The position numbers were made by a program, and so were the translations under genes. Below the pieces are notes generated by a model, which was given only the letters and a program-made list of their open reading frames with translations, had not been told where the DNA came from and did no database searches. DNA of 64,000 nt, taken from NCBI GenBank assembly GCA_964058805.1, contig CAXKVV010002167.1:310001-374000 (forward strand). Direction: 5' to 3'. Positions 1 to 64,000 of the stretch are shown here, piece by piece. Origin of the DNA: Schoenoplectus triqueter. Lineage: Eukaryota > Streptophyta > Magnoliopsida > Poales > Cyperaceae. Every line of letters starts with the position of its first letter. Position 1 is the first letter of the stretch.

Positions 1-3000
1 CACGGCACCGCCGTAAACGAGTCCGGGCGCGCAAAACATGAAATCGGGACCCGTCGCCCACGGTACCGCCGAAATCGAGTCCGGGCGCGCAAAACATGAA
101 AACAGGACCCGACGACCTCGACACCGCCGAAAATGTGTCCGGGCGCTCAAACCTTGAAAACGGGACGGGACTCCCTCGGCACTGCCGAAAACGGGACAGG
201 ACGCCCTCGGCACCGCCGAAAACGTGTCCGGGCGCGCAAAATAAGAAAACGGCACCCGACGCGCCTGGTACCGCCGAAAACGAGTCCGGGCGCGCAAAAC
301 ATGTAAAAGGGACCCGACGCCCTCGGTACCGCCGAAAAAGATTAAGGACGCCCTCGGTGCCGCCAAAAACGAGTCCGGGGGCGCAAAACTTGAAAATGGG
401 ACCCGACGACCTCGGCACCGCCGTAAACGAGTCCGGGCGCGCAAAACTTGAAAACGGGAAAGGACGCCCTCAGTACCGCCGAAAAAGAGTCTGGGCGCGC
501 AAAACATGAAAACGGGACCGGACGACCTCGGCTCCGGCGTAAACGAGTCCGGGCGCGCAAAACATGAAAACGGGACAGGACGCCCTCGGTACCGCCGAAA
601 ACGAGTCTGGGCGCGCAAAACATAAAAACGGCACCCGACGACCTCGGCACCGCCGTAAACGAGTCCGGGCGCGCAAAACTTGAAAACGGGAAATGACGCC
701 CTCAGTACCGCCGAAAAAGAGTCCGGGCGCGCAAAACATGAAAACGGGACCGGATGACCTCGGCTCCGGCGTAAACGAGTCCGGACGCGCAAAACATGAA
801 AACGGGACACGACGCCATCGTCACCGCCGTAAACGAGTCCGGGCGCGCAAAACTTGAAAACAGGAAAGGACGCCCTCGATACCGTCGAAAACGAGCCCGG
901 GCGCGCAAAACATGAAAACGGGACCCGACGACCTTGGTACCGCCGTAAACGAGTCCGGGCGCGCAAAACATGGAATCGGGACCCGACACCCTCGGTACCG
1001 CCGAAAACGACTCCGGGCGAGCATAACATGAAAACGGGACCCGACGACCTCGGCACCGCCGAAAACGTGTCCGGACGCGCAAAACTTGAAAACAGGAAAG
1101 GACGCCCTTGGTACCGCCCAAAACGAATCCGGGCGAGCAAAACATGAAAACGGGACCCGACGACCTCGGCAACGCCCAAAACGTGTTCGGGCGCGCAAAA
1201 CTCGAAAACGGGACAGGACGCCCTCGGTACCGCCGAAAATGAGTCCGGTCGGCAAAACATGAAAACGGGACACGACGCCCTCGGCAACGCCCAAAACGTG
1301 TCCGGGCGCGCAAAACTCAAAAACGGGACAGGACGACCTCGGTACTGCCGAAAATGAGTCCGGTCGGCAAAACATGAAAACGGGACCCGACGCCCTCGGT
1401 ACCGCCGAAAACGAGTCCGGGCGCGCAAAACATGAAAACGGGACCCGACGACCTCGGCACCGTCCAAAACGTGTCCGGGCGCGCAAAACTTGAAAAGGGG
1501 ACAAGACGCCCTTAGTACCGCCCAAAACGAGTCCGGGAGCGCAAAACATGAAAACGGGACCCGACGCCCTCGGTACTGCCGAAAAACGAGTCCGGGAGCG
1601 CAAAACGTGAAAACAGGACTCGACGACCTCGGCACCACCGTAAACGTGTCCGGGCGCGAAAAACTTGAAAACGGGTAAGGACGCCCTCGGTACCGCCGAA
1701 AATGAGTCCGGGTGCGCAAAACATGAAAACGGGACCCGACGACCTCGGCTCCGCCGAAAACGAGTCCGGGCGCGAAAAACATGGAAACGGGACCCGACGA
1801 CCCCGGCCACGCCCAAAACGTGTCCGGGCGCGCAAAACTCGAAAACGGGACAAGACGCCCTCGGTACCGCCGAAAAAGAGTCCGGGCGAGCAAAACATGA
1901 AACCGGGACCTGACGCCCTCGGCACCGCCGTAAACGAGTCCGGGCGCGCAAAACTTGAAAACGGGAAAGGACGCCCTCGGTACCGCTGAAAACGAGTCCG
2001 GGCGCGCAAAGCATGAAAACGGGTCCCGACGACCTCGGCACCGCCGTAAACTAGTCCGGGCGCGCAAAACATGAAAACAGGACCCGACGACCTCGACACC
2101 GCCGAAAATGTGTCCGGGCGCTCAAACCTTGAAAACGGGACAGGACTCCCTCGGCACCGTCGAAAACGGGACAGGACGCCTTCGGCACCGCCGAAAACGT
2201 GTCCGGGCGCGCAAAATAAGAAAACGGGACCCGAAGCGTCCGGTACCGCCGAAAACGAGTCCGGGAGCGCAAAACATGTAAAAGGGACCCGACGCCCTCG
2301 GTACCGCCGAAAAAGAGAAAGGACGCCCTCGGTGCCGCCAAAAACGAGTCCGGGGGCGCAAAGCTTGAAAATGGGACCCGACGACCTCGGCACCGCCGTA
2401 AACGAGTCCGGGCGCGCAAAACTTGAAAACGGGAAATGACACCCTCAGTACCGCCGAAAAAGAGTCCGGGCGCGCAAAACATGAAAACGGGACCCGACGA
2501 CCTCGGCTCCGGCGTAAACGAGTCCGGGCGCGCAAAACATGAAAACGGGACACGACGCCATCGGCACCGCCGTAAATGAGTCCGGGCGCGCAAAACGTGA
2601 AAACAGGAAAGGACGCCCTCGATACCGTCGAAAACGAGCCCGGGCGCGCAAAACATGAAAACGGGACCCGACGACCTCGGTAGCGCCGTAAACGAGCCCG
2701 GGCGCGCAAAACATGGAATCGGGACCCGACACCCTCGGTACCGCTGAAAACGACTCCGGGCGAGCATAACATGAAAACGGGACCCGACGACCTCGGCACC
2801 GCCGAAAACGTGTCCGGACGCGCAAAACTTGAAAACAGGAAAGGACGCCCTCGGTACCGCCCAAAACGAATCCGGGCGCGCAAAACATGAAAACGGGACC
2901 CGACGACCTCGGCAACGCCCAAAACGTGTCCGGGCGCGCAAAACTCGAAAACGGGACAAGACGCCCTCGGTACCGCCGAAAATGAGTCCGGTCGGCAAAA

Positions 3001-6000
3001 CATGAAAACGGGACCCGACGCCCTCGGCTCCGCCGAAAGCGAGTCCGGCCGCGAAAAACATGAAAACGGGACCAGACGACCCCGGCAACGCCCAAAACGT
3101 GTTCGGGCGCGCAAAACTCGAAAACGGGACAGGACGCCCTCGGTACCGCCGAAAATGAGTCCGGGCGCGCAAAACATGAAAACGGGTCCCGACGACCTCG
3201 GCACCGACGTAAACGAGTCCGGGCGCGCAAAACATGAAATCGGGACCCGTCGCCCACGGTACCGCCGAAAACGAGTCCGGGCGCGCAAAACATGAAAGCG
3301 GGACCCGACAACCTCGACACCGTCGAAAATGTGTCCGGGCGCGCAAAACTCGAAAACGGGACAGGACGCCCTCGGTACCGCCGAAAACGAGTCCGGGCGA
3401 GCAAAACATGAAACCGGGACCTGACGCCCTCGGCACCGCCGTAAACTAGCCCGGGCGCACAAAACTTGAAAACGGGAAAGGACGCCCTCGATACCGTCGA
3501 AAACGAGCCCGGGCGCGCAAAACATGAAAACGGGACCCGACGACCACGGTACCGCCGTAAACGAGTCCGGGCGCGCAAAACATGAAATCGGGACCCGTCG
3601 CCCACGGTACCGACGAAAACGAGTCCGGGCGCGAAAAACATGAAAACGGGACCCGACGACCCCGGCAACGGCCAAAACGTGTTCGGGCGCGCAAAACTCG
3701 AAAACGGGACTGGACGCCCTCGGTACCGCCGAAAACGAGTCCGGGCGAGCAAAACATGAAACCGGGACCTGACGCCCTCGGCACCGCCGTAAACGAGTCC
3801 GGGCACACAAAACTTGAAAACGGGAAAGGACGCCCTCGGTACCGCCGAAAACGAGTCCGGGCGCGCAAAACATGAAAACGGGTCCCGACGACCTCGGCAC
3901 CGCCGTAAACGAGTCCGGGCACGCAAAACATGAAATCGGGACCCGTCGCCCACGGTACCGCCGAAAACGAGTCCGGGCGCGCAAAACATGAAAACGGGAC
4001 CCGACGACCTCGACACCGCCGTAAATGTGTCCGGGCGCTCAAACCTTGAAAACAGGACAGGATGCCCTCGGCACCGCCGAAAACGTGTCTGGGCGCGCAA
4101 AATAAGAAAACGGGACCCGACGCGCCCGGTTCCGCCGAAAACGATTCCGGGCGCGCAAAACATGTAAAAGGGACCCGACTCCCTCGGTACCGCCGAAAAA
4201 GAGAAAGGACGCCCTCGGTGCCGCCAAAAACGAGTCCGGGGGCGCAAAACTTGAAAATGGGACCCGACGACCTCGGCATCGTCGTAAACGAGTCCGGGCG
4301 CGCAAAACTTGAAAACGGGAAATGACGCCCTCAGTACCGCCGAAAAAAATGTCCGGGCGCGCAAAACATGAAAACGGGACCCGACGACCTCGGCTCCGGC
4401 GTAAACGAGTCCGGGCGCGCAAAACATGAAAACGGGACACGACGCCATCGGCACCGCCGTAAACGAGTCCGGGCGCGCAAAACTTGAAAACAGGAAAGGA
4501 CGCCCTCGATACCGTCGAAAATGAGCCCGGGCGCGCAAAACATGAAAACGGGTCCCGACGACCACGGTACCGCCGTAAACGAGTCCGGGCGCGCAAAACA
4601 TGGAATCGGGACCCGACACCCTCGGTTCCGCCGAAAACGACTCCGGGCGAGCATAACATGAAAACGGGACCCGACGACCTCGGCACCGCCGAAAACGTGT
4701 CCGGACGCGCAAAACTTGAAAACAGGAAAGGACGCCCTCGGTACCGCCGAAAACGAGTCCGGGCACGAAAAACATGAAAACGGGACCCGACGACCTCGGC
4801 ACCGCCCAAAGCGTGTCCGGGCGCGCAAAACTTGAAAAGGGGACAAGACGCCCTCAGTACCGCCCAAAACGAGTCCGGGAGCGCAGAACATGAAAACGGG
4901 ACCCGGCGCCCTCACTACTGCCGAAAAACGAGTCCGGGCGCGCAAAACATGAAAACGGGACTCGACGACCTCGGCACCGCCGAAAACGTGTCCGGGCGCG
5001 ACATACTTGAAAACGGGAAAGGACGCCCTCGGTACCGCCGAAAATGAGTCCGGGCGCGCAAAACATGAAAACCGGACCCGACGACCTCGGCTCCGCCGAA
5101 AATGAGTCCGGGCGCGAAAAACATGAAAACGGGACCCGACGACCCCGGCAACGCCCAAAATGTGTCCGGGCGCGCAAAACTCGAAAACGGGACAGGACGC
5201 CTTCGGTACCGCCGAAAACGAGTCCGGGCGAGCAAAACATGAAACCGGGACCTGACGCCCTCGGCACCGCCGGAAACGAGTCCGGGCGCGCAAAACTTGA
5301 AAACGGGACCCGACGCCCTCGGCACCGTCGAAAACGAGTCTGGGCGCGCAAAACCTGAAAACGGGACCCGAGGCCCTCGGTACCGCCGAAAACGAGTCCG
5401 GGCGCGCAAAACATGAAAACGGGACCCGACGCCCTCGGTACCGCCGAAAACGAGAAAGGACGCCCTCGGTGCCGCCAAAAACGAGTCCGGGGGCGCAAAA
5501 CTTGAAAATGCGAAATGACGCCCTCAGTACCGCCGAAAAAGAGTCGGGGCGCGCAAAACATGAAAACGGGACCCGACGACCTCGGCTCCGGCGTAAACGA
5601 GTCCGGGCGCGCAAAACATGAAAATGAGACCCGACGACCTCGGCACCGCCGTAAACGAGTCCGGGCGCGCAAAACTTGAAAACGGGAAATGACGCCGTCA
5701 GTACCGCCGAAAAAGAGTCCGGGCGCGCAAAACATGAAAACGGGACACGACGCCATCGGCACCGCCGTAAACGAGTCAGGGCGCGCAAAACTTGAAAACA
5801 GGAAAGGACGCCCTCCATACTGTCGAAAATGAGCTCGGGCGCGAAAAACATGAAAACGGGACCCGACGACCTCGGTACCGCCGTAAACGAGTCCGTGCGC
5901 GCAAAACATGGAATCGGGACCCGACACCCTCGGTACCGCCGAAAACGACTCCGGGCGAGCATAACATGAAAACGGGACCCGACGACCTCGGCACCGCCGA

Positions 6001-9000
6001 AAACGTGTCCGGGCGCGCAAAACTTGAAAACGGGACAGGACGCCCTCGGTACCGCCGAAAACGAGTCCGGGCGCACAAAAAATGTAAAATGGACCCGACG
6101 CCTTTGGTACCGCCGAAAATGAGTCCGGGCGCGCAAAACATGAAAACGGGACCCAACGACCTCGGCACCGCCGTAAACGAGTCCGGGCGCGCAAAACATG
6201 AAATCAGGACCCGTCGCCCACGGTACCGCCGAAAACGAGTCCGGGCGCGCAAAACATGAAAACGGGACCCGACGACCTCGACACCGCCGAAAATGTTTCC
6301 GGGCGCGCAAAATATGAAAACGGGACCCGACGCGCACGGTACCCTTGAAAACGAGTCCGGGCACGCAAAACATGTAAAAGGGACCCGACGCCCTCGGTAC
6401 CGTCGAAAACGAGAAAGGACGCCCTCTGTACCGCCAAAAATGAGTCCGGGGGCGCAAAACTTGAAAATGGGACCCGACGACCTCAGCACCGCCGTAAACG
6501 AGTCCGGGCGCGCAAAACTTGAAAACGGGAAAGGACGCCCTCAGTACCGCCGAAAAAGAGTCTGGGCGCGCAAAACATGAAAACGGGACCGGACGACCTC
6601 GGCTCCGGCGTAAACGAGTCCGGGCGCGCAAAACATGAAAACGGGACAGGACGCCCTCGGTACCGCCGAAAACGAGTCTGGGCGCGCAAAACATAAAAAC
6701 GGCACCCGACGACCTCGGCACCGCCGTAAACGAGTCCGGGCACGCAAAACTTGAAAACGGGAAAGGATGCCCTCAGAACCGCCGAAAACGAGTCCGGACG
6801 CGCAAAACAAGTAAAAGGGACCCGACGACCTCGGGTGCATCGTAAACGTGACCGGGCGCGCAAAACATGAAAACGGGAAAGGATGCCCTCGGTACAGCCG
6901 AAAATGAGTCCGGGCACGCAAAACATAAAAACAACACCCGACGATCTCGGCACCGCCGAAAATGAGTCCGGGCGCGCAAAACATAAAAACGGGACCCGAC
7001 GACCTCGGCACCGCCGTAAACGAGTTCGGGCGCGCAAAACATGAAATCGGGACTCGACGACCTCGGCACCGCCGAAAACGTGTCCGGGCACGCAAAAACC
7101 TGAAAACGGGACAGGACGCCCTCGGGACCGCCGAAAACGAGTCCGGGCGCGCCAAACATGAAAACGGGACCCGACGACGTCGGCACCGTCGAAAACATGT
7201 CCGGGCGCGAAAAACTTGAAAACGGGATAGGACGCCCTCGGTACAGCGGAAAACGAGTCCGGGAGCGCTAAACATGAAAACTGGACCTGACGCCTTCGGT
7301 ACCGCCGAAAACGAGTCCGGGAGCGCAAAACATGAAAACGGGACCCGACGCCCTCGGTACCGCCGAAAACGAGTTCGGCCGCGCAAAACATGAAAACGGG
7401 ACCCGACGACCTCGGCACCGCCGAAAACGTGTCCGGGCGCGAAAAACTTGAAAACGAGTAAGGACGCCCTCGGTACCGCCGAAAACGAGTCCGGGCTCTT
7501 AAAACTAGAGAACGGAACCCGACGACGTCGGCATCGCCGAAAACGAGTCCGGGCGCGCAAAACGTGTCCGGGCGCGCAAAACACGAAAACGGGACAGGAC
7601 GCCCTCGGTATCGCCGAAATCGAATCCGGGCGCGCAAAACATGAAAACGGGACCCGACGCCCTCGGCACCGCCGTAAACGAGTCCGGGCGCGCAAAACTT
7701 GAAAACGGGAAAGTACGCCCTCGGTAACGCCGAAAACGAGTCCGGGCGCGCAAAACATGAAAACGGGACCCGACGACCTCGGCACCGCCGAAAACATGTC
7801 CGGGCGCTCAAAACATGAAAACGGGACCCGACGACCACGGCAACGCCCAAAACGTGTCCGGGCGCGCAAAAATCAAAAACGGGACAGGACGCCCCCGGTA
7901 CCGCCGAAAACGACTCCGGCCGCCCAAAAGAAGTAAAAGGGACCCGACGGCCTCGGTACCGCCAAAAACGAGTCTTGGCGCGCTAAACTTGAAAACGGGA
8001 CCCGACGGCCTCGGTACCGCCGAAAATGAGTCCGGGCGCTTAAAACATGAAAACGGGACCCGACGGCCACGGCACTGCCGAAAACGTGTCCGGGCGCGCA
8101 AAACATGAAAACGGGAAAGGACGCCCTCGGTACCGCCAAAAATGAGTCCGGGCGCGCAAAACATTAAAACGGGACCCAACGCCCTCGGTACCGCCGTAAA
8201 CGAGTCCGGGCGCGCAAAACTTGAAAACGGGAAAGGACGCCCTCGGTACCGCCGAAAAAGAGTCCGGATGCGCAAAACATGAAAACGGGACCCGACGACC
8301 TCGGCTCCGCCGTAAACGAGTCCGGGCACTAAAAAAATAAAAACGGCACCCGACGACCTCGGCACCGCCGTAAACGAGCCCGGGTGCGCAAAACTTGAAA
8401 ACGGGAAAGGACGCCCTAGGTACCGCCGAAAACGAGTCCGGGCGCGCAAAACATAAAAACGGTTCCCGACGACGTCGGCACCGTCGTGAACGAGTCCGGG
8501 CGCGCAAAACATGAAAACGGGATCCGACGACCTTGGCACCGCCGAAAACGGGATGGGACGCCCTCAGCACCGTTGAAAACGTGTCCGGGCGCGCAAAACA
8601 TGAAATCGGGAATCGATGCCCTCGGTACTGCCGAAAACGAGTCCGGGCGCGCAAAACTTGAAAACGGGACCCGACGACCTCGGCACCGCCGAAAACGTGT
8701 CCAAGCGCGCAAAACATGAAATCGGGACCTGACGCCCTCGGTACCGCCGAAAACGAGTCCGGGCGTACAAAACATGAAAACGGGACCGGACGACCTCGGC
8801 ACCGCTGAAAACGTGTCCGGGCGCGCAAAACATGAAAACGGGACAGGACGCCCTCGGGACCGCCGAAAACGAGTCCGGGCGCGCAAAACATAAAAACGGG
8901 ACAGGACGCCATCGATACCGCCGAAAATGAGTCCGGGCACGCAAAACATAAAAACGGCACCCAACGACCTCGGCACCGTCGTAAATGAGTCCGGGTGCGC

Positions 9001-12000
9001 AAAACTTGAAAACGAGAAAGGACGCCCTCGGTACCGTCGAAAACGAGTCCGGGCGCGCAAAGCATAAAAACGGGACCCGACGACGTCGGCATCGCCGTAA
9101 ACGAGTCCGGGCGCGCAAAACATGAAATCGGGACCCGACGCCCTCGGTACCGCCGAAAACGAGTCCGGGCGTGCAAAACATGAAAACGGGACCGGACGAC
9201 CTCGGCACCGGCGAAAACGTGTCCGGGCGCGCAAAACATGAGATCGGGACAGGACGCCTTCGGGACCGCCGAAAACGAGTCCGGGCGCGCAAAACATGAA
9301 ATCGGGACCCGACGCCCTCTGTACTGCCGAAAACGAGTCCGGGCGGGCAAAACATGAAAACGGGACCCGACGACCTCGGCACCGCCGCAAACGTGTCCAG
9401 GCGCGCAAAACATGAGAACGGGACAGGACGCCCTCGGGACCGCCGAAAATGAGTCCGGGAGCGCAAAACATGAAAACGGGACCCGACGCCCTCGGTATCG
9501 CCGAAAACGAGTTCGGCCGCGCAAAACATGCAAACGGGACCCGACGACCTCGGCACCGCCGAAAACGTGTCCGGGCGCGAAAAACTTGAAAACGAGAAAG
9601 GACGCCCTCGGTACTGCCGAAAACGAGTCCGGGCGCTTAAAACTAGAAAACGGAACCCGACGACGTCGGCATCGCCGAAAACGTGTCCGGGCGCGCAAAA
9701 CATGAAAACGGGACCCGACGACCTCGGCAACGCCCAAAACGTGTCCGGGCGCGCAAAACACGACAACGGGACAGGACGCCCTCGGTATCGCCGAAAATGA
9801 GTCCGAGCGCGCAAAACACGAAAACGGGACCCGACGCCCTCGGCACCGCCGTAAACGAGTCTGGGCGCGCAAAACTTGAAAACGGGAAAGGACGCCCTCG
9901 GTAACGCCGAAAACGAGTTCGGGCGCGCAAAACATGAAAACGGGACCCGACGACCTCGGCACCGCCGAAAACATGTCCGGGCGCTCAAAACATGAAAACG
10001 GGACCCGATGACCTCGGCAACGCCCAAAACGTGTCCGGGCACGCAAAACTCAAAAACGGGACAGGACGCCCTCGGTACCGCCGAAAACGCGTCCAGGCGA
10101 GCAAAACAAGAAATCGGGACCACAAAACGAGTCCGGGCACGCAAAAGTTGAAAACGGGAAAGGACGCCATCGGCACATCCGAAAATGAGTCCGGGTGCGC
10201 AAAACATGAAAACGGGACCCGACGCCCTCGGTACCTCCGAAAATGAGTCCGGGCGCGCAAAACATGAAAACGGGACCCGACGACCTCATCACCGCCGAAA
10301 ACGTGTCCGGGCGCGCAAACCTTGAAAACGGGACAGGACGCCCACGGCACCGCCGAAAACGTGTCGGGGCGTGCAAACATGAAAACGGGACCAAACGCCC
10401 ACGGTACCGCCGAAAATGACTCCGGGCGCCCAAAACAAGTAAAATGGACCCGACGCCCTCGGTACCGCCAAAAACGAGTCCTGGCGCGCAAAACTTGAAA
10501 ACGGGACCCGACGGCCTCGGTACCGCCGAAAAAGAGTCCGGGCGCTTAAAACATGAAAACGGGACCCGACGGCCACGACACCGCCGAAAATGTGTCCGGG
10601 CACGCAAAACATGAAAACGGGAAAGGACGCCCTCGGTACCGCCAAAAATGAGTCCGGGCGCGTAAAACATTAAAACGGGACCCAACGCCCTCGGTACCGC
10701 CGAAAACGAGTCCGGGCGCGTAAAACATAAAAACGGGACAGGACGCCATCGATACCGCCGAAAATGAGTCCGGGCGCGCAAAACATAAAAACGGGACCCG
10801 ACGACGTCGGCACCGCCGTAAACGAGTCCGGGCGCGCAAAACATGAAAACGGGATCCGACGACCTCGGCACCGCCGAAAACGTGTCCGGGCGCGCAAACC
10901 TTAAAAACGGGACAGGACGCCCTCGGCACCGCCGAAAACGGGATAGGACGCCCTCAGCACCGCTGAAAACGTGTCCGGGCGCGCAAAACATGAAATCGGG
11001 ACCCGACGACCTCGGCAACGCCCAAAACGTGTCTGGGCGCGCAAAACTCGAAAACGGGACAGGACGCCCTCGGAACCGCTGAAAACGAGTCCGGGCGAGC
11101 AAAGCATGAAATCGGGACCTAACGCCCCCGGTACCGCCGAAAATGAGTCCGGGCGCGCAAAACATGAAAACGGGACCCGACGACCTCGGCACCGCCGTAA
11201 TCGAGTCCGGGCGCGCAAAACATGAAAACGGGACCCGACGACCTCGGCACCGCCGAAAATGTGTCCGGGCGCGCAAACCATGAAAACGGGGCAGGACGCC
11301 CTCGGCACCACCGAAAACGTGTCCAAGCGCGCAAAACATGAAATCGGGACCCGACGCCCTCGGTACCGCCGAAAACGAGTCCGGGCGTGCAAAACATGAA
11401 AACGGGACCGGACGACCTCGGCACCGCCGAAAACGTGTCCGGGCGCAAAACATGAAAACGGGACATGACGCCCTCGGGACCGCCGAAAACGAGTCCGGAC
11501 GCGCAAAACATAAAAACGGGACAGGACGCCATCGATACCGCCGAAAATGAGTTCGGGCACGCAAAACATAAAAACGGCACCCGACGACCTCGGCACCGTC
11601 GTAAACGAGTCCGGGTGCCCAAAACTTGAAAACGGGAAAGTACGCCCTCGGTACCGCCGAAAACGAGTCCGGGCGCGCAAAACATAAAAACGGGACCCGA
11701 CGACGTCGGCATCGCCGTAAACGAGTCCGGGCGCGCAAAACATGAAATCGGAACTCGTCGCCCTCGGTACCGCCGAAAACGAGTCCGGGCGCGCTAAACA
11801 TGAAAACGGGACCCGACGACCCCGGCACCGACGAAAACGTGTTCGGGCGCGCAAACCTTAAAACCGGGACAGGACGCCCTCGGCACCGCCGAAAACGGGA
11901 TAGGACGCCCTCAGCACCGCTGAAAACATGTCCGGGCGCGCAAAACATGAAATCGGGATCCGATGCCCTCGGTACCGCCGAAACCGAGTCCGGGCGCGCA

Positions 12001-14677
12001 AACCTTAAAAACGGGACAGGACGCCCTCGGCACCGCCGAAAACGGGATAGGACGCCCTCAGCACCGCTGAAAACGTGTCCGGGCGCGCAAAACATGAAAT
12101 CGGGATCCGATGCCCTCGGTACCGCCGAAAACGAGTCCGGGCGCAAAAAACATGAAAACGGGACCCGACGACCTCGGCACCGCCGAAAATGTGTCCGAGC
12201 GCGCAAACCTTGAAAACGGGACAGGGCGCCCTCGGCACCGTCGAAAATGTGTGCAAGCGCGCAAAACATGAAATCGGGACCCGACGCCCTCGGTACCGCC
12301 GAAAACGAGTCCGGGCGTGCAAAACATGAAAACGGGACCGGACGACACCGGCACCGCCGAAAACGTGTCCGGGCGCGCAAAATAAGAGAACGGGACAGGA
12401 CGCCCTCGGGACCGCCGAAAACGAGTCCGGGCGCGCAAAACATGAAATCGGGACCCGACGCCCTCGGTACCGCCGAAAACGAGTCCGGGCGTGCAAAACA
12501 TGAAAACGGGACCCGACGGCCTCGACACCGCCGAAAACGTGTCCGGGCGCGCAAAACATGAAAACGGGACAGGACGCCCTTGGGACCGCCGAAAACGGGT
12601 CCGGGCACGCAAAACATGAAATCGGGACCCGACAACCTCGGCACCGCCGAAAACGTGTCCGGGCGCGAAAAACTCGAAAACGGGACAGGAGGCCCTCGGT
12701 ACCGCCGAAAACGAGTTCGGGCGAGCAAAACATGAAAACGGGACCCGACGCCCTCGGCACCGCCGTAAACGAGTCCGGGCGCGCAAAACTTGAAAACGGG
12801 AAAGAACGCCCTCGGTACCGCCGAAAACAAGTCCGGGCGGGCAAAACATGAAAACAGGACCCGACGACCTCGGCACCGCCGAAAACGAGTCCGGGCACGC
12901 AAAACATGAAAACGGGACCCGACGACCTCGGCAACTCCCAAAACGTGTCCGGGCGCTCAAAACTCGAATACTGGACAGGACGCCCTCAGTACCGCCGAAA
13001 ACGAGTCCGGTCGGCAAAACATGAAAACGAGACCCGATGCCCTCGGTACCGCCGAAAACGAGTCCGGGCGCGCAAATCATGAAAACGGGACCCGACGACC
13101 TCGGCACCGTCCAAAACGTGTCCGGGCTCGCAAAACTTGAAAACAGGACAGGACGCCCTCGGTACCGCCCAAAACGAGTCCGGGAGCGCAAAACAAGAAA
13201 ACGGGAAAGGACGCCCTCGGTACCGCCGAAAACGAGTCCGGGCGTGCAAAACATGAAAACGGGACCCGACGACCTCGGCACCGACGAAAACGATTCCGGG
13301 CGCGAAAAACATGAAAACAGGACCCGCGACCTCGGCAACGCCGAAAACGTGTCCGGACGCGCAAAACTCGAAAACGGGACAGGACGCCCTCGGTACCGCC
13401 GAAAACGAGTCCGGGCGAGCAAACCATGAAAACGGGACCGGACGCCCTCGGCACCGCCGTAAACGAGTCCGGGCGCGCAAAACTTGAAAACGGGAAAGGA
13501 CGCCCTCGGCACCGCCGAAAACGAGTCCGGGCGCGCAAAACATGAAAACGGGACCCGACGACCTCGGCACCGCCGTAAACGAGTCCGGGCGCGCAAAACA
13601 TGAAATCGGGACCCGTCGCCCACGGTACCGCCGAAAACGAGTCCGAGGGCGCAAAACTTGAAAACGGTACCCGACGACCTCGGCACCGCCTAAAACGTGT
13701 CCGGACGTGCAAAACTTGAAAACAGGAAAGGACGCCCTCGGTACCGCCAAAAACGAATCCGTGCGCGCAAAACATGAAAACGGGACCCGACGACCTCGGC
13801 AACGCCCAAAACGTGTCCGGGCGCGCAAAACTCGAAAACGGGACAGGACGCCCTCGGTACCACCGAAAATGAGTCCGATCAACAAAACATGAAAACGGGA
13901 CCCGACACCCTCGGTACCGCCGAAAACGATTCCGGGCGCGCAAAACATGAAAACGGGACCCGACGACCTCGGCAACTCCCAAAACGTGTCCGGGCGCGCA
14001 AAACTCGAAAACGGGAAAGGACGCCCTCGGTACCGCCGAAAACGAGTCCGGTCGGCAAAACATGAAAACGGGACCTGACGACCTCGGCACCGCCCAAAAC
14101 GTGTCCGGGCGCGCAAAACTTGAAAAGGGGACAGGACGCCCTCAGTACCGCCCAAAACGAGTCCGGGAGCGCAAAACATGAAAACGGGACCCGACGCCCT
14201 CGGTACTGCTGAAAAACGAGTCCGGGCGCGCAAAACGAGAAAACAGGACTCGACGACCTCGGCACCGCCGAAAACGTGTCCGGGTGCGAAAAACTTGAAA
14301 ACGGGAAAGGACGCCCGCGGTACCGCCGAAAATGAGTCTGGGCGCGCAAAACATGAAAATGGGACCCGACGACCTAGGCACCGCCGTAAACGAGTCCGGG
14401 CGCGAAGAACATGAAAACGGGACCCGACGACCTCGGCAACGCCCAAAACGTGTCCGGTCGCGCAAAACTCGAAAACGGGACAAGACGCCCTCGGTACCGC
14501 CGAAAACGAGTCCGGGCGAGCAAAACAAGAAAACGGGACCTGACGCCCTCGGCACTGCCGTAAACGAGTCCGGGCGCGCAAAACTTGAAAACGGGAAAGG
14601 ACGCTCTCGGTACCGCCGAAAACGAGTACGGGCGTGCAAAACATGAAAACGGGACCTAACGACCTCGGCACCGCCGT
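1..14677 (+). repeat. 58-bp GC-rich satellite, block 1
   Basis: This is a head-to-tail tandem array. The marker GTCCGGGCGC recurs at 21 and 79 and its variant at 137, which gives a 58-bp period. The next occurrence is at 226 (89 bp = 58 + 31), so a 31-bp truncated unit sits in between. A consensus monomer has 37 G/C of 58. Monomers alternate between a form with GACGACCTCGGCACC and a form with GACGCCCTCGGTACC, giving a 116-bp dimer rhythm. Markers such as the GTCGGCAAAAC variant (one base shorter) and the GCATAACATG variant recur, showing duplication of multi-monomer segments. No gene is present: the long minus-strand ORFs arise because the reverse-complement consensus lacks TAA, TAG and TGA. 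The array runs off the left edge. A centromeric role is inferred only from context. Confidence 0.97.
14673..14677. repeat. Target-site duplication GCCGT (left)
   Basis: The five bases GCCGT directly before the TG of the solo LTR are repeated exactly at 20988-20992 after its terminal CA. Joining the flanks across one copy gives an ordinary satellite monomer, so this is an integrase-type 5-bp duplication. Confidence 0.9.
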
Positions 14678-16203
14678 TGTTTACCCCTAAAAAAAATCAA
14701 GGAATAGTGCAAAGAAAATCTGAAGAATCGGGTCAGGCCCGAGAGGCCCAGTATTCCCAAAAAACCCAAGAAGACCCATTAAACCCGACAGAGATCCAAA
14801 AGCCCAGATCAAACCCGAAGACCTAAGAATTGGAAATAAAATTGAAAGAAATTAGAAATCCTCAAAAAAAAAGATTAATTGCCAAAGCTCGAGAAACTCA
14901 AATCGAAAACCTCGTCAAAGTCAAAAACTTCAAAACTCAAATTTTATGAGAAAATTGAGTTCTTTATAAGATTATGAGAATTTTCATATGTTATTTGATA
15001 TTTTTGGAGTTGCAAAAGTCAGGCAAATCTAAAATCATCAATTAGCACGGTTAATTACATTAATTGAGTATTAAAATATTAATTAGTGCTTAATCGGAGG
15101 GTAAAATAATAGACAAAAATTATCATAAATTGAGCATGATTTATGGGATTTTTGTGCCAATTTTGATGAATTTTTGGACGAAGGAACTTTCAAAATAAAT
15201 TCGAAAGTGATAAAACTTCAGAATTTTGCTATGAATTGAAAGCTGGAGCCATTTAATGCATAAGCCGAAAAATCAGGGCCCACCTGTCACTAGAATAAGG
15301 CTATAGCTCATGGCATATATCATCCATTCAAAGGAAGAAAGAATAAATGAAGGCATGAACTTGTTTCATGTGATCCAATCCTTGTTATCACCATGGTTCA
15401 TATGAACCAAGTGCGCAAAAAAAAAAAACTCTCACCCCACTTACTCCTCTCCTCTTTCTGCCAGCAATACCAAACAAAAAAATCAAACCCGATGGTCTTT
15501 CTATCCCCCTTTCTCCTCTTCGACAACCAAAAGCGACCGCCAAATTCGGCCATAATCAGAGCATCAAACCTGATCAGGATCTAATTTCCGGCAAATCTCA
15601 CCTCCCTTAACCGAATTCTAAGACCAATTTCAGTGAAAAACCGAGTAGATTGAGAGTGCTCCGAAACCCTAAAACTATAACAAGACACAAAGGCTAAAGA
15701 AAGGAAGACGAAGGCCGTGCGGCGACCATGTTAGGAGCCGAGGCAGAGCCAAGAACAATGATACCAGCAAGTCGGCCTTAGGCCTTGGGGACCGAGGACA
15801 TGTCAGAGAGAGAAGGGCCGGCATAAGCAAGGCCTGGAACGACCCAAGATGTGAAGCCCAAAGGGAGGCCCGATGCATCCTCAGACCCAGCAAGCCAAGC
15901 TTAGTAAAGCCGGCCATGCCAGTGAAGCCCGCACCAGCAAACTTCACGCCAGGTGAACTCGTACCAGTAAGCACCTGCCTCAAGTATTCTTTTTTTTTTT
16001 GGGCAGTGATTATCTAGGCGCTGGCATGTATGAGATGGATGTATTTGATTGGGTAATTGAGTGAGAAAGGGGATATGATAGGACAGTCCTTGCCAACTCA
16101 GCTAAAGTCACGCCTCAGCAAAAGCCTAAATTAAAACTCTAACCCTAAGGCTAAAACAGTAAAATTCAAAACACAAAACCCTAATATAAACCCTAATTTC
16201 TGC
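14678..16203 (+). other. U3 region of the solo LTR, no gene
   Basis: This non-coding stretch begins with a pyrrole-free A-rich start and holds the GGGCCCACCTGTCA motif near 15277, which also occurs in the other Tat LTR (near 51003). Three CCCTAA telobox-like motifs lie between 16144 and 16200, just upstream of the TATA box; such motifs are common in plant promoters. A 102-codon minus-strand ORF at 15675-15983 shows no recognisable domain and is not called. Confidence 0.6.
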
Positions 16204-16211
16204 TATATAAG
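16204..16211 (+). promoter_or_regulatory. TATA box of the solo LTR
   Basis: TATATAAG lies in a TGCTATATAAGAGCACC context and is preceded by telobox-like CCCTAA motifs. It is the best plus-strand core promoter in this LTR and marks the probable U3/R boundary. Its activity is not shown by the sequence. Confidence 0.6.
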
Positions 16212-16476
16212 AGCACCCTTGGCCTCAGTCTCACCCCCAGCAAAAAATATTGAACCCCCCCAGATACAAGCAATCCGGCCGGCCAATTAAAAAAGAGAAC
16301 TTAGCCCCCAACAATCAGCACAAAAAACCCTAACTCCCTCACACACAGCCCCCATTCCAATAGAGCAACCCTTTAGCCATCGACCAAAAACAAAAAAAAT
16401 CTAGATTAGCCTAGGTAGTAATGCTTTCTTCTTATTTCTCTCAAATATCATGTAGTTGTAATGTTTCAATGAAATG

Positions 16477-16482
16477 AATAAA
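16477..16482 (+). terminator. Possible polyadenylation signal AATAAA
   Basis: AATAAA occurs about 270 bp downstream of the TATA box, in a T-rich context. That is a plausible position for the R-region polyadenylation signal. A second AATAAA lies near 17009 before a T tract, so the choice is uncertain. Confidence 0.35.
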
Positions 16483-17047
16483 GTCTAATTTTGAAGTTTT
16501 CTGTTAGCCTTTGTTTTTTTATCTTTATTGTCAATGAATAGTTTTTTTAGTAAGTTCTCTTGTATTTTTTTTCTTTTGTTGAAATCCGCAAACAAAATAA
16601 TTGTTTGTGAGAAATAATTAGTTTCAAGCCTTTAAGCTTGTAAATTTATCGATGAAGCCCTATATAATATGCGTTGTCAAGCACAGTTAAGCAAACAAAG
16701 GGCTGAGATAACTTTTATTGACTCATTATTTCTGCATAATAAATTAGTTGATTTTAATAGCATAAAAAGATAGATATATTTTCAGCATGTTTATTATTTT
16801 TGCATTGCCATTTAAAGTAAAGATATAGTGAGTTTAGTTTTTTTTTGTTGTTCTTTTCAAATAAAGGTAGTATGTAAGCATCAAAGAGTTATGTTACATT
16901 TAATTTCCTGCATAAAAACATCAAGAAGAAGCCAGTGAGTGAACTTGAGATGTACAAGCTCTGGTTCACTTACTGTCACTCCTATTTTCCTTATTTGTAT
17001 TCAATAAAAGTTTTTTTTTTATAACTTGAAACATTCCAATGATATTG

Positions 17048-17261
17048 CATGGGTGCCAGGATAATACACATCCAACCTCATGTAATTACATTGAGCTGTG
17101 TAGAGTTAGATAAAAAGAGTTTTCCTAAAAATATATATATATACAGAAAAACAAACTTCAATAAAGTCTTTATGTGATGTTTTATTTTAATTAAAAATAT
17201 TATACTCTAAACACTTTGTTTGTACCTCATGGGAGCGAAGATAATACAAATCTAACCCCAT
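17048..17261 (+). repeat. Two covarying hairpins, loop AATACA
   Basis: Two related inverted repeats at 17048-17082 and 17229-17261 share the loop start AATACA. The first pairs CATG with CATG outside and GGAT with ATCC inside. The second pairs ATGGG with CCCAT outside and AGAT with ATCT inside. The inner stem differs by a compensatory G-C to A-T change. They lie in the predicted transcribed leader, about 0.85-1.05 kb after the TATA box. Confidence 0.6.
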
Positions 17262-17555
17262 TCGGTTATTTCAAATTGTGATGAGTCAAATAAATATTTC
17301 AAAAAAAAAATAAAACTTAAATAATTTTCTAGGTTTAATTAAATTTCCTTTATACTTTCAAATTTCAAATAAACTTATATATATAAATATCTTCTATAAT
17401 AATTCACTGTCCACTTTATGATAATTTGCATCATCTGTTTGCATAGTCTGCATCTTATGTAGTCACTTGCATTCTTTTTGCATCTTTCTACTATTTTAAA
17501 TATAAAATATGTTAATCACTAAACTACATACATAAAAAAAATCTAAATAACTAAA

Positions 17556-17687
17556 CCTGGTGCCGGCTATACCAAGCCGTGTGTGTCAGGCTTAGAAAGT
17601 TTGGTGCCGGTTAATACACAACCGCGTGTGCCAAACTCAACCATCTGCAAGGTTGGTGCCGGTTAGTACAAAACCACGAGTGCCAAC
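17556..17687 (+). repeat. Three tandem covarying hairpins, GGTGCCGG type
   Basis: Three units lie at 17556-17590, 17599-17636 and 17652-17687. The outer stems are CCTG/CAGG, GTTTGG/CCAAAC and GTTGG/CCAAC. The inner stems are CGGCT/AGCCG, CGGTT/AACCG and CGGTT/AACCA (last pair broken). The connecting sequence TGC and the GTGTG side are largely kept. Changes in one arm are matched in the other, as expected if pairing is maintained. Confidence 0.7.
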
Positions 17688-18250
17688 TTCAAAACTTGCA
17701 ATTGGTTTAATTTGAGCTTGATCAACTCTCAAGAATTAATGGATTCATTTCTTGTAAATAGGAAGCTCTAAATGCATTCTGATTGAACCTGTGTTCAGCT
17801 CTAACTAACACAACACTAATTCAAAATGACTCAAATCAGAAGTGTGTTTAGGAGCTTTCCATACAGCACCAATGCAAGGTTGGTCACTAAGCAAATTCTG
17901 AAAGGAAATTAAGCTCAAATTAATCCAATTGGCAAAGCATAAAAGTTGGGATGAAAATGCACTAAATGGTACCAGTTATACTCACATTTTTTTTTGCTTC
18001 CAAGGGTTCAAACACAAAGAGGGTAAATAAACTGAGATCGAGCATGCATAAAGCATCTCCGTAAAGGCATCAGTAGAAAAGATGGTCAAACATGTATATT
18101 GAAATATGTAAATATGTGAGGGCTGATGAGCAAATTTGAGTTTTCTGACATCACCCTGCCACTAATCTTTTTGACAATTATGCACGTTTAGAACTTGAAT
18201 AATATTGCTCTTAACCCTTGAAATGTATAAACAGTGAACTGGGTGCCGCA

Positions 18251-18253
<3 letters not shown>

Positions 18254-18281
<28 letters not shown>
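18254..18281. repeat. (AT)n microsatellite
   Basis: An uninterrupted AT dinucleotide run inside the solo LTR. Confidence 0.95.
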
Positions 18282-18286
<5 letters not shown>

Positions 18287-18899
18287 ATTTAAAGATGTAA
18301 TTTTGTAAATAGATGGATAACATTTGTGTAATTTTGATTCAAATAACTTAAACTGCAAAGTATTACTGTATATTATTTCATGGACTGTATATGCATTTGT
18401 TTAAAGTTCGAACTGTATTATGGTCAACACTTGACAATACAATTTAATGCTATTGATAAGTTGATTTTGAAGTAATTTGAATATATGAATTATTGTGTAT
18501 TATGATGATTGGTATAGGTTGGTACTAGCTGACATCAGGTTTTGCATAAATTGTGATTTATATAAATGTCATATACAGACACATGTAGATTATATGATCT
18601 AGTTGATATTTAAAACTGCATACATATATTGTCTATGTTGACTCTATCAAACGTTGTAAAATAATCAAACACCAAAGTTTATATTCTTGCGGATCCAAGC
18701 CTCAAGTTCGATCTTTGAATGCAAAGAAGTGGGTAAAATGTAAATAGTAGATTGTAAAGAAAGAATTCAGCATCTACCTTGACCCAAGTTTAAGTTTAGA
18801 ATTGAAAGGAAAAGTTGTCCCAGCAGTAAAGGCAGATATAACTCACATCCATCTTGGCCTAATAATCAAATAAAATAAAGAGCCTGCGTCGAACGGTGG

Positions 18900-20040
18900 A
18901 AAGGAAAAGATGAAAGCCCAAATAAATAGAAGGTAGTGAAATACAATAATAAGAACAGAAAGTAATATTTTTATTCCAATAAAAATATGATAAACTAAAA
19001 AAAATCTCATATGTTCCCTACGAAACTAATATTTTCTCTAGCCGAGAACTTTTTTTGAAAATAAATAAATAAATAAAGTAAAATTCTTTGTAAATAATCA
19101 TGGCAAAAATAAATAAATTCTTTTCTCAAATGAAAAGTTCCATGTTATTTAGAAAATATATATAATAAAATAAATGAAACTAAAATAATGGGGCAAGATA
19201 CGTCAAATGTGTATAAGATAAGAAAAATAATATATATACATAAATAAAAATACTTCAACGAATTAAAAATAATAATAATAATACTTCTCCCTTTTAACAA
19301 AATAATAATGATGATGTTAAATAAAAATAAGTAAAACATTAAAGAGTAAATAAAAAATGAAATGAGAAAATATTTAAGCACACGTATAGATCTTAATTAT
19401 GAGAGATAATAAATAAATGTGTACAAATATAAATGAAATAAAAAATAAAATAAAACAGTAAAACCATTCATTAAATCAAACTTTCAAAATTAAACAAACT
19501 TCAAACAAAAATGAGAAAAGATTAATACATAAATGAAAGAGTATTAATATATAAAAAAATTAAAACAAAGATACAACTCCTATTCAATATGTTGAACTCT
19601 CAAAATTAAATAAACTTCAAATAAAAAAAATAAAAAAAATATATATAACTCTTATTCAATAATTCAAAATTTTAAAAGGAAATAAATTTCAAAACAAAGA
19701 TAAAATAAAATAAGTAAAGCTAAATATATAAATGAAAGAAAAATAAAATGCAAGGGAAATAAGAAGTCAAATAAAATAAAATATAATATAACTCTTTTAA
19801 CTCCCAAATTAAAAAAATTCAAAGAAAATAAAAATAAAAGAATAAATATAAATAAAATTAAATGCATAAAATAAAATAAAATAATTAAAAGAAACAAAAG
19901 TATTACCCTTTCACTAAATTAAATAAACTTCAAAATCTCAACATAAAAAATGAAATAGACAAATAAAATAAAATAAATAAGATAACAAAAAGAAATAAAA
20001 GATATCATCATTTTCATCAAATGAAATAAAAATTTAATCT
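18900..20040. other. A-rich low-complexity stretch of the solo LTR
   Basis: About 1.1 kb dominated by AAATA and AAATAAAAT runs on the plus strand. The short minus-strand ORFs here (19145-19381, 19664-19897) are Phe/Ile/Leu strings from AT-rich DNA. A comparable AT-rich stretch occupies the matching place in the other Tat LTR (about 46830-48060). No gene is seen. Confidence 0.85.
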
Positions 20041-20086
20041 TCAAAAGAAGTCAAACTTAACCCGAAAAAAAAATTAATTCTTTATC

Positions 20087-20560
20087 TTGAGTTGGTAAGG
20101 AGTCTTAACTCAATGTCTCATATCTTAAAAATCATTCAAGTCTCTATATGGATCATCGAGACTTTGAATGTCTAGATTTATGAATCGACAAAACGATTTA
20201 GATTCATAGTCTAGAATATCAGTAAAGACCAAGAAGGGGGCCAAATCCCGTCTTTCTGATACACCAGATCTTGATGTTGAGCGGGCAGAGCGCTTACGTT
20301 CACATCATGTATCTCGGAAGATTCACCTTGATCTTGATATTTGAGTTGGTAAGGAGCCTTAACTCAATATCTCGTATCTCGGGAACCATTCAGTATCTCT
20401 ATATGGATCATCGAGATATCTGAATGCCTAGGTCCATGAGCTGGCATAGCGCTTCATGTTCATGATCTAGAAGATCAGTTAAAGACGATTAAAATTTTCT
20501 CCGTCTTTCTGATAACCAGTCCTTGATGCTGAGCTGGCATAGCGCTTCAAGCTTCACATC
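20087..20560 (+). repeat. Hairpin array in solo LTR (paired duplicate units)
   Basis: Two rounds of related hairpins lie about 254 bp apart. TTGAGTT/AACTCAA occurs at 20087-20113 and again at 20341-20367. The next pair share the loop TATATGGATCAT. At 20133-20170 the stem is CATTCAA + GTCTC paired with GAGAC + TTGAATG. At 20387-20426 it is CATTCAG + ATCTC paired with GAGAT + CTGAATG. Two base pairs have changed on both arms. A further pair at 20272-20307 and 20525-20560 (TGATGT/ACATCA and GATG/CATC outer stems) shares GCAKAGCGCTT in the loop. Confidence 0.75.
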
Positions 20561-20584
20561 TTGCGTACTGATATTCACATGGTC

Positions 20585-20666
20585 TGAGCTGCCATTAATC
20601 GAGGCTCATGGTCTGAGTTGCCATTAATCGAGACTCACGGTCTGAACTGTCATTAATTGAGGTTCA
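20585..20666 (+). repeat. Three 29-bp-period hairpins with constant loop
   Basis: Units at 20585-20608, 20614-20637 and 20643-20666 are exactly 29 bp apart. The loop is TGCCATTAATCGAG in the first two, and nearly the same in the third. The stems are TGAGC/GCTCA, TGAGT/ACTCA and TGAAC/GTTCA. Each stem change is compensated on the other arm. This is the cleanest small example of covariation in the window. Confidence 0.85.
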
Positions 20667-20803
20667 CAAGGTGTATACTACCTTAAAAAGTTCCTATCTT
20701 CTCCGCCCTTTCTCACAGCAACCATTTAAAATTGCTTAACTATTCTACTTATTTTCTCTTTCTTAATCAGAGGTTCCTCGGGTTCAAAGCCCAGGGTAAT
20801 TAA

Positions 20804-20825
20804 CAATGGGGGCTTGCGCCCATTG
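20804..20825 (+). repeat. Palindromic box near the LTR end
   Basis: CAATGGG and CCCATTG flank the 8-base loop GGCTTGCG. The minus-strand LTR has the same loop with arms CGGTGGG and CCCACCG (plus-strand 45494-45515). Two adjacent base pairs have changed together between the two LTR subfamilies. It lies about 160-180 bp before the terminal CA in both. Confidence 0.8.
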
Positions 20826-20987
20826 GAATCTTAAAGACTCCACAATCTCTAAAACCTTTAAATGTGCATTCCAAATTCATATAAATATACCCAATGCACA
20901 CTTAGAGGGATCTCTGTGTCCTTCTTCCGCAATTCATCGCCCAGTTCCTTTTTCAGGGCGGTGAGAGGCGCGAAAAAGGGTCGCACA

Positions 20988-23900
20988 GCCGTAAACGAGT
21001 CCGGGCGCGCAAAATATGAAATCGGGACCCGTCGCCCGCGGTACCGCCGAAAACGTGTCCGGGCGCGCAAAACATGAAAACGGGACCCGACGACCTCGAC
21101 ACCGCCGAAAATGTGTCCGGGCGCTCAAACCTTGAAAACGGGACAGGACGCCCTCGGCACCGCCGAAAACGTGTCCGGGCGCGCAAAATAAGAAAACGGG
21201 ACCCGACGCGCACGGTACCGCCGAAAACGAGTCCGGGCGCGCAAAACATGAAAACGGGACCTGACGCCCTCGGCACCGCCGTAAACGAGTCCGGGCGCGC
21301 AAACCTTGAAAACGGGAAAGGACGCCTTCGGTACCGCCGAAAACGAGTCCGGGCGCGCAAAACATGAAAACGGGACCCGACGACCTCGGCATCGCCGTAA
21401 ACGAGTCCGGGCGGGCAAAACATGAAATCGGGACCTGTCGCCCGCGGTACCGCCGAAAACGTGTCCGGGCGCGCAAAACATGAAAACGGGACCCGACGAC
21501 CTCGACACCGCCGAAAATGTGTCCGGGCGCTCAAACCTTGAAAACGGGACAGGACGCCCTCGGCACCGCAGAAAACGTGTCCGGGCGCGCAAAATAAGAA
21601 AACGGGACCCGACGCGCACGGTACCGCCGAAAACGAGTCCGGGCGCGCAAAACATGTAAAAGGGACCCGACGCCCTCGGTACCGCCGAAAAAGAGAAATG
21701 ACACCCTCGGTACCGCCAAAAACGAGTCCGGGGGCGCAAAACTTGAAAATGGGACCCGACGACCTCGGCACCGCCGTGAACGAGTCCGGGTGCGCAAAAC
21801 ATGAAATCGGGACCCGTCGCCCACGGTACCGCCGAAAACGAGTCCGGGGGCGCAAAACATGAAAACGGGACCCGACGACCTCGGCAGCGCCCAAAACGTG
21901 TCCGGGCACGCAAAACTCGAAAACGGGACAGGAGGCCCTCGGTACCGCCGAAAACGAGTTCGGGCGAGCAAAACATGAAAACGGGACCCGACGCCCTCGG
22001 CACCGCCGTAAACGAGTACGAGCGCGCAAAACTTGAAAACGGGAAAAAACGCCTTCGGTACCGCCGAAAACGAGTCCGGGCGGGCAAAACATGAAAACAG
22101 GACCCGACGACCTCGGCACCGCCGAAAACGAGTCCGGGCGCGCAAAACATGAAAACGGGACCCCACGACCTCGGCAACTCCCAAAACGTGTCCGGGCGCT
22201 CAAAACTCGAATACGGGACAGGACGCCCTCGGTACCGCCCAAAACGAGTCCGGGCGAGCAAAACATGAAAACGGGACCGGACGCACTCGGCACCGCCGTA
22301 AACGAGTCCGGGCGCGCAAAACTTGAAAACGGGACCCGACGACGTCGGCAACTCCCAAAACATGTCCGGGCGCTCAAAACTCGAATACGGGACAGGACGC
22401 CCTCGGTACCGCCGAAAACGAGTCCGGTCGGCAAAACATGAAAACGGGACCCGATGCCCTCGGTACCGCCGAAAATGAGTCCGGGCGCGCAAATCATGAA
22501 AACGGGACCCGACGACCTCGGCACCGCCCAAAACGTGTCCGGGTGCGCAAAACTTGAAAACAGGACAGGACGCCCTCGGTACCGCCCAAAACGAGTCCGG
22601 GAGCGCAAAACAAGAAAACGGGACCCGACGCCCTCGGTACTGCCGAAAACGAGTTCGGGCGCGCAAAACGTGAAAACGAGACCCGACGACCTCGGCACCG
22701 CCGAAAACGTTTCCGGGCGCGAAAAACTTGAAAACGGGAAAGGACGCCCTCGGTAACGCCGAAAACGAGTCCGGGCGCGCAAAACATGAAAACGGGATCC
22801 GACGACCTCGGCACCGCCGAAAACGAGTCCGGGCGCGAAAAACATGTAAACGGGACCCGACGACCTCGGCAACGCCCAAAACGTGTCCGGGCGCGCAAAA
22901 CTCGAAAACGGGAATGAACGAGTCCGGGCGAGCAAAGCATCAAAACGGGACCTAACGCCCTCGGTACCGCCGAAAACGAGTCCGGGCGCGCAAAACATGA
23001 AAACGGGACCCGACGACCTCGGCACCGCCGTAAACGAGTCCGAGCGCGCAAAACATGAAATCGGGACCCGTCGCCCACGGTACCGTCGAAAATGAGTCCG
23101 GGCGTGCAAAACATGAAAACGGGACCCGATGACCTCGGCACCGCCGAAAACGTGTCCGTGCGCGAAAAACTTGAAAACGGGAATGAACGCCCTCGGTACT
23201 GCCGAAAACGAGTCCGGGCGGGCAAAACATGAAAATGGGACCCGACGACCTCGGCACCGCCGAAAATGAGTCCGGGCGCGCAATACATGAAAACGGGACC
23301 CGACGACCTCGGCAACTCCCAAAACGTGTCCGGGTGCGCAAAACTCGAAAACCGGAAAGGACGCCCTCGGTACCACCAAAAACGAGTTCGGTCGGCAAAA
23401 CATGAAAACGGGACCCCACGACCTCGGCACCGCCCAAAACGTGTCCGGGCGCGCAAAACTTGAAAACATGACGGGACGTCCTCGGTACCGCCCAAAACGA
23501 GTTCGGGAGCGCAAAACATGAAAACGGGACCCGACGCCCTCGGTACTGCCGAAAACGAGTCCGGGCGCGCAAAACGTGAAAACGGGACCCGACGACCTCG
23601 GCACCGACGAAAACGTTTCCGGGCGCGAAAAACTTGAAAACGGGAAAGGACGCCCTCGGTAACGCCGAAAACGAGTCCGGGCGCGCAAAACATGAAAACG
23701 GGACCCGACGACCTCGGCACCGCCGAAAACGAGTCCGGGCGCGAAAAACATGAAAACGGGACCCGACGACCTCGGCAACGCCCAAAACGTGTCTGGGCGC
23801 GCAAAACTCGAAAACGGGACAGGACGCCCTCGGTACCGCTGAAAACGAGTCTGGGCGAGCAAAGCATGAAAACGGGACCTAACGCCCTCGGTACCGCCGA

Positions 23901-25232
23901 AAATGAGTCCGGGCGCGCAAAACATGAAAACGGGACCCGACGACCTCGGCACCGCCGTAAACGAGTCCGGGCGCGCAAAACATGAAATCGGGACCCGTCG
24001 CCCACGGTACCGCCGAAAACGAGTCCGGGCGCGCAAAACATGAAAACGGGACCCGACGACCTCGGCAACTCCCAAAACGTGTCCGGGCGCGCAAAACTCG
24101 AAAACGGGACAGGACGCCCTCGGTACCGCTAAAAACGAGTCCGGGCGAGCAAAGCATGAAATCGGGACCTAACGCCCTCGGTACCGCCGAAAACGAGTCC
24201 GGGCGCGCAAGAAATGAAAACGGGACCTGACGACCACGGCACCGCCGTAAAGTAGTCCGAGTGCGCAAAACATGAAAACGGGATCCGACGACCTCGGCAC
24301 CGCCGAAAACGAGTCCGGGCGCGAAAAACATGAAAACGGGACCCGACGACCTCGGCACAGTCGAAAACGTGTCCGTGCGCGAAAAACTTGAAAACGGGAA
24401 TGAACGCCCACGGTACCGTCGAAAACGAGTCCGGGCGGGCAAAACATGAAAACGGGACCCGACGACCTCGGCACCGCCGAAAACGAGTCCGGGAGCGCAA
24501 AACATGAAAACGGGACCCGACGACCTCGGCACCGCCGAAAACGTTTCCGGGCGCGAAAAACTTGAAAACGGGAAAGGACGCCCTCGGTAACGCCGAAAAC
24601 GAGTCCGGGCGCGCAAAACATGAAAACGGGACCCGACGACCTCGGCACCGCCGAAAACGAGTCCGGGCGCGAAAAATATGAAAACGGGACCCGACGACCT
24701 CGGCAACGCCCAAAACGTGTTTAGGCGCGCAAAACTCGAAAACGGGACAGGACGCCCTCAGTACCGCTGAAAACGAGTCCGGGCGCGCAAAACATGAAAA
24801 CGGGACCCGACGACCTCGACAACTCCCAAAACGTGTCAGGGCGCGCAAAACTCGAAAACGGGAAAGGACGCCCTCGGTACTGCCCAAAACGAGTCCGGGA
24901 GCGCAAAACATGAAAACGGGACCCGACGACCTCGGCACCGCCGAAAACGAGTCCGGGCGCGCAAAACATGAAAACGGGACCCGACGACCTCGGCAACTCC
25001 CAAAACGTGTCAGGGCGCGCAAAACTCGAAAACGGGAAAGGACGACCTCGGCACCGCCGAAAATGAGTCCGGGCGCGCAAAACGTGAAAACGGGACCCGA
25101 CGACCTCGGCACCGCCGAAAACGTGTCCGTGCGCGAAAAACTTGAAAACGGGAATGAACGCCCTCGGTACCGCCAAAAACGAGTCCGGGCGAGCAAAACA
25201 TGAAAACGGGACCCGACGACCTCGGCACCGTC
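20988..25232 (+). repeat. 58-bp satellite, block 2 (includes right TSD GCCGT at 20988)
   Basis: The same satellite continues in the same orientation and phase after the solo LTR. The first five bases GCCGT are the duplicated target site. Units with CAACTCCCAAAACGTG and with GGAATGAACGCC are common here and form local subfamilies. The block stops in ...GGCACCGTC where the CRM LTR starts. Minus-strand ORFs of up to about 1040 codons (20953-24075) are satellite artefacts. Confidence 0.97.
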
Positions 25233-25895
25233 TGATGGCGATCAAGTCATGGCAGGTTTACATATAAACAATCATGATCAAGGAAGCAAGTTATGGACCA
25301 GTTCTCAGCTTGAAGAACCAGGCCCAAGTCATATTTACAATTAATTTACGAAACAGCAGCTCTCTGGACAGATTCGTACTGGGCCAGTATTTTGGGCATA
25401 ACTCTCTCATAAAGGCTCGGATTTGGGTGATTTAAATTTCTGTGATCAGATAATGAAATGGACTATCTTTTTTATGTTTTGAGTTTCTCCAGATTCCAGA
25501 GTCTTCTTGGTCAAAACCTCGTGTCCAGTGAGCGTGGTTACTGAGGAGCCAGCCAGCAATTAGTTTCTTGGAACTTGTCTTTTGAGTCTTTCTATGTTTT
25601 AATTATATTTGGGAATTAGCAGTAGTAGTTAATGTTGTTTTTATTGTGTTTTGATATTTGCAAAAATAGTTAAGGAGTTATTAATTAGTAGGAAGTTTCT
25701 AGAGTTGAGTTGTATGGCTATATAAAGCCTAATTTCTGAATGTAAACTCACTTGTTGAATTATTATGAAAAAGTTTATCTTGAGTTGAGTTTATCTCCTC
25801 TTTTATCCTGCTGTGAGTTGAGAGTATCCTCCAGTTGTGATTTTATAGTTGAACGTGTGCGTGTCCTTGGACGATTCATAGCTCGAACGCTATCA
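25233..25895 (+). repeat. CRM LTR 1 (663 bp)
   Basis: It runs from TGATGGCG to GCTATCA. It differs from the other copies at the CGTGTCCAGTG site, where the other three read CGTGTCAAGTG. The TATA box TATATAAA is at 25719-25726. Confidence 0.95.
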
Positions 25896-25897
25896 GT

Positions 25898-25909
25898 TGG
25901 TATCAGAGC
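25898..25909 (+). other. Primer-binding site, initiator tRNA-Met
   Basis: TGGTATCAGAGC follows LTR 1 after a GT dinucleotide. It is complementary to the 3' end of plant initiator tRNA-Met, the usual primer of this superfamily. The same site follows LTR 2 (26974-26985) and LTR 3 (31082-31093). Confidence 0.9.
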
Positions 25910-25921
25910 AGCAGGCGAAGG

Positions 25922-26308
25922 ATGGTGCGACGTAGTGCTCGTGTCAATCCTCCTGAAGGCAACCAGCAAGCCGATCGAGATATTGAGTTGAACGAGTTGA
26001 GGCAGCATGTGCAATAACTCCAAGAGCGTCTAGCGCGCATGGAGGCCGCTGGGAACAACCGCGATGATTCCTATCGTGGCTCAGATGGCGAAACTTATGG
26101 TGACGATGATGCCGAGTTCAACCCCTTCCACGACAACCACACCTTGGTGTCCAGTGATGAAGAGGCTCTCCATCAAAATCACACCCGAAGGAACCAGCAA
26201 TTTCGACGGGCTTTTGATCTAAAAGCGGATATTCCTGTGTACGAAGGGCGCATACAACCCGATGAGTTCATAGATTGGCTCAATACGGTTGAACGTGTCT
26301 TTGAATAC
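25922..26308 (+). pseudogene. CRM gag stub (copy 1)
   Basis: This is the first ~129 codons of the same gag as in the other two copies. Codon 32, CAA in copies 2 and 3, is TAA here (26015-26017). The sequence then breaks off in the capsid region after ...TTTGAATAC, exactly where LTR 2 begins with TGATGG. It is non-functional. The break at the exact LTR terminus suggests either a nested insertion into gag followed by recombination, or a deletion ending at the LTR edge. Confidence 0.9.
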
Positions 26309-26971
26309 TGATGGCGATCAAGTCATGGCAGGTTTACATATAAACAATCATGATCAAGGAAGCAAGTTATGGACCAGTTCTCAGCTTGAAGAACCAGGCC
26401 CAAGTCATATTTACAATTAATTTACGAAACAGCAGCTCTCTGGACAGATTCGTACTGGGCCAGTATTTTGGGCATAACTCTCTCATAAAGGCCCGGATTT
26501 GGGTGATTTAAATTTCTGTGATCAGATAATGAAATGGACTATCTTTTTTATGTTTTGAGTTTCTCCAGATTCCAGAGTCTTCTTGGTCAAAACCTCGTGT
26601 CAAGTGAGCGTGGTTACTGAGGAGCCAGCCAGCAATTAGTTTCTTGGAACTTGTCTTTTGAGTCTTTCTATGTTTTAATTATATTTGGGAATTAGCAGTA
26701 GTAGTTAATGTTGTTTTTATTGTGTTTTGATATTTGCAAAAATAGTTAAGGAGTTATTAATTAGTAGGAAGTTTCTAGAGTTGAGTTGTATGGCTATATA
26801 AAGCCTAATTTCTGAATGTAAACTCACTTGTTGAATTATTATGAAAAAGTTTATCTTGAGTTGAGTTTATCTCCTCTTTTATCCTGCTGTGAGTTGAGAG
26901 TATCCTCCAGTTGTGATTTTATAGTTGAACGTGTGCGTGTCCTTGGACGATTCATAGCTCGAACGCTATCA
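26309..26971 (+). repeat. CRM LTR 2 (663 bp)
   Basis: Same termini as LTR 1. A private C occurs in AAGGCCCGGA where the others read AAGGCTCGGA. The TATA box is at 26795-26802. Confidence 0.95.
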
Positions 26972-26997
26972 GTTGGTATCAGAGCAGCAGGCGAAGG

Positions 26998-29900
26998 ATG
27001 GTGCGACGTAGTGCTCGTGTCAATCCTCCTGAAGGCAACCAGCAAGCCGATCGAGATATTGAGTTGAACGAGTTGTGGCAGCATGTGCAACAACTCCAAG
27101 AGCGTCTAGCGCGCATGGAGGCCGCTGGGAACAACCGCGATGATTCCTATCGTGGCTCAGATGGCGAAACTTATGGTGACGATGATGCCGAGTTCAACCC
27201 CTTCCACGACAACCACACCTTGGTGTCCAGTGATGAAGAGGCTCTCCATCAAAATCACACCCGAAGGAACCAGCAATTTCGACGGGCTTTTGATCTAAAA
27301 GCGGATATTCCTGTGTACGAAGGGCGCATACAACCCGATGAGTTCATAGATTGGCTCAATACGGTTGAACGTGTCTTTGAATACCAAGATGTCCCTGAGG
27401 AAGAGAAGGTGAAGATTGTTGCCATCAAATTAAAGAAGCATGCATCTATTTGGTGGGAGCAGTTGAAGATGAAGGGAGCCCGTGAGGGTAAGCAAAAAAT
27501 CAGAACATGGGAAAAGATGGTGAAAGAGTTACGAAAGAAGTTTCTGCCGGAAGGATACTTGCAAGAGGCCTTTTTTCAACTTCATGGCTTTGTTCAAGGT
27601 GATAAAACTGTGGCAGATTACACTGAAGAACTTGATCACCTCATGTTGAAATGTGGCGTTGTTGAGCCCGAAGAACAAACCATTGCACGATATCTTCGTG
27701 GCCTTCGCAAGGAGATTCATGATGTGGTAACTTTACAGCCCTTTATCTCTTATCATGATGTGTTTAAACTTGCCACAAAAGTTGAGAAGCAACTCAAGGA
27801 GAAAGAAGTCAGAAAAACAGCGAGCTTTGGTGGTAGCCGAGTTCTCAATCGAGGCCATCCAACAAGCCATGGGAGCAGTACGCAATCAGCCAAACCAACA
27901 TCAAGTGCAGTGGCCAAATTTTCAGCAAAAACCGCAACCGCAGGACCCTCTAAACCAGCCCCTAAAGCTGTTCAATGCTATCGGTGCAAAGGGTACGGTC
28001 ACATCATGTCCGAGTGCCCAAACCAGCGGGTATTTACCATTATTGAAGAACCCCTAGAAGAGGAGCAAACAGATTTTGATTCTCCACCCGTGTTTGATGA
28101 GGCAGCAGATGAGGAGGATGTCATTTATGGAGATACGGGTGAGATGTTGGTGATTAGGCGTGTGCTGAATTCCAGTCCCGTTCAAGATGATGTGTGGCTC
28201 CGTAACAATATCTTCCATACACGATGCACCTCTCATGGGAAGGTATGCGATGTTATCATTGATAGCGGGAGTTGTGAGAATGTTGTTTCTGAAATTATGG
28301 TACAAAAGTTGCCGCTTAAAACTGAAAAGCACCCAAAACCGTACAAACTCTCTTGGTTGGAAAAGGGTAAATGTGTGCAAGTTGACCAGCGTTGTTTGGT
28401 TAATTTTTCTATTGGTGAGAAGTACCGAGATGAGGTATGGTGTGATGTAGTTCCTATGGATGCTTGTCATTTACTTTTGGGGAGACCTTGGCAGTTTGAT
28501 AGAAAGGTACACCATGATGGTTTTAAAAACACTTATTCTTTTGAGCTGAATGGTGCTAAGATTACTTTGGGTCCTTCTAGAATGGAAATGAAATCTAAAC
28601 CAGCCCTCAAGGATAGCAATTTCATTCTCTCAAAATCTGAATTTACTGAAATTTTTGAAGAATCCCAAATAGCCTTTGCATTGGTGGTGAAAGAAGTTAA
28701 GGGTGACAGAAATCCTCTAATACCCGGACCAGTGGTACCTTTACTTGAACAATTTCAGAACCTTGTTCCAGATGAAATTCCAGCAGGTTTACCTCCAATG
28801 AGGAGTGTGCAACACTGCATAGATTTTGTTCCTGGTGCAATTTTGCCAAACAAAGCAGCATACCGAATGAACCCAACAGAAAATGCCGAGTTGCAGCGGC
28901 AAGTAGATGAGTTGATGAGAAAGGGTTTGGTGCGTGAAAGCATGAGTCCTTGTGCAGTTCCAGCCTTGCTTGTGCCAAAGAAAGATGGTTCTTTTCGCAT
29001 GTGTGTGGATAGTAGAGCGGTCAACAAGATTACTATCAAGTATCGCTTCCCTATTCCTCGTCTAGATGACATGCTAGATCAGCTCCATGGTGCTAGTGTG
29101 TTTTCAAAGATTGATCTTAGAAGTGGGTACCATCAGATTCGTATGAGGCCTGGTGATGAATGGAAGACAGCATTTAAGACCCGTGATGGATTGTTTGAGT
29201 GGTTGGTGATGCCATTCGGACTCTCTAATGCTCCTAGTACTTTTATGAGACTAATGAATTTGGTGTTTAAGTCTTTTATTGGCAGATTTGTGGTGGTCTA
29301 TTTTGATGACATACTCGTGTATAGCACGGGTAAAGAAGAGCATTTGGAACACCTTCACCAAGTCTTTGAAGTGCTAGCTGAACAGAAACTCTACATCAAC
29401 CTCAAGAAGTGCGAGTTCCTAACCAGCAACTTGGTGTTTTTAGGCTATGTGGTTTCAGCTGAAGGTATTCATGTTGATCCTTCTAAGGTGGATGCAATTG
29501 TTTCATGGCCAACACCAGCCAACATTCATGATGTGAGAAGCTTTCATGGACTGGCCTCATTCTATCGCCGGTTCATTCGAGATTTCAGCACTCTTGTCTC
29601 TCCAATCACCGAGTGCTTGAAAGGAGGAGTATTCAAATGGACGAAGGAAGCTGAAAAGAACTTTCAGCTCATCAAGGAGAAGATGACAGCAGCCCCAATT
29701 CTTGCTTTGCCCAACTTTGAGAATATTTTTGAGCTTGAATGTGATGCATCTGGTGTAGGCATTGGTGCGGTTCTCAATCAAGAGGGTCGACCTATTGCCT
29801 TCTTTAGTGAAAAGCTTTCAGATTCACGTAAGAACTACACTACATATGACAAAGAGTTCTATGCAATTGTACGAGCTCTTGGGCATTGGAGACACTACCT

Positions 29901-30528
29901 CATTTCCAAGGAGTTCATTCTCTACTCCGACCATGAGGCGCTGAAGTTCATAAATGGGCAGCACAAGCTCAAACCGAGACATGCAAGGTGGGTGGAATTT
30001 TTACAAGGCTACACATTCCACATCAAGCATAAAAGTGGTGCTTCAAATCAGGTGGCAGATGAGCGTGCTAAAGCAATCAAGGGCTTGCATGAACAAGTCA
30101 GCAAGAGGATTGAGAAGCAAAATCAGAAGTATGAAAGACAAGCTAACAAGCACCGAAGGGCTGTGATTTTCAAAGAAGGTGATCTTGTGTGGGTGCATTT
30201 GAGCAAGGAGAGATTTCCACCTGGGCGCAATGCAAAGCTCAAGCACCGTGGTGATGGACCGTTTAAAATCTTGCAGCGCATAGGTGACAATGCTTACAAG
30301 GTGGAGCTTCCCGGAGATTATGGTGTTTCATCCACATTCAATGTGAAGGATCTTTCTCCATACCATGGCGAAAATGAGCCGAACTCGTGGGCGAGTTCTT
30401 TTCAACCGGGGGAGAATGATGGCGATCAAGTCATGGCAGGTTTACATATAAACAATCATGATCAAGGAAGCAAGTTATGGACCAGTTCTCAGCTTGAAGA
30501 ACCAGGCCCAAGTCATATTTATAATTAA
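26998..30528 (+). pseudogene. CRM gag-pol, 945-bp in-frame integrase deletion (copy 2)
   Basis: An open frame of 1176 codons. It keeps the gag capsid region (about residues 95-240), a CCHC zinc knuckle (CYRCKGYGHIMSEC, about 327-340), an aspartic protease with DSG near residue 422, reverse transcriptase with YFDD at 768-771, and RNase H. Compared with copy 3 it lacks 945 bp (315 codons), from just after the last RNase H Asp to the region after the integrase core. This removes the HHCC zinc domain and the whole DDE core. The junction is GCAGATG (30055-30061), a 7-bp sequence found at both ends of the missing segment in copy 3. The frame stays open to its normal end. It could make Gag, protease and RT but not integrase. 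The C-terminal ~37 codons lie inside LTR 3, a CRM-like overlap. Confidence 0.9.
30408..30416 (+). other. Polypurine tract before LTR 3
   Basis: GGGGGAGAA directly precedes the TG of LTR 3 and is the expected plus-strand primer site. The same tract precedes LTR 4 at 35461-35469. Confidence 0.85.
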
Positions 30529-31079
30529 TTTACGAAACAGCAGCTCTCTGGACAGATTCGTACTGGGCCAGTATTTTGGGCATAACTCTCTCATAAAGGC
30601 TCGGATTTGGGTGATTTAAATTTCTGTGATCAGATAATGAAATGGACTATCTTTTTTATGTTTTGAGTTTCTCCAGATTCCAGAGTCTTCTTGGTCAAAA
30701 CCTCGTGTCAAGTGAGCGTGGTTACTGAGGAGCCAGCCAGCAATTAGTTTCTTGGAACTTGTCTTTTGAGTCTTTCTATGTTTTAATTATATTTGGGAAT
30801 TAGCAGTAGTAGTTAATGTTGTTTTTATTGTGTTTTGATATTTGCAAAAATAGTTAAGGAGTTATTAATTAGTAGGAAGTTTCTAGAGTTGAGTTGTATG
30901 GCTATATAAAGCCTAATTTCTGAATGTAAACTCACTTGTTGAATTATTATGAAAAAGTTTATCTTGAGTTGAGTTTATCTCCTCTTTTATCCTGCTGTGA
31001 GTTGAGAGTATCCTCCAGTTGTGATTTTATAGTTGAACGTGTGCGTGTCCTTGGACGATTCATAGCTCGAACGCTATCA
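30417..31079 (+). repeat. CRM LTR 3 (663 bp)
   Basis: It is shared between copy 2 (as 3' LTR) and copy 3 (as 5' LTR). A private T occurs in CATATTTATAATTAA, where the others have CATATTTACAATTAA. The TATA box is at 30903-30910. Confidence 0.95.
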
Positions 31080-31105
31080 GTTGGTATCAGAGCAGCAGGC
31101 GAAGG

Positions 31106-34100
31106 ATGGTGCGACGTAGTGCTCGTGTCAATCCTCCTGAAGGCAACCAGCAAGCCGATCGAGATATTGAGTTGAACGAGTTGAGGCAGCATGTGCAACA
31201 ACTCCAAGAGCGTCTAGCGCGCATGGAGGCCGCTGGGAACAACCGCGATGATTCCTATCGTGGCTCAGATGGCGAAACTTATGGTGACGATGATGCCGAG
31301 TTCAACCCCTTCCACGACAACCACACCTTGGTGTCCAGTGATGAAGAGGCTCTCCATCAAAATCACACCCGAAGGAACCAGCAATTTCGACGGGCTTTTG
31401 ATCTAAAAGCGGATATTCCTGTGTACGAAGGGCGCATACAACCCGATGAGTTCATAGATTGGCTCAATACGGTTGAACGTGTCTTTGAATACCAAGATGT
31501 CCCTGAGGAAGAGAAGGTGAAGATTGTTGCCATCAAATTAAAGAAGCATGCATCTATTTGGTGGGAGCAGTTGAAGATGAAGCGAGCCCGTGAGGGTAAG
31601 CAAAAAATCAGAACATGGGAAAAGATGGTGAAAGAGTTACGAAAGAAGTTTCTGCCGGAAGGGTACTTGCAAGAGGCCTTTTTTCAACTTCATGGCTTTG
31701 TTCAAGGTGAAAAAACTGTGGCAGATTACACTGAAGAACTTGATCACCTCATGTTGAAATGTGGCGTTGTTGAGCCCGAAGAACAAACCATTGCACGATA
31801 TCTTCGTGGCCTTCGCAAGGAGATTCATGATGTGGTAACCTTACAGCCTTTTATCTCTTATCATGATGTATTTAAACTTGCCACAAAAGTTGAGAAGCAA
31901 CTCAAGGAGAAAGAAGTCAGAAAAACAGCGAGCTTTGGTGGTAGCCGAGTTCTCAATCGAGGCCATCCAACAAGCCATGGGAGCAGTACGCAATCAGCCA
32001 AACCGACATCAAGTGCAGTGGCCAAATTTTCAGCAAAAACCGCAACCGCAGGACCCTCTAAACCAGCCCCTAAAGCTGTTCAATGCTATCGGTGCAAAGG
32101 GTACGGTCACATCATGTCCGAGTGCCCAAACCAGCAGGTATTTACCATTATTGAAGAACCCCTAGAAGAGGAGCAAACAGATTTTGATTCTCCACCCGTG
32201 TTTGATGAGGCAGCAGATGAGGAGGATGTCATTTATGGAGATACGGGTGAGATGTTGGTGATTAGGCGTGTGCTGAATTCCAGTCCCGTTCAAGATGATG
32301 TGTGGCTCCGTAACAATATCTTCCATACACGATGCACCTCTCATGGGAAGGTATGCGATGTTATCATTGATAGCGGGAGTTGTGAGAATGTTGTTTCTGA
32401 AATTATGGTACAAAAGTTGCCGCTTAAAACTAAAAAGCACCCAAAACCGTACAAACTCTCTTGGTTGGAAAAGGGTAAATGTGTGCAAGTTGACCAGCGT
32501 TGTTTGGTTAATTTTTCTATTGGTGAGAAGTACCGAGATGAGGTATGGTGTGATGTAGTTCCTATGGATGCTTGTCATTTACTTTTGGGGAGACCTTGGC
32601 AGTTTGATAGAAAGGTACACCATGATGGTTTTAAAAACACTTATTCTTTTGAGCTGAATGGTGCTAAGATTACTTTGGGTCCTTCTAGAATGGAAATGAA
32701 ATCTAAACCAGCCCTCAAGGATAGCAATTTCATTCTCTCAAAATCTGAATTTACTGAAATTTTTGAAGAATCCCAAATAGCCTTTGCATTGGTGGTGAAA
32801 GAAGTTAAGGGTGACAGAAATCCTCTAATACCCGGACCAGTGGTACCTTTACTTGAACAATTTCAGAACCTTGTTCCAGATGAAATTCCAGCAGGTTTAC
32901 CTCCAATGAGGAGTGTGCAACACTGCATAGATTTTGTTCCTGGTGCAATTTTGCCAAACAAAGCAGCATACCGAATGAACCCAACAGAAAATGCCGAGTT
33001 GCAGCGGCAAGTAGATGAGTTGATGAGAAAGGGTTTGGTGCGTGAAAGCATGAGTCCTTGTGCAGTTCCAGCCTTGCTTGTGCCAAAGAAAGATGGTTCT
33101 TTTCGCATGTGTGTGGATAGTAGAGCGGTCAACAAGATTACTATCAAGTATCGCTTCCCTATTCCTCGTCTAGATGACATGCTAGATCAGCTCCATGGTG
33201 CTAGTGTGTTTTCAAAGATTGATCTTAGAAGTGGGTACCATCAGATTCGTATGAGGCCTGGTGATGAATGGAAGACAGCATTTAAGACCCGTGATGGATT
33301 GTTTGAGTGGTTGGTGATGCCATTCGGACTCTCTAATGCTCCTAGTACTTTTATGAGACTAATGAATTTGGTGTTTAAGTCTTTTATTGGCAGATTTGTG
33401 GTGGTCTATTTTGATGACATACTCGTGTATAGCACGGGTAAAGAAGAGCATTTGGAACACCTTCACCAAGTCTTTGAAGTGCTAGCTGAACAGAAACTCT
33501 ACATCAACCTCAAGAAGTGCGAGTTCCTAACCAGCAACTTGGTGTTTTTAGGCTATGTGGTTTCAGCTGAAGGTATTCATGTTGATCCTTCTAAGGTGGA
33601 TGCAATTGTTTCATGGCCAACACCAGCCAACATTCATGATGTGAGAAGCTTTCATGGACTGGCCTCATTCTATCGCCGGTTCATTCGAGATTTCAGCACT
33701 CTTGTCTCTCCAATCACCGAGTGCTTGAAAGGAGGAGTATTCAAATGGACGAAGGAAGCTGAAAAGAACTTTTAGCTCATCAAGGAGAAGATGACAGCAG
33801 CCCCAATTCTTGCTTTGCCCAACTTTGAGAATATTTTTGAGCTTGAATGTGATGCATCTGGTGTAGGCATTGGTGCGGTTCTCAATCAAGAGGGTCGACC
33901 TATTGCCTTCTTTAGTGAAAAGCTTTCAGATTCACGTAAGAACTACACTACATATGACAAAGAGTTCTATGCAATTGTACGAGCTCTTGGGCATTGGAGA
34001 CACTACCTCATTTCCAAGGAGTTCATTCTCTACTCCGACCATGAGGCGCTGAAGTTCATAAATGGGCAGCACAAGCTCAAACCGAGACATGCAAGGTGGG

Positions 34101-35581
34101 TGGAATTTTTACAAGGCTACACATTCCACATCAAGCATAAAAGTGGTGCTTCAAATCAGGTGGCAGATGCTTTAAGTAGGAGGCATTCTTTGCTGTCCAC
34201 AATGAAGGTAAATGTTCTTGGGTTTGAAGTGATCAAGGAGTTGTATTCTGATGATGAGTTCTTTGGCACGATAAAAGCTGAATGTGCAAAAGGTCCATAT
34301 AAAGAATTTATGGTGAATGATGGATATATTTTCTATGGCAACCGTTTGTGCGTACCGAATTGTTCTTTGAGGTGGCAGATCATTAAAGAGGTTCATGATG
34401 GTGGGTTAAGTGGTCATTTTGGACGAGATAAAACTAGTGCATTACTCCAAGACCGTTTCTATTGGCCTAAAATGATGAAGGATGTGAACCATTACATTTT
34501 GAGATGTAGAACTTGCCATCTAGCAAAAACAAAGTCTCAAAATTCTGGACTTTACACTCCCCTTCCTGTTCCTAATGCACCGTGGGAAGATGTGAGCATG
34601 GACTTTGTGATGGGACTGCTCCGAACTCAACGCAGCAAAGATTCAATCATGGTGGTGGTTGATCGGTTCTCTAAAATGGCACACTTTGTTCCTTGTGCAA
34701 AAACGATGGATGCCACTAACATAGCTGATCTTTATTTCAAGGAGATAGTGAAGTTGCATGGCATTCCAAATACCATAACATCTGACAGAGACCCGAAGTT
34801 TGTTGGGCATTTTTGGAGAACACTTTGGCGTAAGATGGGTACAAAGCTGCAGTTTAGTTCAGCCTATCATCCTCAAACCGATGGCCAAACTGAAATTGTG
34901 AATCGGAGTTTGGGCAATCTGTTGAGAAGCTTGGTGGGTGATAACATACGCCAATGGGACCTTGTTCTACCTCAAGCTGAATTCGCTTACAACAGGTCCA
35001 GCAGCAAGACGACAGGTAAAAGCCCTTTTGAAGTGGTGTATGGATGCAATCCGAAGACTCCTCTTGATCTTGTGTCATTGCCAATCAGCCATAGCTATAG
35101 TGAAGATGCAGATGAGCGTGCTAAAGCAATCAAGGGCTTGCATGAACAAGTCAGCAAGAGGATTGAGAAGCAAAATCAGAAGTATGAAAGACAAGCTAAC
35201 AAGCACCGAAGGGCTGTGATTTTCAAAGAAGGTGATCTTGTGTGGGTGCATTTGAGCAAGGAGAGATTTCCACCTGGGCGCAATGCAAAGCTCAAGCACC
35301 GTGGTGATGGACCGTTTAAAATCTTGCAGCGCATAGGTGACAATGCTTACAAGGTGGAGCTTCCCGGAGATTATGGTGTTTCATCCACATTCAATGTGAA
35401 GGATCTTTCTCCATACCATGGCGAAAATGAGCCGAACTCGTGGGCGAGTTCTTTTCAACCGGGGGAGAATGATGGCGATCAAGTCATGGCAGGTTTACAT
35501 ATAAACAATCATGATCAAGGAAGCAAGTTATGGACCAGTTCTCAGCTTGAAGAACCAGGCCCAAGTCATATTTACAATTAA
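31106..35581 (+). pseudogene. CRM gag-pol, full length with one nonsense codon (copy 3)
   Basis: The frame spans 1491 codons and is interrupted only at codon 890, where TAG (33773-33775) replaces the CAG of copy 2. The stop falls between reverse transcriptase and RNase H. Visible domains are gag capsid, CCHC knuckle (32084-32125), protease DSG (32369-32377), RT YFDD (33407-33418) and RNase H with its four acidic residues. The integrase has H-H-C-C zinc ligands and D, D, E at codons 1166, 1227 and 1263 (34601, 34784, 34892; 35 residues between the last two). A GPF-type C-terminal region follows. The ORF ends inside LTR 4. Translation would give Gag-PR-RT only, unless the amber codon is read through. 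Copies 2 and 3 are nearly identical elsewhere. Confidence 0.92.
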
Positions 35582-36132
35582 TTTACGAAACAGCAGCTCT
35601 CTGGACAGATTCGTACTGGGCCAGTATTTTGGGCATAACTCTCTCATAAAGGCTCGGATTTGGGTGATTTAAATTTCTGTGATCAGATAATGAAATGGAC
35701 TATCTTTTTTATGTTTTGAGTTTCTCCAGATTCCAGAGTCTTCTTGGTCAAAACCTCGTGTCAAGTGAGCGTGGTTACTGAGGAGCCAGCCAGCAATTAG
35801 TTTCTTGGAACTTGTCTTTTGAGTCTTTCTATGTTTTAATTATATTTGGGAATTAGCAGTAGTAGTTAATGTTGTTTTTATTGTGTTTTGATATTTGCAA
35901 AAATAGTTAAGGAGTTATTAATTAGTAGGAAGTTTCTAGAGTTGAGTTGTATGGCTATATAAAGCCTAATTTCTGAATGTAAACTCACTTGTTGAATTAT
36001 TATGAAAAAGTTTATCTTGAGTTGAGTTTATCTCCTCTTTTATCCTGCTGTGAGTTGAGAGTATCCTCCAGTTGTGATTTTATAGTTGAACGTGTGCGTG
36101 TCCTTGGACGATTCATAGCTCGAACGCTATCA
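35470..36132 (+). repeat. CRM LTR 4 (663 bp)
   Basis: The rightmost LTR, ending GCTATCA, with satellite directly after it. In the parts compared it differs from LTR 1 only at the CCAGTG/CAAGTG site. The TATA box TATATAAA is at 35956-35963. Near identity of the outer LTRs shows recent activity or recent recombination. Confidence 0.95.
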
Positions 36133-39100
36133 CCGATAGCGCAAAACATGAAGACGGGACCAGACGCCCTCGGTACGGACGAAAACGAGTCCGGGCTCGC
36201 AAAATGTGAAAACGGGACCCGACTACCTCGGCACCGCCGAAAACGTGTCCAGGCGCGAAAAACTTGAGAACGGGAAAGGACGCCCTCGGTAACGCGGAAA
36301 ATGAGTCCGGGCGCGCAAAACATGAAAACGGGACCCGACGACCTCGGCAACGCCCAAAACGTGTCCGGGCGCGAAAAACTTGAAAACGGGAATGAACGCC
36401 CTCGGTATCGCCAAAAACGAGTCCGGGCGCGCAAAACATGAAAACGGGACCCGACGACCTCGGAACCGCCGTAAACGAGTCCGGCCGCGCAAAACATGAA
36501 ATCGGGACCCGACGACCTCGGCACTACCGAAAACGTGTCCGGGCGCGCAAAACTAAAAAACGGGACCCGACGCGCACGGTACCGCCGAAAACGAGTCCGG
36601 ACGCGCAAAACATGTAAAAGGGACCCGACGCCCTCGGTACCGCCGAAAACGGGACCCGACGCCCTCGGTACCGCCGAAAATGAGTCCGGGCGCGCAAAAC
36701 ATGAAAACGGGACCCGACGACCTCGGCAACTCCCAAAACGTGTTCGGGCACGCAAAACTCAAAAACGGGTCTGGACGCCCTCTGTACCGCCGAAAACGAG
36801 TCCGGTCAGCAAAACATGAAAACGGGACCCGACGCCCTCGGCATCGCCGAACATGAGTCCGGGCGCGCAAAACATGAAAACGGGACCCGACGACCTCGGC
36901 GCCGCCCAAAACGTGTCCGGGCGCGCAAAACTTGAAAACAGGACGGGACGCCCTGGGTACCGCCGAAAACGAGTCCGGGAGCGCAAAACATGAAAACGGG
37001 ACCCGACGCCCTCGGTACTGCCGAAAACGAGTCCGTGCGCACAAAACGTGAAAACGGGACCCGACGACCTCGGCACCGCCGAAAACGTGTCCGGGCGCGA
37101 AAAACTCGAAAACGGGAAAGGACGCCCTCGGTACCGCCGAAAACGAGTCCAGGCGAGCAAAGCATGAAAATGGGTCCTAACGCCCTCGGCACCGCCGTAA
37201 ACGAGTCCGGGCGCGCAAAACTTGAAAACGGGAAAGGACGCCCTCGGTACCGCCGAAAACGAGTCCGGGCGCGCAAAACTAGAAAACGGGACCCGACGAC
37301 GTCGGCAACGCCCAAAACATGTCCGGGCGCGCAAAACTCGAAAACGGGATAGGACCCCGTCGGTACCGCCGAAAACGAGTCTGGGCGTGCAAAACATGAA
37401 AACGGGACCCGACGACCTCGACAACGCCCAAAACGTGTCCGTGCGCACAAAACTCGAAAACGGGTCAGGACGCCCTCGGTAACGCCGAAAACGAGTCCGG
37501 CCGCGCAAAACATGAAAACTGGACCTGATGACCTCGGCACCGCCGAAAACGTGTCCGGGCGCGAAAAACTTGAAAACGGGAGAGGACGCCCTCGGTACCG
37601 CCGAAAACGAGTCCGGGCGCGCCAAACAAGAAAATGGGACCCGACGACCCCGGCAACGCCCAAAACGTGTCCGAGCGCGCCAAGCACGAAAACGGGACGA
37701 TCGCCCTCGGTATCGCCGAAAACGAGTCCAGCCGCGCAAAACATAAAAACGGGACCCGATGATCTCGGCACCGCCGAAAACGTGTCCGGGCGCGCAAAAC
37801 TTGAAAACGGGAAAGGACGCCCTCGGTAACGCCGAAAATGAGTTCGAGCGCGCAAAACATGAAAACGGGACCCGACGACCTCGGCACCGCCGTGAACGAG
37901 TCCGGGCGCGCAAAACATGAAATCGGGACCCGTCGCCCACGGTACCGCCGAAAACGAGTCCGGGAACGCAAAACATGAAAACGGGACCCGACGACCTCGT
38001 CACCGCCGAAAACGAGTCCTGGCGCGAAAAACTTGAAAACGGGACCCGACGCCCTCGGTACCGCCGAAAACGAGTCCGGCCGCGCAAAACTAGAAAACGG
38101 GACCCGACGACGTCGGCAACGCCCAAAACGTGTCCGGGCGCGCAAAACTCGAAAACGAGATAGGACGCCGTCGGTACCGCCGAAAACGAGTCCGGGCGTG
38201 CAAAACATGAAAACGGGACCCGACGACCTCGGCAACGCCCAAAACGTGTCCGGGCGCGCAAAACTCGAAAACGGGACAGGACGCCGTCGGTACCGCCGAA
38301 AACGACTCCGGGCGCGCAAAACTCGAAAACGGGACAGGACGCCCTCGGTAACGCCGAAAAAGAGTCCGGGCGCGCAAAACATGAAAACGGGACACGACGC
38401 CATCGGTACCGCCGTAAACGAGTCCGAGCGCGCAAAACTTGAAAACGGGAAAGGACGCCCTCGGTACCGCCGAAAAAGAGTCCGGGCGCGCAAAACATGA
38501 AAATAGGACATGATGACCTCGGCTCCGCCGTAAACGAGTTCGGGCGTGCAAAACATGAAAACGGGACAGGACGCCCACGGTACCGCCGAAAACGAGTCCG
38601 GGCGCGCAAAACAAGTAAAAGGGACCCGACGCCCTCGGTACCGCCAAAAACGAGTCCTGGCGCGCAAAACTTGAAAACGGGACCCGACGGCCTCGGTACC
38701 GCCGAAAATGAGTCCGGGCGCGCAAAACATGAAAACGGGACCCGACGGCCACGGCACCGCCGAAAACGTGTCCGGGCGCGCAAAACTTGAAAATGGGAAA
38801 GGACGCCCTCAATACCGGCGAAAAAGAGTCCGGGCGCGCAAAACATGAAAACGGGACCCGACGACCTCGGCTCCGACGTAAACGAGTCCAGGCGCGCACA
38901 ACTTGAAATCGGGACCCGTCGCCCTCGATACCGCCGAAAACAAGTCCGGGCGCGCAAAACATGAAAACGGGACCCGACGACCGCAGCACCGCCGTAAACG
39001 TGTCCGGGCGCGCAAAACATGAAAACGGGACCCGACGACCTCGGCAACGCCCAAAACGTGTCCGGGCGCAAAACTTGAAAACGGGAAAGGACGCCCTCGG

Positions 39101-42100
39101 TACCGCCAAAAATGAGTCCGGGCGCGCAAAACATTAAAACGGGACCCCACGCCCTCGGTACCGCCGTAAACGAGTCCGTCCGCGCAAAACTTGAAAACGG
39201 GAAAGGACGCCCTCGGTACCGCCGAAAAAGAGTCCGGGCGCGCAAAACATGAAAACGGGACCCGACGACCTCGGCTCCGCCGTAAACGAGTCCGGGTGCG
39301 CAAAACAAAAAAACGGGACAGGACGCCATCGATACCGCCGAAAATGTGTCCGGGCACGCAAAACATGAAAACGGTACCCGACGACCTCAGCACCGCCGTA
39401 AACGAGTCCGGGTGCGCAAAACTTGAAAATGGGAAAGGACGCCCTCGGTACCGCCGAAAACGAGTCCGGGCGCGCAAAACAAAAAAACGGGACCCGACGA
39501 CGTCGGCACCGCCGTAAACGAGTCCGGGCGCGCAAAACATGAAATCGGGACCCGTCGCCCTCGGAACCGCCGAAAACGAGTCCGGGCGCGCAAAACATGA
39601 AAACGGGGCCCGACGACCTCGGCACCGCCGAAAACGTGTCCGGGCGCGCAAACCTTAAAAACGGGACAGGACGCCCTCGGCACCGCCGAAAACGGGATAG
39701 GACGCCCTCAGCACTGCTGAAAACGTGTCCGGGCGCACAAAACATGATATCGGGACCCGAGGCCCTCGGTACCGCCGAAAACGAGTCCGGGCGCGCAAAA
39801 CATGAAAAGGGGACCCGACGACCTCAACACCGCCGAAAACGTGTCGGGGCGCGCAAACCTTGAAAACGGGACAGGACGCCCTCGGCGCCGCCGAAAACGT
39901 GTCCAAGCGCGCAAAACATGAAATCGGGACCTGACACCCTCGGTACCGCCGAAAACGAGTCCGGGCGTGCAAAACATGAAAACGGGACCGGACGACCTCG
40001 GCACCGCCGAAAACGTGTCCGGGCGCGCAAAACATGAAAACGGGACAGGACGCCCTCGGGACCGCCGAAAACGCGTCCGGGCGCGCAAAACATGAAATCG
40101 GGACCCGACGACCTCGGCACCGCCGAAAACGTGTCCGGGCGCGAAAAACTTGAAAACGGGACAGGACGACCTCGGTACCGCCGAAAACGACTCCGGGAGC
40201 GCAAAGCATGAAAGCGGGACCGGACGCCCTCGTTACAGCCGAAAACGAGTCCGGCCGCGAAAACTTGAAAACGGGACACGATGACCTCGGCTCCGCAGAA
40301 AACGTGTCCGGGCGCGAAAAACTTAAAACGGGAAAGGACGCCCTCGATTTCGCCGAAAACGAGTCCGGTCGGGCAAAACAAGAAAACGGGACCCGACGAC
40401 GTCGGCACCGCCGAAAACGAGTCCGGGCGCACAAAACATGAAAACGGGACCCGACGACCTCGGCAACGCCCAAAACGTGTCCGGGCGCGCAAAACACGAA
40501 AACAGGACATGACGCCCTCAGTATCGCCGAAAACGAGTTCGGGCGCGTAAAACATGAAAACGGTACTTGACGCCCTTGGCACCGCCGTAAACGAGTCCGA
40601 GCGCGCAAAACATGAAATCGGGACCCGTCGCCCACGGTACTGTCGAAAACGAGTCCGGGCGCGCAAAACATGAAAACGGGCCCCGACGACCGCGACACCG
40701 CCGAAAACGTGTCCGGGAGCTCAAACCTTGAAAACGGGACAGGACGCCCTCGGCACCGCCGAAAACTTTTCCGGGCGCGCAAAACATGAAAACGGCACCC
40801 GACGACCTCGGCACCGCCGAAAACGAGTCCGGACGATCAAACCTTGAAAACGGGACACGACGCCCTCGGCACCGCCAAAAATGAGTTCGAGAGCGCAAAA
40901 CATGAAAACGGGACCAGACGCCCTCAGTACGGCCGAAAACGAGTCCGGGCGCGCAAAATGTGAAAACGGGACCCGACGACCTCGGCACCGCCGAAAACGT
41001 GTCCGGGCGCGCAAAACATGAAGATGGGACCCGACGACCTCGGCAACGTCCAAAACGTGTCCGGGCGTGCAAAACTCGAAAACGGGACAGGACGCCCTCG
41101 GTACCGCCGAAAATGAGTCCGGGCGAGCAAAACATGTAAACGGGACCTGACGCCCTCGGCACCGCCGTAAACGAGTCCGGGCACGCAAAACTTGAAAACG
41201 GGAAAGGACGCCCTCGGTACCAATGAAAACGAGTCCGGGCGCGCAAAACATGAAAACGGGACCCGACGACCTCGGAACCGCCGTAAACGAGTCCGGGCGC
41301 GCAAAACATGAAATCGGGACCCGTCGCCCACGGTACCGCCGAAAACGAGTCCGGGCGTGCAAAACATTTAAAAGGGACCCGATGCCCTCGGTACCGCCGA
41401 AAACGAGACCCGACTCCCTCGGTACCGCCAAAAACAAGTCCGGGTGCGCAAAACTTGAAAACGGGACCCGACGACCTTGGCAACGCCGAAAACGTGTCCG
41501 TGCGTGAAAAACTTGAAAACGGGAAAGCACGCCCTCGGTACCGCCGAAAACGAGTCCGGGCGCGCAAAACATGAAAACGGGACCCGACGACCTCGGCACT
41601 CCGAAAACGAATCCGGGCGCGCAAAACATGAAAACGGTACCCGACGACCTCGGCAACGCCCAAAACTTGTCCGGGCACGCAAAACTCGAAAACCGGACAG
41701 GACGCCCTCGATACCGCCGAAAACGATTCCGGGCGAGCAAAACATGAAAACGGAACCCGACGCCCTCGGCCCCGCCGTAAACGATTTCGGGCGCGCAAAA
41801 CTTGAAAACGGGAAAGGACGCCCTCGGTACCGCCGAAAACGAGTCCGGGCGCGCAAAACAGGAAAACGGGACCCGACGACCTCGGCACCGCCGTAAATGA
41901 GTCCGGGCGCGCAAAACATGAAATCGGGACCCGTCGCCCACGGTACCGCCGAAAACGAGTCCGGGCGCGCAAAACATGAAAACGGGACCCGACTCGCACG
42001 GTACCGCCGAAAACGAGTCCGGACGTGCAAAACATGTAAAAGGGACCCGATGCCCTCGGTACCGCCGAAAACGGGACCCGACGCCCTCGGTACCACCAAA

Positions 42101-45100
42101 AACGAGTCCGGGGGCGCAAAACTTGAAAACGGGACCCGACGACATCGGCACCGCCTAAAACGTGTCCGGACGCGCAAAACACGAAAACAGGAAAGGACGC
42201 CCTCGGTACCGCCAAAAACGAGTCCGGGTGCGCAAAACATGAAAACGGGACACGGCGACCTCGGCAACGCCGAAAACGTGTCCGTGCGTGAAAAACTTGA
42301 AAACGGGAAAACACACCCTCGGTACCGTCGAAAAACGAGTCCGGGCGCGCAAAACATGAAAACGGGACCCGACGACCTCGGCACACCGAAAACGAATCCG
42401 GGCGTGCAAAACGTGTAAACGGTACCCGACGACCTCGGCACCGCCGAAAACGTGTCCGGGCGCGAAAAACTCGAAAACGGTACAGGACGCCCTCGATACC
42501 GCCGAAAACGATTCCGGGCGAGCAAAACATGAAAACGGAACCTAACGCCCTCGGCACCGCCGTAAACGAATCCGGTCGCGCAAAATTTGAAAACGGGAAA
42601 GGACGCCCTCGGTACCGCCGAAAACGAGTCCGGGCGCGCAAAACATGAAAACGGGACCCGACGACCTCGGCACCGCCGTAAACGAGTCCGGGCGCGCAAA
42701 ACATGAAATCGGGACCCGTCGCCCACGGTACCGCCGAAAACGAGTCCGGGCGCGCAAAACATGAAAACGGGACCCGACGACCTCGGCACCGCCGAAAACG
42801 TGTCCGTGCGCGAAAAACTTGAAAACGGGATAGGACGACCTCGGTACCGCCGAAAACGAGTCCGGGAGCGCAAAACATGAAAACGGGACCGGACGCTCTC
42901 GGTACCGCCGAAAACGAGTCTGGCAGCGCAAAACATGAAAACGGGACCCGATGACCTCGGCACCGCCGAAAACGTGTCCGGGCGTGAAAAACTTGAAAAC
43001 GAGAAAGGACGCTCTCGGTACCGCCGAAAAACGAGTCCGGGCGCGCAAAACATGAAAACGGGACCCGACGACCTCGGCACGGCCGTAAACGAGTCCGGGC
43101 GCGCAAAACATGAAATCGGGACCCGTCGCCCACGGTTCCGCCGAAAACGAGTCCGGGCGCGCAAAACATGAAAACGGGACCCGACGACCTTGGCACCGCC
43201 GAAAACGTGTCCGGGCGCTCAAACCTTGAAAACGGGACAGGACGCCCTCGACACCGCCGAAAAGGGGACAGGACGCCCTCGGTACCGCCGAAAACGTGTC
43301 CGGGCGCGCAAAACATGAAAATGGGACCCGACGACCTCGGAACCGCCGTAAACGAGTCCGGCCTCTCAAAACATGAAATCGGGACCCGTCGACCACGGTA
43401 CCGCCGAAAACGAGTCCGGGCGCCCAAAACATGAAAACGGGACCCGACGTCCTCGGCACTGCCGAAAACGTGTCCGGGCGCTCAAACCTTGGAAACGGGA
43501 CAGGACGCCCTCGGCACCGCCGAAAACGAGTCCGGGCGCGCAAAACATAAAAACGGGACCCGACGACCTCGGCACCGCCGTAAACGAGTCCGGGCGCGCA
43601 AAACATGAAAACGGGACCCGACGACCTCGGCACCGCCGAAAACGTGTCCGGGCGCGAAAAACTTGAAAACGGGACAGGACGACCTCGGTACCGCCGAAAA
43701 CGAGTCCGGGAGTGCAAAACATGAAAACGGGACCGGACGCCCTCGGTACCGCCGAAAACGAGTCCGGCCGCACAAAACATGAAAACGGGACCCGATGACC
43801 TCGGCACCGCCGAAAACGTGTCCGGGCGTGAAAAACTTGAAAACGGGAAAGGACGTCCTCGGTACCGCTGAAAACGAGTCCGGTCGCGCAAAAATAAGAA
43901 AACGGGACCCGACGACGTCGGCACCGCCGAAAACGAGTCCGGGCGGGCAAAACATGTAAACGGGACCCGACGACCTCGGCAACGCCCAAAACGTGTCCAG
44001 GCGTGCAAAACACGAAAACGGGACAGGACGCCCTCGACACCGGCGTAAACGAGTCCAGGCGCAAAACTTGAAAACGGGAAAGGACGCCCTCGGGAACGCC
44101 GAAAACGAGTCCGGGCGCGCAAAACATTAAAACGGGACCCGACGACCTCGACACCGCCGTGAACGAGTCCGGGCGCGCAAAACATGAAATCGGGTAAGGA
44201 CACCCTCGGTACCGCCGAAAACGAGTCCGGGCGCGCAAAACATGAAAACGGGACCCGACGACCTCGGCACCGCCGTAAACGAGTCCGGGCGCGCAAAACT
44301 TGAAAAGGGGAAAGGACGCCCTCGGTACCGCCGAAAACGAGTCCGGGCGCGCAAAACATGAAAACGGGACCCGACGACCTCGGAACCGCCGTAAACGAGT
44401 CCGGCCGCGCAAAACATGAAATCGGGACCCGTCGACCACGGTACCGCCGAAAACGAGTCCGGGCGCCCAAAACATGAAAACGGGACCCGACGACCTCGGC
44501 ACCGCCGAAAACGTGTCCGGGCGCTCAAACCTTGAAAACGGGACAGGACGCCCTCGGCACCGCCGAAAACGAGTCCGGGCGCGCAAAACATAAAAACGGG
44601 ACCCGACGACCTCGGCACCGCCGTGAACGAGTCCGGGCGCGCAAAACATGAAATCGGGACCCGACGCCCTCGGTACCGTCGAAAATGAGTGCGGGCGCGC
44701 AAAACAAGAAAACGGGACCCGACGACCTCGGCACCGCCGAAAACGTGTCCGGGCGCGCAAAACATGAAAACGGGACAGGAGGCCCTCGGGACCGCCGAAA
44801 ACGAGTCCGGACGCGCAAAACATTAAAACGGGACACGACGACCGCGGCACCGCCGAAAACGTGTCCGGGCGCGAAAAACTTGAAAACGGGACAGGACGAC
44901 CTCGGTACCGCCGAAAACGAGTATTGGAGCGCAAAACATGAAAACGGGACCGGACGCCCTCGGTACCGCCGAAAACGAGTCCGGCCTTGCAAAACTTGAA
45001 AATGGGACCCGATGACCTCGGCACCGCCGAAAACGTGTCCGGGCATGAAAAACTTGAAAACGGGAAAGGACGCCCTCGGTACCGCCGAAAACGAGTCCGG

Positions 45101-45317
45101 TCGCGCAAAATAAGAAAACGGGACCCGACGACGTCGGTACCGCCGAAAACGAGTCCGGGCGGGCAAAACATGAAAACGGGACCCGACGACCTCGGCAACG
45201 CCCAAAACGTGTCCGGGCGCGCAAAACACGAAAACGTCACTGGACGAGCTCGGCACCGGCGTAAACGAGTCCGGGAGCGCAAAACTTGAAAACGGGAAAG
45301 GACGCCCTCGGGAACGC
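36133..45317 (+). repeat. 58-bp satellite, block 3
   Basis: The same satellite in the same orientation. It begins CCGATAGCGCAAAAC, about 10 bp out of phase with the end of block 2, so the CRM insertion or a later recombination removed part of a monomer. It ends ...CCCTCGGGAACGC at the terminal inverted end of the Tat element. All long ORFs here (for example minus 40518-43427) are satellite read-through. Confidence 0.97.
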
Positions 45318-45493
45318 TGTGCGACCCTTTTTCGCGCGCCGCCGCACCGCCGCCGGGCGATGGGTTCTGCGGAAGAAGGACACGGAGATCCCTCCCGAGC
45401 GTGCATCTGCCGGATGTCGGCCGATTCTGCCGATTAGAGATATTTGGATGCACATTCAGGGGGTTTTTAGTGATTGTGAGTTCTTGTAGATTC

Positions 45494-45515
45494 CGGTGGG
45501 CGCAAGCCCCCACCG
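45494..45515 (-). repeat. Palindromic box near the 3' LTR end
   Basis: On the minus strand, arms CGGTGGG and CCCACCG enclose GGCTTGCG. This is the covarying counterpart of the box at 20804-20825, followed on the outer side by the same GGGTAATTAAC motif. Confidence 0.8.
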
Positions 45516-45634
45516 TTAATTACCCTGGGCTACGAACCTCGAGGCACCTCTGGATCTTTGAAAGAGAGAAGCAAATAGTATAGTTAAGAGATGGGCAAGT
45601 GGTCGTCTAAGTTTATAAAAATGGATCTACGGAA

Positions 45635-45872
45635 GATGAACCTACCAACAGACCGGTTCAATCTATGGAAGACAAACCTACAAACAGATCGGTTTTGTCT
45701 TATGGGGGACGAACCTACAAACAGACCGGTTCAGTCCATGCCACCTCGAGATGTAACCTTACCAACAGACCAGGTTAATCTCTTCATAGGGGCTTGAGGT
45801 GAGTCTACATACAGACCGACTCGACCTCCGTTGATCTAGAAGATAAACCTACAAACAGACCGGTTCAATCTT
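45635..45872. repeat. Six covarying hairpins, loop TACMAACAGACC
   Basis: The units are 45635-45663, 45670-45700, 45707-45737, 45748-45782, 45796-45828 and 45840-45872. Loops read TACCAACAGACC, TACAAACAGATC, TACAAACAGACC, TACCAACAGACC, TACATACAGACC and TACAAACAGACC. The stems differ: TGAACC/GGTTCA; AGACAAACC/GGTTTTGTCT; GGACGAACC/GGTTCAGTCC; GAGAT-TAACCT/AGGTTA-ATCTC; GAGGTGAGTC/GACTCGACCTC; AAGAT-AACC/GGTT-ATCTT. Most have one unpaired base at a constant place on the right arm. Loop sequence is kept and stem sequence is free to change only in pairs. Confidence 0.85.
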
Positions 45873-46099
45873 AACTAGTCAACAACCAATCACACAAAAT
45901 ACAACTCGAAGCACTGAGCCGGTTGATCTTGAGGTTGGTGAATCAGGAGAAGGGTGGCTATGGCCCACGTATTTCTTCTCACTGATCTTCTAGATCATGA
46001 ATTCGTAGCACTAAGCCGATTCATAAACCTAGGAAAACACAATTGCACACAATGTCAAACATGAAGCGCTGAGCCAGTTCAACATTGAGGCATGTGTTA

Positions 46100-46229
46100 G
46101 TGAAGGAACCTACCTACAGAACGGTTCACATTCACTGTTTTGTGGATGAATCTACCAACAGACCGATTCAATCTCACATTCTCGGGGAATGAGTCGGGAG
46201 ACAAACTCGTCGGCGGACGAGTTCAGTCT
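46100..46229. repeat. Three further hairpins of the same LTR
   Basis: 46100-46135 pairs GTGAA/TTCAC and GAACC/GGTTC around TACCTACAGAAC. 46142-46177 pairs GTG/CAC, GAT/ATC and TGAATC/GATTCA around TACCAACAGACC. 46199-46229 pairs AGAC/GTCT and AACTCGTC/GACGAGTT around GGCG. The first two belong to the TACMAACAGACC family. Confidence 0.75.
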
Positions 46230-46243
46230 TACCAGCTCAAATG

Positions 46244-46528
46244 GTCATGAATTACTTGTTCATGACACCGAGTCATTAAGATGTCATTTCGCTCGGACAT
46301 CGTAATGTTCTTCATCTTCAAAGTCGACATATCTCTCCATGCTGATGTCGTGGCTTTGGTCATTCTTCGGTGAGCGTCAAGATGTTCTTGTCTCGACTAG
46401 CCATTCTATATGTTGCATTACTTGTGCAAAATCACTATATTGCCCTACACCCCTTGTGTGAGCGTATTCAATCATGAGTTACTTGCTCATGACAGCGAGT
46501 CATTAAGATGTCACCTATCTAGGACATC
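46244..46528. repeat. 228-bp tandem duplicate with two hairpin families
   Basis: GTCATGAA/TTCATGAC around TTACTTG (46244-46266) recurs as TCATGAG/CTCATGA (46472-46492), an A-T to G-C compensated change. GATGTC/GACATC occurs at 46280-46301 and 46507-46528, with stem kept and loop diverged. Flanking text CGAGTCATTAA and CGTAATGTTCTTC is shared, so these are two copies of a ~228-bp unit. Confidence 0.75.
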
Positions 46529-46755
46529 GTAATGTTCTTCTTCTTCAGAGTCGATATATATCAAGTGTCAAGATGTTCCTGTCTCGACGTATCTCTTTAT
46601 GCTGCTATCGAAGCCTTAAGCATTCTACGTTAGGATGTTCTTGTCTCAACGTATCTTATTCTTCATCAAGTGTCGAAATGTTCTTGTCTCGACGTATCTT
46701 CTCATGTTATTATTGCAACCTTAGTTATCCTCCGTCAAGGTGTTCTCGTCTTGAC
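46376..46755. repeat. Five hairpins with TGTTCTTGTCT-type loop
   Basis: The units are 46376-46397, 46567-46588, 46626-46653, 46672-46693 and 46734-46755. The core RATGTTCTTGTCT is similar in all. The closing stems are GTC/GAC, GTC/GAC, TACGTT/AACGTA, GTCG/CGAC and GTCAAG/CTTGAC. The third and fifth show clear compensated changes. The stems of the first two are short and alone would be weak evidence. Confidence 0.6.
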
Positions 46756-46829
46756 TAATCAGTCTAAATGTGTGCAAATATTCATATGTGGCTCTACATT
46801 CCTTATGTGAGCATATTCATTCAAAAATG

Positions 46830-46882
46830 CACAAAGTCTATTATAATATCTTCCATTATTATTTTTTTTATTATGAAGATGC

Positions 46883-46932
<50 letters not shown>

Positions 46933-48060
46933 TTATTCTATTTATCTATGTAGAAAATTATTTGCAAAAATAATAAGAAAAAGGGGTAGCTATTAACTTA
47001 GAACTTTATTTATATTTTTGGGATTTTTATAATAGCTAAAATAGTAGAATTTTATTTTTATTATTTCTAAACTCTATTTATTCTATAGAAAATCACTTAC
47101 TAAAATAATAGAAGATAAAATGGCAATGATTTTATTTGTATATTTTTAATGTTTGTAATAGCTAAAGTAATAGAATTTTATTATTATATTCTATTATATT
47201 GAAATACTATTCATTATGTAAGAATCATTTACAAAATTAAAAGGTGGTTAGCTATACTATTTTACCATTATTATTTTTATTATTATATTTTTTATTATTA
47301 TTACTTTTTTTCTAATATCTATAATAGCTAAAAGAAATCATTACTAATATTCCATTCTATTTATTATACTATTTATTATATCTATTTCTATTATTCCTAT
47401 TTATTATCTATAGAAAAGTATAAGATTTTTTTTTACTAGTCATAAGAGATGAAATTCATTATGTTTTTATTATAACTATTATTTTTATTGCATTTTATTC
47501 ATCAAAAGTATTTTTATTGTATATATTTGTATAGAAATAACAAAAAGAAATACAATCCATATTATAAAACTATATTATCATTCTTTATTGTGAAAGAAAA
47601 TGCATAGTAGTATATTTGGTACATTTTGTGCTATTTATTCTTATTATTCTTTTTACAGGAAAATATCAAGAAATATCTATTATTATTCATATATTTTTTA
47701 TTTATCAAAGAATATAGCTAATCTCATTATTTATTATAGTATATTACTATCACTATTATTATTTCATGGAAAATCACTTGAAAATTACTAAAATATATCT
47801 AGTTATTATCTATGATTTTTATTCGTGTTTTTGGAATTTTTATAGTATTTAAAATGACAAGTCAAATCTAGGTCAACTATATCAATATATGTAATGCATT
47901 TTGCTTTTAAAATGTTTTATTATGATTATATTTCTAAAACTGGAATATTATCATATAGAAAAATATTATGGAAAATAAGAAAATTTTAGAAACAAATTTG
48001 AGTCAATTTGGAGTTCAGGAACATTTTCAAATCATTTATTTACTCCATATCATTACTATT
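46830..48060. other. AT-rich stretch of the 3' LTR, no gene
   Basis: Low-complexity ATT, TTTATT and TAGAAA-rich DNA. It matches in position and composition the A-rich stretch of the solo LTR. Nothing else is seen. Confidence 0.85.
46885..46931. repeat. (ATT)n microsatellite
   Basis: About 15 ATT units inside the AT-rich part of the 3' LTR. Short ORFs over it are Ile/Leu runs without meaning. Confidence 0.95.
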
Positions 48061-48810
48061 CTGTTATTATTTAATTAATGGGCTTAATCTGGGCCGCCAG
48101 ATCTACTCCAAGATTGGTGCGCATTTTTCTAACTCTCTTCTTCACTTGGGCCGCCAGATTAGTTTGAGATGAGTGTTTAATGGATCTACGGCCCAGATTA
48201 GCACAGAGTTATTATTTAAATGTTTAAACATATCTGGGCCGCTTGATTTAATTAAGATGCGTGTTTAATATGTATAAGGCCCAGATCTTTTCTCGTTTTA
48301 AATTTTCGAACTCTTGCCAAATCCCGTTCATCAGATATTCTTCAAGATTGACGGACACTTCAAAAATCGTGCAGACGATCTCTTCTCAGTCCCTGACCTC
48401 CTGTTGCGTTGAGATTCGCGTGTAATGGCGTTCCCGATGACCGGAGCTCTCCTTCTCCGATCAGACTTATGCCCTAGCGTCGCCTCACTTCAGTGAGCCT
48501 CTCTGTAGTCTTTGATTGGAAATCCATGCGGTGGCAGGCTTCGTATGATAGTACCGATGAGTATGTCAGTTAAAGTCGGTACCGAAATGCTTTCTTCATC
48601 AAATTCGACAGAATTAATCAAAGTTCTTGATGATTACAAGGTCGAGAAGCATCGTCTAAACATGAATATGCGATATAGGATGGGCAGAAGGCTTCCCTTT
48701 CGTTCTTGAAGGTGCTGAAGCAACTCACCACACGGCAATGCATGGTACCGGTTGGTACCGATCTTAATTGACTCAATTCATGGCCCTTATTCATCCAATT
48801 AGCACTCCTC

Positions 48811-49308
48811 AGGCCTAAAGGCACACCTAGGCATAGCTAGGGCCAGTGGCCTAATGTGTTATGAAGTGTTTAAGGCATGATGCTTACAGATTGTACACGG
48901 AATCGATCAATACCAGTTCATTCTTGACAATTATCGTATTATTGTATTCAAATCATCTTTCTTAGGCCTAAAGGCTCACCCAAGTGTTATTGGGGCCAGT
49001 GGCTCACTAAGATGATGATGAATTATCCCTACAACTTCAATAACCTATTGATTTGTGTCAGAATTAGAACAATTATAAGAATTAACTGATGCATCCAACT
49101 GAGATTATACAATTGACATGACTAGAAGACAGAAGATCATCATCTCCTATCTGTTATGCAAATATAAGCAAGGAGATTGAATAGAAAATGAAAAATCACA
49201 AAGAAACAGTGTAATAGAAATTGAATTATGATTTCTTGATACTCTCTTGACTGATCCAGGCCTAAAGGCTCACCAATCACTTTGTGATTGGGCCAGTGGC
49301 TCACTGGA
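48811..49308. repeat. Three cloverleaf-like modules
   Basis: Modules lie at 48811-48852, 48961-49011 and 49255-49308. Each contains GGCCTAAAGGC (mini-hairpin GCCT-AA-AGGC), then a central variable stem, then GGCCAGTGGC (mini-hairpin GCCA-G-TGGC). The central stems are CCTAG/CTAGG, CCCAA/TTGGG and CCAATCAC/GTGATTGG. The outer closing stem is CTTAG/CTAAG in module 2 and TCCAG/CTGGA in module 3; module 1 has lost it. The result is a closed four-way arrangement with two constant arms and two covarying stems. They lie about 0.4-0.9 kb downstream of the LTR's own TATA box on the minus strand. Confidence 0.8.
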
Positions 49309-49677
49309 TTCAGTCAATTACTATTGATTAGGGTTATTAAAGAAAGAACAAGAAAATGCAGAAAAAGAAAATGTAAAAAGATAGAACAAATTCTTAAAGA
49401 AAAGTAGCAAGAACAGAAAAGAAATCAATTGACTGTTTAACTAGCTATATCAAAGTTCTAAATTCATTTACAGAAATTAAAAAGAATTGCCAATTGAATG
49501 CATGAACAACTAACCTCTCAATCTGAATAGCAATCTAAATCAATTGATTTCTTTGTAATCTCTCTTCTTCTTTGTAATTGGCGACTGCTAGTGTATATCC
49601 TCTCTCAATTGCTCTACTAATGGATGTATGGATATCTCTGTATGTATCTCCCTTTTTCACTGTTGCCAATTTTCAGT

Positions 49678-49686
49678 TTATATAGG
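49678..49686 (-). promoter_or_regulatory. TATA box of the Tat LTR
   Basis: The minus strand reads CTATATAAA. It is the best core promoter for element transcription, about 2.86 kb after the LTR start. Everything at lower coordinates in the LTR would be R/U5 and transcribed. Confidence 0.6.
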
Positions 49687-49928
49687 CTAATTAGGCTGAT
49701 TAATCACAATTGTGATTGGTTAATTGCCTTTCACTCGGATTGCCACCTTGGGTTCATCTTCACCCTCCATTCTAATTCAATTAACGGTCCAGATAAGTTT
49801 GTGTTTGTTGCTGCAGCCGTATAACCGTTTCTGTTAGGATTTTTGACTGTGCCGCGATTTGGTTTGACTCCACACTCTCAATTACTCACATAACTCAACT
49901 GACAAGCGGGCCCGAGGCTATTACTTGC

Positions 49929-49936
49929 TATTTAAA
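49929..49936 (+). promoter_or_regulatory. Antisense promoter TATA box for the PMD gene
   Basis: TATTTAAA in a GCTATTTAAACACTCC context is followed by a CT-rich leader (about 49960-50060) and then by an ATG at 50266. It points opposite to the LTR's own TATA box and lies about 245 bp from it, making a divergent promoter pair. Function is inferred from position and sequence only. Confidence 0.5.
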
Positions 49937-50265
49937 CACTCCATGATCACTCTTAACGCCATTTCATTCATTCACCATTTCCAATTTCACTAATCCCTTT
50001 TCTGCCTCATTTTCTTCTTTTGATCAATTAGCATCTCACACCTCGAATTGCCTCACCAATTCATCTCCATTGGCGTCGCCTTGCCTCAAAGGATCCACTT
50101 TGTAGTGCAATTTGATCTCTATAGCGTCAATTCACCTTTTCTTATCAACTCAATTTCTGGTGATAACTCAACTCCACTTTTTGATCCCCTTTTTTCGTCT
50201 GTTGATTTGATAGCACCTACCATCCGATCGTCTAATCATCACCACTCGTTAGATCATCTTCAATC

Positions 50266-53200
50266 ATGGTGAGGCGTCAAGGGAAACGGAAGGCGCGAGC
50301 TTTGCTAGGATCGGACAATGGCGAGAAGAAGAGGGAGGGAGAAGGCTCTTCGACTGGTTTGGGTGCACATGGCGCGCGTGGTCCAAAGCGCAGGGGAGAA
50401 GAGGAGCAGCGGCATAGAGCTCATGCACCAGGTTTATCTCTTTCTTATTCTCCTTTTAAATTCAGCTGCGTTGAACTGAATGAATAGGCTATACAGACTT
50501 GGTTCATAGCTTAACTATGCGCCTCTGCCTGCATCTCTGACTGTTGGGCCCCATTGTCAGATGTAAATGGGCTTAGGAGTAGCCATGTCAGCAATTTAGG
50601 ATTAATTATGCTATTGTGGCACGTTTCTATTGGCTGTTTCATCTGATCTGGCAATATTCATACTAATCTCCCTGTTTAATCTTGCTGACTGTGTATTAAT
50701 CTGTGAGTGACACATGGCACATAATAGGGCCCACATGTGTAGCCTTGGTCCAATGGCCTGCTGCCATGTGTAATAGCTGTGACTAAAATGGTGAGGTGGC
50801 TGGCTAGAAAAATGCCATGTGGCACAGCTGAGTTGATGTGGCTTGATATAGCTGTGCCATGTGGCTTAGGGTTGGGTGAGATGGCCTCCTCTGGTTGTGC
50901 CGTGTGGCACAGGGGGAGTGTAGTGGACCACTGGTGTGATGCCATGTGGCATAGGATGGGATGAGGTGGCCCACTGGCTGTCTGCCACGTGGCACTGAGG
51001 TGGGGCCCACCTGTCAGTGACTCATGCCAGGGTGGGGCCCACTTGCTGACATGGCCCAATGAGAGACTGCCACGTGGCACACCCTCTCTCTTCGATTATT
51101 TTATGCCTCCTGTGTTTCTTGTACCCAGTTTGTACCCAGAGCTGCTGTTATCCCCAACTTGCACCCAGGATTGATCTGATCAAATCTCAGCCTTTGATTA
51201 TTCTATTTATTCTGCCTTTATTTCCCTTGAATTTATTCTGATAGCTCCACTTATCCAAAAATCATGAAAATTTCACCAAAAATCCCTAATTTCATGATGA
51301 TCATCCCTGTAATTTTTAATTCCATTTTTGCCCTTGCCTCTCTGAATTAAAAATTCTTTTATTCATAAAACCCTATTATTCCTTATGAATTAATCCCTGA
51401 TCTCAACTATAGCTCAATGTCTCTGCCAATTATCTCTCTCTTGCAGAAACCACCCTAACTAAATACCAATTAGACTTATATTGATATTTATTAGGGCTTG
51501 ATTTGATCAAATGCTGACTACTTATCAGCAATTAATACAAATCTAGACTTGATCAGATGGTTGCTCCCAGCTTTGGCACCTGATCAGTCTTGTGAAATTG
51601 ACTTTCAATCCCTTAACATGAGGGTGATTTGATCAAAGAACTGACTACTTATCAGTGATTGACACAAATCAAAGCATGGTTAGGTGGTTGCTCGCAGCTT
51701 TGGCACCAGGTCAGCCTTGAAAGCAAAATCACATTTGGAATTTCTCATGATTAGTTGCATCAAAATGCTAGCTTGACATTGACATCATTTCATGTAGTAT
51801 AGGGATTATACTGCTTCAGCTCCTTCCTAGGGTTAGCTTCAAAGGCAGATTTCTAGGGTTCAATTCTGACCCTCTTCAATAGGTCACTGAGGTGTGGGGT
51901 CCACCTGTCAGTGAAAATGGTCACATGGGTGACTCATCAGATAGGCTATGCTATTAGGTTCATCTGCAAGGGGCTGCCAGGTGGGTCCCACTTGTCAGAA
52001 AAAAATATAATCAAATGGCTGACCCATCAAGAGATCTTCTCTCTCCTAAATCTCCCGAGGGTCAGCCACCTCAAATGAGCAGAAGGTGGCTGGGTATTTA
52101 TATCCTTGCTCCATATTTAGGATTTCCTTGTGGGATTAATGCTTAACCTCTGTTCCGGGTTAGTTAGCTTTCTTAACAAAATAGGCTAGGTCCATGTCAT
52201 TGGAGCTGCTCATAAGGGACTGCCATGTGGGTCCCACTTGTCAGAAAAGATAAAATCACATGGTGACACCCAAGAGGTCTCCTCTCTCCCTCGATCTTCT
52301 TGGGTGTCACACATGCTGAGTGGATAGAGAATAGCGGGGTATTTATACTCTTCACTTTGCGCTCAGCATTCCATTGTGGGACTAATGGATTTGTTCCGGG
52401 GTTATGCAGCGACTTTTCCTGATCAGTGGGCCACCTTTCCACTGCTCTCTCTCTTCCCCCCTTTTCTTATGATTTATCATTATTCATCAATTTATTTCAT
52501 TTATTCATCCATTCATCCTTGAAACTTTTCAAGGGTAAACAAAGAGCCACCCACCAAGACGAGTCTTGAACGCTCGAAAGGCTTGTCTTGGTGCATTATT
52601 CCTTATTATTCATCATTTCATTTCTCATGACGTCTTCTCTTCTTCGGGTATTGTAGTTTTATCTCATGACGCCATTCCGCGTCGCCCCTTGAGTCATTAT
52701 CATTCTTTTTACGAGGATCCCAGCGATTGGACTCCTCTCGTCTCAGCCATCCGAGCGACTCCTGTCTACCCGCGAGGCGGCGGTTTATTTTTCAGGGATG
52801 ATCAGCCTCATGACATCATGCCCCTTCAGCCCTTAGGCGTTGCTTCCATAGCTCCTTTGACACATCTCCTGGGCAAGGAGATTATCGACGGGGAGGCTCA
52901 CAGGTGGACTACTGCTCCCTTCATCACTCCCTTAGAGTGCCATGGATATCAGCTAGAGTGGACCCGGTATGTGCTCATGCGGGAGGGGACTCTGCTCAGG
53001 CGAGCCGGGATATATGACTCGGTTTTCTTGTCGATGTTTCATTATCATATCGACACACCCTGGCTACGGGCTTTTTGTGAGAGGTGGAACTATTCCACCA
53101 ACACTCTATTCATTGACGATCGGGAGCTGACTCCGACCCTCCTAGAGATACAGCAGTTGACCGGGCTGCCGATCTTCGGTCATTTCTATGACGAGTTCAT

Positions 53201-56200
53201 GGTCTCGCCCGCTGACTCGGGGGACTTCACTCGATTCCCGCCTTCTTTGCATAGGATTTATGAGATTTACCATCATTTACGGAGGGGGCATCCCGGAGTT
53301 CCGTTCAGACATTGGATCGCCTATTTCACCGATCGGGTCCACACTCGCCCTACGGGTCTGGCTTCCACCAGAGATCCATTTGGTACAGGTCGGCTCGAGA
53401 TTCATCATGACGGCCCTATCCCATCTCAGGATACCCTGTGTTCACATGATGTAGATCGGGAGACTTATTTGACAGCTTTCATTTCTTGGTGGATTTGCTA
53501 CTTCTTATTACCTAGCTCTCCCGCATACACCATTCGGCCCTCGGTGTTCGTTATGGCGAGCCTGATCGCGCGTGGCGACAGGATTTCTTTGGCCGTGCCT
53601 ATACTGGCCAACATTTATAGGTGCCTCCGCGGTCTGACTTCATCTCGTAGTCCTTCACAGTGCCAGGAGCTGATCCCGTGGCATCTGATTAGCGGATGGC
53701 TCCATTTGCATTGGTCAGGCTCATATGATCCCGGCATGGCGGTCACGCTACGAGATCGTCTACCTTTATTGAGTGACTTAGCTGGGGTGCAGCCGGCTTC
53801 ATTGACTCCGGAGGCTGCCCGGTATAGATTCTTCAGGAGCCGGGACCATCTGCGCTTCTCTCGAGACAGGTCAGTGGCCCGTGGGGCAGCTAGGGTTACC
53901 GACAGGATGGTGATTGATGGCAGGGTTCCCTCTTCTGACCCCTCTAGCATTCGAGCCAGGCCTATTGATTTGGAGTACCTGATCAGTATTCGTCAGGGCT
54001 TTCTTCCTCTCAGATTGGGCGATCATATGTTCATCGAGCCCTATTCGCCACATCGATGCGCACATCAGTTTGGCTTGGATCAGGATATTCCAGCGCCTCT
54101 TCTCCGCCCTGTATCACTGGCGGCCGATTTGGAGGGTATCGGATGGTGCTACACTCACCTCTTCCGACTAGGCACGGGCACTTGCTATCAGATGGTATCC
54201 ACCTCTAGGACTTCCACCTTCACGAGGCGTTATCAGCAGTGGTATTATGAGACCATTCGCTCTTACCAGTCGTATACTCCTCCGGTGGTCGTCCGGAGTA
54301 CATGTCCGCGAGATGGCCAGCCTCTATTAGATGGCACCGTTTCGCGTGATCGCAGCCCTTTCCCGGCCATTGCCGCAGAGCCTGTCGACTTTCAGGGTTT
54401 AGACAGCCGGTTTTCTCATGCTCCTGTTAGGACCATTCTCACAGGTATGCTTCATCACCCTTTAGGTTATTTCCTTTTGATAAGCCTTATCTCATTTCGA
54501 CCAATTCTTCTTTGATTCAGAGCTGGCTTATGAGTGTGATCACGCGGAGCCTGGGTTCTCGGTCCCTCGTCCACGAGTAGTTGGCGTTCATTCTCAGCCA
54601 CATGTCGAGCCACCGGCTCTAGCTACTATGGGGAGGGATCGAGACGGTGCCTCTCAGCCGTCTTCTCCATCTCCTTTTTCTTCTTCCACTCCGGGTGATT
54701 TTCTTTACTGACTCGCCTATCCTTATTCGGGCGCACTTCATTTACACCTCTGATTAGAGTTTATTTTTCAGCTCGTGGGACATCTCCTGTGGAGGCCGCC
54801 CGAGATGACATCATAGCAGATCTATCGGCGCCTGCGAGCACTGCTATTCCAGGGTTTTGCACCGACCTTGCCGTCGCAGGTTCGTGTGCTTTATTTAATA
54901 CCTAGTTGCCAGCATGCACTAGTATTTTCATTCTTACATGTATATTTTACAGACCCTGAGGCCGATGACATGGCGTCTCCTCACCGCTCGGAGCCTTTCT
55001 TCCATGACGGTCCTGCTTCACCGTCGATTTTGCTGGTACCCACTGGAGATGGTGACTCATTTGATGTGATTCTGGGGCCAGTGCTCACTCTTGCATTACC
55101 AGAGGAGGCTTCTTTAGAGCAGGGGAGTCCATTGGCTGTCGAGCCCGCAGGCGACGAGCCATTACTGATCGAGGGAGGGCCATCTCATACTTCTTCATCT
55201 CCCGACGTGCAGCCTCTCATGGCCACAGATGGCAGAGCCTCGACTGAGCGGGTTGCAGTCGATTATGACTCGGAGTTGGAGGAGGGTTGGCTGGTGGAGC
55301 AGCTATTCCACAGCCCAGAGATGGAGATTCCGGCTGGCGAGGGTCTCGCTGAGCCTCATGCTTCCTCCGGTACTTTATATTTCTTTTATCATTTGCCCGT
55401 ATTTTACTTTTCATGTACTTATGCCTTCCATTTTATTTTTGCAGCCGGGTCTAGTGCACCTGCAGGTCCTCCTGAGGCGACCGACATCCCTATTCCCGAT
55501 TCAGTCCCGCCGGTCTCGGGCGACGAGACAATAGGTTAGATCTTCCCTTCCTTCTATTTCTTCTTAGGTTATAACAATTTGTCTAAACCATTTATTTTAC
55601 TTGCAGATGTTTCATCTAGGGATGTGCAGCTTGCCTTGGCCGCGCTAGGGGATGCACTCCGAGACACCTTCTTCGGAGGCTACCCGCTAGATTTTGAGAT
55701 TCTGGGTTCTCTGCCCGGCGGCTTCTCCTTCGATTGGTATAGGCTGATGCGGGATACTATTGCGCCAGCTCTACTCATTGCACCTCGTCTCGAGAGCACT
55801 TTCATTTCCAGGAGGTGTGAGGAGCTACTTAGGGCTTACCAGGATGCGAGCTCTCTCGTATATCAGCGCGAGTTGGAGATTCATGAGCTGCGCAGACATT
55901 TGGAGGCCGCTCGACTCCGCTATCTTCAGCGGCTCTCTTCTTGTGCCACTCTCCGCTCCATGGGAGTTAGTGGTGGGCCCGCTCGATTGCTCGTGCAGGA
56001 GCTAGAGGACCACAGATTATCGGTGGAGGGCTTCTCCCGACATCTAGCGGGACGTCTCCCAGAGCTGCAGATTCACGCGAGTGCTCGGGATAGTGCCTTC
56101 ACTCAGTTCTTGGACTTCGAGGCAGCTTCGGAGGAGGATAGGCACTCTCTCCATACTCATTTGGAGACCATCAGCACCGTGCTATTAGAGTTGGAGTCCC

Positions 56201-56217
56201 GCTTTTTGGGCCCATAG
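50266..56217 (+). CDS. Antisense spliced gene with plant mobile domain (PMD)
   Basis: Predicted exons are 50266-50431, 52657-54444, 54521-54694, 54772-54879, 54953-55369, 55445-55534 and 55607-56217, giving about 1117 residues. Every junction is G|GT...AG and every intron is phase 1. Introns 2-6 are 76, 77, 73, 75 and 72 bp; intron 1 is about 2.2 kb and crosses the LTR edge. Exon 1 is short and basic (GKRKAR and GPKRR, possible nuclear signals). Exon 2 holds the PMD region; residues about 168-230 resemble the conserved PMD start, including PWLRAFCERW and ELTPTLLEIQQLTGLP. Exons 3-6 are Pro/Ser/Glu-rich. Exon 7 has Leu/Glu/Arg heptads likely to form a coiled coil. PMD genes occur in plant genomes and in Tat and Mutator-like elements; their role is not settled. 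Exon 1 is the least certain part; without it the first in-frame ATG is 52818, still before the PMD core. Confidence 0.68.
50813..51079. repeat. Run of TGCCAYGTGGCA palindromes
   Basis: Related palindromes occur at 50813-50824, 50854-50865 (partial), 50896-50911, 50939-50952, 50983-50994 and 51068-51079. The last two are TGCCACGTGGCA, containing the CACGTG G-box. Edges covary: TGTGCC/GGCACA in one, ATGCC/GGCAT in another. They lie in U3 of the element and in intron 1 of the PMD gene. They could be bZIP/bHLH sites or another hairpin family. Confidence 0.65.
51500..51735. repeat. 126-bp tandem duplication in U3
   Basis: Two diverged copies start with GATTTGATCAAA at 51500 and 51626. Both contain CTGACTACTTATCAG (a CTGA/TCAG hairpin) and GCTTTGGCACC. 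Confidence 0.75.
51974..52440. repeat. ~246-bp tandem duplication in U3
   Basis: The copies start CTGCCAGGTGGGTCCCAC (51974) and CTGCCATGTGGGTCCCAC (52220). Each ends with a GGGTATTTATA motif (TATTTATA at 52095-52102 and 52340-52347) followed by GTGGGAYTAATG and GTTCCGGG. The two TATTTATA motifs point toward the PMD gene and are alternative antisense promoters. A third, partial copy with GGGGTCCACCTGTCAG lies near 51897. Confidence 0.7.
52542..52560 (-). other. Candidate polypurine tract of the Tat element
   Basis: On the minus strand, CTTGGTGGGTGGCTCTT directly precedes the LTR start TGTTTACCC. It is G-rich but contains pyrimidines, so it is a poor polypurine tract. The call rests on position alone. 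Confidence 0.3.
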
Positions 56218-56801
56218 ATTGCACTTTTTATTTCTTCTTTCTCCTTTTCTTTTTGCCATACTTGATATAGGATGTGTTGACATTTATCATTTTGATCTCT
56301 TGTTGTGGATGATGCTTGCCTTTATTATTATTATCCCTTCATCGCTTCCTCTGCAGCGCGAGGAAATATTTCATCCATTCATGTTGTGCACCTCCAATCT
56401 TATTTGCAAAAGCGCCCTATTACAACTGCTTCATCCTTTCGCAGCGTCTAAACATAATAAAAGGAAAATCTTATAACATCCTATTACATTCATTCTATGC
56501 ATGTTCATGCAATACAAACTCAAGTAACCGTGGTATTTTACGGATACCGAACCTGTCTGTATTGACCTCTAGGCCGGGTACAGAATAAACCCGTTTATCC
56601 CTTTATTACTGATGGATAAACTTACCAGTACCAATTGGATTATGGATGCAATTGATAACACCATTTTGTGGATGCTCCTTATATATTTAATTGACTTTTA
56701 TTTGTGGAAGCTCACCCACTCTCCCCTCATTTGTGCACCGTTGCGTGCTAAAGTGGAAACTCACGTTCACTCATCTCCACTCAATTTGTTTTGTGGGGGT
56801 A
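56218..56801. other. Spacer after the PMD gene; poly(A) signal at 56456
   Basis: AT-rich and non-coding. AATAAA at 56456-56461, about 240 bp after the PMD stop codon, is a plausible polyadenylation signal for that gene. A diverged fragment of the following 241-bp repeat (around 56525-56560) is visible. The small ORFs here have no recognisable content. Confidence 0.55.
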
Positions 56802-57283
56802 CTACCCTCAAACATCCATCACGCATCCCTGCGAGACAGGCTTTCATCGGGTAGGTCCGCTCTCCATGACCTGAGTCACTTCTTTAAGCGAATTACTTTA
56901 TTTGACACTGAATGTCGGGCAAAAGCATAAACCCTTAACCTGACCCCTCCATGATCTATTTTGGGATTAGAAACAGATCACCTCCTTGGGCGTGTGGTAC
57001 TTTTGCGGATGAATGTACCCAACCTGGTTTTTTATATTTTAGCTACCCTCAAACATCCATCACGCATCCCTGCGAGACAGGCTTTCATCGGGTAGGTCCG
57101 CTCTCCATGACCTGAGTCACTTCTTTAAGCGAGCCGCTTTGTTTAACATGAAATGTCGGGTACAAGCGTAAACCCTTAGTCTGACCCCTCCATGATATGT
57201 CGTGGGATTATGACACACCATTTCTTCGGGCGTGTGGTGCTTTTACGGATGAATGCGCCCAACCTGGCTTTGTATAACACTCG
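56802..57283. repeat. Two tandem copies of a 241-bp repeat
   Basis: CTACCCTCAAACATCCATC starts at 56802 and 57043. The first ~90 bp are nearly identical; the rest diverges, with shared TGACCCCTCCATGAT and CCCAACCTGG. It lies between the convergent ends of gag-pol and the PMD gene. Amplified tandem repeats in this part of the element have been described for Retand-type elements. Confidence 0.85.
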
Positions 57284-57954
57284 TGGTGTCGGGGACAAAG
57301 GTGGCAACCCCTTATTGAAAATGTTTTATTATTTTTATTTATTTTTATTTTTTTTTTTTATTTTTTATGAGTAGGAAAGTAAGTTTTTATTGTTTTACAT
57401 ATATATCCTTTTATTTTATTAGAAGAGGGCAAATTTTTGTTATTAGTGATACATGCTACTAATAATACGAGAGTTATTTATTTACATGCCCTCAGAAGCG
57501 ACTATTTACTAGCCACCAATTTGCTCGACCTATCCTTTGACTTGCGCCGCAGGCGACCAATATGAGCAACTTTCGTCATTGGGCAACAGATAGTTTGAGG
57601 GACAAACTGCAAACCCTGCCCATTTTTGTGTTTATTCTGTATCAAATGGACAAACCCAGTGGTATTTGTATTGTGAGCCCAAACACCAAAGCTCTCGCCT
57701 TACATTCTCGCGTGGTTTTGGCGTTGTATTCCCTTATTCTATTTTTTATTTTGTTGTAGGGCTAAATGTGTTTGTGTGGTTTTGGATTTTTGGATGCATT
57801 CTATTTACAGATGCACTAGTAGGGTTTTTGGGATTTTATATGCAAAAGTGGAGGTTAGACATGGGTTTGTGTTTCGTGCACGTGTGTGTAAACGAACACT
57901 TATTCCCTCCTTATTTATTTACAATAGATACTACTCTGTCGGCCCCGCTCCAGG
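57284..57954. other. Spacer between repeat and gag-pol stop
   Basis: Non-coding. It contains a T-rich low-complexity run (about 57330-57370) and is otherwise featureless. The short plus-strand ORFs have no support. Confidence 0.6.
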
Positions 57955-60900
57955 CTATGTGTAGTACTTCTTCAGATATCGCCCATTAATCGGTGGCATG
58001 GGCCTTTCACCTTCATGGTCTATGAGTTGGTATGCGCCGCCCTCGTATACCTTCTCAATTACATATGGCCCTTCCCAGTTCGGGGAGAATTTCGGGCCGA
58101 TGTGCCGGCCAATGATCGGCCTTTTAAGAACAAGAACAAGCTCTCCTTGTTGAAATGCCCTGACTCGCGCCATTTTGTCATATGCCCTTGCCATTTTTGC
58201 CTGATATATCTCAAGGTTCTGCTGGGCTATTAATCTTTTCTCGTCCATGGCATCCAATTCGTCCAATCTAAGTTGTTGGCATTCATCCATGGTCATATCG
58301 TTTTGCATAGCCACCCGCAATGACGGTAATTCCACCTCAAGAGGGAGGACGGCTTCAACCCCAAAAGCCAGAGAATACGGGGTAGCTTGCGTAGGCGTTC
58401 GATATGTGGTCCGATAAGCCCATAATGCCTCTTGTAGACGATTATCCCAGTCTCGTTGGTTGCCGTCTACGGTCTTCTTCATGATGTTGATTAGGGTTTT
58501 GTTAAAGGCTTCGGCCAGGCCGTTGGCTCTCGGGTTGTAAATGGACGAGAATCTCCAATCAATGTTAAATTGCTCCGCCAGGGCATAGACTTTGGAGCTC
58601 TTAAAGGCCGTCCCGTTATCGGATATTATCCGTTGCGGCGTACCGAATCGGTAGAGGATGTGCGTCTTAAAGAACTTGACCACATCGGATGCTTTGACTT
58701 CTTTGAGCGGGATGGCTTCGGCCCATTTTGTAAAGTAATCTGTCGCCGCCAGGATGAACCGGTGACCTCTCGACGTCGGAGGGTCTATGGGCCCCACTAT
58801 GTCTGTGCCCCACATATTAAATGGCCAGGATGCTACCGTGGGGTGCAACGGGTTTGGCGCTTGATGTATAAAAGGGCCATGTATCTGGCACATGCGGCAC
58901 TTCTTTGCATGCTCTTCACAATCAGCCACCATCGTGGGCCAATAATATCCCATTCGCTTGATCTTTAACTTCATTTTCGGCCCAGACTGATGTGCTCCGC
59001 ATAGTCCAGAATGAACTTCTTTCATAACTTGCCCGGCTTCAGGCCCTGATACACATCTTAGCCATAACTGATCATAAGATCTACGGTATAGCGTATTGCC
59101 CACATATGCATACCGTAGTACCCGCTTTCTTAGTTGATCAGCTATCCTTTTATCTTTAGGGAGGGTGCCATGCCGGAAATATTCAATGAATGGCTGTCTC
59201 CAATCATCGTCTTCAGTTATCATTGCTTCTTGGCATTCCATTTTTTCTAGCCCGGCATTTTCATTACTCGCATCATCTGTTATTTGACACAATGATAATG
59301 GTCTCCTATTGCGGACGATGATGTGGATTTCCGGTTCTGTTGGTTCACCCAGCTCCTTGGCGAGTTTGGCCAACGCATCTGCTTCACCATTCACGGCCCT
59401 CGTGACCTTCTCGATGGACACGTACGGGATTTTCTTCATTAGTTCCATGGCCTTTTGGTGATATTGTATTAGCTCCGGCTTTAGGACCTTATATTCGCCA
59501 ATTATTTGATTTATGATCAACTGTGAATCCCCAAAGATACGCACAGCCTTGATTTCCAGCTCCAATGAAAGCTCTAGTCCGGCGATGAGTGCCTCATACT
59601 CTGCTTCATTATTTGTACATGGTTCGGTTAAAGCCAGAGAATGTCGTATTATCCCGCCCTCCGGGGTTACGAAGACTAGTCCTGCGCCAGCTCGCACAGT
59701 TGGGACTCCCGGGCCCGCGATTGGCTTGATTGAAGAAGCACCATCAAAGTACATCTCCCATATAGGACTTCCTTCTTCAACATGTAGGGTTTCCTCATCA
59801 GGGAAGTCACATTTTAATGGGGAGTCGTCTTGGATCGGGTGTGCAGCCAGGAAATCTGCTAGCGCCTGCCCCTTTATCGCCTTTTGCGGTGTATAGGTGA
59901 TGTCGAATTCAGTGAGGATGATAGCCCACTTGGCCAACCTCCCCGTTAGCATTGGCCGAGTCATCAGATACTTGAGAGGGTCCACCTTGGATATTAAAAT
60001 GATTTTATGGGCCAGCATGTAGTGCCTCAACTTCTTCACCGCGAAGATTAGGGCTAAACAATGCTTCTCAATCGGTGAATACCCGTGCTCTGCCCCCACC
60101 ATCATGCGGCTTAAGTAATACAGCGCATTTTGGTTACCATCCTGATTTTCTTGTGCCAACAAAGCTCCCAAGGATCCATCCAGGGCGGTTGTATATAGAA
60201 TGAGTTCCTTCCCGGGTATGGGCGCCGCCAATACTGGAGGGTTGAGCAGATATGCCTTGATTTCTTCAAAGGCTCGCTGGCACTCGCCATCCCACTTAAA
60301 CGGGATATTCTTCTTAGTCAGCCGGGTGAAGGGTTGGATTTTACCCGATAGGTTGGCTATGAACCGCCTGATGTACGCCAATTGCCCTTGCAAAGATCGC
60401 AATTGTTTTAAATTCTTTGGCGGGGATAATTCAGTGATTGCTTTGATCTTGCCCGGGTCTATCTCAATTCCCCTGTGGCGTACTACAAACCCCAGAAATT
60501 TACCAGATGATACCATAAATGCGCATTTCAACGGGTTTAATTTGAGCGCATGTTCTCTTAGGCGGTTGAAAACGACCTCGAGGTATTGGAGGTGTTCTTC
60601 ATATGACATAGCCTTGATGACTAAGTCGTCCACATAGCACTCAACTATCTTGTGGATCAGATCGTCGAATATTCTCGTCATCGCCCGTTGATAGGTGGCT
60701 CCCGCATTTTTGAGCCCAAACGGCATGACTTTGTAACAATATATGCCAATCGGCGTGCGGAATGCCGTATGCCTCTCATCTTCTGGCGCCATTTTGATTT
60801 GATTATAGCCCGCATAACCGTCCATGAAGGAGAAGACTTCATAGGAGGATGTGTGGTCAATTATGATTTCGGTTACTGGGAGCGGGAAATCATCTTTAGG

Positions 60901-63900
60901 GCACGCCTTATTTAGGTCCCGAAAGTCCACACAGATGCGGATCTGCCCATTTTTCTTCTTAACCGGGACAATGCTAGCCACCCATTCTGGTGTTTCTTCT
61001 TCCCGTATGAAACCGGCGTCGATGAGTTTCTTTGTCTCTTCCACGACCTTCTCTTCGAGTTCTATTCTCATTCGCCTCGGCGCTTGTTTAATTGGCTTGA
61101 AGGTTGGATCAATTTTTAAGTAATGGACCGCCACGTTGGGATCTAATCCAGGCATTTCTTTATAACTCCAAGCGAAGCAGTCCATGTAGCTTCTAAGGAA
61201 TGTTTTCAACCTGTCAGCCACCTCTTCCGGCAAAGACGCGCTTATGAAAGTTGGTCGTGGGTCTTCTTCCGTCCCCAGATTAATTTCCGCTAACTCATCG
61301 ACCGTATTAGGCTCCTTTTCTAGCTGCTTCAAAGCATTTTTCAGGACCGGGGTATTATCCTCTTCTGTTTTATTGTCTGGCATTTCGACAGAAGTCATAC
61401 AGCAGCTCTCTTTCATACGGTACTCGTCGAGAGACCCCTCAAAACATGCTGCGTCATCGCAGTTATACCCTAATCCCCGGGTGTATTTTATTTTACCATC
61501 CAGGCCCAGGACTTTATTCTGGCCGCCATTCCAGAGTTCATCAAAGCGCTTGGCCTCGGCCTTGGATATGTCTCTCAGACATTTTGCCCTTTTCGCCAAT
61601 TTATATAGCTCCTTTCCAAAGGGATGAGATGCAACATCACCGCTCGTTGCATTCTCTGATTCTTGTTCTATCACCCACTTCTTCCAAGTGTTGTGATCAG
61701 GATTCTTCAGAGACTGGGTTGAATCGCTCTGATAGAAAATTATAGCCTTGTGGATGATAATCTTCCCTTTGAGGCGCTCTACCTTTGCCGGCACAACAAA
61801 GGTCTTTAGGGTTTGGATGTGGTTCACCTCCCTTGGTATAAGGCCTTTAAAATGCCTTTCGGGAACCACAGTAATCTCCAGCGCTGCCATCTCTTCTTCT
61901 ATTTCAATGTTCATGACTGAGTTGGAGCGGTAGATTTCTTTGATCGGCTTACGTCTCGCAGCCTTAGGTTTACTAGGTACGGGAGTGTGCGAGATCGTAT
62001 AAGCAACCCCTTTGCCCTTGTTATTCAGGTTATGCGGAGCTGGGTCTTGTTGAAAGCTCTTCGGGAGTTGTATTGTCCCGTTTCTATGCCCTTCTTCTAT
62101 TAGGTCTTTGAATACCCAACACTCTTCAATAGTATGACCCAATATGCGATGATAAGGGCAGAATTCGCCTTCGCCGGCTCTTTCTATGTCTGCGGGTCTT
62201 TTACAGGCGGGAAGTGTCAATCCGCTCTTTAGGGCCTGCTCAAATATCCGAGCTGTTTTATTTCTCAGAAAAGAGTATGGTTTACTCTTCTTGACCTTGA
62301 GAGTCTGCATGACGGTCGATTGTTTAGTTTTCGTTTCTTCCCCCTTCGATTCATCTACTATGACAATTACCCGCTTGCCGCTATCGGGTGCTTGTCTTTC
62401 GGGGGTCCCGGAACGGGGTTCGCTCGTCATTTCTTTGAGCAGCTCGGAATTATAAATCGCGGTTTGCAGGTTTTCAATCATTATCATGATTTCATTGTGT
62501 TGCGTCTTGATATCCTGCATCACTTCCCATTGTTCAGATACCTCTCTCCTATTATTTTCAACTTGGTGCCTTATTTCGTCGATTGCATTCCAGACGCGAC
62601 CTTCGAAATTTTCCCGCCATGAGCGTTCTTCACTTATAGGCCTCGGCCTAACCGGGTTATCCCTTCCACCACCGGATCCCGTGTTGATCATAAATGACTC
62701 CTCACTTTCATTATCTGTTTCGGGCCCTTTATATGGCTTTTTGAGGATGTGATAGATGATCTCTTCGTCAGATTCCTCTTCCCAGGGTTGACGATCATGG
62801 CCAGATTCTTCTTCCGAGGTGGTATTGTCCGAATTGTTAGAATCTTCGGAGTCTTCTCCCGAAGTTGCCTCTATGATCTGAATTTGAGGGGTGTTGGCAG
62901 GCTTAAAATTGAAAACGACCTCCTCCTCAGAATCACTTGACTTGATTTCGCTCGGCTTTATTTGGGCCTTATACGCAGCCACCTGTTTGAAGCGGAAGGT
63001 TGCTTCTTTACCCGACTTTCTTCCGGGTCTTTGGGCTCGAGCACCTCGGGGTTTAATGTTAAATTTGACCTCTTCTTCTTCTCCAGATGAGGTATCAAAT
63101 TTAGGGCCTTTATTGAAGGATTTCTGACCTGCTTTTGTTATAGGCCGGCTCGGCGCCACAGCGGATTTAGGCAGAAAATACTGGGCGTCATTGAACTTAA
63201 TCTCATGCACCCCGAATGGCTTGACATCTCCGTCAATTCTCTTTTGCTTACCATTCTCGATATATTTCAGGCATTGGTGCAGAGTAGAGGGTATGACCTG
63301 ATTGCTGTGAAGCCACGGGCGACCCAGCAACGCCCGATAAGAGGTTTCAGCGTCAATGACATAGAATTTAGTAGGCGCTTTTAGGCTTCCGCATTGCAGG
63401 TTCAGAGTTATAGCTCCCAGGGCCTTTTGGGAGTTTTGATTAAAGCCATGAATAATCACCTTTTCATCAGATAGATTCTTCACATCTAAGGTGATAGTCT
63501 TTAAGGTTTTAAGCGGCATGATATTGATCGAAGACCCTGCGTCGACCAGGATGCGGCCAATCTTCTGCCCTCCGCAGTTTCCGGTGATGTATAGCGGGCG
63601 GTTATGGTCGACGGTGCCTATTAGGAGGTCGTCGTCCGTGAAATTTATACAGGCGGCCCGTTTGGCGGTGAATAAGGCTTCTTGCATATTTTGCTCTACA
63701 AAGTATGACTTGTACTTCTCAGGATCTTGCAAGGCCTGAATTAGAACCTCCCTTAGGTCTTGTGACATCATCAATGCGTCAAATATGCTTAATAGTGCTG
63801 GAATTTTACGCAGATGTGCCAACACGTTATATTCTTCGCCCGTCGACCGGGTCTTTTCTGGGTTCTTGCTTGGGTTCTCGACCTCTTTACCTTTATTTAG

Positions 63901-64000
63901 GGCCTTATCCTTTCCTTTATCGGAATCCTTGGGAGCCTGTCTCTCGGGTATATAAGTCCCGGACCGGAGTACGGCTTTACATTCTTCATTCTTGGTCCCA
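57955..64000 (-). CDS. Tat-like gag-pol polyprotein (5' partial)
   Basis: The frame is open from the stop TAG (57955-57957) to the window edge, at least 2014 codons; the start is outside. In order: end of a gag-like region; retropepsin-like DAGSS (63529-63543); a long Ser/Glu/Asp-rich segment with repeated FNFKP-type motifs; a CPYHRILGHTIEEC zinc-knuckle-like motif (62119-62160); reverse transcriptase with YVDD (60625-60636); a degenerate first RNase H; a second RNase H with FDGASS, NNEAEYEAL, FGDSQ and ADALAKLAKEL (about 59356-59754). The integrase has H-H-C-C ligands (about 58888-59013) and D, D, E codons starting at 58803, 58620 and 58512 (35 residues between the last two). No stop or frameshift is seen, so this part looks intact. 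The second RNase H is diagnostic of the Tat lineage. A knuckle between protease and RT is unusual, since gag knuckles normally precede the protease. Confidence 0.93.
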   Translation of the reverse strand, partial: GTKNEECKAVLRSGTYIPERQAPKDSDKGKDKALNKGKEVENPSKNPEKTRSTGEEYNVLAHLRKIPALLSIFDALMMSQDLREVLIQALQDPEKYKSYFVEQNMQEALFTAKRAACINFTDDDLLIGTVDHNRPLYITGNCGGQKIGRILVDAGSSINIMPLKTLKTITLDVKNLSDEKVIIHGFNQNSQKALGAITLNLQCGSLKAPTKFYVIDAETSYRALLGRPWLHSNQVIPSTLHQCLKYIENGKQKRIDGDVKPFGVHEIKFNDAQYFLPKSAVAPSRPITKAGQKSFNKGPKFDTSSGEEEEVKFNIKPRGARAQRPGRKSGKEATFRFKQVAAYKAQIKPSEIKSSDSEEEVVFNFKPANTPQIQIIEATSGEDSEDSNNSDNTTSEEESGHDRQPWEEESDEEIIYHILKKPYKGPETDNESEESFMINTGSGGGRDNPVRPRPISEERSWRENFEGRVWNAIDEIRHQVENNRREVSEQWEVMQDIKTQHNEIMIMIENLQTAIYNSELLKEMTSEPRSGTPERQAPDSGKRVIVIVDESKGEETKTKQSTVMQTLKVKKSKPYSFLRNKTARIFEQALKSGLTLPACKRPADIERAGEGEFCPYHRILGHTIEECWVFKDLIEEGHRNGTIQLPKSFQQDPAPHNLNNKGKGVAYTISHTPVPSKPKAARRKPIKEIYRSNSVMNIEIEEEMAALEITVVPERHFKGLIPREVNHIQTLKTFVVPAKVERLKGKIIIHKAIIFYQSDSTQSLKNPDHNTWKKWVIEQESENATSGDVASHPFGKELYKLAKRAKCLRDISKAEAKRFDELWNGGQNKVLGLDGKIKYTRGLGYNCDDAACFEGSLDEYRMKESCCMTSVEMPDNKTEEDNTPVLKNALKQLEKEPNTVDELAEINLGTEEDPRPTFISASLPEEVADRLKTFLRSYMDCFAWSYKEMPGLDPNVAVHYLKIDPTFKPIKQAPRRMRIELEEKVVEETKKLIDAGFIREEETPEWVASIVPVKKKNGQIRICVDFRDLNKACPKDDFPLPVTEIIIDHTSSYEVFSFMDGYAGYNQIKMAPEDERHTAFRTPIGIYCYKVMPFGLKNAGATYQRAMTRIFDDLIHKIVECYVDDLVIKAMSYEEHLQYLEVVFNRLREHALKLNPLKCAFMVSSGKFLGFVVRHRGIEIDPGKIKAITELSPPKNLKQLRSLQGQLAYIRRFIANLSGKIQPFTRLTKKNIPFKWDGECQRAFEEIKAYLLNPPVLAAPIPGKELILYTTALDGSLGALLAQENQDGNQNALYYLSRMMVGAEHGYSPIEKHCLALIFAVKKLRHYMLAHKIILISKVDPLKYLMTRPMLTGRLAKWAIILTEFDITYTPQKAIKGQALADFLAAHPIQDDSPLKCDFPDEETLHVEEGSPIWEMYFDGASSIKPIAGPGVPTVRAGAGLVFVTPEGGIIRHSLALTEPCTNNEAEYEALIAGLELSLELEIKAVRIFGDSQLIINQIIGEYKVLKPELIQYHQKAMELMKKIPYVSIEKVTRAVNGEADALAKLAKELGEPTEPEIHIIVRNRRPLSLCQITDDASNENAGLEKMECQEAMITEDDDWRQPFIEYFRHGTLPKDKRIADQLRKRVLRYAYVGNTLYRRSYDQLWLRCVSGPEAGQVMKEVHSGLCGAHQSGPKMKLKIKRMGYYWPTMVADCEEHAKKCRMCQIHGPFIHQAPNPLHPTVASWPFNMWGTDIVGPIDPPTSRGHRFILAATDYFTKWAEAIPLKEVKASDVVKFFKTHILYRFGTPQRIISDNGTAFKSSKVYALAEQFNIDWRFSSIYNPRANGLAEAFNKTLINIMKKTVDGNQRDWDNRLQEALWAYRTTYRTPTQATPYSLAFGVEAVLPLEVELPSLRVAMQNDMTMDECQQLRLDELDAMDEKRLIAQQNLEIYQAKMARAYDKMARVRAFQQGELVLVLKRPIIGRHIGPKFSPNWEGPYVIEKVYEGGAYQLIDHEGERPMPPINGRYLKKYYT

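Follow-up and report, generated by a model that had tools for sequence, protein, structure and literature searches.

The window (the whole stretch of 64,000 nucleotides of Schoenoplectus triqueter DNA that was analysed) carries one long LTR of a Ty3/gypsy element together with its gag-pol frame, an oppositely oriented frame with a plant mobile domain (PMD), and a solo LTR of a diverged relative, and their coordinates were collected together with those of the hairpins and helices in Table 1. The partner LTR begins at C2079:377181, which corresponds to window position 67181, and lies 21,863 bp rightward. The two LTRs were 99.94% identical over 6,824 bp and 100% identical over a further 403 bp to the LTR end, and the element is bounded by TG..CA ends and a 5-bp target duplication, AACGC. 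The order of the pol domains, as determined by Pfam, was RVT_1, RT_RNaseH, RVT_3, Integrase_H2C2 and rve, i.e. reverse transcriptase (RT), two RNase H domains and integrase, and Gag (Retrotrans_gag) was found in L039:3-3068(-), which adjoins the right-hand LTR. Protease families gave matches below their Pfam cut-offs only, and the Pfam search of pieces of Gag turned up no zinc knuckle. Among named proteins, the best match came from Ananas (71% over the whole query), and jgi entries reached 96% over 72%. Given the LTR pair with TG..CA ends and target duplication, the second RNase H domain (dual RNase H domains are a mark of Tat elements) and an antisense ORF located between pol and the 3' LTR, the element appears to have the build of the Tat lineage, as judged from domain layout.

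On the minus strand, the LTR end reads GGGTCGCACA, followed by GGATC and then by TGGCACGCCCAGTGGGACC, which we take to be PBS-like from its resemblance to a tRNA 3' end. No tRNA was found by ARAGORN. The sense strand of the element is the minus strand, because both the gag-pol frames and the PBS-like site read on it, and the hairpin array therefore lies near the sense 3' end of the LTR, beside the PBS-like site. In sense orientation, the six-hairpin array occupies LTR positions 6670-6908, with 316 nt between its 3' end and the LTR end. The plus strand was also considered as the sense strand and was rejected, since the PMD frame is antisense and gag-pol is on the minus strand.

Several further features of the element and its surroundings were recorded. 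A 73-codon ATG frame at 50266-50487 (+) inside the LTR, some 2 kb ahead of the PMD frame (52539), may be the first exon of an antisense gene starting within the LTR. A splice-acceptor-like TTTTGCAG is located directly before the gag ATG (L039:3030-3060, minus strand), and it could be speculated that it would permit a spliced RNA for Gag and an unspliced RNA for packaging. In several copies of the LTR (G000 copies on C1587, C1986, C1000, C1004 and C1664), its outermost 76-80 bp recur alongside it with a spacing of about 146 bp. The sense-5' part of the LTR has, at 50700-52300, recurring GC-rich inverted repeats of the form CACTGAGGTGGGGCCCACCTGTCAGTG. At 25232-36132, a Ty3/gypsy element is found in satellite as a tandem, with several blocks 99.6-99.9% identical and with the gag and RT domains present twice.

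Table 1. Positions of the LTR elements, coding frames, hairpins and helices in the window.
Feature	Position	Strand	Description
LTR of the element with Tat-type build (family A)	45318..52541	-	7,224 bp, TGTTTACCC...TCGCACA; direct repeat
gag-pol frame	57955..63999	-	runs open to the window edge; abuts L039:3-3068(-)
Antisense frame with plant mobile domain (PMD)	52539..54515	+	between LTR and pol; opposite to gag-pol
H0	45494..45515	-	loop CGCAAGCC (+), stem CGGTGGG/CCCACCG
Six-hairpin array, HP1-HP6	45634..45872	-	recovered in register; stems also in the sense consensus fold
HP1	45634-45664	-	
HP2	45669-45701	-	
HP3	45707-45737	-	
HP4	45748-45782	-	
HP5	45796-45828	-	
HP6	45840-45872	-	
E hairpins	45902..46086	-	E1 45902-45925 (4-bp stem); E2 45997-46024; E3 46051-46086
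M1	45944..45984	-	CAG.GAGAAG/CTTCTC.A.CTG
Two more array-type hairpins, HP7 and HP8	46099..46177	-	HP7 46099-46136; HP8 46142-46177; also in the sense consensus fold
HP9	46199..46229	-	
K hairpins	46244..46492	-	loop TTACTTG (sense CAAGUAA), stems differ: 46244-46266 TCATGAA/TTCATGA; 46413-46429 TTGCA/TGCAA; 46472-46492 TCATGAG/CTCATGA
D hairpins	46274..46534	-	46274-46307 and 46501-46534; stem CATTA.GATGTC/GACATC.TAATG
C helices	46325..46755	-	46325-46350, 46376-46397, 46567-46588, 46627-46652, 46672-46693, 46734-46755
Family B solo LTR	14678..20987	+ (sense)	6,310 bp; duplication GCCGT on both sides
Family B array	20585-20666	-	three units, sequences as read on -: loop CTCRATTAATGRCA; stems TGAAC/GTTCA, TGAGT/ACTCA, TGAGC/GCTCA
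Family B H0	20804-20825		stem CAATGGG/CCCATTG (CGGTGGG/CCCACCG in A)
Family B duplicated covarying hairpins	20387-20426 / 20133-20170		around the identical 13-nt loop GATGATCCATATA

Hairpin array in the LTR

Eight inverted repeats of about 31-38 nt each were found as units of the array, with spacings of 36, 37, 44, 46, 44, 261 and 42 between successive units. An earlier reading made from the sequence only had described six inverted repeats sharing one loop, with two further units at 46100 and 46142; all eight hairpins were recovered in register, the last two as HP7 and HP8, and exact identity of the loop did not hold. The exact loop TACMAACAGACC is present in five of the eight units (HP1, 3, 4, 6 and 8), and the loops of HP2, HP5 and HP7 are TACAAACAGATC, TACATACAGACC and TACCTACAGAAC, respectively, so the common loop is written as TACNWACAGAHC on the plus strand, corresponding to GDUCUGUWNGUA in sense RNA. 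The usual unit on the plus strand consists of a lower stem, a 5-bp upper stem, a 12-nt loop, the 5-bp partner arm, a 1-nt bulge and the lower stem again; in sense RNA the bulge is usually on the 5' side, with the lower stem beyond it. HP4, with its bulge on the opposite side, and HP7, with an internal loop, are exceptions to this layout.

The same reading had held that the stems are all different and that each stays paired. The former was corrected, since the 5-bp upper stem GAACC/GGTTC is common to HP1, HP3 and HP7 and there are five types in all; the latter was borne out, with 39 of the 40 upper-stem positions of the eight window units paired, an extent reached by a fraction of 0.00113 of 100,000 shuffles in which arms were swapped among the eight units. 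When the five distinct stem types were permuted, the native arrangement was the only one of 120 to pair all 25 of 25 positions.

Upper stems were also counted in 103 distinct units drawn from 100 loci, among which three genomic copies are present twice; 16 loci (L001-L008, L039, L040 and L111-L116) were omitted as duplicates, other stretches or family B. Five self-pairing types were found in 90 of the 103 units, namely GAACC/GGTTC (43), AAACC/GGTTT (13), GAGTC/GACTC (12), GAATC/GATTC (12) and AACCT/AGGTT (10). The other 13 units had an off-pair, which was A.C in 11, G.T in 0 and another mismatch in 2; A.C on the plus strand is G.U on the minus strand, i.e. in sense RNA.

Over 82 Mb of the genome in 2,086 contigs, 838 exact matches to the loop were counted, against 13 for the reversed pattern, and the HP5 pattern with at most three mismatches gave 358 matches, against 0 reversed. 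The loop-and-stem pattern was also matched in viral contigs (one stretch) and genome contigs (two stretches), as single matches without a surrounding array, which were judged to be chance. In a subfamily comprising L103, L105, L106 and L107, several units have the shorter loop TACTACAGATC and the array size differs, and in L106 and L107 a 48-bp unit is in tandem repetition.

Neighbouring helices and family B

Besides the array, sixteen helices, some with other fixed loops, were listed within 45494-46755; the window gave 0 matches in Rfam above the gathering score. Among 88 copies, the H0 pair 45495/45514 was G-C in 80, A-T in 4 and A.C in 4, and the HP9 pair 46209/46218 was G-C in 22, A.C (sense G.U) in 42, A-T in 20 and G.T in 1, being gapped in 3. 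The E loop has 16 nt and reads YGGCYYAGYGCUWCRN in sense in its common states. Its core AGYGCU is self-complementary in RNA, with two G.U pairs when Y is U; it was found in 86 of 88 copies of E1, with C/U as a common polymorphism. In sense RNA, E3 forms a 10-pair helix including two G.U pairs. Hairpins with a self-complementary loop, the form expected of a dimerisation site, are thus represented by the E loops three times in family A and three times in family B. The stems of the C helices include GTCAA/TTGAC, GTCGA/TCGAC and others, and the last five stand around related loops. The D hairpins reverse the pattern of the array, having an identical stem and differing 10-nt loops.

The family B solo LTR sits inverted inside a 58-bp satellite array. 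When families A and B were compared, about 145 bp around H0 matched at 81%, and the rest of the LTR pair was without a match in that search. The domain order H0 - array - E - M - E is common to both families, the E loop core is carried three times by B, and the array loop differs. At the place corresponding to M, family B has CAG.AAAGACG/CGTCTTT.AA.CTG, with AAGACG/CGTCTT against GAGAAG/CTTCTC in A, and its hairpin duplicate has the stems CATTCAG.A.TATCTC/GAGATA.CTGAATG and CATTCA.A.AGTCTC/GAGACT.TGAATG.

Pair states across copies

Pair states were followed in an alignment of family A and its subfamily, for which 99 sequences were extracted (one of 100 loci was lost to the length filter), giving 91 distinct rows. 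Doubled views (L101/L044, L104/L098 and L108/L036) were dropped, leaving 88 rows, 85 of them distinct over 45440-46550; doubled copies remain in the upper-stem counts, the single-column test and the random re-pairing, and a recount changed the numbers little. The helix list (24 helices, 196 pairs) was compiled by visual inspection, in part once the strand bias was known. Removal of C2, C3, HP6 and E3, which have an off-pair in the window, left a strict set of 20 helices (166 pairs) that are Watson-Crick throughout there. Control values at the 3-copy threshold came from 200 draws, each of 196 column pairs outside the stems.

Among the 85 copies and 196 pairs, positions with A.C outnumbered those with G.T by 32:7 at a threshold of at least three copies (p 7e-5), by 47:9 at at least two and by 75:35 at at least one. 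The corresponding ratios in the strict set were 17:7 (p 0.064), 30:9 (p 0.0011) and 58:33 (p 0.011), respectively, and those for HP1-HP8 alone were 4:0, 7:1 and 18:8, in the same direction and none significant. The A.C share in the non-stem control had a mean of 0.44 and a maximum of 0.58. Mismatching positions at the 3-copy threshold numbered 0 in the stems and 20.3 on average in the control (minimum 11), and the alleles present in at least three copies comprised 30 transitions and 0 transversions in the stems, against 101 and 37 elsewhere (p 0.0004).

Two Watson-Crick types were found at 15 pairs, of which 14 also had the sense wobble and 4 the opposite off-pair, G.T. Eight compensated pairs were counted at the 3-copy threshold in the distinct set; the control mean was 2.6 and its maximum was also 8. 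When the stem columns were randomly re-paired, the compensated fraction had a mean of 0.004 and a maximum of 0.037, against an observed value of 0.046, and the A.C share scattered widely around a mean of 0.54, up to 1.00. Changes were also placed on a tree built from non-stem columns, by which 149 changes from Watson-Crick to A.C and 44 to G.T were obtained, with 100 and 8 returns to Watson-Crick, respectively; these event counts are not independent because LTR copies may recombine and the tips are many, and the position counts are safer. The ratio of tree-placed A.C to G.T was 115:42 in the fully paired helices, 33:8 in HP1-HP8 and 1,109:1,433 in the non-stem control, and ten double changes were left unexplained by single steps.

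Several other tests were weak or negative. A lenient automatic symmetric helix finder gave 35 A.C and 34 G.T, i.e. no asymmetry, and found 19 hairpins, barely above the 16-18 obtained from eight Markov sequences. The single-column transition test gave one-sided p values of 0.11, 0.048, 0.21 and 0.68, and is blunted because each compensated pair contributes one change of each kind. In the lower stems of the array units (AACCT units omitted), 23 A.C, 26 G.T and 29 mismatching cells were counted, without a wobble asymmetry. In family B (7 copies, 11 helices), 36 A.C, 26 G.T and 23 mismatches were recorded in 629 ungapped cells, becoming 20 and 20 for A.C and G.T after omission of two E helices whose window copy has an off-pair, a comparison in which post-insertion decay may swamp the signal since most B copies look old. 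The covariation and the one-strand wobble, both above their controls, nevertheless point to a selected RNA secondary structure.

Folding energy

Against dinucleotide shuffles, the array alone gave a z of -2.07 on the sense (minus) strand and -2.72 on the plus strand, and windows of 120 nt across it gave z from about +0.2 to -2.5. The adjoining 45895-46310 gave a z of -5.02 on the sense strand. Folding no better than that of dinucleotide-shuffled controls had been named beforehand as evidence against selection on pairing; the array escapes it weakly and 45895-46310 clearly. Of 7 overlapping stretches, 5 had the lower consensus-fold energy on the sense strand, with sums of -618 in sense and -576 in antisense, a comparison between strands that is weak because their base composition differs.

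Discussion

An RNA structure is very probably formed on the sense strand of this element. It is supported by the asymmetry of the off-pairs at stem positions, most of which wobble-pair on the strand that gag-pol and the PBS-like site independently identify as sense, together with the stems being free of shared transversions. The sequence-only reading had offered two alternatives beside it, arm copying and a DNA cruciform. In the first, as considered here, one arm would be copied into the other by template switching in the quasi-palindrome, during replication or reverse transcription, and pairing would be an unselected by-product; template switching is an established process by which stems may arise and be restored (PMC8794818). 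Arm copying predicts no wobble intermediates, and the single-sided sense wobble seen at 14 of the 15 compensated pairs, 4 having the opposite off-pair too, is therefore against it, as are the strand-biased off-pairs, the stems without shared transversions and the adjacent pairs of HP9, which are found in several mixed states. When arm conversion was compared in this way with independent double substitution, as had been proposed, the pattern of template switching, in which several bases change at once to give identical arms with no intermediates, did not emerge, the ten double changes mentioned above being left over. Arm copying is disfavoured as the main cause and is very unlikely as the whole explanation, and it may contribute.

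In the second, as considered here, selection would act on DNA, either on cruciforms in the LTR or on protein binding sites of dyad symmetry there. Loops of 12 to 16 bases do not favour cruciform extrusion, and a cruciform predicts no strand preference, so the A.C bias argues against it; a DNA site would likewise predict G.T equal to A.C on the plus strand and fixed arms, whereas the arms differ among the units. The inverted repeats do lie in an LTR, and Sireviruses have repeated palindromic motifs upstream of the TATA box of the LTR (PMC2829016), which speaks for the DNA explanation. We regard it as highly improbable as the main cause, with a contribution possible.

If RNA pairing is accepted, as the G.U bias in sense and the lack of shared transversions suggest, its position and role are to be considered, and the placement in the LTR leader that had been proposed along with it is plausible: the domain may lie in the 5' leader, just upstream of the PBS-like site. 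Alternatively, the region may be U3, with a structure in the 3' UTR that acts in 3'-end formation or strand transfer, and the final 316 nt of the LTR could accommodate R-U5. This is unlikely, given that the region adjoins the PBS-like site, a usual place for leader signals, and that six of the seven TATAWAW matches in the sense LTR are upstream of the region (195, 440, 2858, 4698, 5511 and 5528) and one is inside it (5982), weak evidence because such matches are common in AT-rich DNA. A real RNA structure could also serve translation, stability or export, for example by cap-independent initiation across a long ATG-rich leader. In other retroelements, structured leaders are known to play such roles, and scanning would be hindered by the 34 ATGs that follow position 5,700 of the sense LTR if this is leader. 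The family-specific repeated loops would, however, suggest a cognate ligand rather than translation factors of general function, and a role of this kind seems somewhat unlikely, if by no means far-fetched.

We consider that the array is probably part of a structured RNA domain of the sense transcript, with recognition for packaging as its likeliest use. Selection appears to hold the stems paired and the loops near-constant, and the stem sequence drifts via paths between G-C, G.U and A-U. Because one loop occurs many times and is swapped as a set in family B, a cognate multivalent ligand such as Gag is suggested, and many hairpins with one loop might form a multivalent platform for the element's own Gag or nucleocapsid, by which its RNA would be packaged selectively. 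The E hairpins, with the core AGYGCU in both families, might act as kissing-loop dimerisation sites. That the function is that of a packaging and dimerisation domain is, in our estimate, a tentative assignment with somewhat less than an even chance. A possible extension, put forward with more reserve, is a swappable multivalent RNA recognition code in which the loop is replaced between families (GDUCUGUWNGUA in A and UGYCAUUAAUYGAG in B) and the E hairpins, with the shared AGYGCU, and the domain order are kept, each family packaging its own RNA. If this code is real, no packaging domain of a plant Ty3/gypsy element would, to our knowledge, have had the support of covariation before this one. 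Plant LTR retrotransposons make up the bulk of many plant genomes, and the region bears on how they choose their own RNA. It would offer an RNA domain apparently under selection, on a known strand, with loops testable as ligands and with a natural loop swap between two families in one genome; the strand on which intermediates wobble-pair gives, in addition, a way to separate RNA selection from arm copying.

Among known systems, the 5' packaging and dimerisation domains of retroviruses, Ty1 and Ty3 (Psi, DIS kissing loops) resemble this domain in being structured RNA with self-complementary or complementary hairpin loops, which they carry near the genomic 5' end and which may lie there in the present element too. 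A short palindrome at a hairpin apex is required for Ty3 dimerisation in vitro (PMC11381356) and kissing loops are described for Ty1 (PMC5454406). The domain described here differs from them in its eight-hairpin one-loop array with several stem types, its other loop families and its place upstream of the PBS-like site within a very long plant LTR. In BARE, likewise a plant LTR element, conserved dimerisation and packaging signals of BARE2 are mentioned in PMC3735527, in which no mention of kissing or stem-loop was found; BARE belongs to the Copia superfamily, whereas the present element is Ty3/gypsy.

The Sireviruses, too, are plant LTR elements whose non-coding parts carry recurring inverted repeats, namely repeated palindromic motifs (RM) and a PPT inverted repeat. 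The RM are short palindromes upstream of the TATA box with a CGG-CCG core in all listed elements but one, and no mention of hairpin, stem-loop or compensation was found in their source (PMC2829016); the present array, in contrast, has compensated stem variation, near-fixed loops and sense RNA as the pairing strand. Retand/Tat elements share with the present one the non-chromovirus Ty3/gypsy type, the large internal region and an antisense ORF placed between pol and the 3' LTR. In Retand, TRP28 antisense ORFs and tandem repeats lie between pol and the 3' LTR, whereas here the antisense frame carries PMD and the array sits within the LTR, and no mention of hairpin, secondary structure or mobile domain was found in that paper (PMC11963269). 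A literature search over titles and the beginnings of abstracts yielded no description of hairpins with a fixed loop arrayed in tandem in a plant LTR, by which absence is not shown. Structured leaders with packaging and dimer signals are thus known, and what appears to be new here is a tandem array of fixed-loop hairpins with covarying stems in a giant plant LTR.
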